This document shows positions 1-47,023 of a stretch of DNA of 47,023 nt, piece after piece. The stretch's first letter is position 1; each line of letters opens with the position of its first letter. The stretch lies in NCBI GenBank assembly GCA_902810735.1, contig CADDYX010000002.1, forward strand, positions 1 to 47,023. Reading direction: 5' to 3'. The position numbers and the translations under genes were made by a program. This stretch comes from Verrucomicrobiota bacterium (GTDB lineage Bacteria > Verrucomicrobiota > Verrucomicrobiia > Chthoniobacterales > UBA10450). The notes below the pieces were generated by a model. The model had not been told where the DNA came from. It saw only the letters and a program-made list of their open reading frames with translations, and ran no database searches.

Positions 1-16
1 CGACTCTCTTATTTGA

Positions 17-37
17 ATCGGGAGGGTCAATCCCGAT
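17..37 (-). terminator. Possible hairpin downstream of tRNA-Gln
   Basis: A perfect 7-bp stem (17-23 pairing with 31-37) around a 7-nt loop lies 14 bp beyond the 3' end of the tRNA. Only a weak T/A-rich stretch follows on the minus strand, so it is a candidate terminator or processing hairpin and not a textbook intrinsic terminator. Confidence 0.3.
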
Positions 38-50
38 GTCGGAGCCGGCG

Positions 51-124
51 TGGCTGCCTCGCTAGGATTCGAACCTAGACAAAGTGATTCAGAGTCACTT
101 GTGCTACCATTACACCACGAGGCA
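51..124 (-). tRNA. trnQ: tRNA-Gln (anticodon CTG)
   Basis: On the minus strand this 74-nt stretch folds as a complete tRNA. The 7-bp acceptor stem is TGCCTCG with CGAGGCA, followed by discriminator G and an encoded CCA end. The anticodon stem AGTGA/TCACT closes a 7-nt loop CTCTGAA whose anticodon is CTG, reading CAG (Gln). The T arm carries the usual GGTTCGAATCC. The gene stands downstream of, and in the same orientation as, guaD. Confidence 0.95.
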
Positions 125-329
125 AACGCGCTCTTTCCCAGGTCAATCGGGCCGCAACGTCCATCGCCGTGTTTCTGGCACGATGGCCGAAAGTTACGTC
201 GTCAGCCGTTTACCTGCGAGGAATCGGAAACTACCGATGCGACGGCGTTGCACAACGCGGAACTTTGCACCTGCGGCGGATCGGTGGCCTCACCGCCAGA
301 AATTCAGCGCCAGAAGGACGAACGTGGCC
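125..329. other. Spacer between guaD and tRNA-Gln with two small hairpins
   Basis: No gene is supported in this 205-bp stretch. Two short GC-rich hairpins are visible: 245-258 (5-bp stem, GCAC loop) and 282-295 (5-bp stem, GCCT loop). Neither is followed by a T-run on the minus strand, so termination after guaD is only a possibility. I see no convincing -35/-10 pair for the tRNA. Confidence 0.3.
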
Positions 330-851
330 TCAGTACGGCGTCTTGTCCGGATTGTTTTTCCACTCGTCGAATAATCGGAGCGCAGACTCGCGGCAGATCG
401 GCGTCATTGGCAGGGAACGCGCTGCTGGTTCGAGCGGAATCTGCTGATAAATAAATTCGTCATCAAAGCCGGCTCCCGCGGCATCGCCCCGCGTACATCC
501 GTAAAACAGCCGCTCGACACGCGCCCAATACGCTGCCGCAAGACACATCGGGCATGGCTCGCAGCTGGTGTACAATTCACAACCGCGAAGTTCGAAACGC
601 TGCAACGCGCGACAGGCATCGCGAATCGCCATGACTTCGGCGTGAGCTGTCGGGTCGAGCAATGAGGTGACTTGATTCCAGCCGCGCCCAACGATCTTGC
701 CGCCAGTGACAACAACCGCGCCGAACGGACCGCCGCCGTTTTCCGCCATTCCGCGATGGCCCAGTTCGACAGCTTCACGCATCCACTGGTCGTGAACGCG
801 CGCGTCCCGACCCGATTCGGGAGTTTCCTGAATGCTGATTCGCGTCTCCAT
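330..851 (-). CDS. guaD: Guanine deaminase (cytidine-deaminase fold)
   Basis: This 173-residue cytosolic zinc hydrolase would convert guanine to xanthine plus ammonia, feeding the xanthine dehydrogenase encoded upstream. It shows the CDA-superfamily signature: HAE at residues 70-72 (zinc His and proton-shuttle Glu) and PCPMC around 99-103, with zinc ligands Cys100 and Cys103. The length is typical of the small GuaD family (Bacillus type), not the larger amidohydrolase guanine deaminase. It is the last gene of the minus-strand purine operon, 13 bp after ade. A tRNA or other nucleoside deaminase (TadA-like) is the main alternative, but the purine-operon context favours guanine. Confidence 0.85.
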   Translation of the reverse strand: METRISIQETPESGRDARVHDQWMREAVELGHRGMAENGGGPFGAVVVTGGKIVGRGWNQVTSLLDPTAHAEVMAIRDACRALQRFELRGCELYTSCEPCPMCLAAAYWARVERLFYGCTRGDAAGAGFDDEFIYQQIPLEPAARSLPMTPICRESALRLFDEWKNNPDKTPY

Positions 852-864
852 CTCGCCTAATGAG

Positions 865-2574
865 TTACTCCACCACGACTGTTGTCAGTTTCATATTTAC
901 CGCATCGACGAGGCCCTGGTCAGTCAACTTCAGTGCAGGGATTGGCGAAAGACTCAAAAACGAGAGCGTCATGAACGGCGCCGGAAGATCACATCCGAGG
1001 CGCGCTGCAGCCGCTTTTAGTTCACCGATTTTGTCGATCACCACTTCCAGTGGCTGATCAGACACGAGGCCGGCAATGGGGAGGGGGAGTGACGCTTCGA
1101 TTTCACCATTCACAACCGCGACCTGCCCGCCATGCATTTTCTCAAGCGCGCTGATCGCCGTGACGATCTCCTCGTCGTCTGTGCCGACAACGACCACGTT
1201 GTGCGCGTCGTGCGCGACGGTGGAAGCAAGCGCTCCGCGTTTTAGCCCAAAGCCGCGCACGAAACCGATGCCGACGTTGCCAGTTGCGCGATGCCGTTCG
1301 ACCACAACCAGCTTGAGGATGTCACGCGCAGTGTCGGAAACGATTTTTCCGCCGACAACTTTCGGCGTGTCGTGGATTTCCTTCGTCACGATCTGGTGAG
1401 GCACGATCTCGATCACGCGAATCTGTTTCGCGCTGTCGCTGCGCAGCTCCAGGTCGGGAGCGCGGTAACTCAGATTCATCGTGCTCCGAGGCAATGATTC
1501 ATCGGCGTCGCTCCGGCCGAGATATTCTCCGTCCTCCGCAACAAGCGTCGCTTTCTTGTAAACGCGCCTGACTGCGAAGTTCTTTGGATCGTCGAACACG
1601 ATGAAGTCCGCCCAAAAACGCGGCGCAATCGCGCCATGGTTCTTCAATCGGTAATGCCTCGCCGTGTTGATCGTACCCATCTGGATCGCGGTGATCGGAG
1701 GCACGCCATGGCGAATCGCTTCGCGGATTGAGTGGTCGATATGGCCTTCCTTGACCAGGTCGCCCGGCAGTTTGTCATCCGTGGCGAACGAGCAATTAGC
1801 GGAATTCTCCGGCCTAACGAGTGCAATAATATCCTGCAGATTGCGCTCGGTACTCCCTTCCCGAATGAGCAGATGCAAGCCGAGCCGAAGCTTTTCTCGT
1901 GCTTCGTCGATCTCGGTGCTTTCATGATCCGACCGAACGCCGGCGAGCGCATAGGCGTTCAGGTTCTTCCCGCGAAGTCCCGGCGCGTGACCGTCGATCG
2001 CCTTGCCACGGCCGGCATCGATCTTCGCAAGCTCACTTTCGAAACCCAGGAAGACGCCGGGATAATTCATTAACTCGGCGATGCCGGTGATCCGGTCGTC
2101 ACCGATCATCAGGCGCAGATCGTCCGCTGTGAATCGCGCGCCGGCCGTCTCGAGCGGTGTCGCCGGAACGCAGGACGGCAACATGACGAAGAAATCAATC
2201 GGCAGACCCTTGCTCGATTCGAGCACGTAACGGATTCCGTCCATGCCGAGGACATTGGCGTATTCGTGTGGATCGATGACCATTGCGCCGGTCCCGTGCG
2301 GAACGATGGCGCGCGCCAGCTCCGGAATCGTCACCATCGTGCTCTCAACGTGGAAATGCGCGTCGATCAGGCTCGGAGCGAGATACGCGCCGCGGAGATC
2401 GATGGTTTCCTTCGCGTCATAATTCCCAAAGCCAATCACGCGACCGTCATCAACTGCGACATTCGCGTCGTGAATTTCGCCGCTGAAGACGTTTACAACC
2501 CGCGCGTTCTTGAACACCAGATCAGCGCGCGTTTCGCCGCGGGCGACGCTGAGCTTGTGCTGAATTTTCCTCAC
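865..2574 (-). CDS. ade: Adenine deaminase
   Basis: This 569-residue amidohydrolase-superfamily enzyme is of the Ade type and deaminates adenine to hypoxanthine, the substrate of the neighbouring xanthine dehydrogenase. The metal-binding DAHFHVES motif (His73, His75) follows a short beta-sandwich. A later FATDDK segment supplies the conserved Asp region, and the C-terminal HDAHN block is characteristic of bacterial adenine deaminases rather than adenosine deaminases. Length matches the family. The start is GTG at 2574-2572, overlapping the xdh stop as GTGA, which indicates translational coupling. Nothing looks truncated. Confidence 0.93.
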   Translation of the reverse strand: MRKIQHKLSVARGETRADLVFKNARVVNVFSGEIHDANVAVDDGRVIGFGNYDAKETIDLRGAYLAPSLIDAHFHVESTMVTIPELARAIVPHGTGAMVIDPHEYANVLGMDGIRYVLESSKGLPIDFFVMLPSCVPATPLETAGARFTADDLRLMIGDDRITGIAELMNYPGVFLGFESELAKIDAGRGKAIDGHAPGLRGKNLNAYALAGVRSDHESTEIDEAREKLRLGLHLLIREGSTERNLQDIIALVRPENSANCSFATDDKLPGDLVKEGHIDHSIREAIRHGVPPITAIQMGTINTARHYRLKNHGAIAPRFWADFIVFDDPKNFAVRRVYKKATLVAEDGEYLGRSDADESLPRSTMNLSYRAPDLELRSDSAKQIRVIEIVPHQIVTKEIHDTPKVVGGKIVSDTARDILKLVVVERHRATGNVGIGFVRGFGLKRGALASTVAHDAHNVVVVGTDDEEIVTAISALEKMHGGQVAVVNGEIEASLPLPIAGLVSDQPLEVVIDKIGELKAAAARLGCDLPAPFMTLSFLSLSPIPALKLTDQGLVDAVNMKLTTVVVE

Positions 2575-5500
2575 GCGAGGACCTGCTCGGCGGTCGCGTG
2601 CTCGGCCGTCTCAGCCGCGGCTTCGCTTGCGACGCGCCGATGAATTGCATTGAAGATCGCTTCCGGCGTGGCCGGTAATGGCAGCGGAATCTCGCCACTA
2701 GAGCGGCGGAACGCGGCAATGGCGTCCCTAATTGCCTCACGAACCGAGATCGCCAGCATCAACGGCGGTTCGCCCACCGCTTTGCTGCCGTGGATGACGT
2801 TTTGCTGTGTGGCATCGCCCAGAAAAGTCACGTTGAACACATCGGGCGTATCTCCGATCGCAGGTATTTTGTAGGTGTCGGGCGAATGCGTCATCAGTCG
2901 CCCTTCTGAATCCCAGACCAGCTCCTCGGTCGTCAACCACCCGGCACCCTGCACAAAACCGCCTTCGATCTGGCCGCGCGCGACGCCGATGTTCACCGCA
3001 TCGCCGGCGTCGTGCAGGATGTCGACACGGCGAATGTGATTCATGCCTGTGAGACCATCGACCTCGACTTCGGTGACCGCGGCACCGACGGCGAAGTAGT
3101 GGAACGGTTTGCCGCGTCCGGCGTCGCGATCGTAGCAGATATCCGGCGTTCGATAAAAACCCGTCGCGCTCAGGCTCGTCCGCGCGAAGTAGGCGCGCTG
3201 GAGCAAATGGGCAAACGACACGCGATTGTCGATCGCGTCACAGTCGAAGACATGATTCTCTGTGAATCGGATCCGCGATGGCTCGATTTCCGCGCCACCC
3301 TTCTCGCGTAACATTTCGATCGCGAACGGCAGCAATCTCTCGCGCAATATGTCGCAGGCGTTTTTTACTGCCGCGCCGTTCAGATCGGTGCCGCAGGAAG
3401 CTGCCGTGGCCGAAGTGTTCGGCACCTTGTCGGTGCGCGTCGCCATCACGCGGACGCGATCTGGCGTGATTCCAAGTTCCCGCGCAGCGATGAGCGCAAC
3501 ATTCGTGTAAACGCCCTGGCCCATTTCGGTGCCGCCGTGGTTCACCTGGGCGGTTCCGTCCTGGAACAGGAGCACGAGCGCGCCACCCTGATTGAGGTGC
3601 GTTGTCGTGAAGGAGATCCCGAATTTCACCGGCGTGATCGCGATACCGCGTTGCCGATGTTCGTGCTCAGCGTTCCAGCGCCGGATTTCCTCGCGCCGCG
3701 CAGCAAGGCCGCTCGACTTCACGAGTTCGTTCCAGATCCGCTCGAGCCGATTGTCCTCGATCTCCTGTCCGTAATGCGTCGTGTTGGTCTCGCCGCGGCC
3801 ACGGTAAAGATTTCGTTCTCTGACCAGCTCAGGCGCCAACCCGAGTCTCCGCGCGATGCGATCGAGAATTTCCTCGATGATCAGCATTCCCTGCGGTCCG
3901 CCGAATCCGCGGAACGCCGTGTTGGAGGCAAGGTTCGTCTTCGCGACCACGCCGCTAAATTCGACGTGCGGAATGTAGTAGGCGTTGTCGAGGTGAAACA
4001 CCGCGCGATCCGTCACCGCTCGCGAGAGGTCGAGCGACCAGCCGCCATTCGACACCAGTTCAATCTTCGCCGCGATGAGCAAGCCAGCCTCGTCGAAACC
4101 AACAGAAAATTTCCCGAGAAACGGATGCCGCTTGCCCGTGATCATCATGTCCTGATCGCGATTGAAACGAATCCGCACTTTGCGACGCGTCTTTGTTGCC
4201 GCGAGCGCAGCCAGTGCGGCCAGCGTCGCCGCCTGCGTCTCTTTGCCACCGAAACCGCCGCCCATGCGCGGGCATTCGACCACGACGCTGCTCATCGGCA
4301 GCGCGAGCAGGTGCGCAACGATGTGCTGCACTTCCGATGGATGCTGCGTCGAGGAACTGACGAAGATCGTTCCGTCTTCACCGGCGTCGGCGCAGGCAGC
4401 TTGCGTTTCCAAATAGAAATGATCCTGCCCGCCGATCGAGAATTCGCCGTCGAACTGCATCGGCGCATCCGCCAATGCGGAAGCGAAATCGCCGCGGCGA
4501 ATGAAGTTCGGTTCGCTGTGGAAGCTATCGGCGTCGATCGCCTCCTGGATCGTGAAGATCGCGGGCAGCGGTTCGTATTCGACGATCACCAATTCAGCGG
4601 CTGCGCGACAAATCTCCGCCGTGTCGGCAACCACCAGCGCAACAATTTGTCCGTGATAAAATACTTCTTTGTCCGCGAGCAAAATCTCGTCGTGCCGGAC
4701 GGCGCCGACGTCGTTCAATCCCGGGATATCCTCCGCCAGAAGCACGGTGTGAACGCCCGGCACCGCGCGCGCGGCAGATGCATCTCGTCGCAAAATTTTC
4801 GCATGCGCGTGCGGCGAACAAACCGGCCACAGCTCCAGCAGCTGCTGCGGTTGCGCAGCGTCGTCCACGTAAATGGCCTCACCGGTGACATGCTTATGCG
4901 CACTTTCGTGCGGGAGCGCTTCGTCACGGTGAGGTAACGCGCGACGAATCTCGCGGGTGTTTGCGATCGGTTCGTCCTGCGCGAAGAATTTGCGCAGCAG
5001 AGTTTTCGTCAATTCACGCCGGTAAGCCGCGCTGCCACGGACGTCGGAGATGGGTGTGAATTCATTCTCGAGCAACGGCAGGACTGCCTCGCAGGTTTCG
5101 ATGTTCCACCGTTTGCCGATCAGCGCTCGCTCGGTTTCGCGCGCCCGCATTGGCGTGGCAGCCACGCCTCCATACGCGAGCCGCGCCTCCACGATTGTGC
5201 CGCCTTCCGTCAACTTGACGTGAAACGCGGCTGCGACCGTGCTGATATCCATCTCTCGTCGTTTTGAGACTTTGTAGAATCTGCGGAGCGATCGCGTCTC
5301 GCCGGTGATCCGCGGCACGATGATCGATTTCAGAATTTGGCCCGCTTGCAGCGCGGTTTTGCGGTACGAGACGAAGAAATCGTCGAGGGAAATGACTCGT
5401 TCGCCGGCGCGAGAGGCAATTACCACGCGCGCATTCAGCGCGAGCAGGACCGGCGCGCAGTCGCCGATCGGCGATGCCGTGACCAGATTGCCGCCGACGG

Positions 5501-6371
5501 TCGCGCGGTTACGAATCTGGCGCGAGCCGAACACGAGCAGCATCTCGCGCAGCTCGGGATATTCGGCGCCGAGCTTTTCGTCAAGACGCGTCAACGTGCT
5601 GGCGGCGCCGATCGTCCATTCGCGTTCGGTGGAAGTGATTGCCGTCAGTTCCGGGATGGCTTCGATCGAGATGAGCAGCGGAAATTTGCGGAACTTCTTC
5701 GTGATATCGAGACCCAGCTCGGTTGCGCCGGCGATGAGGCGCGCGTTCGGATTTTCCCCCAGCATCGCGAAGAGCCGCGGCAGCGACGTTGGCCGGAGGA
5801 ATTTCTCGTCGCGGTGCGCGTAACGAATTGCGCCGAGACGCGTGCGAGCCTTCTTCAGTTCCAGATCGAAGCGGTCCTCGCCGTCGCGTTGGGCAAGTGC
5901 ATCCGCGGCCGCATCGCGGATCGGCCGGTAGCCGGTGCACCGACACAAATTTCCGCAGAGTTGCTCGTCGAGCTGCGCAGCGGTTTTGAGATCGCGGCGC
6001 GTGTACGCTTCGAACAACGACATGATGAACCCCGGCGTGCAATAGCCGCACTGCGATCCGAAATTCTCGACCATCGCGCGCTGGACTGGATGCAGTGTTC
6101 CGTTGGCAACGCCTTCCACCGTGAGGATGTCGCGGCCTGCCATCAGCGGCAGCGGCACAAGGCAGCTGTTGATCGCGCGATAACAGCGCTTTCCGCGCGC
6201 GTCGCGGTCGGCGATCGCGACAGAGCAAGCGCCGCAATCGCCTTCCGCACATCCTTCTTTCGAGCCGGTGACACCGCTCGTCCGCAACCAGTCGAGTAAT
6301 GTGGTATTTGGCGAAACCGAATCGACGCGAACTGATTTGCCGTTCAGCCGAAACTCCAGCGTCTTGCTCAT
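2571..6371 (-). CDS. xdh: Xanthine dehydrogenase, single-chain (Fe-S/FAD/molybdopterin)
   Basis: A 1266-residue molybdenum hydroxylase oxidising hypoxanthine and xanthine to urate. All three modules are in one polypeptide in the eukaryotic XDH order. First come two [2Fe-2S] domains with Cys41/46/49/70 and Cys108/111/143/145. Next is an FAD domain at about 185-460, with AGATEL near 214-219 and a TVGGNL motif near 291. The molybdopterin domain follows from about 490. Expected active-site residues are present: Glu711 in GGFGGKE, Arg821 in FRGFGG and the base Glu1201 in KAVGEPP. Many bacteria split this enzyme into XdhA/XdhB, so the fusion is notable. The cofactor chaperone XdhC is encoded at 11773-12576. 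Confidence 0.95.
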   Translation of the reverse strand: MSKTLEFRLNGKSVRVDSVSPNTTLLDWLRTSGVTGSKEGCAEGDCGACSVAIADRDARGKRCYRAINSCLVPLPLMAGRDILTVEGVANGTLHPVQRAMVENFGSQCGYCTPGFIMSLFEAYTRRDLKTAAQLDEQLCGNLCRCTGYRPIRDAAADALAQRDGEDRFDLELKKARTRLGAIRYAHRDEKFLRPTSLPRLFAMLGENPNARLIAGATELGLDITKKFRKFPLLISIEAIPELTAITSTEREWTIGAASTLTRLDEKLGAEYPELREMLLVFGSRQIRNRATVGGNLVTASPIGDCAPVLLALNARVVIASRAGERVISLDDFFVSYRKTALQAGQILKSIIVPRITGETRSLRRFYKVSKRREMDISTVAAAFHVKLTEGGTIVEARLAYGGVAATPMRARETERALIGKRWNIETCEAVLPLLENEFTPISDVRGSAAYRRELTKTLLRKFFAQDEPIANTREIRRALPHRDEALPHESAHKHVTGEAIYVDDAAQPQQLLELWPVCSPHAHAKILRRDASAARAVPGVHTVLLAEDIPGLNDVGAVRHDEILLADKEVFYHGQIVALVVADTAEICRAAAELVIVEYEPLPAIFTIQEAIDADSFHSEPNFIRRGDFASALADAPMQFDGEFSIGGQDHFYLETQAACADAGEDGTIFVSSSTQHPSEVQHIVAHLLALPMSSVVVECPRMGGGFGGKETQAATLAALAALAATKTRRKVRIRFNRDQDMMITGKRHPFLGKFSVGFDEAGLLIAAKIELVSNGGWSLDLSRAVTDRAVFHLDNAYYIPHVEFSGVVAKTNLASNTAFRGFGGPQGMLIIEEILDRIARRLGLAPELVRERNLYRGRGETNTTHYGQEIEDNRLERIWNELVKSSGLAARREEIRRWNAEHEHRQRGIAITPVKFGISFTTTHLNQGGALVLLFQDGTAQVNHGGTEMGQGVYTNVALIAARELGITPDRVRVMATRTDKVPNTSATAASCGTDLNGAAVKNACDILRERLLPFAIEMLREKGGAEIEPSRIRFTENHVFDCDAIDNRVSFAHLLQRAYFARTSLSATGFYRTPDICYDRDAGRGKPFHYFAVGAAVTEVEVDGLTGMNHIRRVDILHDAGDAVNIGVARGQIEGGFVQGAGWLTTEELVWDSEGRLMTHSPDTYKIPAIGDTPDVFNVTFLGDATQQNVIHGSKAVGEPPLMLAISVREAIRDAIAAFRRSSGEIPLPLPATPEAIFNAIHRRVASEAAAETAEHATAEQVLA

Positions 6372-6372
6372 C

Positions 6373-7737
6373 CTATCGTTTCCGATTTTGCAGAATCTTC
6401 AAAAACGAACGTGAGCGCAGTTCGTCAAGCGTGAGGCCGGTCTCGAGCGCCTCGCTTTCGGTGATGGCGCCGCAGGCAATCCCGCGCAGGAAGAAATTCA
6501 GCAGGCCCTGGCCCGTCGCAGCGTCATCGAAAACGTCACCGAATAGTGACGCAAGCGCCGCCTTTTCCACGAACGTTTTCAGGCGGTCCGAGGCTGTTCG
6601 CAAGCTGGCGAGAAAAAACCAGTAGACGGCGGCGTAACGCGTAACGAGCTGCGCGGGATGGAGGTCCCAGCCCTGATAAAATCCTGTGCGCAGCGAATGA
6701 AGATTGTCATTGAATCCTAACCGCCAGGCGCCGTGCACCGCCTCGCGGTTCTGCTGAATCTGCTGCGGTGTCAGCCCCTTTCCTTCGGCCGCGCGATGTG
6801 GCCCAACCGGCAGGATATTCGTCGCGCCATCGGAAAGATGAATTCCCGTGCCGGCCATTGACACCAGCATCATCTGTCGGGCGAAGTCGCAGGCCGGATG
6901 CTGCATCGCCTGATAAGCGGCGGTGATTCCGCACGAAGCGGTGTAATCGTAAACGCCGAAGTGAACGCTTCCGCACCGGCCTTCGGCCGCATCGACCAGC
7001 GAATGCAGCGCGACCTCGCCGCGTTGGTTGATGATTGACTGCGGCGTCTCGATCATCAACTCGATCTGCAACGCGCCGGCGGGAAGGCCGGTCTTTTGCT
7101 CGAGCAGCTCGAACAGGCGGACCGCCGCGCCGACCTGTTCCGGCAACTGCACTTTCGGCACGGTAACGACGAAATTCTGCGGAAGCCGGCCGCCTGTTTC
7201 CTGCGCGAGTGTTGTGACAAACACGTCGAGCGTCCGGCCGCTGCGCGCACGCAAATCTTCGTTCAGCGGTTTGACTCGAATGCCGATGAACGGCGGCAGC
7301 GTGCCCGCTTTCATCCCGCGCGCGACTTCGAGCGCGCTGGAATGCGCGTGCTGATCTTCCTCTTCATCGGCGCGGTTGCCGTAGCCGTCTTCGAAATCGA
7401 GCCGGAAATCTTCCACCGGCTCGCGCTGGAGTTTCTCCACGATCTGTTCGTAGATTTTCGCTCCGAGCTGCGCATCCACCGACATCGCAAGCGCGTCGCT
7501 TAATTTTGCCGCGTCAGGCGCGTATTCCTTCAATGAGCGCAACGCGACTTCGCCGATTCGTTTTGCCGAATCAGCTTTGAACAAGTGCGCGCCGCCGTAG
7601 ACCGTTTGCACAGCCTGTCGCCGGTTCGAGTCGCCGGGATACCGCCGCAGGAAGTCGTGATTCGCTTCGCTTAATCGTGCAATGGCTCCGCCGAGTTCGC
7701 TCGGATCAAAGCTCGGGCGAGGCAAAGTTTCATTCAT
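6373..7737 (-). CDS. CitE/malate-synthase-like aldolase-lyase of the purine operon
   Basis: A 454-residue protein of the HpcH/HpaI-CitE-malate synthase superfamily, probably the group annotated as DUF6986. Visible hallmarks are RLDFEDGYG (112-120), a conserved Arg in IRVKP (about 153-156), ELMIETPQS with the likely metal ligand Glu230, and HFGVYDYTA with Asp264. Superfamily members join or cleave C-C bonds using glyoxylate or acyl-CoA. It is coupled to allB by an ATGA overlap and ends 1 bp before xdh. This suggests a job on the glyoxylate/ureidoglycolate end of purine breakdown, perhaps malate formation from glyoxylate. Substrate is inferred from context only. Confidence 0.75.
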   Translation of the reverse strand: MNETLPRPSFDPSELGGAIARLSEANHDFLRRYPGDSNRRQAVQTVYGGAHLFKADSAKRIGEVALRSLKEYAPDAAKLSDALAMSVDAQLGAKIYEQIVEKLQREPVEDFRLDFEDGYGNRADEEEDQHAHSSALEVARGMKAGTLPPFIGIRVKPLNEDLRARSGRTLDVFVTTLAQETGGRLPQNFVVTVPKVQLPEQVGAAVRLFELLEQKTGLPAGALQIELMIETPQSIINQRGEVALHSLVDAAEGRCGSVHFGVYDYTASCGITAAYQAMQHPACDFARQMMLVSMAGTGIHLSDGATNILPVGPHRAAEGKGLTPQQIQQNREAVHGAWRLGFNDNLHSLRTGFYQGWDLHPAQLVTRYAAVYWFFLASLRTASDRLKTFVEKAALASLFGDVFDDAATGQGLLNFFLRGIACGAITESEALETGLTLDELRSRSFLKILQNRKR

Positions 7738-9041
7738 CGTCGTGCCGGCTGAACGAATCTGCCGCCAGCTTGGGTGCGGAGCTTACCATCGCGGCAGATT
7801 GTTTGTCCTCGCAAAATCGTGCGCACGATCCGGCCGCGCAGCTTTCTTCCGACGTACGGACTTTGCCGGTGCCGGTAATGCAGCGAGTCGCAGGTCACAA
7901 TCTCCGCCGCATCGGCGTCGATAATCGAGAAGTCGGCATCTTTACCCACCTCGAGCCCGCCTTTTGCCGCGAGCCGAAAGCGGTGCGCGACGTTTTCGCT
8001 CGTTAGTCTCGCGATTTCGCCGACCGGCAGTTTTGCATCGATCAGCAGGGCCAGCAGGTGCTGACAACCGGAAATCCCGCCCCACACCTCGAAGAAACTT
8101 TTTCGCTGCTTCATCTCGGGTGGAGATGGCGAATGATCCGAACCAACGGTGGCGATGTCTGCCAGTTTGGTCCGAAGCTCCTGCTGCTGGCCGCCGTCGC
8201 GCAGCGGTGGCGCGCATTTCGCGAGCGCTCCGATGCGCTCCATCTCCGCGGCCGTAAGGGCGAGATAATGCGGACACGTCTCGCACGTCACATCGACGCC
8301 ACCGGCGCTCGCTGCAGCCACCAGATTAACCCCGCGACCGGAACTCACGTGAACAACATGCAGCCGGCAACCGGTCTCGCGCGCGCAGTCGATCGCGTGA
8401 CGAATTGCATCCAGCTCCGCTTCAACTGGTCGGGAGTCGAGATAATCGGCAACCGTTGTTTTGCCGGCGTTCAGTTTTTCCGTTGTCAGACGCTGTGTCA
8501 GCTCCTGCGATTCCGCATGCACCGCAACAAGCAGATCGAGGGACGCGGCGATCCGCATCCCTTCACGTAAGGTGGTGAAATCGACGTGCGGAAAATCGTC
8601 GATGCCGCTATCGCACATGAACGCTTTCACTCCGACGACGCCGCGATCGCGCAGCGCTTCGAGTTCCCGGAGATTTCCTGGTACCAGGCCGCCCCACAAT
8701 CCGAAATCGACGAGCGACTTCGCTTCAGCAGCGGCCCGCTTCGCGTCGAAGCTCGAGGCATCGATCGTCGGCGGGTGTGAGTTGAGCGGCATGTCGAAAA
8801 CAGTCGTCGTACCACCGGCGGCCGCGGCCGCTGACCCCGTCGCGAATCCTTCCCACTCGGTGCGTCCCGGTTCGTTGAAGTGAACGTGAGAATCAATAAC
8901 GCCTGGCAGAATCGACAGCGTTGTCGCGTCGATTTCTTCGCGCGCGCTTCCGCTCAGCGCAGCTCCGATCGCGGCGAACTTTCCATCGACGACCGCAATG
9001 TCGTGCTCCTGACCGCGCACGAGCACGTCGAACTCAGCCAT
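7734..9041 (-). CDS. allB: Allantoinase
   Basis: A 435-residue cyclic amidohydrolase that opens allantoin to allantoate. DSHVHFNEPG (His52, His54) supplies two metal ligands, VGVKAF contains the lysine (Lys139) expected to be carboxylated, and later VVHVSS and TVGSDHSP carry the remaining His/Asp ligands. The asparagine-containing HFNEPG and the neighbouring allantoicase favour allantoinase over dihydroorotase or hydantoinase. The stop overlaps the next gene's ATG (ATGA), and the gene starts 12 bp after alc. Confidence 0.93.
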   Translation of the reverse strand: MAEFDVLVRGQEHDIAVVDGKFAAIGAALSGSAREEIDATTLSILPGVIDSHVHFNEPGRTEWEGFATGSAAAAAGGTTTVFDMPLNSHPPTIDASSFDAKRAAAEAKSLVDFGLWGGLVPGNLRELEALRDRGVVGVKAFMCDSGIDDFPHVDFTTLREGMRIAASLDLLVAVHAESQELTQRLTTEKLNAGKTTVADYLDSRPVEAELDAIRHAIDCARETGCRLHVVHVSSGRGVNLVAAASAGGVDVTCETCPHYLALTAAEMERIGALAKCAPPLRDGGQQQELRTKLADIATVGSDHSPSPPEMKQRKSFFEVWGGISGCQHLLALLIDAKLPVGEIARLTSENVAHRFRLAAKGGLEVGKDADFSIIDADAAEIVTCDSLHYRHRQSPYVGRKLRGRIVRTILRGQTICRDGKLRTQAGGRFVQPARR

Positions 9042-9053
9042 TCGCGAAATTAG

Positions 9054-10061
9054 TCACGAAGGCGTTCCCCAAACGCGCAAGCGGCTCACTCCGCCGTCAG
9101 GATAAATGTTCAGCCGCAGATGGGTGCAGTTCTCGATGTAGGAAAGCTCGTGCTCGAAAAAATGACGCGTGTCGGCCTGCAGTTTGGTTTTCGGAAGGAC
9201 CTCTCGCCACGTCGTGTCCGAGCTGGTCAATTGATCGATCGACGCGTCGCGCGCCACGCATCCGTCGATCGAGCACATGTCGGGGTAGTTCCCTTTGAAG
9301 TGATTCGTGTCGACTTCGATTTTGCGGATCGTCCCGGCGAGCCCGAGCTTCAAAATCAGCCAATCGTATCCGGGGCCACGGCGCCGCTTCGTTTCCCAGC
9401 CATCGCCCATGTTTTCGGCGCGACCCGGCATGATCAGATTGTTCATCGAGCTGAAAAACATGTCGCTGCAGGCGAGTGCGACGCCGCCGTTCTCGATCGC
9501 GGCCAGGTCGACGAGCTCACCGGATCTGAGCTTGCTCTGGTCGGGAACGACGATGCCGTAAACGCGAAAACGCGCGACGCCGCCGTCCGGGAAAATATTT
9601 AACCGGACGTGCGTCCACGTTTCGTCGCTCGTGACGGAAAACAGATTCTGCGAGCCGGGATTCAACGAAGATTGGCCAAGGATTTCGGTCCATGAAAGCC
9701 GTTCCACTGCGGCCACATCAGCGACGAAGCCGCCGGAGATAAAAAGCGCGTCGAGCGATGCCGCGGTGGGATGATTGCCGAGAAAGTAGCTCGTATCGAT
9801 GTCGACTTGCTTGATGATGCCGCGCACGCCCAACTGAACTACACACCAGTCGTGGCCCGGAGTTCGCCGCCGACGCGTCTCCCATCCGTCCATCCACTTG
9901 CCGCGGTCGGTGTATTTATCCGGGAGAAACACCGCACGCGCGGGCTTGAGGAGGTTTTCCTTCTCGGCGAAAAATTCGTCATTCGCGAGCAATGCGATGC
10001 CGCCGAGGCGTGAAGATGCGAGATCAACCAGACCGGGCGGAGTCGAATTCGCTTCGCTCAT
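9054..10061 (-). CDS. alc: Allantoicase (allantoate amidinohydrolase)
   Basis: 335 residues forming two tandem copies of the allantoicase jelly-roll repeat. Each copy has a DGWETxRRRxPGxDW segment (about residues 58-72 and again in the second half), a DTxxFxGN(H/Y)P segment and a terminal HxRLNI(F/Y)PDGGVxR(F/L)RV block. It hydrolyses allantoate to ureidoglycolate and urea. Length and duplication are normal for the family. It lies between uraH and allB with 12-bp gaps on each side. This makes the operon the urea-releasing route, not the ammonia-releasing AllC route. Confidence 0.95.
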   Translation of the reverse strand: MSEANSTPPGLVDLASSRLGGIALLANDEFFAEKENLLKPARAVFLPDKYTDRGKWMDGWETRRRRTPGHDWCVVQLGVRGIIKQVDIDTSYFLGNHPTAASLDALFISGGFVADVAAVERLSWTEILGQSSLNPGSQNLFSVTSDETWTHVRLNIFPDGGVARFRVYGIVVPDQSKLRSGELVDLAAIENGGVALACSDMFFSSMNNLIMPGRAENMGDGWETKRRRGPGYDWLILKLGLAGTIRKIEVDTNHFKGNYPDMCSIDGCVARDASIDQLTSSDTTWREVLPKTKLQADTRHFFEHELSYIENCTHLRLNIYPDGGVSRLRVWGTPS

Positions 10062-10073
10062 TCCGACTTCGTC

Positions 10074-10406
10074 TCAGCTGCCGCGATACGTGCTGTAGGC
10101 CCACGGCGAAACTAGCAGCGGCACATGATATTTGGCTGCCGCATCCGAAATCACGAAACGCACCGGCACGCGGTCGAGAAATTTTCGTTCGCCGAAATAG
10201 TCACCGACGAAAAATATCAGCTCGTAATTTCCGGCGAGCATTTCGCCTGCGTCCAGCAAAGGTGCGTCCGTCCGGCCATCGCTGTTCGTGCGCACGCTCT
10301 TGAGCAGGTTCGGCGCGTCGCCGCCGATCGCCCAAAGCTCGACTTGCATGTCGCGGGCGGGACAGCCGCGCATCGTGTCGAGCACATGAGTCGTCAGCCG
10401 GCTCAT
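10074..10406 (-). CDS. uraH: 5-Hydroxyisourate hydrolase (transthyretin-like)
   Basis: A 110-residue transthyretin-like protein hydrolysing 5-hydroxyisourate, the uricase product, to OHCU. The N-terminal LTTHVLD with His7 and the C-terminal YRGS (107-110) are the two diagnostic motifs separating HIU hydrolases from hormone-binding transthyretin. No signal peptide is seen, so the enzyme is probably cytosolic. Its ATG overlaps the uraD stop (ATGA, 10403-10406), coupling the two steps that follow urate oxidation. Confidence 0.95.
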
Positions 10407-10897
10407 TCGATGAGGTCCATCAACCGGAGTTTGGCGATCTTGAAGATTTCCGAAAGCGCCGTGTTCAGCTCGACCTCGGGAGGATTTTGCAGGCGCGCTG
10501 CAAAGGCGTCCAGCATCGTCTGCTTGTCGTTCATGCGTGCGCAGATGACGAACGGGAACCCAAACTTCTCGCGGTAACCGCGATTCGCGTGCCGAAATCT
10601 CGCCAACTCGTCATCTGTCAGCTCGCGGAGTCCAGCTGATCGCTGTTCGCGCTCCGATTCCGCCGTGAGGTCGAGCCGGTCCGCAAGATCGGGATGTGCA
10701 CCTACCAGCGACAGCTTTTCCCTGGTGCTCGCCGCATCGACGATCGCGCAGAGCTTGGCGTGGAGATCGGTGACCGACGCGAAGGGTCGATTCGCCCACG
10801 CACGCTCTGCAATCCACGGCGAATTCTCGAAAACAGGACCAACCACAGAGGTGAATTCGTTACGGCCGAGCGCATTGATCTCGGCGAGCTTTGGCAT
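10403..10897 (-). CDS. uraD: OHCU decarboxylase
   Basis: A 164-residue helical enzyme converting 2-oxo-4-hydroxy-4-carboxy-5-ureidoimidazoline to (S)-allantoin. The catalytic His68 sits in GAHPDL, followed by the family-typical glutamate-rich stretch and the [10 protein letters not shown] signature. It is the first gene of the eight-gene minus-strand purine operon and faces uricase across a 37-bp spacer, so urate oxidation and its two clean-up steps share one control region. Confidence 0.95.
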
Positions 10898-10934
10898 CGC
10901 GCTACCGCACTAAATCAATTAATTACGACGAGCA
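10898..10934. promoter_or_regulatory. Compact divergent control region uraD / uricase
   Basis: Only 37 bp separate the divergent start codons of uraD and uricase. The centre (10911-10925) is strikingly AT-rich in a GC-rich setting and contains the 8-bp palindrome AATTAATT (10917-10924). Such a short spacer implies overlapping promoters or transcription starts very close to the codons. I cannot assign -35/-10 boxes with confidence. Confidence 0.35.
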
Positions 10935-11780
10935 ATGCCCAAACTCGGGAGTCACCGCTACGGCAAAGCACGCGTGCGGGTGCTCAAGATTCTGCGTAAC
11001 GGCGAGACGCACACGATCAAGGAGATCGAGGTTGCGGCGCTGCTGAAGGGCGATTTCGAAACGTCGTACACGGCCGGTGACAACAGCAAAGTGGTTCCGA
11101 CTGACACGATCAAGAACACGATCAATGTGCTCGCGAAGCAACATCTCGGCGATGAGATCGAGCTGTTCGCGCAGATACTCGGGAAGCATTTCATCGATCA
11201 GTACCAACAGGTGCGGAGCGCTGAGATCACTGTTGATGAACGAGCTTGGCAACGTTTACAGATCGATGACGAACCGCATCCGCACGCATTTCAGCGCGGA
11301 AGCGATGCGCGCGTCTTTACGCGCGTCCGGTGCGACGCGAATTCATGCGTTGTGCGATCCGGCATTCGCGGCCTCGTCGTTCTCAAGTCGACTGAATCCG
11401 GCTTTGAAGGTTATCCAAAATGTGACTTCACCACGCTGCGCGAAACCGCCGACCGCATCCTCGCGACTTCTTTCACCGGCACGTGGACCTACGCCAAAAC
11501 GCCGGGCGATTATTCATCAGCGAACGCAGCGATCCTCGCGGCGATGCTGAGGGTGTTTGCGACGCGCTACAGTCCTTCCGCTCAAACGACGCTCTTCCAG
11601 ATGGGCGAAGCTGCGCTGGCAAGCTGCGCCGAGATTTGTCGATTAGAATTAGCGATGCCGAACAAACATTGCCTGCTGATCGATCTGTCGCCATTCGGAC
11701 TCACGAACAACAACGAAGTGTTTGTCCCGATCGAAGAGCCGCACGGCCAGATCGAGGCGATCATCGAGCGCGATGACTGA
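10935..11780 (+). CDS. uox: Urate oxidase (uricase)
   Basis: A 281-residue cofactorless uricase oxidising urate to 5-hydroxyisourate with release of hydrogen peroxide. Seen are the N-terminal YGKARVRVLK with its active-site Lys, the GDNSKVVPTDTIKNT block containing the catalytic Thr-Asp pair, LKSTESGFEG in the middle and the C-terminal PNKH. Length is close to the usual ~300 residues. The ATG at 10935 begins directly at the conserved N-terminus. It is divergent from uraD and overlaps xdhC by 8 bp. Confidence 0.95.
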   Translation: MPKLGSHRYGKARVRVLKILRNGETHTIKEIEVAALLKGDFETSYTAGDNSKVVPTDTIKNTINVLAKQHLGDEIELFAQILGKHFIDQYQQVRSAEITVDERAWQRLQIDDEPHPHAFQRGSDARVFTRVRCDANSCVVRSGIRGLVVLKSTESGFEGYPKCDFTTLRETADRILATSFTGTWTYAKTPGDYSSANAAILAAMLRVFATRYSPSAQTTLFQMGEAALASCAEICRLELAMPNKHCLLIDLSPFGLTNNNEVFVPIEEPHGQIEAIIERDD

Positions 11781-12576
11781 TGCGCTGCTGGAGGAATTGC
11801 TTGCCGCGCGGCGGTCTCGCACTCCTTGTGCATTAGTGACCGTCGCCGCGACGAAGGGATCTGCGCCGCGAGCAGCAGGCGCAAAAATGCTCGTTTATCC
11901 GTCCGGTCAAATCAGTGGGACAGTTGGCGGCGGAAAGTTCGAGGCGCTCGTTGTGGCCGACGCGCAGGAAAGCATTCGCTCCAAAATTCCGCTGCTCAAG
12001 ACGTATCCGCTTCGCGAAGGTGAACCCGATTCGTTTGGAGCGATCTGCGGCGGCGAGGCGACGGTCCTGATCGAGCCGCAGGCGCTTCGCGAGGCGGTTT
12101 TTTTGATCGGTGGCGGCCATTGTGCGCAGGCGATCGCAAGCTTGGCCGCACAGTGCGGTCTCTCAGTTACAGTCGTTGACGACCGCGGCGAATTGCTCAG
12201 CGATCTGCCGCCGAGTGTGACGATTGTTTCCGATGTCGCGCCACCAGCCTTTATTCGCAGCCGCAACTGGAAGCAGGATGAGGCGCTGGTGATCGTCAGT
12301 AGACAACACGACATCGACCGCGAAGCACTGGCAGCGGCCCTAAGCGTCCCTGCGGTCGGTTATCTCGGAATGATCGGCAGTCGCCGCAAAGTGCAGATGG
12401 TCTTCGACCGTCTGAAGGACACACCAGGCGCGGCGAATCTCGACCGCGTGTATGCCCCAATTGGGCTCGACATTGGCGCCGACGCTCCGGCCGAGATCGC
12501 GGTGAGTGTCATCGCCGAAATGCTCGCGGTCCTGCGCAAAACCAGCGGCGGCCATTTGCGCGGTCACCGCAGCTAG
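11773..12576 (+). CDS. xdhC: XdhC-type molybdenum-cofactor chaperone
   Basis: 267 residues from the ATG at 11773, which sits inside the uricase stop region (ATGACTGA). An in-frame upstream start at 11722 would add 17 basic residues out of the uricase frame and is less likely. XdhC proteins bind the molybdenum cofactor, promote its sulfuration and insert it into xanthine dehydrogenase. Motifs are the N-terminal TVAATKGSAPR and GTVGGG region, and the C-terminal Rossmann-like half with FLIGGGHCAQ, DDR and YLGMIGSRRK. It is co-transcribed with uricase rather than with xdh. The gene ends 1 bp from the convergent coiled-coil gene. Confidence 0.9.
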   Translation: MTDALLEELLAARRSRTPCALVTVAATKGSAPRAAGAKMLVYPSGQISGTVGGGKFEALVVADAQESIRSKIPLLKTYPLREGEPDSFGAICGGEATVLIEPQALREAVFLIGGGHCAQAIASLAAQCGLSVTVVDDRGELLSDLPPSVTIVSDVAPPAFIRSRNWKQDEALVIVSRQHDIDREALAAALSVPAVGYLGMIGSRRKVQMVFDRLKDTPGAANLDRVYAPIGLDIGADAPAEIAVSVIAEMLAVLRKTSGGHLRGHRS

Positions 12577-12577
12577 C

Positions 12578-13204
12578 TCAAGGCAGGTGCGTATCCTCGG
12601 CGCCTGCGCGGCCGAGCTCGTCCTGCACTGGTGCACGCATCGGGAGCTGTGACGGATCGGATGCGGCACGAGCGGTGCCGCGAAGCTGGAGGTTGTTTAC
12701 CATCCGGCCGATCCAGTTCGCCTGGTGACGAAGCCGAATCAGGTCCCGTTCCATCACTTCTAGAGTTTTGAACACTTCGGTGCTGTGATCGGCGTGGCTT
12801 TGCAGATTGCGCACGTGCTCGCCCAATCGGGCGAGCTGAGTCTGCAGATCGTCATCAACTGTGCGGCAATCTTCGACGGTCCGCCGCAGATCAGCTTGAT
12901 TCTGCTCGACCTGCTGCTGCATTGCCGACAATTGCGTCGCCAGACTGGTGAGGGCATTCTGCAGCACCCGCGAATCGCGTTCGCGTGCACGTGCGAGCAA
13001 CTCGATAACTTTGCGATACTCGCGCTGCTGATAACCAAAAATACGTGAGACAATCGACCGCCGGCGTGCTGCGCGCTCGAGCGCGTCGCGAAGCGCTGTC
13101 GCCAACGCGTCACCTTCTGAATTGACCAGTCCAGGGGCTGTCGCCGGGACATCAGCTGACACGCCGGCGTCGTCCTGCGCGCCGGCATTTGGGTCGCTTT
13201 TCAT
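12578..13204 (-). CDS. Coiled-coil protein of the glycan block
   Basis: 208 residues, family not recognised. The first ~30 residues are Ala/Asp-rich and probably disordered. Residues about 35-170 are predicted by eye to be largely helical with heptad-like hydrophobics and a long Gln/Glu/Arg-rich coiled coil. The tail is Ala/Pro-rich. There is no signal peptide or membrane segment. Its ATG overlaps the stop of the repeat protein (ATGA, 13201-13204), so the two are made together. In glycan loci such coiled coils often act as scaffolds or molecular rulers; that role here is speculative. Confidence 0.6.
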   Translation of the reverse strand: MKSDPNAGAQDDAGVSADVPATAPGLVNSEGDALATALRDALERAARRRSIVSRIFGYQQREYRKVIELLARARERDSRVLQNALTSLATQLSAMQQQVEQNQADLRRTVEDCRTVDDDLQTQLARLGEHVRNLQSHADHSTEVFKTLEVMERDLIRLRHQANWIGRMVNNLQLRGTARAASDPSQLPMRAPVQDELGRAGAEDTHLP

Positions 13205-14628
13205 CCTGCGCGCTTAACCGATGTCCGGCTCGGCATTCCCGGTTCCACCTGAACTTCCCAACAGCAGACGCCGAGCGTCCTGGGATCATCGGCCGTGCCG
13301 AGTCGGCTGGGCGAATCGGCGCGCGGCGTCGCGAGTTTCACCGTAATCGCACCGCCTCTCTCCGCGAGTTCCGCCGGAACCACGAAACTGAACCGCTGCT
13401 TTTCGCCGACCTCCCAATCGGCAACTTTCGTCTGCTCGACGTAGACCGCCACCGGTTGATACCGCAGCTCGGGCGGCGCCATCATGCCGTTGAGAATGAA
13501 GGTGACTGACGCCGTTGCAGGCTGCGAGACGACCGGAATGTCGACCACGATCGAGGCATCTGTGCCGTCGCTCCATGTGAAGTCCTTCTCCGCCTCGTGC
13601 CATCCGGCTAACTTGATTTCGTCAGCATCGGTACCCTTGCCGAAACTAAATGTCGCGGCGTAACGCGGTGTCAGCCCGCGCGCTTTCCCGACCGTGATAT
13701 AGTGCTGCAGAGGATTCCCAATATCAGGTGAAACATTCTGGCGGCGGTAAAACTCGACATCAAAGTTCGGGTGCGGTGCCCGGCGTTCACGCCAGCCGCG
13801 AAGCACGTAGTCGACAAGCGGATTTCTTCTGGCCTCCGCGAGTTCTGGATTGCGGGATAAATACCACTCCGTCGCAAACAGCGGGTGCGGGTCGAGCCCC
13901 TGCCAAGCGCCTTCTGTCAGGAAATGAACGAGCGGATTGACCTCGCCCGACGTGATGCTGGTCAGCTGTTGCCGGTAGAATCGCGTATCGAATAGCGGAT
14001 GCGGACTTGCTCCTTCGGCAGCACCGCGCGCAAGGTAATGCTCGAGCGGCGACATGTCGTTTAGGTCGCTCTCTCGTGTCGACGTGTAGTAAGCGGTGTC
14101 AAACAGCGGGTGCGGGTTGAGTCCGTGCTTCGCGCCCCAGCGCAGATAATGTTGGAGCGGATTAGCCGCCGTGGCGGCCTCGGGGTATTGCGCGATATAC
14201 CAGTCGGTGTCGAAGAGGGGGTGCGGATCAAGTCCTTCTCGTGCACCGGTAACGAGATAATGCACGATCGGCAAAACTTCCGAGTCGTGACTCAGCGCCG
14301 GATCTTGGCCCAAATACCAAGTCGAATCAAAAATCGGGTTCGGCTCGCAACCTGCGTCGAGCCCGATTTGAACATAATGCTCGAGAGGATTGAGCTCCGG
14401 CGACAAACCGGCTTGTTTCGAGTACCAGGATGACAAGAAAAGCGGATTCGGATTGCGCCCTTCCGTCGCACCGATCGCTAAATAGTGGTTAAGGGGATCG
14501 GCCCCGTTGATGAGAACGTCGGGGTTTTCCTCCAAGTACCACTCGGCATCGAACAGCGTCGCGATGAGCGCACCGTTTCTTCGATTCGTTGCGCGCTCCC
14601 GCACGGCGTCTGACTGCTGCTGTGGCAT
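13201..14628 (-). CDS. Protein with eight tandem FDxxWY-PLxHY repeats and a C-terminal beta domain
   Basis: 475 residues. Residues 25-323 are eight tandem copies (35-39 residues each) of a unit reading roughly (L/I)FDxxWY...NPLxHYLxxGxxxGxxPxP. Residues about 325-460 form a beta-rich domain with GWHEAEKDFTWSDG, resembling domains seen beside bacterial glycosyltransferases. No signal peptide is evident. Related repeats occur in large glycosyltransferase or surface-glycan proteins, but no biochemical function is known to me. The gene is coupled to the coiled-coil gene and divergent from the sulfotransferase. Confidence 0.75.
   Translation of the reverse strand: MPQQQSDAVRERATNRRNGALIATLFDAEWYLEENPDVLINGADPLNHYLAIGATEGRNPNPLFLSSWYSKQAGLSPELNPLEHYVQIGLDAGCEPNPIFDSTWYLGQDPALSHDSEVLPIVHYLVTGAREGLDPHPLFDTDWYIAQYPEAATAANPLQHYLRWGAKHGLNPHPLFDTAYYTSTRESDLNDMSPLEHYLARGAAEGASPHPLFDTRFYRQQLTSITSGEVNPLVHFLTEGAWQGLDPHPLFATEWYLSRNPELAEARRNPLVDYVLRGWRERRAPHPNFDVEFYRRQNVSPDIGNPLQHYITVGKARGLTPRYAATFSFGKGTDADEIKLAGWHEAEKDFTWSDGTDASIVVDIPVVSQPATASVTFILNGMMAPPELRYQPVAVYVEQTKVADWEVGEKQRFSFVVPAELAERGGAITVKLATPRADSPSRLGTADDPRTLGVCCWEVQVEPGMPSRTSVKRAG
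13660..14556 (-). repeat. Eight ~36-39 codon tandem protein repeats
   Basis: Units start at residues 25, 63, 99, 138, 175, 212, 250 and 288. Spacings are 38, 36, 39, 37, 37, 38 and 38 residues, with the last unit about 35 long. Conserved positions are the aromatic pair after FD, the PLxHY core and the closing Gly-x-x-P-x-P. At DNA level the copies have diverged, so this is an old protein repeat and not a recent DNA duplication. Confidence 0.85.
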
Positions 14629-14791
14629 CCGGATGGGCGAAATTACGGCCGCTGTGCATTCGCCGGCAGCATTAGCGCGTGCTCAACGGATCCAGGCGCG
14701 GCTCGGTTGGACGTACCCTGTTTAGCAACAAATCAGGAGTTTACCACCGGAAACAAATCGCGAGGGCGTTTACGCTTGTGCCAGTCGGACT

Positions 14792-14818
14792 AATCCGCAA
14801 ATTGTCTGTCGGCGGATT
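14792..14818 (+). promoter_or_regulatory. Inverted repeat upstream of sulfotransferase
   Basis: AATCCGC (14792-14798) and GCGGATT (14812-14818) form a perfect 7-bp inverted repeat with a 13-nt spacer, ending 15 bp before the ATG at 14834. It lies in the 205-bp divergent spacer between the repeat protein and the sulfotransferase, so it could be an operator or a 5'-leader hairpin. There is no Shine-Dalgarno match right before the ATG. Confidence 0.3.
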
Positions 14819-14833
14819 CGCCAGTTCCGGTCA

Positions 14834-16408
14834 ATGGATACAGTATTGCCAGAGGATCGGCCGTCCGGCACGGCTGCTGGTTCGGCGAGCGGCCGCACCG
14901 CGATCGTCGTCGTCGGAATGCACCGCAGCGGTACGTCGGCGATGGCGAGTTTCCTCGAAAAGCTAGGCGTCATGTTTGGCGATCGCTTAGCCGAAGCAGC
15001 GCCAGATAACGTGCGCGGCTTCTGGGAACACAAAGAGATCGTGAGCCTGCACAACAAGCTGCTCCGCGCACTCGGTTCAAATTGGGACGACGAGCGCCCT
15101 CTTCCCGCCGATTGGCTACAGAACCGCGAGGTGCGCACGATCAAGGCGGCGCTGGCCGCGGTTGTACAGCGTGACTTCCGGAATACTCCGGTATTCGGCC
15201 TCAAGGATCCGCGGCTTTCTCTGCTGGTGCCGCTCTGGACGGGTATCTTCCGCGATCTCGGTATAGCAGCACGGTTTCTGTTAATGCTCCGTCACCCGGC
15301 AGAGGTAGCTGCGTCGCTTGCCGAGCGTAACGCGTTTTCCCCGGCGCAGAGCTATCTGCTCTGGTTGCGTTACACGATCGACGCGGAGATGCAGACGCGA
15401 AACGAAATGCGCGCGATCGTTACGTTCGATCGCCTCCTCGAGCAGCCACGGCAGGTGCTCGACTCGATTCGAAAAACCTTACAGATCGCCCTCCCGATCG
15501 GCGGGTCAGAAGAACAAGAAGCGCTGAAGCAACTGCCCCCTTCATTGCGGCATCATCGCCGCGACGGCGACATGGCAGCATCCGCGAGCATTCCAGATAT
15601 CATCTATTCAGCGCTGGAAGCAGGAGATTTGCAACGGTTCGACGCCGTGGTCGCAGAGTTTCGCCATTACGCGAATCTGTTTCAGCCGCGAATCACCGAA
15701 CTTGCCGCTGCACTTGTGCAAACGCGACAAACTGAGGCTCGGCTCGCGAATGAAGTGCAATCTATGACTGATCTGCGCGGCCGCCTCGACGAAGCGAATC
15801 GTGCGGCCGCTCAGTCGCACAACGAGTTGCAGCAACTTAAAGCCGAGTCGGTCTCGATGGCGGCTGAGTTAGCCGACGCCCGCTGGGATGTCTTGCGTCA
15901 ACGCGAAGATCTGCTGATACGCAAAGACGCAACCCAGAAAGCCGAAAATCGTATCACCGAGTTGGAGATTCAGCTCCACGTCGCAGCGAAGGCGCGCGAT
16001 GAACTCGGCGAGATGATCGAACAACTCGAAAACGACATTGAGCGGCTCCGATCCGTCGAGCAGGAAAGCTTTATGGTGTCTGACCGGCTTGCGCAGAGCG
16101 AAAACAACTGTGCAATCGCGCAAACGCGGCTGGCGGCTTTGCGAGACCACCTGACCGCGACCAACTCTTTACTCGCGGAGACGCGCCGCTGCCTGCGCGT
16201 GGTGACAGATGCGCTGAACTCCAATACGGCTCGTGACCGCGGACGCAGTGTTGGCAATAGTAAGTCTAACGCAACAGCCGATCAGTCGCGTCTTGTCGAT
16301 ACGGTTAAAAGCATCAGCGCCCACTTAAAGGCATCAGTGCCGCGGAAGCCGAACGAGCGGCGGGAGGCAGGCGTCGGTGGCAAGCCCGCAGAAGAGTCAC
16401 CAACGTGA
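14834..16408 (+). CDS. Sulfotransferase-family protein with coiled-coil tail
   Basis: 524 residues. The N-terminal ~245 residues resemble PAPS-dependent sulfotransferases. VVGMHRSGTS (27-35) is the 5'-phosphosulfate-binding loop and LRHPAEVAASL (about 152-162) the 3'-phosphate site with Arg153. Residues about 285-455 are a long coiled coil, and the last 60 are basic and probably disordered. It would transfer sulfate to a sugar or glycan. Its stop overlaps the GTG start of the next glycosyltransferase (GTGA), suggesting the two proteins work together. The coiled-coil extension is unusual and may scaffold a complex. Confidence 0.75.
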   Translation: MDTVLPEDRPSGTAAGSASGRTAIVVVGMHRSGTSAMASFLEKLGVMFGDRLAEAAPDNVRGFWEHKEIVSLHNKLLRALGSNWDDERPLPADWLQNREVRTIKAALAAVVQRDFRNTPVFGLKDPRLSLLVPLWTGIFRDLGIAARFLLMLRHPAEVAASLAERNAFSPAQSYLLWLRYTIDAEMQTRNEMRAIVTFDRLLEQPRQVLDSIRKTLQIALPIGGSEEQEALKQLPPSLRHHRRDGDMAASASIPDIIYSALEAGDLQRFDAVVAEFRHYANLFQPRITELAAALVQTRQTEARLANEVQSMTDLRGRLDEANRAAAQSHNELQQLKAESVSMAAELADARWDVLRQREDLLIRKDATQKAENRITELEIQLHVAAKARDELGEMIEQLENDIERLRSVEQESFMVSDRLAQSENNCAIAQTRLAALRDHLTATNSLLAETRRCLRVVTDALNSNTARDRGRSVGNSKSNATADQSRLVDTVKSISAHLKASVPRKPNERREAGVGGKPAEESPT

Positions 16409-19062
16409 CAACGGTCTGCGCCGGATTTACGCTTTCGATCGAAGGGCGACTGCCATCACATGCAGTTGATGGCTATCTTACACTTTCCGGTTGGTGCTTT
16501 GATGAAGTGACGCGCGAGCCGGCGGCAGTTCGCGTAGATGTTAGCGGCAAGCGTCACGTTTCTTCAACTGCTGTAATCGTCGGTGAGCCGCACAACTCGG
16601 CCGATTTTCCTGTTAATGCTCGGTTCCATCTGGATGTTCCGGTTCCGCGAGGTTACCACGCAGTACGCGTTGAAGCGTCGCTTGGCGACAGCGGCTGGGT
16701 CCTGCTGAAAACGCTGCCACTGTGCGGAGAAACCGCGCCGCTTGAGGCCGGTATTGAGTCGCCGGAGCTGCAAACTGTGGACGAAGGACTCGTCCGCATC
16801 ACGGGTTGGGCGCTGCAACCGCAGGAGAGAATTCGCACATTGATCCTGAACGTCGGCAAAGCGGCGACCACCTGCCGGTATGGCATCGCACGACCTGACA
16901 TAGCAGCGCGGTTTCGCAAGATCGCACACGCCGAGCATTGTGGATTCGAGTGCGATGCCTGGCTCCCAGCTGGTCCGCAGAAGCTCGTCCTAACAGCGCA
17001 CCTCGACGGAGCAGTCGTCGCGGCTCGTAACAGTAAAGATTTGTACGTGAATGGCCGATCCGAGACCGCTTTCTTCAAAGCGCTCGACGCGGCTCGTGCC
17101 CCGTTGCTTCGAATCCAGCAGTCAACCCGGCCCAAGGTCTCGATCATTATCCCGGTCTTCGGCCAGACGGCCGTGACCTTGAAATGCCTCAAAGCGATCG
17201 AGCGACATACACGCGGTCTGGCTTATGAAGTCATCGTCGTTGATGACAATTCAGACGAGAGGACGCGGTTGTTGCTCGACCAAGTGCGAGGCATTCGCCT
17301 GATTCACAATGATGTGAACCTTGGGTTTGTGCACAGTTGCAACAGAGGCGCACGAGCTGCCGAAGGAGAATACCTCGTCTTTCTTAATAACGACACAGAA
17401 GTAACACACGGTTGGCTATCGGCGATGCTGCGCGTATTTGATCAACGCCGCGACTGCGGGCTCGTCGGCGCGAAGCTTATTTATCCTGATGGTCGGTTGC
17501 AGGAGGCGGGAGGAATTATTTGGTCGGACGCGTCAGGAATAAACTATGGGAACGGTGACGATCCCGACAAACCAGAGTACAACTACCTGCGTCAGGTCGA
17601 TTACTGTTCCGGCGCATGCATCGCAACACCGCGCGAGTTATTCAAACAGCTCGGTGGATTCGATGAACGCTACGTTCCGGCGTACTACGAAGACACGGAT
17701 TTGGCTTTCCGCGTCCGTGAGGCTGGCCTGGCCGTTTATTATCAGCCGGCGGCGTCGATCATCCACCACGAAGGCCAGACATCCGGCCGAGACACTTCTA
17801 CTGGCGTAAAGAGGTACCAGCTCGTGAACCAGGAGAAATTTTTCCGGAAGTGGCAGCCACAGCTGGCGACCCATTTGCCACGTGCGCAGTCGAACGTCAC
17901 CAGGGCTCGTGATCGCAGTCTTCAGCGGCGCGCTCTGGTCGTCGACGCCCGAGTGCTTCAGCCGGATCGCGACTCTGGTTCGCTCCGAATGTGGAATCTG
18001 CTGCGCATTCTACAAAGTTTCAGCTTCCAGCCAACGTTTCTGCCAATAAACCGGCAACGTGTTTCTCCATACACCGAGCGGATGCAGGAGCTGGGAGTCG
18101 AGTGTCTTTATGGTCCGCACGCCGGCGAGCTGGACGAGTTCTTCGCGTGCCGCGGAGCGGAATTCGATCTTATCATCCTTTCGCGTGCCGGAGTCGCGTG
18201 GTCGGTGCTGCCACTATGTCGGCGGCACGCGCCAGCAGTGCCGGTGATTTTTGATACCGTGGATCTTCATTTTCTTCGCGAGCAACGGGAGGCGGAGATT
18301 GAAGCTCGGCTGACAAAGCGCCGTCAGGCTCGTGTTCGTGAGGCAACTGAGCTGCGCCTCGTTGAGCAGTGTGATGCAACCGTTGTTGTCAGTCCCGTCG
18401 AACAGGCACTGCTTCGCGAGAAATGCCCCGGCCGCGAAATAGCGGTAATTTCCAACATCCACGAGTGCAGCGTCGGGCGAATTCCGCGGTTCGAGATGCG
18501 GCGGGACTTCCTTTTCGTTGGTGGGTTCGAACACACTCCAAACATCGACGCGATGGTCTGGTTTTGCGGCGAGATCATGCCGCGGATCGTCCAGGAACTA
18601 CCCGAGGCGAAGCTCCACATCGTTGGCAGCAACATGCCCGCGAGCATCCGCACGTTGGAAAACGAGCACGTCGTGACACACGGTTATGTGGAGGATCTGG
18701 TGGAGTTCTTCGATAAGTGCTTGTTGTCCGTCGCACCACTGCGATGGGGCGCCGGCGTCAAAGGTAAGATTAACCAAAGCATGAGCCACGGCGTGCCGGT
18801 CGTAGCTACGAGTGTTGCGGCGGAAGGAATGTACCTGGTTGACGATGAGAACGTCCTGCTCGCCGACGATTCGCCGCAGTTCGCGCGCCAGGTCGTGCGC
18901 TTGTGCCGCGATCCTGCCCTGTGGCAGAGACTATCGGAGCAAGGGCAGGCGAACGTGCGGGAACATTTTTCCTTTGATGCAGCGAAGCGCAATTTGACTG
19001 CGCTCCTGGATCGAATGGGGCTGTTGTGCGCCGATCACGCAGGGAGCGTAGGCAATACTTGA
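16405..19062 (+). CDS. Dual glycosyltransferase (beta domains + GT2 + GT4-like)
   Basis: 885 residues starting at GTG 16405. Residues 1-215 hold two beta-sandwich-like domains, each with a SGW/TGW motif (around 28-30 and 133-135). Residues about 242-490 are a GT2 domain: SIIIPVFGQ, VDDNS (279-283), the metal-binding FLNNDTE (327-332) and the catalytic-region YYEDTDL (428-433). Residues about 508-875 are a GT-B fold GT4-like domain, with FVGGFEHTPNIDAM and a C-terminal GVPVVATSVAAEGM donor loop. Two sugar transfers by one chain suggest synthesis of a repeating or two-residue glycan segment. The 3' end overlaps the convergent methyltransferase-kinase by 28 bp. Confidence 0.85.
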   Translation: MTTVCAGFTLSIEGRLPSHAVDGYLTLSGWCFDEVTREPAAVRVDVSGKRHVSSTAVIVGEPHNSADFPVNARFHLDVPVPRGYHAVRVEASLGDSGWVLLKTLPLCGETAPLEAGIESPELQTVDEGLVRITGWALQPQERIRTLILNVGKAATTCRYGIARPDIAARFRKIAHAEHCGFECDAWLPAGPQKLVLTAHLDGAVVAARNSKDLYVNGRSETAFFKALDAARAPLLRIQQSTRPKVSIIIPVFGQTAVTLKCLKAIERHTRGLAYEVIVVDDNSDERTRLLLDQVRGIRLIHNDVNLGFVHSCNRGARAAEGEYLVFLNNDTEVTHGWLSAMLRVFDQRRDCGLVGAKLIYPDGRLQEAGGIIWSDASGINYGNGDDPDKPEYNYLRQVDYCSGACIATPRELFKQLGGFDERYVPAYYEDTDLAFRVREAGLAVYYQPAASIIHHEGQTSGRDTSTGVKRYQLVNQEKFFRKWQPQLATHLPRAQSNVTRARDRSLQRRALVVDARVLQPDRDSGSLRMWNLLRILQSFSFQPTFLPINRQRVSPYTERMQELGVECLYGPHAGELDEFFACRGAEFDLIILSRAGVAWSVLPLCRRHAPAVPVIFDTVDLHFLREQREAEIEARLTKRRQARVREATELRLVEQCDATVVVSPVEQALLREKCPGREIAVISNIHECSVGRIPRFEMRRDFLFVGGFEHTPNIDAMVWFCGEIMPRIVQELPEAKLHIVGSNMPASIRTLENEHVVTHGYVEDLVEFFDKCLLSVAPLRWGAGVKGKINQSMSHGVPVVATSVAAEGMYLVDDENVLLADDSPQFARQVVRLCRDPALWQRLSEQGQANVREHFSFDAAKRNLTALLDRMGLLCADHAGSVGNT

Positions 19063-20585
19063 AGAGCGGCTTCGAGACCGGAGACGAGTCGGGTGATTTG
19101 CTGGCGAATAACCCCATCGGAGCGCTTCGGCCGGACGGCGGAAAACCACGCGATTCCTGTCGCGATAGCATGCGCTACGTCGATCCGCATTGCGCCTCGG
19201 GTTTCCTCGGCTCGCAGCGTATCACAGAAGAGCTGCAGAGTAGCCTCGTCGGCGCCACGCCAAATCAGACCGATCAGACCATCAGAGTAGAGCGGTCCTA
19301 CGCAAAGATTATCGAGGTCGACGACTTTCGTCCCCCCAGCTTCATCTGTAACAAAGTTGCCTGTCTGTAGATCGCCATGGCACAACGCGTCATACGCGTC
19401 GGTCGGCGGATCAGGTAACAACCCGAGCGCTTGCCGCAGGGCGTCTCGATTATCGTGTAACTCTTGCGGATCTGCGGCCCATGGCGCGTCCGGAGAGGCA
19501 AGACCTTCCAGCGGCGGGTATGCTCCATGACGGCGAAGCGCTGCAATCAACTGCTCCGGTACCGGGCGAAAATCTCTCCGCACCGCCACGAACAGACGGA
19601 TCAGCGCAGATAATTCATTCGGCGGCGGCGCTGCTGCACCGGCGACCGGCAAACGGCCGACGAACGGAAAAACCATCCACCGGCTTTTCGCGGTAGATGG
19701 GAGAATGTAAGAGCCGTTGATCTTCTCCGGCATCAGCACGGTAGATGGTGTTGCTGATCGGATCGCGTCGAAGAGCGCCGTGCAAAGCTCTTGTGGCAGC
19801 CTGCCTAACGCCGCGCCGGGTGCGAGCGACTTCGCGACAAGCGGCCCATCGGGTGTGGAAATGAGATAGCTCTGGTTCGTGCCTCGACTTAGACTCGCGT
19901 CGAGGCTGTATGCGTCACGAATTTGCGCCAGCAATTCCGCTTCCGGCCGTTTCCCACGCGCTTTGACCAAGACGCGTTTGGAACCTGACCGGAAGCCGAA
20001 ATAGTGCATGAATCGGACAACCTGTACGTCCGAGAAATACCGGGTTAATTCATCGAGCGCCGCTTCGGCGGAATATTTTTCGCTCGTGAGCTTCGTCTGG
20101 TTCTGGATCGACGGTTCGTCGACAGACCACGGAAATTCGATGTAAAGAAGGTCGCGGCTCAGAGCAGCGATCCGGCGAATCACATCTCGCAGGTCTGAGC
20201 CCTGCGCCACCGCCCAGTGCAGAACCTCCATGAACAGAACGACGTCCGCCGCTGAATCGTTCGCTTGCAAATCGAGCAAACCGGTTCGCCGTACCTCCAC
20301 CGGAAGATTGCGCGATGCGACGACGGCGGAGAAGAATGCGATGAACGGGTCCTGAACGTCGCAAGCGATCACGCGCTTCGCGCCGAGTCGCAACGCGTGA
20401 AGCGTGAGCAAACCAGAATTACATCCAACGTCGAGAACAGTCCGTCCTGCAAAATCCTCCCGCGACCATCCGAGTTCCTGCAGGCGCAATTGCGTCTGGT
20501 CATTCAGAGGCTCGAGGGTGCGCGGATCATACTGCTCATACGCGCACGTGTTTCCGGGAAGTTGGAGCAGATTCTCTTCGGCCAT
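19035..20585 (-). CDS. Methyltransferase-kinase fusion (WbdD-like architecture)
   Basis: 516 residues from the ATG at 20585; an in-frame TTG at 20603 would add six. Residues about 1-210 are a class I SAM methyltransferase: LDVGCNSGL at 51-59, acidic CDV at 75-77, and a post-motif HW. Residues about 225-510 are an APH-like kinase: possible ATP Lys252, catalytic HGDLQTGN with Asp405 and Asn410, and metal-binding VVDLD (421-425). O-antigen terminator WbdD has the same methyltransferase-then-kinase order, capping chains with methyl-phosphate. Here the kinase looks APH-like and no coiled coil is attached, though separate coiled-coil proteins are nearby. Chain termination is a hypothesis. Confidence 0.75.
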   Translation of the reverse strand: MAEENLLQLPGNTCAYEQYDPRTLEPLNDQTQLRLQELGWSREDFAGRTVLDVGCNSGLLTLHALRLGAKRVIACDVQDPFIAFFSAVVASRNLPVEVRRTGLLDLQANDSAADVVLFMEVLHWAVAQGSDLRDVIRRIAALSRDLLYIEFPWSVDEPSIQNQTKLTSEKYSAEAALDELTRYFSDVQVVRFMHYFGFRSGSKRVLVKARGKRPEAELLAQIRDAYSLDASLSRGTNQSYLISTPDGPLVAKSLAPGAALGRLPQELCTALFDAIRSATPSTVLMPEKINGSYILPSTAKSRWMVFPFVGRLPVAGAAAPPPNELSALIRLFVAVRRDFRPVPEQLIAALRRHGAYPPLEGLASPDAPWAADPQELHDNRDALRQALGLLPDPPTDAYDALCHGDLQTGNFVTDEAGGTKVVDLDNLCVGPLYSDGLIGLIWRGADEATLQLFCDTLRAEETRGAMRIDVAHAIATGIAWFSAVRPKRSDGVIRQQITRLVSGLEAALQVLPTLPA

Positions 20586-20892
20586 CGTCAGATTTGCGCC
20601 CAACGTGCGCTGCGACGCACGTTTCGCAACTGTGGTTATCGCCGATGCATCGCGGCGCGCTGTCCGGCGCAGCTCGCGAGCGGTGTTCGGCGTCTGCTCA
20701 TTGCGCTCGGCGCGACCACACCGCAGTGCCAGCGTCGAAGGCTACAGGCGGTGCTCCGGGTTGCATCGCACCTCGATGAAGGTTTGAATTCGACGATGAG
20801 ATCGCTGGGTGTAACAGGGCGGACGTATCTCCCAACGAGCCGAGAAAGGCTTACGTGATTGTTCAGCAGACACAGCGGCCGCGACTGCAAAA
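20586..20892. other. 307-bp divergent spacer, nothing convincing
   Basis: The stretch lies between the divergent starts of the methyltransferase-kinase and the FAD oxidase. I see no RNA gene, strong inverted repeat, or recognisable promoter pair in it. Short open frames here lack family resemblance. It must hold both promoters. Confidence 0.4.
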
Positions 20893-22092
20893 ATGGAAGT
20901 GACTGACTTTCTCATCGTCGGAGGCGGCATTATCGGACTGACTGTTGCCCGGGAGATCAAGCGACGATTTGCTGACGCGAAGGTGTTGCTGCTCGAGAAA
21001 GAGCGCGCCGTCGGGTTACACGCAAGCGGACGTAACAGCGGTGTTATTCATGCAGGATTCTATTACTCGGCGGACAGCTTGAAGGCGAAGCTAACCCGCA
21101 CTGGCAATCAGGCGATGCTCGCCTACTGCGAATCGAAGAAGATACCGGTAAATCGCTGCGGAAAGTTGGTCGTGGCACAAAATGAGGAGGAGTTGCCGCA
21201 GCTCGACGAGCTACTTCGTCGCGGAAAAGCAAATAGTGTCCCATTGGAAGAGGTAAGCGCGGAGCAGGCGCGGCAGATCGAGCCGCGCGCGAGAACTTTT
21301 CGTCGCGCGATTTTTTCTCCAACTACCTGTTCGGCTGATCCCGTTCGCGTGATCGGCGCCATGCAAAAGGACGCTCGGGATGAAGGCATTGAAGTCCGCA
21401 TGGACGCAATGTACCTCCGCCGCAGAAATGATACGGTTGAGACTTCGCAGGGTGTGGTCGGCGCCGGTCACATCATCAACGCAGCTGGGCTCTACGCAGA
21501 CAAGGTTGCGCGAGACTTTGGATTTTCGGAGCATTACCGGATACTTCCGTTCAAGGGACTGTATCTGTACAGTTCCGAAGCACCGGGCGCGCTTCGGACG
21601 AATATCTATCCTGTGCCTGATCTGCGGAATCCTTTCCTCGGCGTGCACTTCACAGTCAGAGACGACGGGCGCGTGAAGATTGGGCCGACTGCAATTCCGG
21701 CGTTGTGGCGCGAGCAGTATCGAAGCTTTGATAATTTCAAATTCGGCGAGTTTGCAGAGGTGTTGTTCCGAGAGGCCGGCTTGGTTCTCTCGTCGAGCTT
21801 CGACTTCAAAAAGCTTGCGTTGAGTGAGGTCCAGAAATACTCCCGACGACGCATGATTGCTTTGGCCTCGCGACTTGCCGCTGGGGTGCGGGCGGAGCAT
21901 TACACGCGTTGGGGTCAGCCAGGTATCCGCGCGCAGCTGCTTGACATAAAAAAGCGCAAGCTCGAGATGGATTTCGTCATCGAAGGTGACGAAAAGTCGA
22001 CTCATCTGCTGAATGCCGTCTCGCCTGGCTGGACCTGCTCAATCGCTTTTGCTCGACATGTAGTTGACCAAATAGCCGCTACAGTGGTCTGA
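20893..22092 (+). CDS. lhgO: L-2-hydroxyglutarate oxidase-like FAD protein
   Basis: 399 residues of the DAO-fold FAD oxidoreductase family, closest by eye to LhgO/YgaF. It has an N-terminal VGGGIIGLTVAREI dinucleotide-binding motif (9-22), ASGRNSGVIHAGFYY typical of LhgO, a KGLYLY substrate-site segment and a C-terminal SPGWTCS. The expected reaction is oxidation of L-2-hydroxyglutarate to 2-oxoglutarate at the membrane, with electrons passed to quinone. It stands alone between two glycan blocks and overlaps the convergent flippase-like gene by 14 bp. Its substrate could differ in this context. Confidence 0.85.
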   Translation: MEVTDFLIVGGGIIGLTVAREIKRRFADAKVLLLEKERAVGLHASGRNSGVIHAGFYYSADSLKAKLTRTGNQAMLAYCESKKIPVNRCGKLVVAQNEEELPQLDELLRRGKANSVPLEEVSAEQARQIEPRARTFRRAIFSPTTCSADPVRVIGAMQKDARDEGIEVRMDAMYLRRRNDTVETSQGVVGAGHIINAAGLYADKVARDFGFSEHYRILPFKGLYLYSSEAPGALRTNIYPVPDLRNPFLGVHFTVRDDGRVKIGPTAIPALWREQYRSFDNFKFGEFAEVLFREAGLVLSSSFDFKKLALSEVQKYSRRRMIALASRLAAGVRAEHYTRWGQPGIRAQLLDIKKRKLEMDFVIEGDEKSTHLLNAVSPGWTCSIAFARHVVDQIAATVV

Positions 22093-23104
22093 AAGTAGCG
22101 CTCAATTCACTAGCTTCGGGGCTGCCGGAGGTGCTCTTCGCCCTTGGACGATAAAAAATGTAAAGGACGCCACCGACAAACGAAACACTCAACATGATTG
22201 CGAACATCGCGAAAGAAGCGGCGAAAGCCCTCTCACGCTCCACTCCTGCCACTACGCTTAGGAACAGAATCAACAAATATTCACGAATGCCTACTCCCGC
22301 GACGGTTATTGGAAGGGCTTGGGCAGCAAAGACTATCGGCAGGAAAGTCATCCAAACCGAAAACGGCCGATCTATACCCACCGCTACGCCGGCCAGGTAA
22401 AAGCTGACGCATTGAATCAGCTGCGCGACTAGGGCTGCTGTCAGCAGCTTACCGACCACTCGCTTATTGTTACACAAGAGCCCCCATATTCGCGCCGCCT
22501 CATCGCGCAGCGAATGAGCGGGTCGGGATCGCAGCCGCCTTTCGAACCATCTATGCGTTGGCCGGCCGCCAATTAAAAAAATAACGGCAGCCGCGCAGAC
22601 CAGTGCTGCAACTGCCATTATGGCAATGCCCAACCAATGCGTTTCACGCGTGGTTGATAAAAGGGCCCACTGCCAGGGGACGCCAAAGCTTCCGAGCAAA
22701 ACCACACTCGTCAGCCCGATCAAGCGATCGAGCACGACGGTCGCGCAAGCCTCACCACCGCGTCCGGGCGCCAGCCGAGACAGGTAAAGCATGCGGGTGA
22801 GATCGTCACCACTCGAGCCCGGCAGAAACAAGGAAAAGAACTGCGCGATCGGGACAATACACGTTAATGACGTTTGCGGAATGAATATGTCAAAAATCGT
22901 GAGCAGTCGATGCCACCGCCACGCCGCGATGAGAACAGTCGACAACGAGAGCATAACACCGAGTCCGAACGGTGCTGGATGAGCTGCACGTAATGCGCTC
23001 CATATGCGCGAAAGGTCAAGCCGGTGCAACAGCAGCGTTATAACGACTGCCGCAAATGCAATTTTTGCGACAAGAAAGACCGCCTGCTTTCGGGTGATTG
23101 ACAC
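22079..23104 (-). CDS. Flippase-like membrane protein (LPG synthase TM / AglD2 family)
   Basis: 341 residues, GTG start, about eight hydrophobic segments. It matches the UPF0104/lysylphosphatidylglycerol-synthase transmembrane family: an N-terminal TM, an FFSLFLPGSSGDDLTRMLYL segment and a later PITVAGVGIREYL motif. The aminoacyltransferase domain of MprF is absent, so it is likely involved in moving or handling a lipid-linked intermediate in the inner membrane. It is the last gene of the long minus-strand glycan operon, 87 bp after the zinc-ribbon methyltransferase. Confidence 0.8.
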   Translation of the reverse strand: MSITRKQAVFLVAKIAFAAVVITLLLHRLDLSRIWSALRAAHPAPFGLGVMLSLSTVLIAAWRWHRLLTIFDIFIPQTSLTCIVPIAQFFSLFLPGSSGDDLTRMLYLSRLAPGRGGEACATVVLDRLIGLTSVVLLGSFGVPWQWALLSTTRETHWLGIAIMAVAALVCAAAVIFLIGGRPTHRWFERRLRSRPAHSLRDEAARIWGLLCNNKRVVGKLLTAALVAQLIQCVSFYLAGVAVGIDRPFSVWMTFLPIVFAAQALPITVAGVGIREYLLILFLSVVAGVERERAFAASFAMFAIMLSVSFVGGVLYIFYRPRAKSTSGSPEASELSATFRPL

Positions 23105-23191
23105 AAATGTTTCCGGCAGGGAAATAGAGTCGTTGAAAGCTTACCTGGAGCGACGGCAACTCGACAGACAACGTTTAGAGGGTCCAATAGG

Positions 23192-24070
23192 TCAAGCGGC
23201 GCGAAACTCCCATTTGTATAGCCGCATTTGAAGGGGGTAGAGAAACTTCGGGATCCGCAGCCGCGGAATGCTGAAAATCGGCGACAGCCAATCGAGTTGG
23301 CCAATTTCAAAGTCGATTTCCTCGCCAACCGCAGTGGGAAACGTCTCCTGCGCGAGCTGTTTTATTGACTTACGCGATCGGAAATACATGTCGAGCCGAT
23401 CTCCCATCAGGCGTTTAGTGATGTTCCAAAGCAGGCGCTGAACAGCTGCCGTCGATTTCCAGGGCGTAGCTTCGAAGATTAGCAGCAAGCCGCCGGGCTT
23501 GATAACTCTGCTCAATTCAGCGAAAGCCTGCCGCAGGATCGCATCATTCTCTTTAACGCTCTCGCCCACCATGTGGTGAACCGCGTAAAATCCAATAACG
23601 ATGTCGACCGATTTTGTCGCTAGCGGAATCGCCGTGGCGGTTCCACAGACGGCCAGATTGACCTGGCGATTCGCCCGAATCGAAGCCAACGAAGGCTCCA
23701 GCCCGATTACGAATACTCCTGGCGCAGGGGTGTAAGGAAGGAGCGGACCGCAGCCGACGTCCAGAACAATCTGCCCCGGCACAAAAAGAGACTCGACGAG
23801 CTTTACCTGGCGCTCATAGCAAAACCTCCAGTTCTCCCCCCTTTCATTGTGCCCCTGCTGCATGATCTCGAACGTGCTGTCGAAAAACGAACTCTCATTC
23901 GGCGTCACCACCACGACGTTATCTTCAATGCAGCAGCGGAAGCCGCAGTTCGCACATGTCAGCATGCCGCCGTCGACAGTGAGTGCGTCGTGCGTGCGGG
24001 GGCAGACAAGGTATTTCTCAACGAGTCCGACGACCTCGGGTCGAGCAGAGACATCAGTTTTGCTCGTCAT
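23192..24070 (-). CDS. SAM methyltransferase with N-terminal zinc ribbon
   Basis: 292 residues from the ATG at 24070, which overlaps the glycosyltransferase stop (ATGA). A longer in-frame start at 24229 would run through that gene and is rejected. Residues about 22-45 form a Trm112-like zinc ribbon (CPRTH...CANCGF). The class I methyltransferase follows with LDVGCGPLLPYTP as motif I, GLEPS as the acidic loop and a VHHM post-motif. The acceptor is unknown; context suggests a glycan or nucleotide sugar. Confidence 0.8.
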   Translation of the reverse strand: MTSKTDVSARPEVVGLVEKYLVCPRTHDALTVDGGMLTCANCGFRCCIEDNVVVVTPNESSFFDSTFEIMQQGHNERGENWRFCYERQVKLVESLFVPGQIVLDVGCGPLLPYTPAPGVFVIGLEPSLASIRANRQVNLAVCGTATAIPLATKSVDIVIGFYAVHHMVGESVKENDAILRQAFAELSRVIKPGGLLLIFEATPWKSTAAVQRLLWNITKRLMGDRLDMYFRSRKSIKQLAQETFPTAVGEEIDFEIGQLDWLSPIFSIPRLRIPKFLYPLQMRLYKWEFRAA

Positions 24071-24840
24071 AGAGGAGAGGGAGGGTGCTTGCCTTCGAAC
24101 ATCACGCGTCGGATACGTCGAAGAAAAATCTCGAAAAGGGTGTGCGCTGTGGAGACAAAATTTCGAAACGTGAGCGGGCTCTGTCCGCTCGTTTTCGTAA
24201 AGTGGTAACCTGTCACCGCGACCTCGCACGAGGTGGCACCTTCATCGAGGAGTCGAGTGATCAAATCGGCCTGAAATCCGAATCCATAATTGTAAGGTGC
24301 CCACCGCATGACATGGAACCGCCGGTAAAGCGCGCAACCATTGTAGTAACGCAAGGAATACCCACTCAACGTATTGACAAGAAAGGTGAAAGCCTTCGAA
24401 ATGCCGCGCCGAAGCTGACTTTTGCCCGGCAGCCGCGGATAATAAGGCACAATCACATCGGCAGCGCCCATCCTGCTGCAGATCGCAACCATTGTCTCCT
24501 TTGGTTCGACGTTGTCGCCGCAAACGAGCCGGTAGTATTTGCCGCGGCCTCGGAATGCTGTGTCGACAAAAGTGCGTGCGAGGCCGAGGTTTCGCGGATT
24601 GCGATGCAGATTTAGCGACATGTCAGGGGCTGATTGGATAAAGCGCTCCACCACGGCTGACGTTGCATCGGTAGACCCATCGTCAACGACAATCACTTCG
24701 TATGAACAGCCGACAACCGTCATCGCGGCTTTGATCGTTTCGAGCGTTGGCACCACGCGCGCCTCTTCATTGCGGCATGGTACCAGGATTGTCAGGTCTA
24801 TGTCGCCGGTTGTTTCCGGCGAAGTGCTTTGTCCTGCCAT
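24067..24840 (-). CDS. GT2 glycosyltransferase, DPM1/GtrB-like
   Basis: 257 residues with a GT-A fold. Motifs are TILVPCRNEEARV near the start, VVDDGSTDAT as the nucleotide-binding acidic motif, and a CGDNVEP segment at the DxD position. There is no long C-terminal membrane pair, so it resembles soluble dolichyl/polyprenyl-phosphate sugar transferases. It may load a sugar on a lipid carrier for the membrane proteins of the locus. It is 6 bp after the upstream methyltransferase and coupled downstream by ATGA. Confidence 0.8.
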   Translation of the reverse strand: MAGQSTSPETTGDIDLTILVPCRNEEARVVPTLETIKAAMTVVGCSYEVIVVDDGSTDATSAVVERFIQSAPDMSLNLHRNPRNLGLARTFVDTAFRGRGKYYRLVCGDNVEPKETMVAICSRMGAADVIVPYYPRLPGKSQLRRGISKAFTFLVNTLSGYSLRYYNGCALYRRFHVMRWAPYNYGFGFQADLITRLLDEGATSCEVAVTGYHFTKTSGQSPLTFRNFVSTAHTLFEIFLRRIRRVMFEGKHPPSPL

Positions 24841-24846
24841 GCAAGA

Positions 24847-25524
24847 CTACGGCCGCTTACAGCAAGCTATGGCGAAGAGATAATGGGCCATCGGATAGTA
24901 GCCGGTGTGGACAACTTCGTCGTTCATCGAAAAGATAAAGACATTGTAAAAAAATCGAGCTAAAAGCGCTTTCAAACCCGGAGCGTCTTTGCAGTTGATG
25001 TGGCCCGCTTTGCTCGGCGGTGAAGCGTAAGCCTGGGACTGAAGGGATGGCGTGCCGAGCATCAGCACGCCGTGCGAGTTGAGCGAAGCGACGAGATTTT
25101 GCACGAACCGCTCCTCGTCGGCTTCAGGAATGTGCTCGATCACGTCCAACGCATACGCCGCGTCGAAGCTGCGTTCCAGCGGCCCGAGCAAGATGTCGTG
25201 AACTTTGCATTCGAACGGCCAGGCGGCATCCATGCGTGCGTTCACATCGGCCACAAAAACAGGATCGAAATCGACGGCGGTGAGGCTACTAACCGTTTGG
25301 ACTACCAGTCGCGTTCCGAAGGCGTCGGCACAACCTACTTCCAGAACGTGCTGTTTGCCGGCGAGCATCTTGGCCGCAAATTTGTATCGCGACAACGTAA
25401 ACAGCAGGTGCTTTGGGTCATCGTGCCATGCCTGGTTAGTCATTAGACCGAGCCGCGCGACGCCTTTCTCCTGCAATTCAATCGAGCGTTGATATTGAGT
25501 TTCGCGGGTCTTTGGCGGTTTCAT
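24847..25524 (-). CDS. Class I SAM methyltransferase
   Basis: 225 residues. Motif I is VLEVGCADAFGTRL, followed by the acidic AVDFDP loop and ALDVIEHIPE, a UbiE/UbiG-like post motif common in sugar methyltransferases. About 70 residues precede the fold. The protein has no membrane segment or zinc ribbon. It is one of three consecutive methyltransferase genes in this part of the operon (separated by the GT2 gene); the substrate is unknown. Confidence 0.8.
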   Translation of the reverse strand: MKPPKTRETQYQRSIELQEKGVARLGLMTNQAWHDDPKHLLFTLSRYKFAAKMLAGKQHVLEVGCADAFGTRLVVQTVSSLTAVDFDPVFVADVNARMDAAWPFECKVHDILLGPLERSFDAAYALDVIEHIPEADEERFVQNLVASLNSHGVLMLGTPSLQSQAYASPPSKAGHINCKDAPGLKALLARFFYNVFIFSMNDEVVHTGYYPMAHYLFAIACCKRP

Positions 25525-25565
25525 GAAAACAGACGTAGACTCGTCTCAGCGCGGTGTATCGCAGG

Positions 25566-26225
25566 TCATTCGAAGAAAATGAAACCGTAGTCGCCGGTAT
25601 ATCCGCAGTGATGAAAAACCCAGAGCCACTCTTCCGGAGTAAAAAAGCATTCGCAGGTTAGCTGCCAGTCGAGCAGATTTACCTTCTCGGATTCGTTGCG
25701 GTACGAATCGGTTACGACGTACTTGCGTTTTCCGACGCGCTCGAATTCGCGCAACGCCGTCTCGAGCTGAGGCAGACGCAAATTGTGAACGGTATTGATC
25801 GACACGACAAGGTCAAAGCTGCCTGCAGCGTAGGGGAGTGCCACCGCGTCGGCGACGCGAAGATGCGGTTTTACTTCCGGCATTGCATTGGCGATCGCGT
25901 ATTCGGAAATGTCGATGCCGGACACTTGCAAACCAGGTAGCACCTTGAGGAGATCATGCACCAGAAAACCTTTCGCGCAGCCCACGTCGAGCACGCGGTC
26001 ACCTGGGCAAAGGCGATAGTGTTTCACGATCGATGCGGCGACAGGCAGCCACCGGCCATCATACGAATAGCCGCCGTAACCGTAACGCCGATCGCCATCG
26101 AAGTATTCAAATCCGAAGGCTTTTGCTTTGGTCGCACAGCTGGCCTTGTCCTCACCAGCGAACCGGCCGCGATAATCGCGCGTTGTCGCCCGATGCAGCG
26201 GCTGGATAAAATCAAGACATGTCAC
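25566..26225 (-). CDS. Class I SAM methyltransferase
   Basis: 219 residues with a GTG start (26225-26223). After a Tyr/Gly-rich N-terminal segment (YGYGGYSYDGRW), motif I is VLDVGCAKGFL, then GIDIS and SFDLVVSINTVHNL. The acceptor is not identifiable. The gene begins 16 bp after the E1-beta-like gene, in the same operon, so it probably modifies the same sugar or glycan. Confidence 0.78.
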   Translation of the reverse strand: MTCLDFIQPLHRATTRDYRGRFAGEDKASCATKAKAFGFEYFDGDRRYGYGGYSYDGRWLPVAASIVKHYRLCPGDRVLDVGCAKGFLVHDLLKVLPGLQVSGIDISEYAIANAMPEVKPHLRVADAVALPYAAGSFDLVVSINTVHNLRLPQLETALREFERVGKRKYVVTDSYRNESEKVNLLDWQLTCECFFTPEEWLWVFHHCGYTGDYGFIFFE

Positions 26226-26241
26226 AGCTATAGCATCTGAA

Positions 26242-27219
26242 CTACGAAACAGCTTGTTTCAGTGCGACGACGAGATCGTCGTCAGCTGGGTAGTATCTGG
26301 GCTCGAGGGCCATGCTCATCGGTGTGTGGCTGTCCGGCAAGGTAACGCGAATCGGTTTGGCTCTGAGTTGATCCCCGATTTCCTCGGAGACGCTGGTAAT
26401 AATTTCAGCGGCGGCGCCGAATGAATGCCACGCCGGGTCCGCGACGACGAGCCTTCGCGTTTTCGCAACTGATTGGCAGATCGAGTGGCGATCGAGCGGC
26501 GTGAGGGTGCGGGGATCTAGCACTTCGACATCGATTCCTTCTTTCTCAAGCAGGGTTGCGGCGCGAAGGGCGATTGGCACCATGCTGCCGATTGCTACAA
26601 GGGTTACGTCTCGACCGTGGCGGCGAACCACTGCCTGACCAAATCGTACGCGGTAGGGCTGCTCTGGCACGTGATCCGTCATAGAGTAGAGACCGCGACC
26701 CTCCACGAAAATAGTCGGCGTCTCACCCAGGATGCTTTCGAGAAGGAGTCCTTTGATGTCGTAAGCGGTCGACGGAACAGCAACGCGCAGGCCGGGCAGA
26801 TGAGCAAACCAGGCGTGCAGGCTCTTCGAGTGTTGCGGTCCCTGGCCCCAACCTTTGCCAACAATAGTTCGGATCGTTACCGGCATCGCCGATTTGCCGT
26901 TTGATTTGAAACGCCAGAGTGCCAGCCAGTTTGTAATCGCGTCGAGCGAGTAGATCATGAAGTCCAACCTTTGGTGGCACACCACGGGCCGCAGGCCGGT
27001 AAGCGCCGCCCCCATGGCAGTCGCAGTCATCAGGTTCTCGGCCACGGGAAAGTCTTGCACGCGCTCGGTCCCGTACTTGGTGACAAGACCGGTTGTGGTC
27101 CCGAAGATGCCGGACTGGGTATCGACCAGCTGACCCAAAACGACCACCTTGTCACACAGCGCCATCGCCTGGTCGGTCGCTTCGAGGATCGCATTGGCGT
27201 ATGAAAGCTGCCGAGCCAT
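26242..27219 (-). CDS. Thiamine-diphosphate enzyme, E1 beta-type subunit
   Basis: 325 residues of the 2-oxoacid dehydrogenase E1 beta / transketolase C-terminal type. The TPP-activating Glu61 lies in FPVAEN, and a transketolase-like C-terminal domain begins near residue 200 (VTLVAIGSMVPIALRAA). It should pair with the alpha-type subunit encoded 32 bp upstream. No E2 acyltransferase or E3 lipoamide dehydrogenase is present, so a stand-alone decarboxylase/ligase or C2-transferase role on a sugar is plausible. A classical pyruvate or acetoin dehydrogenase is less likely in this setting. Confidence 0.85.
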   Translation of the reverse strand: MARQLSYANAILEATDQAMALCDKVVVLGQLVDTQSGIFGTTTGLVTKYGTERVQDFPVAENLMTATAMGAALTGLRPVVCHQRLDFMIYSLDAITNWLALWRFKSNGKSAMPVTIRTIVGKGWGQGPQHSKSLHAWFAHLPGLRVAVPSTAYDIKGLLLESILGETPTIFVEGRGLYSMTDHVPEQPYRVRFGQAVVRRHGRDVTLVAIGSMVPIALRAATLLEKEGIDVEVLDPRTLTPLDRHSICQSVAKTRRLVVADPAWHSFGAAAEIITSVSEEIGDQLRAKPIRVTLPDSHTPMSMALEPRYYPADDDLVVALKQAVS

Positions 27220-27251
27220 CGGAAAGTTATGCGAACTCGCAGGCGCGAACG

Positions 27252-28382
27252 CTAGTACGGCCCGAGCTTCGCGTCCGCCTGATAATGGTCAAAATTCCCG
27301 CCTGCGGCGGTACCGAGCAGCGCATCGGCCAACGGGCTAGCGTCTTCATACGTCATGCGGTGCCAATCGGTGTCAGTGGGAAAGGCGCTGTCCTTGGCAA
27401 ACTGGAAATTCGCGGCAATTTCACCGGCTATCTCCTGCTCGATCGCATCCTTCTCATCGTCGTTGAGCCAGTGCTGTAACCGCAGTTTGTTCTCAAACAG
27501 TGCGATCGGGCAGTTAGTCTTCCAGAATGCGATTTCATCGCCTGAACGATAAGCATTGGCGCTGTCGTCTTCCGGTCCTACGTGGCTGTTCCAGCGGTAG
27601 GTGTAGGCCTCGACTAGCACCGGACCGTCACCCTCACGCAAACGTGAAATTTCGGTGTGCAACGTGCGCCAGGCGAGCGCCACGTCATTGCCGAAGATTT
27701 GTGTCGCGCGCACTCCAAAAGGTGTTACGCGCTCGACAATGTTATCCTCCGCCTGACGTTTCAGCTGATCGGAGAAGGTAGCGTAGCGGTTGTTCTCAAT
27801 GACAAACAGGATCGGCAAACGTTTCTTTCCCGAGTAGTTCATTGCTTCCCAGAACGCGCCTTCATCCGTCGCGCCTTCGCCGAAGCCGGAGATGCTGATC
27901 TGCCGCGTCTTCGCATGCTGAAAGCCGAAAGCGGCGCCGACTGCGATACTGACCGCGCCAGCAAGGATGGCACCGCTATAAAAGTGCGATCCTGAGTGCG
28001 AGATGTCTTGCGATCCGGCCTTACCGCCGTTTGCACCGGTCTCCCGGCCGTAGATTTCGGCGAACAGCTCGCGCATTGGCGCCCCTTTGGCAAAGTAGTA
28101 CCCGTGCGACCGGTGATGGCTGAACATGAAATCGTCTGGCCGCACCAACGCTGAAAGCGCGGCGGGAACAGCTTCCTGGCCGATGCAAAAATGAATCGGG
28201 CAGCGCATCTCCTCTGCCGGGTGATACTCGCGATGCAGCGCCTCCTCTGTACGACGCAAGCGCAGCATCTGGCTATAAAGCGTCAGCGCGAGATCTTTGT
28301 CGATCCCGTGAAGGTCGACTGCCTCATACCGGCCGATTTGAGTGATCGTCCGATGACTCAGCCGAGAAGGCGCCGCGTTCAT
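27252..28382 (-). CDS. Thiamine-diphosphate enzyme, E1 alpha-type subunit
   Basis: 376 residues from the ATG at 28382, which overlaps the Nudix stop (ATGA). A longer in-frame start at 28502 lies inside the Nudix gene and is not needed. The E1 alpha fold is clear: HHRSHGYYFAKG (89-100), the TPP/Mg loop GEGATDEG (168-175) and the closing IENNRY with Asn197-Asn198. GEG instead of GDG is also found in branched-chain E1 alpha subunits, so it is not a defect. It forms a heterotetramer with the beta-type partner by analogy. Confidence 0.85.
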   Translation of the reverse strand: MNAAPSRLSHRTITQIGRYEAVDLHGIDKDLALTLYSQMLRLRRTEEALHREYHPAEEMRCPIHFCIGQEAVPAALSALVRPDDFMFSHHRSHGYYFAKGAPMRELFAEIYGRETGANGGKAGSQDISHSGSHFYSGAILAGAVSIAVGAAFGFQHAKTRQISISGFGEGATDEGAFWEAMNYSGKKRLPILFVIENNRYATFSDQLKRQAEDNIVERVTPFGVRATQIFGNDVALAWRTLHTEISRLREGDGPVLVEAYTYRWNSHVGPEDDSANAYRSGDEIAFWKTNCPIALFENKLRLQHWLNDDEKDAIEQEIAGEIAANFQFAKDSAFPTDTDWHRMTYEDASPLADALLGTAAGGNFDHYQADAKLGPY

Positions 28383-28819
28383 AGTTGCGATGCGGGCTGC
28401 GCAGCGATGCCAAGGTCCCACACCCGGCCGAGATAATCGCGGTGTTTCAGGCTTAACAACTCCGACCGCGGGACAAAGCGCAATGCCTGACCTTCGCGGC
28501 ATTCAATCCGCTGCTGGCCGTCATATGTTTCCCAAAAGAAGATCAAGTCTGTGTCGTTATTGTCGCTCCGCTGAGACGCATTCAGTCGAAGAAGCGGTTG
28601 CAGATTTGTGCAGCGATAGGCTGTCTCTTCATAAAACTCGCGAATCGCACCTGTCTTCGCGCTTTCACCCGGTTCAAGGTGGCCGCCTGGCAAGGCCCAG
28701 AAACCCGGATCGTTGATAGTTGGAGAATCGTCACGCAGCTGGAGCAAGGCAGCGCGGTCAGAGCGCAGCAGCAAAACTCCGACGACGCTTTTGGTGATGG
28801 TGACAACGGGCGCAGGCAC
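28379..28819 (-). CDS. Nudix hydrolase-family protein
   Basis: 146 residues from a GTG at 28819. The Nudix box spans residues 46-68: Gly46, Glu52, Arg60-Glu61 and Glu64-Glu65 fit the GX5EX7REUXEE pattern, but the usual Gly near the end is Ala67. Its position inside an NDP-sugar operon suggests hydrolysis of a nucleoside-diphosphate sugar, as for GDP-mannose mannosyl hydrolases, or clean-up of misactivated sugars. Coupled to the E1 alpha gene, and 15 bp from the preceding SDR. Confidence 0.85.
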   Translation of the reverse strand: MPAPVVTITKSVVGVLLLRSDRAALLQLRDDSPTINDPGFWALPGGHLEPGESAKTGAIREFYEETAYRCTNLQPLLRLNASQRSDNNDTDLIFFWETYDGQQRIECREGQALRFVPRSELLSLKHRDYLGRVWDLGIAAQPASQL

Positions 28820-28834
28820 GGGGAAGCCAATGAT

Positions 28835-29776
28835 TCAGTCCCGCTGTGGCTCTGTCAAACGTCGCAAAGATTCCGCAATGCCTTCCGCGAGAGGCGTGGG
28901 CGTGAAATCCGGAAATACGCGAATCCGTTCCGTCACATCGAAATGCCGATGAGTGACGGCTCCCGAAGCGGGAACGTGCTCGACTTCAACGTCGTCGCCC
29001 ACGAGGTCGGTAATGATGGAGGCGACGGCGCGGAATGGCACGGCCGCTCCGCTCGCGGCATTGATAGTACCAGCACATCGGTGCTTCAGGCAGAGGATGA
29101 GCAGATGCGCGACATCTTCGATGTACACGTGGTCGCGGGTCTCGTCTCCAGCGCCGAACAGCGTGATTTTGCGCTCGCGCATCGCCGCGCGCAGAAAACG
29201 GTTTGGGCCGTAGCTGTTGTGCGTGTCGCCTGCGCCGTAAATTGCGCAGGGGCGCACGATGCAGACGGGGATGCTTGTTCGTTCAGCTGTCGCCGCGATG
29301 ATCTGCTCGCGTGCCACGTGCATCAAACCGTAGAGATCACGCGGTTCGAGCGCGGACGATTCGCGGATTAACGTTTCACGCGAGCCGTAGACAGCATCCG
29401 AGCTGATGTAGATGAGGTGAGCGCACGCAGAACCTTGGAGCGCCTCGGCAAGATGCTGAGCCATCTGGAGATTCTTCATCAACGTCGAGACGTCCCGCCC
29501 TTTGTCCGGTGTCAACGCTGACGTGACGACCAACGCGTCGTCGGGGCGCAACTCCGCCTGAATCTGCTTTACGCTCGCTGGCCGAAGCAGATCGATTTCA
29601 CGCGAGCTGATTGCGCGATGCTCGATTTTCTCACGTGCAAGTGCCCGCGCGAGCGCACTCGCGATGAATCCGGACGACCCGAAAAGAACCACGCGCGCCG
29701 GTGGGGCGGCTATCGTTTGCAGGCGTTGGACCACGGGATCAGCAGCCGAGTTGGTGAGGCGCAAATCCCGACGCAA
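28835..29776 (-). CDS. NAD-dependent epimerase/dehydratase-like SDR, copy 1
   Basis: Up to 313 residues. A GTG at 29731 would give 298 and avoid the 38-bp overlap with the upstream gene, so the start is uncertain. Extended-SDR features are the FGSSGFIAS nucleotide loop, IYISSDAVYG and YGPNRFL. The catalytic YxxxK is Tyr149-x-x-x-His153, so lysine is missing. It is clearly paralogous to the SDR at 31004-31897, sharing NxYGPNRF and FGAGxExRDHV. It could reduce or epimerise an activated sugar by altered chemistry, or be a structural partner. Confidence 0.75.
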   Translation of the reverse strand: MRRDLRLTNSAADPVVQRLQTIAAPPARVVLFGSSGFIASALARALAREKIEHRAISSREIDLLRPASVKQIQAELRPDDALVVTSALTPDKGRDVSTLMKNLQMAQHLAEALQGSACAHLIYISSDAVYGSRETLIRESSALEPRDLYGLMHVAREQIIAATAERTSIPVCIVRPCAIYGAGDTHNSYGPNRFLRAAMRERKITLFGAGDETRDHVYIEDVAHLLILCLKHRCAGTINAASGAAVPFRAVASIITDLVGDDVEVEHVPASGAVTHRHFDVTERIRVFPDFTPTPLAEGIAESLRRLTEPQRD

Positions 29777-31007
29777 CGCACGCTGTGCGATCGAGCAGTC
29801 GAAACGGGTCGATTATGACGTCGCCGCGCAACGCGCGACGCAGGATTGCGGGGTCGACGCCGCGGAACTCGCGCCAGGGCGTCATGATGATCAAAGCGTC
29901 GGCGTTCGTGCACGCATCCAGTGCTGAAGCGGCGATCGATAGGTTCGGCACGCATCGCGAGAGTGATTTCACCTGCGGATCGTAGGCAATTTTCTCGAAC
30001 GCCCCGAGTGATTCGGCGAGCGCGACAGCCGGCGAATTTTTGACGGAGTGCGTGTCCTGTTTGTAAGCGAGGCCCCAAAACGCGAGTCGTGGTTTCGGAT
30101 TCTGCGAAAGCACATGTGCGTGCACCTGGCGCAGCGCCCAGTCGCGGCGGTAACGGCTGTTCGATTGCCACGCAGCGACGACAGCCGCATCCGTCCCGTG
30201 CTGCGCCGCGAGCGCCTGAACGGTGACGAGATCGCGTTCCAGATTTCCGCCCGCAATCCCGAGTCCGGGGCCGAGATACGCGTGTGGCCCGATCCGTTTG
30301 TCGAGCCGCAGCGCGGGCGCGATCTCTTCCCAATCAGCGCCGATGCGTTCGCACAGCTCGGCGAGCGTGTTGGTGGTAGCGACGGACGAGACGAGAAAAC
30401 AGTTGATTGCGATCTTTGCCAGTTCTGCGCTTTCGAAACGCATGACGAGCACCGGGCATCCAAAAGCTTCATGCCAGCGGTTGAGCTGCGGCGGAAGCGC
30501 GACGGCAGGATCCGCGGCGCCGACGATAAACCGCTCCGGTTCCATTGCCCGTTCCACTGCGCGCCCGAAGATCAGCGTCTCAACCTGATAATAGAACGCG
30601 GCGGCCGAGCGTGAACGCAACCGGCGGCACAGGTTGCGCATGTAACCGGGTGCGACCTGGCTCAGCACGACGGCGACGCTGCCGCCTGCGAGATGTGGTG
30701 CCGTCGCGTCGACGAGTGCACTCAGAGGACCGAGGTCGCTTTCGTTGCGCTCATTCGTGCGCACATCGAGCGAGTAGAAAACGAGGTCGCATGCGCTGAG
30801 CTCGGCTGCGGCAGAGCTGTATCGAATCCGGCCGCGATGTTGCGCAAACAATTCCGCGAAACCGGGCTCCTCGATTGGAAATTCGCCGGCGCTACAGCGC
30901 GCCGTGAGCGCTGGATCGGCATCATACGCCAGCACGTCGAAGCCGCGTGCCGCCGTGGCGAGACTGTAGTTTAGTCCGAGGTGCGAAAGGCCGATGAAAC
31001 CGATCAT
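29739..31007 (-). CDS. UDP-glucose/GDP-mannose dehydrogenase-like protein lacking catalytic Cys
   Basis: 422 residues with the full three-domain layout: N-terminal Rossmann (IGFIGLSHLG), a central helix with the conserved Lys in ELAKIAIN, and a C-terminal FWGLAYKQDTHSVKNSP. In true nucleotide-sugar dehydrogenases a Cys in a GGSCFPKD-type motif forms the thiohemiacetal. Here the region reads GIAGGNLERD with Asn255 at that place. Four-electron oxidation to a uronic acid is therefore unlikely; a two-electron oxidation or another NAD role is possible. It sits between two paralogous SDRs, coupled to one by ATGA. Confidence 0.8.
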   Translation of the reverse strand: MIGFIGLSHLGLNYSLATAARGFDVLAYDADPALTARCSAGEFPIEEPGFAELFAQHRGRIRYSSAAAELSACDLVFYSLDVRTNERNESDLGPLSALVDATAPHLAGGSVAVVLSQVAPGYMRNLCRRLRSRSAAAFYYQVETLIFGRAVERAMEPERFIVGAADPAVALPPQLNRWHEAFGCPVLVMRFESAELAKIAINCFLVSSVATTNTLAELCERIGADWEEIAPALRLDKRIGPHAYLGPGLGIAGGNLERDLVTVQALAAQHGTDAAVVAAWQSNSRYRRDWALRQVHAHVLSQNPKPRLAFWGLAYKQDTHSVKNSPAVALAESLGAFEKIAYDPQVKSLSRCVPNLSIAASALDACTNADALIIMTPWREFRGVDPAILRRALRGDVIIDPFRLLDRTACVASGFAPHQLGC

Positions 31008-31897
31008 TGGTCGGTCACCTGCCGGTGATCAGCGCAAATCCGCGCCAGACCTTCCTGCCATCCGGTAAACGCGAACCCGGGGAATGCGGTCGCCGCTGCG
31101 CTTGGAGCGAAGGCGCGCAGTCCATTGTGCGGCATTGGGCCAACCCGCGGAGAACCCTTGATCGCGACGCGTTGCGGAAATTGATCCGCAATGTATTCCG
31201 CCAAAGTGCGAAACGAGACGGCCTCACCCGTAACGGCATTCACGATACCGGCGCTGCGATGCAGCACGATGCGCGCTACCAATTCTCCCACATCATCTAC
31301 CCACACGTGGTCGCGCCGTTCCTCGCCTGCGCCGAACAGGACAATCTCTTTGCCTTCCGCCGCCAGCCGCCGGAAACGATTTGGACCGTAGCCGTTGTGC
31401 GGATCGTCAATGCCGTAAGTGAGTGTCGGCCGGACAATCGCTAGCGGTCCGGAAAATTCGCTCCGCAGCATCACTTCGCGCGAGAGATGCATAACACCGT
31501 GCAGACTGCCAGGCTCGGCGCAGGATTCTTCCGACAGCGGTTCGGCCGAATCCTTGTAAACCGCGTCCGAACTAACATAAATCACGTGGTCAACCGGCTG
31601 GCGTGCTAACGCGGCGCATACCGCTTCGGCCATCCGAATGTTTTGCGTCAGCATGGCTGGCGTCTTGCACGGTGCACGCGCGGAAACGAAGACGAGCGCG
31701 TCGCCTGGCCGTAGCAGCGCGGTAAGACGATCCGCGGCGTCGACCGCGAGCAGATCGCAATCTTGCCGAGTCACTCGCGTGACTGTGGCCCCGGCAGCTT
31801 CAAGACGCCGCGCGGCCGCTCCGCCGATGAATCCTCCCGCACCGAGGATAACAACGCGAGCCGGCTTCCGCGGCGAGACGTGCAGATTCTCGAGCAT
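31004..31897 (-). CDS. NAD-dependent epimerase/dehydratase-like SDR, copy 2
   Basis: 297 residues, extended SDR: VVILGAGGFIGGAA at 15-28, IYVSSDAVY at 106-114, then NGYGPNRF and a conserved FGAGEERRDHV. The YxxxK catalytic pair is replaced by His133-x-x-x-His137, so both Tyr and Lys are changed. It is paralogous to the SDR at 28835-29776 and separated from it only by the dehydrogenase-like gene. Its stop overlaps that gene's ATG, and it begins 2 bp after the Gfo/Idh/MocA gene. The reaction is unknown. Confidence 0.75.
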   Translation of the reverse strand: MLENLHVSPRKPARVVILGAGGFIGGAAARRLEAAGATVTRVTRQDCDLLAVDAADRLTALLRPGDALVFVSARAPCKTPAMLTQNIRMAEAVCAALARQPVDHVIYVSSDAVYKDSAEPLSEESCAEPGSLHGVMHLSREVMLRSEFSGPLAIVRPTLTYGIDDPHNGYGPNRFRRLAAEGKEIVLFGAGEERRDHVWVDDVGELVARIVLHRSAGIVNAVTGEAVSFRTLAEYIADQFPQRVAIKGSPRVGPMPHNGLRAFAPSAAATAFPGFAFTGWQEGLARICADHRQVTDQ

Positions 31898-31899
31898 CG

Positions 31900-32814
31900 C
31901 TAATTGCAGGCGATCAACTCGGCAAGTTCGCTGATTTTTTCAGCGATCCAGAGGTCGTTCTCGAGATTCGTGCCGCCTGTTTTGCAAAGCTCGAGGAAAT
32001 GCTGGTACTCCAGCTGCCATGTCGGATCCGGCTGCTCGAGCGTTTCCACCGTTTCACTGGGGCGTCCGCTCGGCAGCACGCGCGTGCGGACAGTCAGCGT
32101 GCTCGGCCCCCATTTGCAGAGGCAGTCAATGTGAGCACTGCCGCGTTCGCCAAAAACGTCGAGGCGGAACGTGTTGCGCCACGAGAGCAGCGTCGCTTCC
32201 ATCTCCAGCACGCGTTTTCCGCGGTAGCCGAAGAGCACGTGGTCGGCGGCTTTGTTTTCAAAACGATCTGCGCTCCAGACCTGCCCTTTCTCGGGGTGCG
32301 GCCCGAAAAGAAAATGCGCCATATCGAGCATGTGCGAACCGAGGTCGGAGAAAACCCCGAGGCCTTTGTCCCGCCATGGCGAGTTGCGGACGTCACGTGC
32401 GGTGCCGTTACCGTAGAAGAATTTCGCGAAATACGTTTGCCCGAGTGTCTCGGCTTCGAGAATGCGTTTAAGCGCGGCAATGTGAGGCTCAAAACGGTGA
32501 TTGTAAGCGGTGTAGCACGCGGCGCCGTTCGACTGCGACAGCTCGATCAACTCGCGAATTTCACCTTCACGCCCGAGCAGCGGTTTCTCGACCAATGCAT
32601 GTTTGCCGTTTGCGAGTAGATAACGCAGGATCGCGCCTTTTTCCTGATCGGGAACACAGACGCACGCAGCGTCGTAGCACGACAGCGGCACCTCGTCGAT
32701 GTGTCGGAAATCGACACCGGCCGCGACGGGATCGACGACGGCTACGACCTGTTCGGCGGCGATCGCGCGGCGTTTCCGGCCTTGCACGCCGAGGCCGACG
32801 ATCACCACTCTCAT
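31900..32814 (-). CDS. Gfo/Idh/MocA-family oxidoreductase
   Basis: 304 residues. An N-terminal Rossmann fold (VVIVGLGVQG) is followed by the family's LVEKPLLG motif with the catalytic Lys and YNHRF. The C-terminal beta-sheet domain carries DLGSHMLDMAHFLFG, whose Asp/His are typical active-site residues. Members oxidise or reduce sugar hydroxyl/keto groups with NAD(P). The ATG overlaps the stop of the nucleotidyltransferase-kinase gene (ATGA, 32811-32814), linking it to activated-sugar formation. Confidence 0.85.
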   Translation of the reverse strand: MRVVIVGLGVQGRKRRAIAAEQVVAVVDPVAAGVDFRHIDEVPLSCYDAACVCVPDQEKGAILRYLLANGKHALVEKPLLGREGEIRELIELSQSNGAACYTAYNHRFEPHIAALKRILEAETLGQTYFAKFFYGNGTARDVRNSPWRDKGLGVFSDLGSHMLDMAHFLFGPHPEKGQVWSADRFENKAADHVLFGYRGKRVLEMEATLLSWRNTFRLDVFGERGSAHIDCLCKWGPSTLTVRTRVLPSGRPSETVETLEQPDPTWQLEYQHFLELCKTGGTNLENDLWIAEKISELAELIACN

Positions 32815-34361
32815 TCGAAGCGCGATCGCTTTTCGAGAGCGTCCAGCTTCGCCAACACCTGCTCCGGCGCCACGGGATTATTGCCGTCGTGCTCGCACGC
32901 CACAGCCGCGGCCAGCGCCCCGAGAATCGAGCCGATGACATTCGACTTCGTCGCAACGATCGACAGCGTCGCGTAAGAGAGAAGCGCGTCGCCTGCGCCG
33001 ACCGGATCGACCACCTTATCAGCGAAGCTGTCGACGGTGAAAAACGACCGCACTTCCGGATCGGGCGCGCGGTAGGTGATAATCCCGCGTTCCCCCAGCT
33101 TCAGAATCAATAGCTTGCAACCGGCTCTCTTGTACAGGTCGAGAGCCAACGGGCGAATAGTGGAATCCTGATCGCCGAGCGCGAATCGAGCTTCGCGTTC
33201 ATTCGGTGTGATCAAATCGAAATTCTGAAACTCCAGGATATTGCCCCAACGGTTCGCAACCTGGCTGTCCGCTACGCGAATGGCGCCTCGCGGTGCCGCC
33301 GCGGCGAGTTGCGGGATTGTGACCTTGTTGAAGATGCCATGGCGAAAGTCGCTGAACACCACCGCGTCGACGGCGTGCTTCGCCAGCTCCGCTTTTAACG
33401 CATCGACGGTGTGCTCGGAGATTGGCCGATTATCCAGCTTATCCACCTTCAGCATCCGATAGCCGTTGGTGATAAAGGCGTTCTTCTGCGTCGTCGGCCG
33501 AGTCGGGTCGATGGCTGCGTGGCACTCGATTCCGTTCGCCTCGAGATCGGCCAAAACAAAGTCTTTCAGCGCGTCGTCTCCGAGAACGGTCGAGAACACC
33601 ACCTCGGCGCCCGCCCGTCGCAAGTGTTTCGCGACCACGGCCGCACCGCCGGGAAAATTCACCTCCCGCTCGTGCTTGACGCTAAAGGTCGGAGTCTTCG
33701 CCGTGCCGCCAATCAGCGTGCAGTAAGTGTAGGAGTCGACGATCGTGTCGCCGATCACATGGACTTTGACATCTCTGAGCTTCGCCAGTGCGCTCTTTAG
33801 GTCTTCAAAGTTCAGGCCTTCGGAGCGGAGCAGGGCGAGCAGCTTTTCCGTCGCGAGGTTCGGCGGCGTCGTCTCGATGATTGCGGACGAGGAAAGGACA
33901 AGATCGCCCGGGGTGAAGAGAAGCTCGCCGCCGTACGACTCGATCGCTGCCATCTCTTCCCGCGTCCGCGGGTGGATGCCTTCGGCGGAGTACTCGTAAC
34001 CTTTCGCGAAGAAATCGGGCTGAATGAACTTCAGATTCTCGATCGGCGTCGCGTTTTCATCGATGATCACGTAGTCGACGCACTCAAGTGCGGCGAGATT
34101 CATCGCCCGCAGGTCCTGCGGCACAAACGGCCGGAAGTTCGCCTTGTTGATGTGCGCATCCGAAGTGAGGCTCGCCACCAGCAAATCGGCGTGGTCCTTC
34201 GCGTACATCAGGTGTCGGATATGCCCGGGATGAACCAGGTCGAATGTGCCGTGACACATGATCACGGTCTGCGCTCGCGGACGCGGGCCGATCGCATCGC
34301 GCAGTTGCTCGCGCGTCTTGATCTTGCGACGGAAATCGTTCTGCTGCGCGGGAATGTTCAT
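32811..34361 (-). CDS. Nucleotidyltransferase-PfkB kinase fusion (HldE-like, reversed order)
   Basis: 516 residues from the ATG at 34361, which overlaps the epimerase stop (ATGA); a longer start at 34445 would run into that gene. Residues about 30-165 are a cytidylyltransferase-fold domain: CHGTFDLVHPGH with His44 and His47, and SSSAII near 157-162. Residues about 185-510 are a PfkB kinase ending in DPVGAGD with catalytic Asp458. E. coli HldE has kinase first and nucleotidyltransferase second, so the order is reversed. Together they would phosphorylate and activate a heptose phosphate with ATP or CTP. The exact sugar and nucleotide are inferred. Confidence 0.85.
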   Translation of the reverse strand: MNIPAQQNDFRRKIKTREQLRDAIGPRPRAQTVIMCHGTFDLVHPGHIRHLMYAKDHADLLVASLTSDAHINKANFRPFVPQDLRAMNLAALECVDYVIIDENATPIENLKFIQPDFFAKGYEYSAEGIHPRTREEMAAIESYGGELLFTPGDLVLSSSAIIETTPPNLATEKLLALLRSEGLNFEDLKSALAKLRDVKVHVIGDTIVDSYTYCTLIGGTAKTPTFSVKHEREVNFPGGAAVVAKHLRRAGAEVVFSTVLGDDALKDFVLADLEANGIECHAAIDPTRPTTQKNAFITNGYRMLKVDKLDNRPISEHTVDALKAELAKHAVDAVVFSDFRHGIFNKVTIPQLAAAAPRGAIRVADSQVANRWGNILEFQNFDLITPNEREARFALGDQDSTIRPLALDLYKRAGCKLLILKLGERGIITYRAPDPEVRSFFTVDSFADKVVDPVGAGDALLSYATLSIVATKSNVIGSILGALAAAVACEHDGNNPVAPEQVLAKLDALEKRSRFE

Positions 34362-35365
34362 GCCGTTTTGGCGTCGAGGAAAGCGAACCAGTTCTTCGTC
34401 GCGGCGGCAATCGAATCGGCGTCCCAGACCGGAGCCTGCCGCCAATAGTCGATATTCTTCAGCATCTGCGCGACACCATCTTCGAACGACACCAGCTGTT
34501 TCCAGCCAAGCTCGCGCTGGATTTTTGTGATATCTGCCCAGGTGCAGTCGGGTTCGCCGGGCCGCTTCGGCAGCCGAATCACTTCACCGCCGCCGAGCAG
34601 TTCGACGAGACGGTTTACCGTCTGCGGATTACCAGCACCGAGATTGAAAATCTCGTTCACGCGGTCCGTGGTCGCCGCGAGGAAAAACGCTCGTGCGACA
34701 TCCGTGACGAAGAGGAAATCGCGCCGCTGAGTGCCGTCACCCACGACAGTGAACGGCTTGCCGGCAATCTTTTGCGCGAGAAACACACCAAAGACCGCCC
34801 CGTACGCGCCGGAAGTTTTCGAACGCGTGCCGTAGGCATTGAAAATCCGAAGCGAATTCACCGGCAGCCGGTAAACTTTGCCCCAATGCAAGACCGCTTC
34901 TTCGCCCATGTATTTGCTTAGTGCGTACGGATACTCCGGCTGGATCGGCGCGTTCTCGGCCGTCGGCACATCGGCCATGCCGTAGCAGGAAGACGAGGCG
35001 GCATAGACGAGCTTGCGCACCCTGGCGTGGCGAGCGCACTCCAGCACCTTCACCGTGCCCATCACGTTCGTGGAGAGATAATCGACCGGCTTGTCGATCG
35101 ACGGGACGATGTCGCCGATTCCCGCGAAGTGAAAAACGTATTCCGCGCCCGAAAACAGCGTGTCTTCCGGAGCAAGGTCGCGAATATCGCGCGTCTCGAC
35201 GACCAAATTTCGTTCGCCCTTGCGATGAGCGAGGTTCTCCAGCCGCCCGCCGACGAGATTATCGATCACATGAACGCGAAAGCCTTCGTCGAGCAGCCGA
35301 TCCACCATGTGGCTGCCGATAAAACCGGCGCCCCCCGTGACGACGGCGATTCTGCGCGATGTCAT
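34358..35365 (-). CDS. NDP-sugar 4-epimerase-like SDR
   Basis: 335 residues, a canonical extended SDR: VTGGAGFIGSH near the N-terminus, a Ser-rich YAASSSCYG region and the intact catalytic YALSK. A C-terminal RPGEPDCTWADITK segment is typical of UDP-glucose/GlcNAc 4-epimerases (WbpP, GalE-like). It is coupled to the nucleotidyltransferase-kinase and 13 bp after another SDR. It would epimerise or dehydrate the activated sugar of the locus. Confidence 0.85.
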   Translation of the reverse strand: MTSRRIAVVTGGAGFIGSHMVDRLLDEGFRVHVIDNLVGGRLENLAHRKGERNLVVETRDIRDLAPEDTLFSGAEYVFHFAGIGDIVPSIDKPVDYLSTNVMGTVKVLECARHARVRKLVYAASSSCYGMADVPTAENAPIQPEYPYALSKYMGEEAVLHWGKVYRLPVNSLRIFNAYGTRSKTSGAYGAVFGVFLAQKIAGKPFTVVGDGTQRRDFLFVTDVARAFFLAATTDRVNEIFNLGAGNPQTVNRLVELLGGGEVIRLPKRPGEPDCTWADITKIQRELGWKQLVSFEDGVAQMLKNIDYWRQAPVWDADSIAAATKNWFAFLDAKTA

Positions 35366-35378
35366 TTTTTTGCAGGCG

Positions 35379-36380
35379 CTACGCCAGGTGAAGCGCCTTG
35401 ACTGTCTTTACATTGACGAACTCGTCGTCCTTCAGCGTGTCACCTTTGAATTTACCGTCGCGGAATGCGTGGCAGAGATCGCGCACCGCGTCCTCGATTC
35501 TTCTTTTCGGTGTCCACCCAAGCCGCTCCGCGATTTTCCGAGACGTGATACGGTAGGATCTGAGGTCATCGCTGCTCGTGCGCTCGATCCGAATTGGTTT
35601 CTTCTCCGGAAATTCCTGCTCCACGATCTGTTTTGCAATCTCGGCCAGCTCGCTCACAGTCTGATTTTGGTAGCCGGCGTTGAAGATTTCGCCGGCGATT
35701 TTCTGCGCTGGCATCGAGAGCAACTCGACATACAGCTCGCACACGTCGTCGATGTGAATATTTGGTCGCTGCTGGTCGCCACCGAAAACAGTGATCAGGC
35801 TGCGGTGATACGCGTGATTTGTCAGGATGTTTACCGTCAGATCGAAGCGCATGCGCGGCGAGTAGCCGCACACCGTCGCCGGGCGGATCGTGACGCAGAT
35901 GAATTCAGGTGACTGATGCCGGAACAGAATTGGTTCACAGAGACCTTTGTATTTGTTGTAGTCGGTCAACGGCACCAGCGGATGCTCCTCCGTCACTTCC
36001 GGCGAATCGCTCACGCCGTAGACCGAGCTGCTCGAAACGTAAACAAACCGCTTCACGCCCGCGGCTTTGCTTGCGATCACGAGCGGCTCGAAGCATTCGT
36101 AATTGATCGTGCGACTGAGCGACGGATCGAGATCGAAACTCGGATCGTTCGAGATACAGGCCATGTGAATGACATGATCGCAGCCCTTCACCGCGTCGGC
36201 GTATTTGGCGGTGTCGCGAATGTCGCCCTCGACGATTTTGAGGTTCGGGTGGGAAGGCAATCCCGCCGATCCGAAGAGCATCAGGTCGTAAACAACGACG
36301 GCATACCCGGCGTCGAGCAGCTTCGGCACGAGGACACAGCCCTTGTATCCGGCGCCTCCGGTGACCAAAACAGTTTCCAT
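35379..36380 (-). CDS. NAD-dependent epimerase/dehydratase SDR
   Basis: 333 residues from the ATG at 36380; an in-frame TTG at 36395 would add five and cannot be excluded. Features are VTGGAGYKGCVL as the nucleotide loop, VYVSSSSVYG and the intact catalytic YNKYK. RPATVCGYSPRMR is a pattern seen in epimerases of lipopolysaccharide loci. First gene of the 15-gene minus-strand arm that runs to 22079. It is divergent from the GT-C-like gene. Confidence 0.82.
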   Translation of the reverse strand: METVLVTGGAGYKGCVLVPKLLDAGYAVVVYDLMLFGSAGLPSHPNLKIVEGDIRDTAKYADAVKGCDHVIHMACISNDPSFDLDPSLSRTINYECFEPLVIASKAAGVKRFVYVSSSSVYGVSDSPEVTEEHPLVPLTDYNKYKGLCEPILFRHQSPEFICVTIRPATVCGYSPRMRFDLTVNILTNHAYHRSLITVFGGDQQRPNIHIDDVCELYVELLSMPAQKIAGEIFNAGYQNQTVSELAEIAKQIVEQEFPEKKPIRIERTSSDDLRSYRITSRKIAERLGWTPKRRIEDAVRDLCHAFRDGKFKGDTLKDDEFVNVKTVKALHLA

Positions 36381-36591
36381 AAACGCGGGAATCAATCACC
36401 AAGTCCGTGGCTATCCAGTCATTTTTCGCCTTCCCGGAGCCGCAATTTAGCCGCAGAGCACGCGCATTGAGAGAAATCCGCGAGAGAACGAGCAGCCGTA
36501 TCCGGCAGCGTCTGCACGCCGTCGCTAACGACACAGACACGAAATCCGTTGCGCCCTGCATCGCCGTGCGGCATCGGAGGGGAGCAACTGC
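36381..36591. promoter_or_regulatory. Divergent control region of the two glycan arms
   Basis: This 211-bp spacer must hold promoters for both the minus-strand arm (15 genes) and the plus-strand arm (6 genes). I cannot call a -35/-10 pair on either strand with confidence. The plus-strand side ends in a strong ribosome-binding site (separate entry). Confidence 0.4.
36576..36584 (+). promoter_or_regulatory. Strong ribosome-binding site of the GT-C-like gene
   Basis: GGAGGGGAG at 36576-36584 is a near-perfect Shine-Dalgarno match 7 bp before the ATG at 36592. It supports that start, and it stands out because most starts in this window lack a clear match and rely on overlap coupling. Confidence 0.7.
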
Positions 36592-38127
36592 ATGCGCTTA
36601 AACTCGGCACGCACGAACCGCAGCATCGCATTCAGCGAGCCATGCACGTGGGTGCTGTTCTGGTTCGCCATTTTCGTCGTCAAAGTACTGCTTCTGGCGG
36701 TCGATCCCCTTCCGAAGTTCATGATGGGCGATTCAGGTACTTACCTCTATACCGCCCTCACCGGTTTGATTCCGGCGGATCGTTCATTTCTTTACGGCTT
36801 GGTCATTCGGTGGTCGTCGCTCTGGACCGGCAGCCTGACGTCGCTGCTCGTCCTTCAACTCTGTCTCAGCGCGGTCACCGCAATTGTCTTTACCGCGATC
36901 ATCCGCTTCATTTTCGGCCTTTCGCTTCGGTTCTCTTATCTGCTCGGACTTCTCTGCGCATTGGATCCGCTGCAGTTGCTATATGAGCGCTATGTGATGA
37001 CGGAGGCGATCAGCCTCTGCCTGTATGCTGTCATGCTCCATCGAGCATTTTTGTACATCAGAGACCGCCGCCTAATGGACCTCGTGCTAGTTCAGGTCGT
37101 CTCTGTAATCCTGATTGCATTCAGAATTAGCTACCTGATGCTCGTCGAGATCGATACCGTTTTACTTCCGTTGATAGGCTTTTCGGGCCTTGCTTGGCAT
37201 TGCTTCCGAAGCCGCGCGAGCCGTGCTCTCCGTTGGCGACCCATCCAGGCGTGTGGCGGCCATCTTGCTGTGAGCATCGCGGTCGCGCTTCTGCTTCACA
37301 CGAACTACAAGCACGTTAATGGCTGGCTCTCCCACCGTCAGCCGTCCTATTTGTACGCGACCGGAGTTACTCTGCTGGCTTTTTGCTCGCCAGCTCTCGA
37401 GCCAGAGGATTCCACGGATCCCGCGTTGCGTCAGTTGATTCAAGATGGCGATCGCCTTGGCCTGAAGAATTTCCACACGCGCAACGCGCAACGCTTTAGC
37501 CCGAATGGCTTGGTTGCGAGATTGAAGGCCGTCGACGGTGCGCGGTTGGACATCGACGAACTCGCCCGCAGGACGGCGATTCACGCATTAAAGCGCAATC
37601 CGGTGGGCGTGGCGAAGATCGCCTGGTCGGTCTACGCAGATTACTGGAACGTGGCGACAATGAAGCGTTCCGTCGAAGCGGATTTCTCATTTCGACGTCC
37701 GCCAAAGGGCGAACTCGTGTCGCTGCTTGCGTCGCGGTTTCACCTCGCATACGACGAAGCTCTGCAGCACGAGAGCGTGCTGCAACGGTATTATGAGTGG
37801 GCGTGGCCATACTATTTCGTCCTTTTACTCGCACCTTTTCCGGCGGGTATTGCTCTTTTCCTGTCCCGCGGTCGGAAGTATGCCGTGCTGGTGTTTACCC
37901 ACATTTCGGTAATCTTGCCGGTTGCGATGCTATTCGGCGGCGATAGCGTGCGGCTCCTTCAGCCGATCTCGCTTGCAACTTTACTCGTTGCGGCGCTGCT
38001 CCTCGCAGCCACGTTGGAATGGCGCAACGCGCGGAAGCAAGCACGCGTCGAACGCGGCGGCGCAGGTGGTGACGCTCTCGACGATGGCGTTCACGCTTCT
38101 CAGCAGGGACGCATTCTCACATCGTGA
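36592..38127 (+). CDS. GT-C-like multispanning membrane glycosyltransferase
   Basis: 511 residues with about ten hydrophobic segments. A TM at 20-37 is followed by the periplasmic-loop MMGDSGTYLY (Asp47-Ser48), matching the first-loop acidic motif of GT39/ArnT-like GT-C enzymes. YERYVMTEAISL resembles their conserved Glu-containing segment. Residues about 265-375 are soluble. It would transfer a sugar from a lipid carrier on the outer face of the inner membrane. Its stop overlaps the GTG of the isomerase gene (GTGA). Exact family membership is moderately certain. Confidence 0.7.
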   Translation: MRLNSARTNRSIAFSEPCTWVLFWFAIFVVKVLLLAVDPLPKFMMGDSGTYLYTALTGLIPADRSFLYGLVIRWSSLWTGSLTSLLVLQLCLSAVTAIVFTAIIRFIFGLSLRFSYLLGLLCALDPLQLLYERYVMTEAISLCLYAVMLHRAFLYIRDRRLMDLVLVQVVSVILIAFRISYLMLVEIDTVLLPLIGFSGLAWHCFRSRASRALRWRPIQACGGHLAVSIAVALLLHTNYKHVNGWLSHRQPSYLYATGVTLLAFCSPALEPEDSTDPALRQLIQDGDRLGLKNFHTRNAQRFSPNGLVARLKAVDGARLDIDELARRTAIHALKRNPVGVAKIAWSVYADYWNVATMKRSVEADFSFRRPPKGELVSLLASRFHLAYDEALQHESVLQRYYEWAWPYYFVLLLAPFPAGIALFLSRGRKYAVLVFTHISVILPVAMLFGGDSVRLLQPISLATLLVAALLLAATLEWRNARKQARVERGGAGGDALDDGVHASQQGRILTS

Positions 38128-38720
38128 CTTACTCGGACACACATCTGCGGGAGGCTGCAGAAATCATTGCGAAGCTAGACTCCTCGGCATGCGAAAGAGC
38201 GGTCGAGCTGCTCGTTTCGGTGAGGGAAAATGGCGGACGCGTTTTTGTCCTCGGCGTCGGCGGAAGCGCTGCGAACGCATCGCATGCGGTCAACGATCTT
38301 CGCAAGATCGCCGGCCTCGAGTGTTACGCGCCAACGGACAACGTTTCAGAGCTGACGGCGAGAACAAACGACGACGGCTGGAAGACTGTATTCGTCGAGT
38401 GGCTGAAAGGGAGTCGCCTGAACCACCGCGATGCGCTTTTCGTTCTCTCCGTAGGCGGCGGGGACCTGAAGAGAAACGTGAGTCCCAACCTCGTAGCAGC
38501 TTTAGATTTAGCAAAAGCAATCGGCGCGAAGGTGCTAGGCATTGTCGGGCGTGATGGCGGTTACACCGCCAAAGTAGCCGATGTGGCGGTAATCATTCCG
38601 ACGGTCAACGCGGATAACGTCACACCGCACGCCGAAGCATTTCAGGCTGTCGTGTGGCATCTTTTTGTAAGTCATCCTAAGCTCAAAGTTTCTGAGACGA
38701 AGTGGGAGAGCACGAAATAA
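38124..38720 (+). CDS. SIS-domain phosphosugar isomerase, GmhA-like
   Basis: 198 residues, GTG start overlapping the preceding stop. The SIS fold shows VLGVGGSAANASHAVNDL at 42-59, equivalent to GmhA's GNGGSAADAQHFAAEL, with His54 kept. GmhA turns sedoheptulose 7-phosphate into a heptose 7-phosphate. The C-terminal metal pair HxxxxH of GmhA appears as Gln174...His179 here, so the active site has diverged. The following GmhB-like and transaldolase genes support a seven-carbon substrate; other ketose phosphates are possible. Confidence 0.8.
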   Translation: MTYSDTHLREAAEIIAKLDSSACERAVELLVSVRENGGRVFVLGVGGSAANASHAVNDLRKIAGLECYAPTDNVSELTARTNDDGWKTVFVEWLKGSRLNHRDALFVLSVGGGDLKRNVSPNLVAALDLAKAIGAKVLGIVGRDGGYTAKVADVAVIIPTVNADNVTPHAEAFQAVVWHLFVSHPKLKVSETKWESTK

Positions 38721-39292
38721 GGCGACTACGTAACCGCGGCGTATTTCTGGATCGTGACGGAGTGTTGAACAAAGCTGTCGTGCGAGACGGTCGGCCTTAT
38801 CCGCCACAATCGGTGCACGAACTCGAGATCTACGGGGACGTCATGGCGGGATGTGAGCAGCTTGAGAAAGCCGGATTTTTGCTTGTTGTCGTGACGAACC
38901 AGCCGGACGTCGGGCGAGGGAAGCAGAGCCGCGCGGTCGTGGAAGCGATCAATGCAGCGATCGCGCGGGCGATCCCGGCGCTCCGTCGATTTGAGGTTTG
39001 CTTTCACGCCGGGAGCGAGCATGGCGAGCCGTGCGATTGTCGGAAGCCGAAGCCCGGCATGGTCCGCCGTGCAGCCGACGCGCTCGACATCGATCTCTCG
39101 GCGAGCTTCATGATTGGAGATCGGTGGCAGGATGTCGACTGTGCGCGTGCTGCCGGCTGCCGTGCGATATTCATCGATCACGGATATGCGGAGCGGCTGC
39201 GCGGGCTGCCGGACCTCACGGTCAAGACGTTCGCCGCGGCGGTCGATGCGGTGCTGAACAGCGCCTTGCCGCCGGCAGCCGTTGCGGGCTAG
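38702..39292 (+). CDS. gmhB: HAD-IIIA phosphatase, GmhB-like
   Basis: 196 residues from GTG 38702, overlapping the isomerase by 19 bp. FLDRDGVLN with Asp17 and Asp19 is the HAD nucleophile loop, VVTNQPD motif II, and CxHxxxxxxxxCDCRKPKPGM (about 100-120) the zinc-binding loop typical of GmhB/HisB phosphatases. A C-terminal GDRWQD supplies motif IV. GmhB removes the 7-phosphate of heptose 1,7-bisphosphate. The context of an isomerase and a kinase-nucleotidyltransferase fits this step. Confidence 0.85.
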   Translation: MGEHEIRRLRNRGVFLDRDGVLNKAVVRDGRPYPPQSVHELEIYGDVMAGCEQLEKAGFLLVVVTNQPDVGRGKQSRAVVEAINAAIARAIPALRRFEVCFHAGSEHGEPCDCRKPKPGMVRRAADALDIDLSASFMIGDRWQDVDCARAAGCRAIFIDHGYAERLRGLPDLTVKTFAAAVDAVLNSALPPAAVAG

Positions 39293-39302
39293 AGTTGCAC
39301 CC

Positions 39303-40028
39303 GTGAGCGCCGCCCAGCTCGAACAACTGCCAATCAAGATCTTTGCCGACGGGGCTGATCTCGAAGGGATTATCGATCTCTGTCGCCAGCCTTTCATCCA
39401 AGGCCTGACAACCAATCCTACGCTAATGCGCAAGGTAGGAATCAGCGACTACGAAACGTTTGCCCGCTCAGTTTTGGCAAGCGTCACCGACAAGCCGATC
39501 TCGTTTGAAGTGTTTTCTGACGAGTTCTCCGAAATGCGACGGCAGGCGTTGAAGATTCGAAATTGGCAGGACAACGTCTATGTGAAGATTCCGATCACGA
39601 ATACGCGGGGTGAGTCCGCGCTTCCGTTGATTCGCGACCTAGCGGCCGAGGGAGTTAAAGTAAACGTCACCGCAATTTTGACGCGCCGCCAGGTAAGCGG
39701 CGTTGCAGCTGCGCTATCCGCACACGTGCCGGCTGTCGTATCGGTGTTTGCGGGGCGGATTGCCGATAGCGGTGTCGATCCACTTCCAGTGATGAAGGAA
39801 TCCCGGCAACTGCTGGAGCACCTGCCGCAAGCAGAACTGCTTTGGGCGAGCGTTCGCGAGGTTCTCAACATCTTTCAAGCCGTCGACTGCGGCTGCCATA
39901 TCGTAACTGTACCGCATGATATTCTGGCAAAGGCACTGAAGCTCGCAGGTATGGACCTGGAGGAACTTTCGCTGAGTACGGTAAAGATGTTCTATCAGGA
40001 TGCGGTAGCATCAGATTTTCGACTGTGA
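39303..40028 (+). CDS. Transaldolase (TalC/fructose-6-phosphate aldolase-like)
   Basis: 241 residues from GTG 39303. An in-frame TTG at 39282 lies inside the phosphatase gene and is less likely. Motifs are KIFADGADL near the start, GLTTNPTLM and NVYVKIPIT with the Schiff-base Lys95. Length fits the small transaldolase class. Transaldolase makes sedoheptulose 7-phosphate from fructose 6-phosphate and erythrose 4-phosphate, the substrate of GmhA. Its place right after the isomerase and phosphatase suggests dedicated precursor supply. Confidence 0.85.
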   Translation: MSAAQLEQLPIKIFADGADLEGIIDLCRQPFIQGLTTNPTLMRKVGISDYETFARSVLASVTDKPISFEVFSDEFSEMRRQALKIRNWQDNVYVKIPITNTRGESALPLIRDLAAEGVKVNVTAILTRRQVSGVAAALSAHVPAVVSVFAGRIADSGVDPLPVMKESRQLLEHLPQAELLWASVREVLNIFQAVDCGCHIVTVPHDILAKALKLAGMDLEELSLSTVKMFYQDAVASDFRL

Positions 40029-40083
40029 CACAACGATATGCGGCCGTTTAGCTGCAGAACGCAGCTATCGTCTCTGGTTCAGC

Positions 40084-40860
40084 ATGGCAAACGAATCGAA
40101 AGCGAATTTGGTAACGCTGCAGACGACGCTTTCCGCGGAAGAGCTATCCGCCCGCCTCAAGCGGTGGGAACCATGGAGCATTCGCGTCGATTTTAGCAAT
40201 GGGATCTCGACCAAGGATTTTAAGCATCGCGTTCCATTCGCAGAGTATCCGCTCGGCAAGTTCAACGTCGTCGAACGGGTAATTCCTTTCGCAAAGCTCT
40301 CCGGAGCCAGCATGCTGGATGTGGGCTGCAATGCCGGTTACAATTCGATCAATGCGGCGACGAAATACGGAATGCGATGCACCGGCATCGATGTGGTGCA
40401 ACGACATGTGGAAGTCTCGCGTTTCTTTTCGGAACTCGCCGGAATTACCGCGGAATTTATTTTGGATAGCGCGGAAACATTCAGCCGTCCGAACGAATAT
40501 GATGTCGTGCTTCATTTTGGGACGCTTTATCACCTCCCTAACCCGGTACTTTCGTTGCAGCGCACGTTTGATAACTTGCGCGCCGGGGGCTATCTCGCGC
40601 TCGAAACACAGGTGTACGATCATCCAGACGATCCGAACATTTGCTATTTCATGCACATGCAAAACAATGATCGTACGAACTTTTGGGCTTTGAGCACTGC
40701 GGTTCTGACGAAGTGGCTCACGCTGCTGGGCTTTTGTGAAATCGTCGAGTTGCTAAAAGTCGTGCCACGGCAAGGACTGGCGGAACACATGTCGCGGATT
40801 GTCATGGTCGCACGGAAACCGAAAGCGGATAGCTCGCCATCCGACTACGAGATCGACTAG
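40084..40860 (+). CDS. Class I SAM methyltransferase (CmoB-like)
   Basis: 258 residues. MLDVGCNAGYNSINAA is motif I, GIDVV the acidic loop and VLHFGTLYHLPNP a segment resembling CmoB/DUF1698 methyltransferases. The tRNA role of CmoB is unlikely here because CmoB is longer and no CmoA is nearby. It starts 55 bp after the transaldolase gene without overlap. The target is unknown, probably a sugar. Confidence 0.78.
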   Translation: MANESKANLVTLQTTLSAEELSARLKRWEPWSIRVDFSNGISTKDFKHRVPFAEYPLGKFNVVERVIPFAKLSGASMLDVGCNAGYNSINAATKYGMRCTGIDVVQRHVEVSRFFSELAGITAEFILDSAETFSRPNEYDVVLHFGTLYHLPNPVLSLQRTFDNLRAGGYLALETQVYDHPDDPNICYFMHMQNNDRTNFWALSTAVLTKWLTLLGFCEIVELLKVVPRQGLAEHMSRIVMVARKPKADSSPSDYEID

Positions 40861-41007
40861 TGAAAGGAGCGCAGACAGCTAATCGCCGCAGTCGAAGGGA
40901 CTGCTACTGACGAAGCAAATGTCGCTCAGTCAGGAGCACCTGCTCTTCAGTAGCCGATCGCGGCGCGTCGCCGCTGCGGGTGCAATTTGTCTTTGTCGCT
41001 CTCACAG

Positions 41008-43332
41008 ATGAGCGGGCTTACCATACAGCCGTGCACGATCGCAGCGCGCAATTACATTGCGCACGCGCGCGTGCTCGCGACGTCGTTCCGGCGATTCTAT
41101 CCGGGTGGGCGATTGGCGGTACTTCTGATCGACGGTGAGCGAACTGATTCTGCAGATGGGATAGAGTTCCTTAGCCTGAGCGATATCGGCTTGTCCGTAG
41201 AGGAGCAACATCGGATGGCAACGATGTACGACGTGACGGAGCTGTCGACCGCCGTGAAGCCGTGGCTACTCCGAACGCTAGTAAAACGCGGCGATCTGCC
41301 GGTGGCGTATTTCGATCCGGATATCGAGATTTTTACGCCACTTGACGATATTGCCGAACTCGCGCGGAAGCATTCGATCATCCTGACGCCGCATGTGACG
41401 GCACCGATGCCGCGCGATGGCCGGCGGTTAAGCGAGGATGATTTGCTCGCGACCGGCATCTACAACCTCGGGTTTATTGCGGTGTCGTCGGAAAGCGTGT
41501 CGTTCCTCGAGTGGTGGGCGGAACGGCTGCGACGCGATTGCATCATTGATCCGACGCGGATGCGCTTCACCGATCAGCGGTGGGTTGACTTCGTTCCGGC
41601 TTTGTACCAACACCACATCCTTCGCGATGTCGGGTGCAACGTCGCGTATTGGAATTTGCACAACCGGCATCTTCAGATCAAAGACGGCGGGTACGTAGTC
41701 AATGGCGGACCGCTTCGCTTTTTCCACTTCAGCGGATACGATCCAGACCAGCCTCACTTGCTGAGCAAGTATCAAGGTGCTGAGCCGCGCGTTCTTCTTA
41801 GCGAGCGTCCAGCCGTAGCGACGATCTGCGGCGAATACTCGCGGAAGCTTCTCGACGCTGGTTTCAGCAAAGCGAAAAGCGTGAGTTACGGTTTCGCTGC
41901 TCTGCACAATGGTGTGAAGCTCGACAGCTACATTCGACGCGAGTATCGGCGCGAGTTGATGGACTACGACGCGGAGGCGGCGCCAGAGCCACCGAACCCG
42001 TGGGATGGATCAGACGAGGCGGAATTTACCGCGTGGATTCGTGCAGCCATGCGCGATGAACCTGCAGTCACCCGCTACATGCTCGCGGTGCACGCCGCGC
42101 TTCCTGTTCTGCAGCAGAAGTATCCCGATCCGACCGGAGCTGATGCGCAACCATTTCACGACTGGTTTGTTTCGCGCGCCGAAATCGACGCTGGTGCCCA
42201 AGCTGTTCTGATGCCGGCGAGTGTCAGTCGAGTCGCTCCAGTGGCGGAGTTAGCTAGCCGCAACGGCGATGAAGATCTTTTGTCTCGGCGATTTGCATCG
42301 CGAATCTCTGAGATCGAGCCGATGCGGGATTTTTCCGAGGCGTTGGCAGTCGCAGGCGCACCGGTCAATTTCGTTTCGGATCGCGATGCTGCCTCGGGCG
42401 ACCTAGCTAAGCTGCGGCCGAATCATGTGACCGTTTGCTGGACTACATCCGCTGCTGATTTGCCGCGGCGCATCGGGAACGCTGCTACAAAGCTGCGCGA
42501 AGGAGTGATCGTCGGCCTCTGGCTTGATGACATAGAAGATTTGCAACAAGACCTCGCGTCAGCTTTCCATTTGCTCGACGAAATTTGGGTTCCGACGAGG
42601 TTTGTCAGGGACGCGCTCCGCCGCATCGCTCCGAAGCCGGTAGCGACGATCCGCTTGCCAATCGTGACTGGCGATCCAAACCGCGCCGACATGAGATCTC
42701 CCGCGTCAACTGACCGGAGATTTACTTTTGTGGTGACGAGTCATGACCGCAACACCGAGCGAACAAACGCGGTCGCGGCGATCGCCGCATTCAGCACTGC
42801 TTTCCGCGAAGAGGAAGGCCCACAGCTTCGCGTGGAAGTGGATCGTTCCGTGGTTGGAGATCTCGCGCTTGAGAAACTGCAACATGCCCGTCGGAATCGC
42901 ACTGACATTGCCCTGGTTAGCTGCGCAGAGAACAAATCTTCGGATTCGCTGCTCGCCGCTTGTGATTGCTATGTATCCCTTAGCCGGTGGGAAAGTCGGC
43001 CGTCGCGGATCGGCCGTGCGCTCGCGGCCGGGGTGCCGGTGATTGCGACGGCGCACCAGGCTAACCTGGAACTGATGAATGAGCGGAATAGTTATCCGTG
43101 TGCATGTCAGCGTTCCTACCGTGTTCGCTCGTCTTTCGGCGATCTCCAGTTTCGGGCCTGCGATCCAAACGTTGCCTTGGCGGCCAGGCTGATGCGACGG
43201 GTGTACGACGATCAGGCCGCTGCGCGCGCGAAAGGTCGACGCGCGGCAGAAGAGATGCGGCGCCTTTATTCAGTAGAAAGTGCCGCGATCGAGGTTCGAA
43301 AGCGGTTGTTGAATTTGCAACCAGCTGCGTAG
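41008..43332 (+). CDS. GT-A/GT-B glycosyltransferase fusion
   Basis: 774 residues from the ATG at 41008; an upstream TTG at 40987 would add seven. The N-terminal ~330 residues are GT8-like, with VAYFDPDIEIFTPL (Asp103-x-Asp105, the metal-binding DxD) and a following GIYNLGFIAV. The C-terminal part from about 570 resembles a GT4 catalytic half: FTFVVTSHDRNTER, then SRWESRPSRIGRALAAGVPVIAT as the donor-binding loop. A linker of about 200 residues lies between. Two transfers by one protein are suggested. It ends the plus-strand arm of the locus. Confidence 0.78.
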   Translation: MSGLTIQPCTIAARNYIAHARVLATSFRRFYPGGRLAVLLIDGERTDSADGIEFLSLSDIGLSVEEQHRMATMYDVTELSTAVKPWLLRTLVKRGDLPVAYFDPDIEIFTPLDDIAELARKHSIILTPHVTAPMPRDGRRLSEDDLLATGIYNLGFIAVSSESVSFLEWWAERLRRDCIIDPTRMRFTDQRWVDFVPALYQHHILRDVGCNVAYWNLHNRHLQIKDGGYVVNGGPLRFFHFSGYDPDQPHLLSKYQGAEPRVLLSERPAVATICGEYSRKLLDAGFSKAKSVSYGFAALHNGVKLDSYIRREYRRELMDYDAEAAPEPPNPWDGSDEAEFTAWIRAAMRDEPAVTRYMLAVHAALPVLQQKYPDPTGADAQPFHDWFVSRAEIDAGAQAVLMPASVSRVAPVAELASRNGDEDLLSRRFASRISEIEPMRDFSEALAVAGAPVNFVSDRDAASGDLAKLRPNHVTVCWTTSAADLPRRIGNAATKLREGVIVGLWLDDIEDLQQDLASAFHLLDEIWVPTRFVRDALRRIAPKPVATIRLPIVTGDPNRADMRSPASTDRRFTFVVTSHDRNTERTNAVAAIAAFSTAFREEEGPQLRVEVDRSVVGDLALEKLQHARRNRTDIALVSCAENKSSDSLLAACDCYVSLSRWESRPSRIGRALAAGVPVIATAHQANLELMNERNSYPCACQRSYRVRSSFGDLQFRACDPNVALAARLMRRVYDDQAAARAKGRRAAEEMRRLYSVESAAIEVRKRLLNLQPAA

Positions 43333-43398
43333 CCTCAAAGGCTTACAAGCGGAGCGTAGTCCGTTTCTTCCCTGACCTCGGCGCGACCGACGAACGCG

Positions 43399-44817
43399 TC
43401 AGCACTTGCGTCCCTGATCGCGTGAGATATCTCTTAGCCGCTGCAGAAGCCGCTCGTGGATATTGTCGAAGCCGCCGTTGCTGAAAACAGCCACCACGTC
43501 GCCGTGCGCTAACAGCGGCACGAGCCGCTCGATAATGTGACTCGCATCCGCTTCGTAGAATGCAAGCCGGCCGGCCGCCACGATTTCATCCACCACGGCT
43601 TCGGGATTCAGTCGTTCGTCGGCCGGCAGCTGGTCGAGCCGCGCCACCTGCGAAATCAAAACGCCGTCGGCGAGCCGTAGCGCTTGCGGCAGCTGACGCT
43701 GAAACACGGCGCGCCGTGTCGTGTTCGAGCGCGGCTCGAAAACGGCCCAGATCCGCTGGCCGTCGTAGCGTTGGCGCAACGCGGTGAGTGTCTGCGCGAT
43801 CGCGGTGGGATGATGGCCGAAATCGTCGATCACCGTCACGCCCGCCGCTTCGCCTCGGATTTCCTGCCGTCGCGCGATGCCTTCAAATGTGCCGAGCGCC
43901 GCCTGAATTGCAGCATTCGAAACGCCGTAACATTTAGCGGCTGACACTGCCATCGCGGCGTTCCGCACATTAAATTCGCCGATTAGCGGCACCTCGAAGG
44001 TGTCCTCGACGAGTGTAAAGCGCGAGCTGTCATCCGAATACGAAACGTCTCGAATGCGGTGCGCGCAGTTGGCGGAAAAGCCGACCTCAATGAGCTGCGC
44101 AAACCGATTTTCCTCCGCGACTTCCACGCAGTTGCGATCGTCGCCGTTGATCAAAATCATCCCGTTTTGCGGCACGATCCGGAGCAGGTGACGGAACGTC
44201 GTCTTCACCGCGTTCAGGTCCGCGAAGATGTCGGCGTGATCGAACTCGATGTTGTTTACGATCACCAGCTCCGGCAGGTAATGCACGAACTTCGACCGCT
44301 TATCGAAAAACGCCGTGTCGTATTCGTCGCCTTCGATCACGGCGTATTTCGACTCGGTGAAATGCGCCCCCTGTCCAAGGTTGCGCGGGATTCCGCCGAT
44401 GACGTAACTCGGGTCCAGTTCCGCCGTCTTCAGAATCCAGGCGAGCAACGCAGTCGTCGTTGTTTTCCCATGCGTGCCCGTCACCACGAGGTTGTGCCGC
44501 CCGCGAAGGAATTCGTTTTTCAAAATTTCCGGCAGCGACAGATAGAACAGCTTGCGGTTGAGCACCGCTTCCACTTCCGGGTTCCCGCGCTTTGTTGCGT
44601 TGCCGATCACGACCACGTCGGCATCGGCCGGGATATTTTCAGCGCGATATCCTTCGCGTGGCTGAATGCCGCGACTCTCCAGGAATGTCGAGATTGGCGG
44701 ATAGACGTTCTCGTCCGAACCGGTCACGACCATGCCGCGCTCGCGTAACGCCGCGGCGACCGCGCCCATCGCGGTGCCGCAGATGCCCAGGAAATGAAAA
44801 CGCCTGCCGTCTGTCAC
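43399..44817 (-). CDS. mpl: UDP-MurNAc:L-Ala-gamma-D-Glu-meso-DAP ligase
   Basis: 472 residues of the Mur ligase family. The Mpl/MurC-type N-terminus FLGICGTAMGA (9-19) is followed by the ATP loop VVTGTHGKTTTT (111-122), an EGDEYDTAFFD segment diagnostic of Mpl, and DDFGHHPTAI in the C-terminal domain. It joins murein tripeptide to UDP-MurNAc in cell-wall recycling, in the cytosol. No other murein gene is nearby. It lies 93 bp after the cyclase gene on the same strand. Confidence 0.93.
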   Translation of the reverse strand: MTDGRRFHFLGICGTAMGAVAAALRERGMVVTGSDENVYPPISTFLESRGIQPREGYRAENIPADADVVVIGNATKRGNPEVEAVLNRKLFYLSLPEILKNEFLRGRHNLVVTGTHGKTTTTALLAWILKTAELDPSYVIGGIPRNLGQGAHFTESKYAVIEGDEYDTAFFDKRSKFVHYLPELVIVNNIEFDHADIFADLNAVKTTFRHLLRIVPQNGMILINGDDRNCVEVAEENRFAQLIEVGFSANCAHRIRDVSYSDDSSRFTLVEDTFEVPLIGEFNVRNAAMAVSAAKCYGVSNAAIQAALGTFEGIARRQEIRGEAAGVTVIDDFGHHPTAIAQTLTALRQRYDGQRIWAVFEPRSNTTRRAVFQRQLPQALRLADGVLISQVARLDQLPADERLNPEAVVDEIVAAGRLAFYEADASHIIERLVPLLAHGDVVAVFSNGGFDNIHERLLQRLRDISRDQGRKC

Positions 44818-44910
44818 GTCGCAGTCCTTAGCTCTGCCGCGTCGGTTTCGCGAATTGAAACCTAATCACCGCGCCGACGACGAGCGCGTGAATCGCGCCA
44901 CTCGGCGCCG

Positions 44911-47019
44911 TCACTTCTTCTTGAAGACTTCGACCGCGTTCCACTCCTCGTCCGGGGGCGCCTGCTCGTATTCGAGCGCGCGATCGAGATACATCTTGGC
45001 CAGAAAATCGTCGGGATAGAATTCGAGGAAGCGCGAGAAGAGAATCTTCGCGTCGGTAAAATTGCGGCTGCGGAACTTCTGCAACGCGTCTTCGTAGGTC
45101 GCGAGCCACGTCAGCAGCTCCGCGTTCTCGTTTTTTCCGCGTTCGCCGATCAATGTGAAGACGTCGACCGGCCGCGTTTTTCCTTTTACCTGCGCACGCG
45201 CCACGCTGCGGAGGTGGAACTTGTCGACGAGCAACGCGGCGGCGGATTCGCCAACCAGGATATCCACACCATAGATGCGCGTCAGCCCTTCGAGGCGGGA
45301 CGCGAGATTCACCGCATCGCCGATCACCGTCGGATCGGCGCGTTGCGCGGACCCGATGTTGCCGACAATCACATCGCCTTGATTAATCCCGACGCCCATC
45401 CCAAGAGTCAGCCGGCTTTCGGAGCGCCATCTGTCGTTCAGTTGCCGCAACGCCGCGCGCATGCCCAATGCGGCGCGCGCGCAACACTTCGCGTCATCCG
45501 CCACGCCGAGGCTGCGCACGTTGCCCCACACCGCCATGATCGCGTCGCCGATGAACTTATCGAGCGTGCCGCCGTGTTGGAACACTTCGGCCGTCATCGC
45601 GCTGAGGTATTCATTCAGTTGCGTGACGAGCGCTTCAGGATCGGCGCGCTCCGACAACGTCGTGAAACCGACGAGGTCCGAGAAGAGCATCGTCGCCGGT
45701 ACGCGCACGCCTTTCAGCGCGTTGTAATAGCCATGCGGATTGTCGAGAATTTCTTTCACCAGATTCTTCGAGACGTAACGCTCGAGCGTGCGCCGGGTGC
45801 GAAGTTTTTCGAGCCGCTCCAGAGTAAAGTCGCAGCCAAGCGAAAAGAGACTGCTCAGATTGAACGCGCCGAGAACAGGCAGGGTGAGGATGAAGAGGTT
45901 GCGCGAATCGGAAAGGTAAAGCGCCGCGCCGACGTAGGCAGCGCTCGCGGCAAATTCGAGAGTGAGCGCAAGCAGCGTCTGCCGGACGAATGCGACCAGA
46001 GCCCACGCGATCAACCCCGCTGCAACCAGCAACGCGAGGTTCGCGACCGGCGATGTTTCGTGCAGAAATTCGCCTTTCAACGCCGCGGCGATCGAATGGA
46101 AATGGATGACCGGTCCCGGCGTTTCGTCGCTAATCGGCGTCGGATGAACGTCGTGGTCGATCGCGGACGATGATCCGACCAGCACGACCTTGTCTTTGAA
46201 CGCCGCGCCGTTGCCGTAATTGTGTTCCCACATCGCCGGGACGAACACTTGGAAAATCGAGTGCGGCCGATAACCGTCAGTCGGCCCGAAACGAATCGCG
46301 CGCGGGAACCCGTCGAGCGGCAGCTTCTCGGGGTGGCCGAGCTTTCGCAGAGCACGCGCGTCAAAAGATTCGTATCGGTTCTCACCCGGCTGGCCGGCTT
46401 CGACCGCACGCTCTTGCATCAGCGCGACCAGCTGCGAATCGGTCACGGTGTAGTTCACGTCCCGGATCACCCCGTCGCCGGCTGGCCAGTAATTAACGAA
46501 ACCGACGCGGTCGTCCCTCAGCGCATTCGGAATTAGCGCGCTGTTCGGTAGCACGAAGGTGACGTCGGTCTGCCCGGTCGCTGTGTTGCCGCCGCCGGCG
46601 ATGTTTGTTCCAATCACAACGCGATCGCGCCATTTCTGAAGCATTTGCGCGAACTGATCATCGCCTGGGCGAACAGGGCTGAAGACGACGTCGAACAGCA
46701 CCAGCCGCGCGCCAGCGGTGCAAAGTCTATCGAGCAACTGTGCGTAAACATCGCGAGACCACGGATAGCCGCGGCGCATTGCAGTCAGTGCCGGCGATGC
46801 CGCGACCTCTTCTTCGCTCACCTGGTCGAGCTTTTTGCTCGGCTCATCGATGCCGAGAAAGAGGAAATCGGTGCGCTCTGCGGTGCGGCGACCTTTCCGC
46901 ACGATCGCATCCCGGATCGCCGTCTCGTTTGTCCAAAGACTGTCGGCGAACGGGACGCGCCGCAGCATCGCCACGGCGATTGTTGCCGCAGTCCAGAACG
47001 CGCAGATCAGGGCAAGCAT
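44911..47019 (-). CDS. CHASE2-domain adenylate cyclase
   Basis: 702 residues from the ATG at 47019. The frame stays open to the window edge, so the true start may lie beyond it. An N-terminal TM (about 1-20) leads to a periplasmic CHASE2 sensor (about 30-320), then about three TMs (325-395) and a class III cyclase (about 435-620). Metal residues are Asp448 (FSDLVGFT) and Asp492; Lys488 and Asp562 are the adenine-specifying pair, and Asn571/Arg575 the transition-state pair. All are intact, so cAMP production is expected. About 70 C-terminal residues look TPR-like. Confidence 0.88.
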   Translation of the reverse strand: MLALICAFWTAATIAVAMLRRVPFADSLWTNETAIRDAIVRKGRRTAERTDFLFLGIDEPSKKLDQVSEEEVAASPALTAMRRGYPWSRDVYAQLLDRLCTAGARLVLFDVVFSPVRPGDDQFAQMLQKWRDRVVIGTNIAGGGNTATGQTDVTFVLPNSALIPNALRDDRVGFVNYWPAGDGVIRDVNYTVTDSQLVALMQERAVEAGQPGENRYESFDARALRKLGHPEKLPLDGFPRAIRFGPTDGYRPHSIFQVFVPAMWEHNYGNGAAFKDKVVLVGSSSAIDHDVHPTPISDETPGPVIHFHSIAAALKGEFLHETSPVANLALLVAAGLIAWALVAFVRQTLLALTLEFAASAAYVGAALYLSDSRNLFILTLPVLGAFNLSSLFSLGCDFTLERLEKLRTRRTLERYVSKNLVKEILDNPHGYYNALKGVRVPATMLFSDLVGFTTLSERADPEALVTQLNEYLSAMTAEVFQHGGTLDKFIGDAIMAVWGNVRSLGVADDAKCCARAALGMRAALRQLNDRWRSESRLTLGMGVGINQGDVIVGNIGSAQRADPTVIGDAVNLASRLEGLTRIYGVDILVGESAAALLVDKFHLRSVARAQVKGKTRPVDVFTLIGERGKNENAELLTWLATYEDALQKFRSRNFTDAKILFSRFLEFYPDDFLAKMYLDRALEYEQAPPDEEWNAVEVFKKK

Positions 47020-47023
47020 TAAC

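Follow-up and report, generated by a model that had tools for sequence, protein, structure and literature searches.

A UDP-glucose dehydrogenase homologue without the catalytic cysteine in a conserved operon of higher-sugar type

The locus and its genes

The window analysed here is a stretch of 47,023 nucleotides of contig CADDYX010000002.1 from a Verrucomicrobiota bacterium. It contains a gene for a Cys-less nucleotide-sugar dehydrogenase of the UDP-glucose dehydrogenase (UGDH) family, which begins with ATG and encodes 422 amino acids (Table 1). An earlier note on this DNA had placed the gene correctly at 29739-31007 and missed that it lies on the minus strand (31007..29739). On that strand the genes follow one another in the order SDR, SDR, HldE-like fusion, Gfo/Idh, SDR and dehydrogenase, while the GmhA-like, GmhB-like and transaldolase genes stand divergently at 38124-40028. 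The dehydrogenase start codon shares an ATGA with the upstream SDR gene, and four bases are likewise common to the HldE-like and Gfo/Idh genes, in keeping with co-translation of the operon.

Table 1. Features of the window; gene counts refer to 80 homologous loci, many of them on contigs cut by their ends (hUGDH, human UGDH).
Feature	Position	Strand	Evidence or occurrence
Cys-less UGDH-family nucleotide-sugar dehydrogenase	29739..31007	-	Pfam/NCBIfam, PDB alignments, AlphaFold2, Foldseek, sequence
AAT codon of Asn255, in place of the catalytic Cys	30243..30245	-	codon checked; Asn in 81/81 group-A sequences
Gln117 codon, for Thr of STVP (Thr131 of hUGDH)	30657..30659	-	Gln in Cys-less, Thr/Ser in Cys-bearing sequences
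Asp259 codon (hUGDH Asp280)	30231..30233	-	alignment; role from PMC3184952
Lys198-xxx-Asn202 (hUGDH Lys220/Asn224), retained	30402..30416	-	invariant in all sequences compared
Glu143 codon (hUGDH Glu161), retained	30579..30581	-	pooled comparison
Extended SDR, RmlD/Fcl-like ("SDR31")	31004..31897	-	HxxxH for YxxxK; 62/80
Gfo/Idh/MocA oxidoreductase, LmbZ counterpart	31900..32814	-	78/80
HldE-like fusion, reversed order (nucleotidyltransferase, then PfkB kinase)	32811..34445	-	74/80
SDR, GalE/UDP-sugar epimerase type	34358..35365	-	70/80
SDR, NAD-dependent epimerase/dehydratase family	35379..36395	-	66/80
GmhA-like SIS isomerase, LmbN counterpart	38124..38720	+	42/80
GmhB-like HAD phosphatase, LmbK counterpart	38702..39292	+	45/80
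Short transaldolase/F6P-aldolase family, LmbR counterpart	39282..40028	+	52/80
Second RmlD-like SDR (YxxxH)	28835..29776	-	23/80; start uncertain, TTG start overlaps the dehydrogenase
TPP-dependent E1 alpha/beta pair, accessory	27252-28502 + 26242-27219	-	19/80 (alpha), 17/80 (beta)
Methyltransferase	25566..26225	-	59/80

The HldE-like fusion is 54-85% identical across the loci. The gene set keeps company with the Cys-less enzyme: it was found in none of 20 neighbourhoods of canonical UGDH genes in related genomes, where a single generic SDR was the only match. Separate HldA-, HldC- and GmhA-like genes are present elsewhere in the genome (contigs C38, C178 and C40), so the operon is probably not devoted to heptose of the LPS core. 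The TPP-dependent E1 pair does not belong to the core operon; it resembles enzymes of the AviB1/AviB2 type (PMC4753412), which install two-carbon branches on keto-sugars.

Two further observations were made in the window. The two RmlD-like SDRs that flank the dehydrogenase have odd but conserved active sites: the catalytic Ser (SSDAVY) is kept, and in place of YxxxK the protein of 31004-31897 has HGxMH in most of 60 homologues and that of 28835-29776 has YGxMH in most of 21. By eye, positions 330-12576 hold a likely purine/ureide degradation set (deaminases and xanthine dehydrogenase-like, allantoinase-like and OHCU decarboxylase-like proteins) that adjoins the polysaccharide region.

The active site and its conservation

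The encoded protein is a three-domain member of the UDP-glucose/GDP-mannose dehydrogenase superfamily. All three Pfam UDPG_MGDP_dh models (N-terminal, central and C-terminal) score above their cut-offs, and alignments to solved UGDHs in the PDB span almost its full length. The AlphaFold2 model has a mean pLDDT of 93.2, and all 50 PDB matches listed by Foldseek for it are UGDHs (TM 0.82-0.90). The three-domain layout described in the earlier note is thus borne out by both domain models and fold, and the C-terminal block quoted there reads YKQDTHSVKNSP. The protein passes the NCBIfam nucleotide-sugar dehydrogenase subfamily model TIGR03026 (196.5 bits, cut-off 189.8) and falls far under every equivalog cut-off. 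The same organism encodes a canonical UGDH (GGSCFPKD) in a separate gene on another contig, with 29% identity to the Cys-less protein.

Around the active site the alignment runs without a gap, 3vtf reading GLGFGGSCFPKD and the present protein GLGIAGGNLERD, so that the Cys column falls on Asn255. The GGSC Cys that is the hallmark of the four-electron NDP-sugar 6-dehydrogenases (UGDH/GMD) is therefore absent, as the earlier note had held, and the homologues agree. A scan of genome contigs with the peptide patterns YQVETL and FxCPVLVM recovered 80 loci with 43-78% identity; in the resulting group A (81 sequences) Asn255 is present throughout, an invariance that was not selected for, since the patterns omitted the Cys-site motif. 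Gln117, Glu143, Lys198, Asn202 and Asp259 likewise occur in every group-A sequence that has residues at those positions. With Asn kept in all 81 homologues, a pseudogene or sequencing error as the source of Asn255 is ruled out, and the exchange is not a sign of degeneration.

A second Cys-less group, here group B, has Thr at the Cys site (GGTLARD) and was found in relatives and in an actinobacterial genome; phage-like contigs supplied further Cys-less sequences with Thr or His. Two other cysteines were considered as replacement nucleophiles and rejected. Cys203, the candidate that the earlier note itself had named as able to overturn its reading, lacks a Cys counterpart at 203 or 204 in 19 of the 81 homologues. 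Cys184 is conserved within group A and absent from group B, and its place, where a predicted strand begins, is 14 residues ahead of Lys198.

In a pooled comparison of 118 Cys-less and 53 Cys-bearing sequences, in which a few genes, each covered by two loci, enter twice, the exchange at the Cys site goes together with a second one. Residue 117 is Gln in all 118 Cys-less sequences, apart from one truncated row without the N-terminal columns, whereas among the Cys-bearing sequences it is Thr in 52 and Ser in one. Every sequence has Glu143, Lys198, Asn202 and Arg238, and every one has Asp259 save five phage-type proteins with Glu. Nearly all Cys-less sequences also have His9 for the usual Tyr of GYVG, a change seen in five Cys-bearing sequences as well. 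When the motif columns were left out of the alignment, the tree still placed the Cys-bearing sequences together on one side of a branch supported at 100/99; this tree is unrooted, and it thus allows but does not prove a single origin and does not show the direction of the Cys change.

The Cys-less gene and its type of operon are spread over about ten phyla, and titles and lineages cover Verrucomicrobiota, Pseudomonadota, Acidobacteriota, Planctomycetota, Nitrospirota, Thermodesulfobacteriota, Myxococcota, Omnitrophota, Lindowiibacteriota and Chlamydiota, plus an actinobacterial genome; many of the source genomes are metagenome-assembled, so single lineage assignments may be wrong. Named strains with the operon belong to Azospirillum, Tardiphaga, Methylobacterium, Polynucleobacter, Thalassobaculum and Sulfidibacter. 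No plasmid-borne copy was found at E 1e-40, and a search of the open-access literature returned no paper on a Cys-less UGDH. Across these phyla the Rossmann glycines are invariant, along with the active-site Lys, Asn, Asp, Glu and Arg. One hallmark catalytic residue is gone, which might suggest an inactive scaffold or regulatory paralogue, but a dead enzyme would need none of those that are kept, and such a role is scarcely credible.

The Cys-less UGDH-like proteins of a series of viral contigs (L178-L190) read TNDTLGRE or GGHLMRD at the site. No C-terminal UDP-binding domain was aligned in them, and they are possibly a two-domain phage version; many of their genes adjoin a classical SDR gene.

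An octose parallel and the proposed reaction

Roles for the retained and exchanged residues can be read from human UGDH, in which a water bound and activated by Asp280 is predicted to act as base in the first oxidation, Cys276 forms the thiohemiacetal, Lys220 stabilises charge, Arg260 of the partner subunit reaches the sugar and Thr131 has been proposed to track the active water (PMC3184952). In the alignment these residues correspond, in the order Asp280, Cys276, Lys220, Arg260 and Thr131, to Asp259, Asn255, Lys198, Arg238 and Gln117. Judged from these positions, the residues for alcohol oxidation and sugar binding are kept and those for thioester chemistry are replaced in step. Mutation of Glu161 in the human enzyme traps the thiohemiacetal, which links this residue to the second half-reaction, and the retention of its counterpart Glu143 is the one awkward point.

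It might accordingly be asked whether an acid is still made, by direct oxidation of an aldehyde hydrate. The human C276A variant can oxidise the aldehyde intermediate, and Glu143 is kept; yet from UDP-glucose the same variant does not complete the reaction (PMC3184952), and the Thr131 equivalent is replaced in every Cys-less member, which makes acid formation very unlikely. An enzyme that stops after the first half-reaction, turning the primary alcohol of a hexose (at C6) or of a heptose (at its last carbon) into an aldehyde released as a dialdose, would be consistent with the retention of all first-oxidation residues and the loss of the Cys of the second oxidation. The operon, however, is of higher-sugar type, and UGDH geometry would present the secondary C6 of a heptose, so that this reading is decidedly improbable.

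A closer precedent comes from lincosamide biosynthesis, whose parts include the transaldolase LmbR, isomerase LmbN, phosphatase LmbK, kinase LmbP, guanylyltransferase LmbO, epimerase LmbM, dehydrogenase LmbL, oxidoreductase LmbZ and aminotransferase LmbS (PMC4351081). Group-B loci combine transaldolase, GmhA and GmhB genes with a GHMP kinase and an NTP transferase, with no aminotransferase noted. When the group-B transaldolase was searched against 396 genomes of a single family (that of genome G729, taken as Streptomycetaceae), one match was obtained, in genome G830. Its locus (L222:8669-18953, contig C12) carries, by BLAST and Pfam, nine genes in the published gene-table order K-L-M-N-Z-P-O-S-R, and a possible glycosyltransferase gene was also seen in this Streptomycetaceae-type genome. 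The remaining lincosamide genes were not seen at the locus, which is therefore a lincosamide-type sugar cluster and not proven to be lmb itself. Its LmbL-like protein (P0004) contains SQL, PENLRLG, AELVKHGTN and AGATLHRD and is thus Cys-less, with Thr at the site; it sits on a long branch of the unrooted tree. Only the transaldolase search led to this gene: with a group-B protein as query against the same 396 genomes, the best 20 loci all held canonical Cys enzymes.

We take the absence of Cys together with Gln for the Thr of STVP as the mark of the LmbL type. The Verrucomicrobiota protein bears this mark in common with the LmbL-like P0004, the protein used here to represent the type, and the corresponding gene set R, N, K, P/O (or HldE), M and Z lies beside it in the window and in most of the 80 loci. 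On these grounds it is probably, though far from certainly, an LmbL-type NAD enzyme that oxidises a secondary alcohol of an NDP-heptose or NDP-octose, most plausibly at C6, to a ketone that feeds the SDR and Gfo/Idh enzymes or a dehydration in situ, with no uronate formed. The substrate, the carbon position, the nucleotide and the product are what we infer from the operon and the LmbL-like precedent; the sequences do not distinguish heptose from octose. The earlier note had held that the enzyme might carry out just one two-electron step or some other reaction with NAD, and had named NDP-heptoses, beside NDP-hexoses, as substrates to assay. The conservation pattern, the exchange of the Thr131 equivalent for Gln, the retained first-oxidation residues, the operon and the LmbL-like precedent all favour that view, with an NDP-heptose among the likely substrates. 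The family-wide invariance, the Thr-type second group, the octose parallel and a likely secondary-alcohol target, where Cys has no use, go beyond what that note had proposed.

In the proposed pathway the transaldolase would build a ketose phosphate, which the GmhA-like isomerase would turn into an aldose; the kinase domain of the HldE-like protein would phosphorylate C1, the GmhB-like phosphatase would take off the terminal phosphate, and the nucleotidyltransferase domain would attach the nucleotide to the higher-carbon sugar. Bound like UDP-glucose, a heptose or octose would turn its C6, which carries a secondary alcohol, towards NAD. The Lys-xxx-Asn pair also occurs in the beta-hydroxyacid dehydrogenases, where secondary alcohols are oxidised without Cys. 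Here the Lys198/Asn202 pair and a water bound by Asp259 would help a hydride to pass from C6 to NAD+, yielding a 6-ketone; the thiohemiacetal/thioester route to an acid is closed to a ketone, so that a Cys would be useless. Asn255 and Gln117 would probably hold the extra carbon or carbons past C6. The 6-ketone would then leave for the next enzymes (SDR, Gfo/Idh), to be reduced or epimerised, or else might be used in place, with beta-elimination of a distal hydroxyl and return of the hydride.

This last fate defines a distinct possibility, a redox-neutral dehydratase in which C6 is oxidised transiently, the C8 hydroxyl eliminated and the hydride delivered to C8, to give an 8-deoxy-6-keto octose. 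According to a 2020 study of the lincosamide pathway, a 6,8-dehydration is reportedly among the steps from GDP-octose to GDP-lincosamide; in-situ dehydration is for this reason the main rival of ketone release. Four enzymes, LmbL together with LmbM, CcbZ and CcbS, convert GDP-octose to GDP-D-alpha-D-lincosamide (PMC12945683). Dehydration would account for a site with no need of Cys, and the Streptomycetaceae counterpart of LmbL is Cys-less. It would, however, require an octose, a chain length that cannot be read from the sequences; no elimination-specific acid/base pair was identified, and an SDR of the operon, acting after the enzyme, could equally reduce a released ketone. We regard dehydration as unlikely on balance, if worth keeping in mind.

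If the preferred reading, oxidation of a secondary alcohol to a ketone, is right, the names that family models give them ("nucleotide sugar dehydrogenase", "UDP-glucose 6-dehydrogenase") point to uronic acid products that these proteins probably do not form, and the absence of Cys together with Gln117 would serve as a two-residue rule to tell ketone-forming from acid-forming enzymes. The conserved higher-sugar operon is also brought to light, and its product can be sought directly in the named strains. It is conceivable, although we would not expect it, that the Asn-type enzyme marks an undescribed, widespread pathway for a keto-heptose or keto-octose of surface polysaccharides, and that, where a locus has the E1 pair, a two-carbon unit is added to the ketone to give a branched nine- or ten-carbon sugar.

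Comparison with known systems

Bradyrhizose, for which an 11-gene cluster has been reported in photosynthetic bradyrhizobia (PMC4743980), was considered as the product of the operon and is not supported. Among the 272 genomes searched the Cys-less dehydrogenase occurs in 11 and reaction-centre genes in 27, and only 2 of the 11 have both.

The ADP-heptose pathway (GmhA-GmhB-HldE-HldD) shares with the window operon homologues of its first three enzymes; the operon differs in the reversed domains of its HldE and in the added transaldolase, Cys-less dehydrogenase, Gfo/Idh and SDR genes. Canonical UGDH (EC 1.1.1.22; human UGDH, BceC, UgdG) has the same three-domain fold (TM 0.82-0.90) and the same KxxxN, Asp, Glu and Arg active-site residues, whereas the present protein is without the catalytic Cys, has Gln for Thr and in its group usually His for the Tyr of GYVG, and belongs to an operon of higher-sugar type.

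The lincosamide set differs from the window operon in its GHMP kinase and separate NTP transferase, where the window has the HldE fusion, and in the aminotransferase LmbS, for which no counterpart was recognised in the operon. The LmbL-like protein itself has Thr rather than Asn at the Cys site and is 28% identical to the window's enzyme. Yet LmbL/CcbL and the present protein belong to the same UGDH family and share a gene set of transaldolase, SIS isomerase, HAD phosphatase, kinase, nucleotidyltransferase, SDR and Gfo/Idh, and the LmbL-like protein and the present one are both Cys-less, with the same SQ and PENLRLG motifs.
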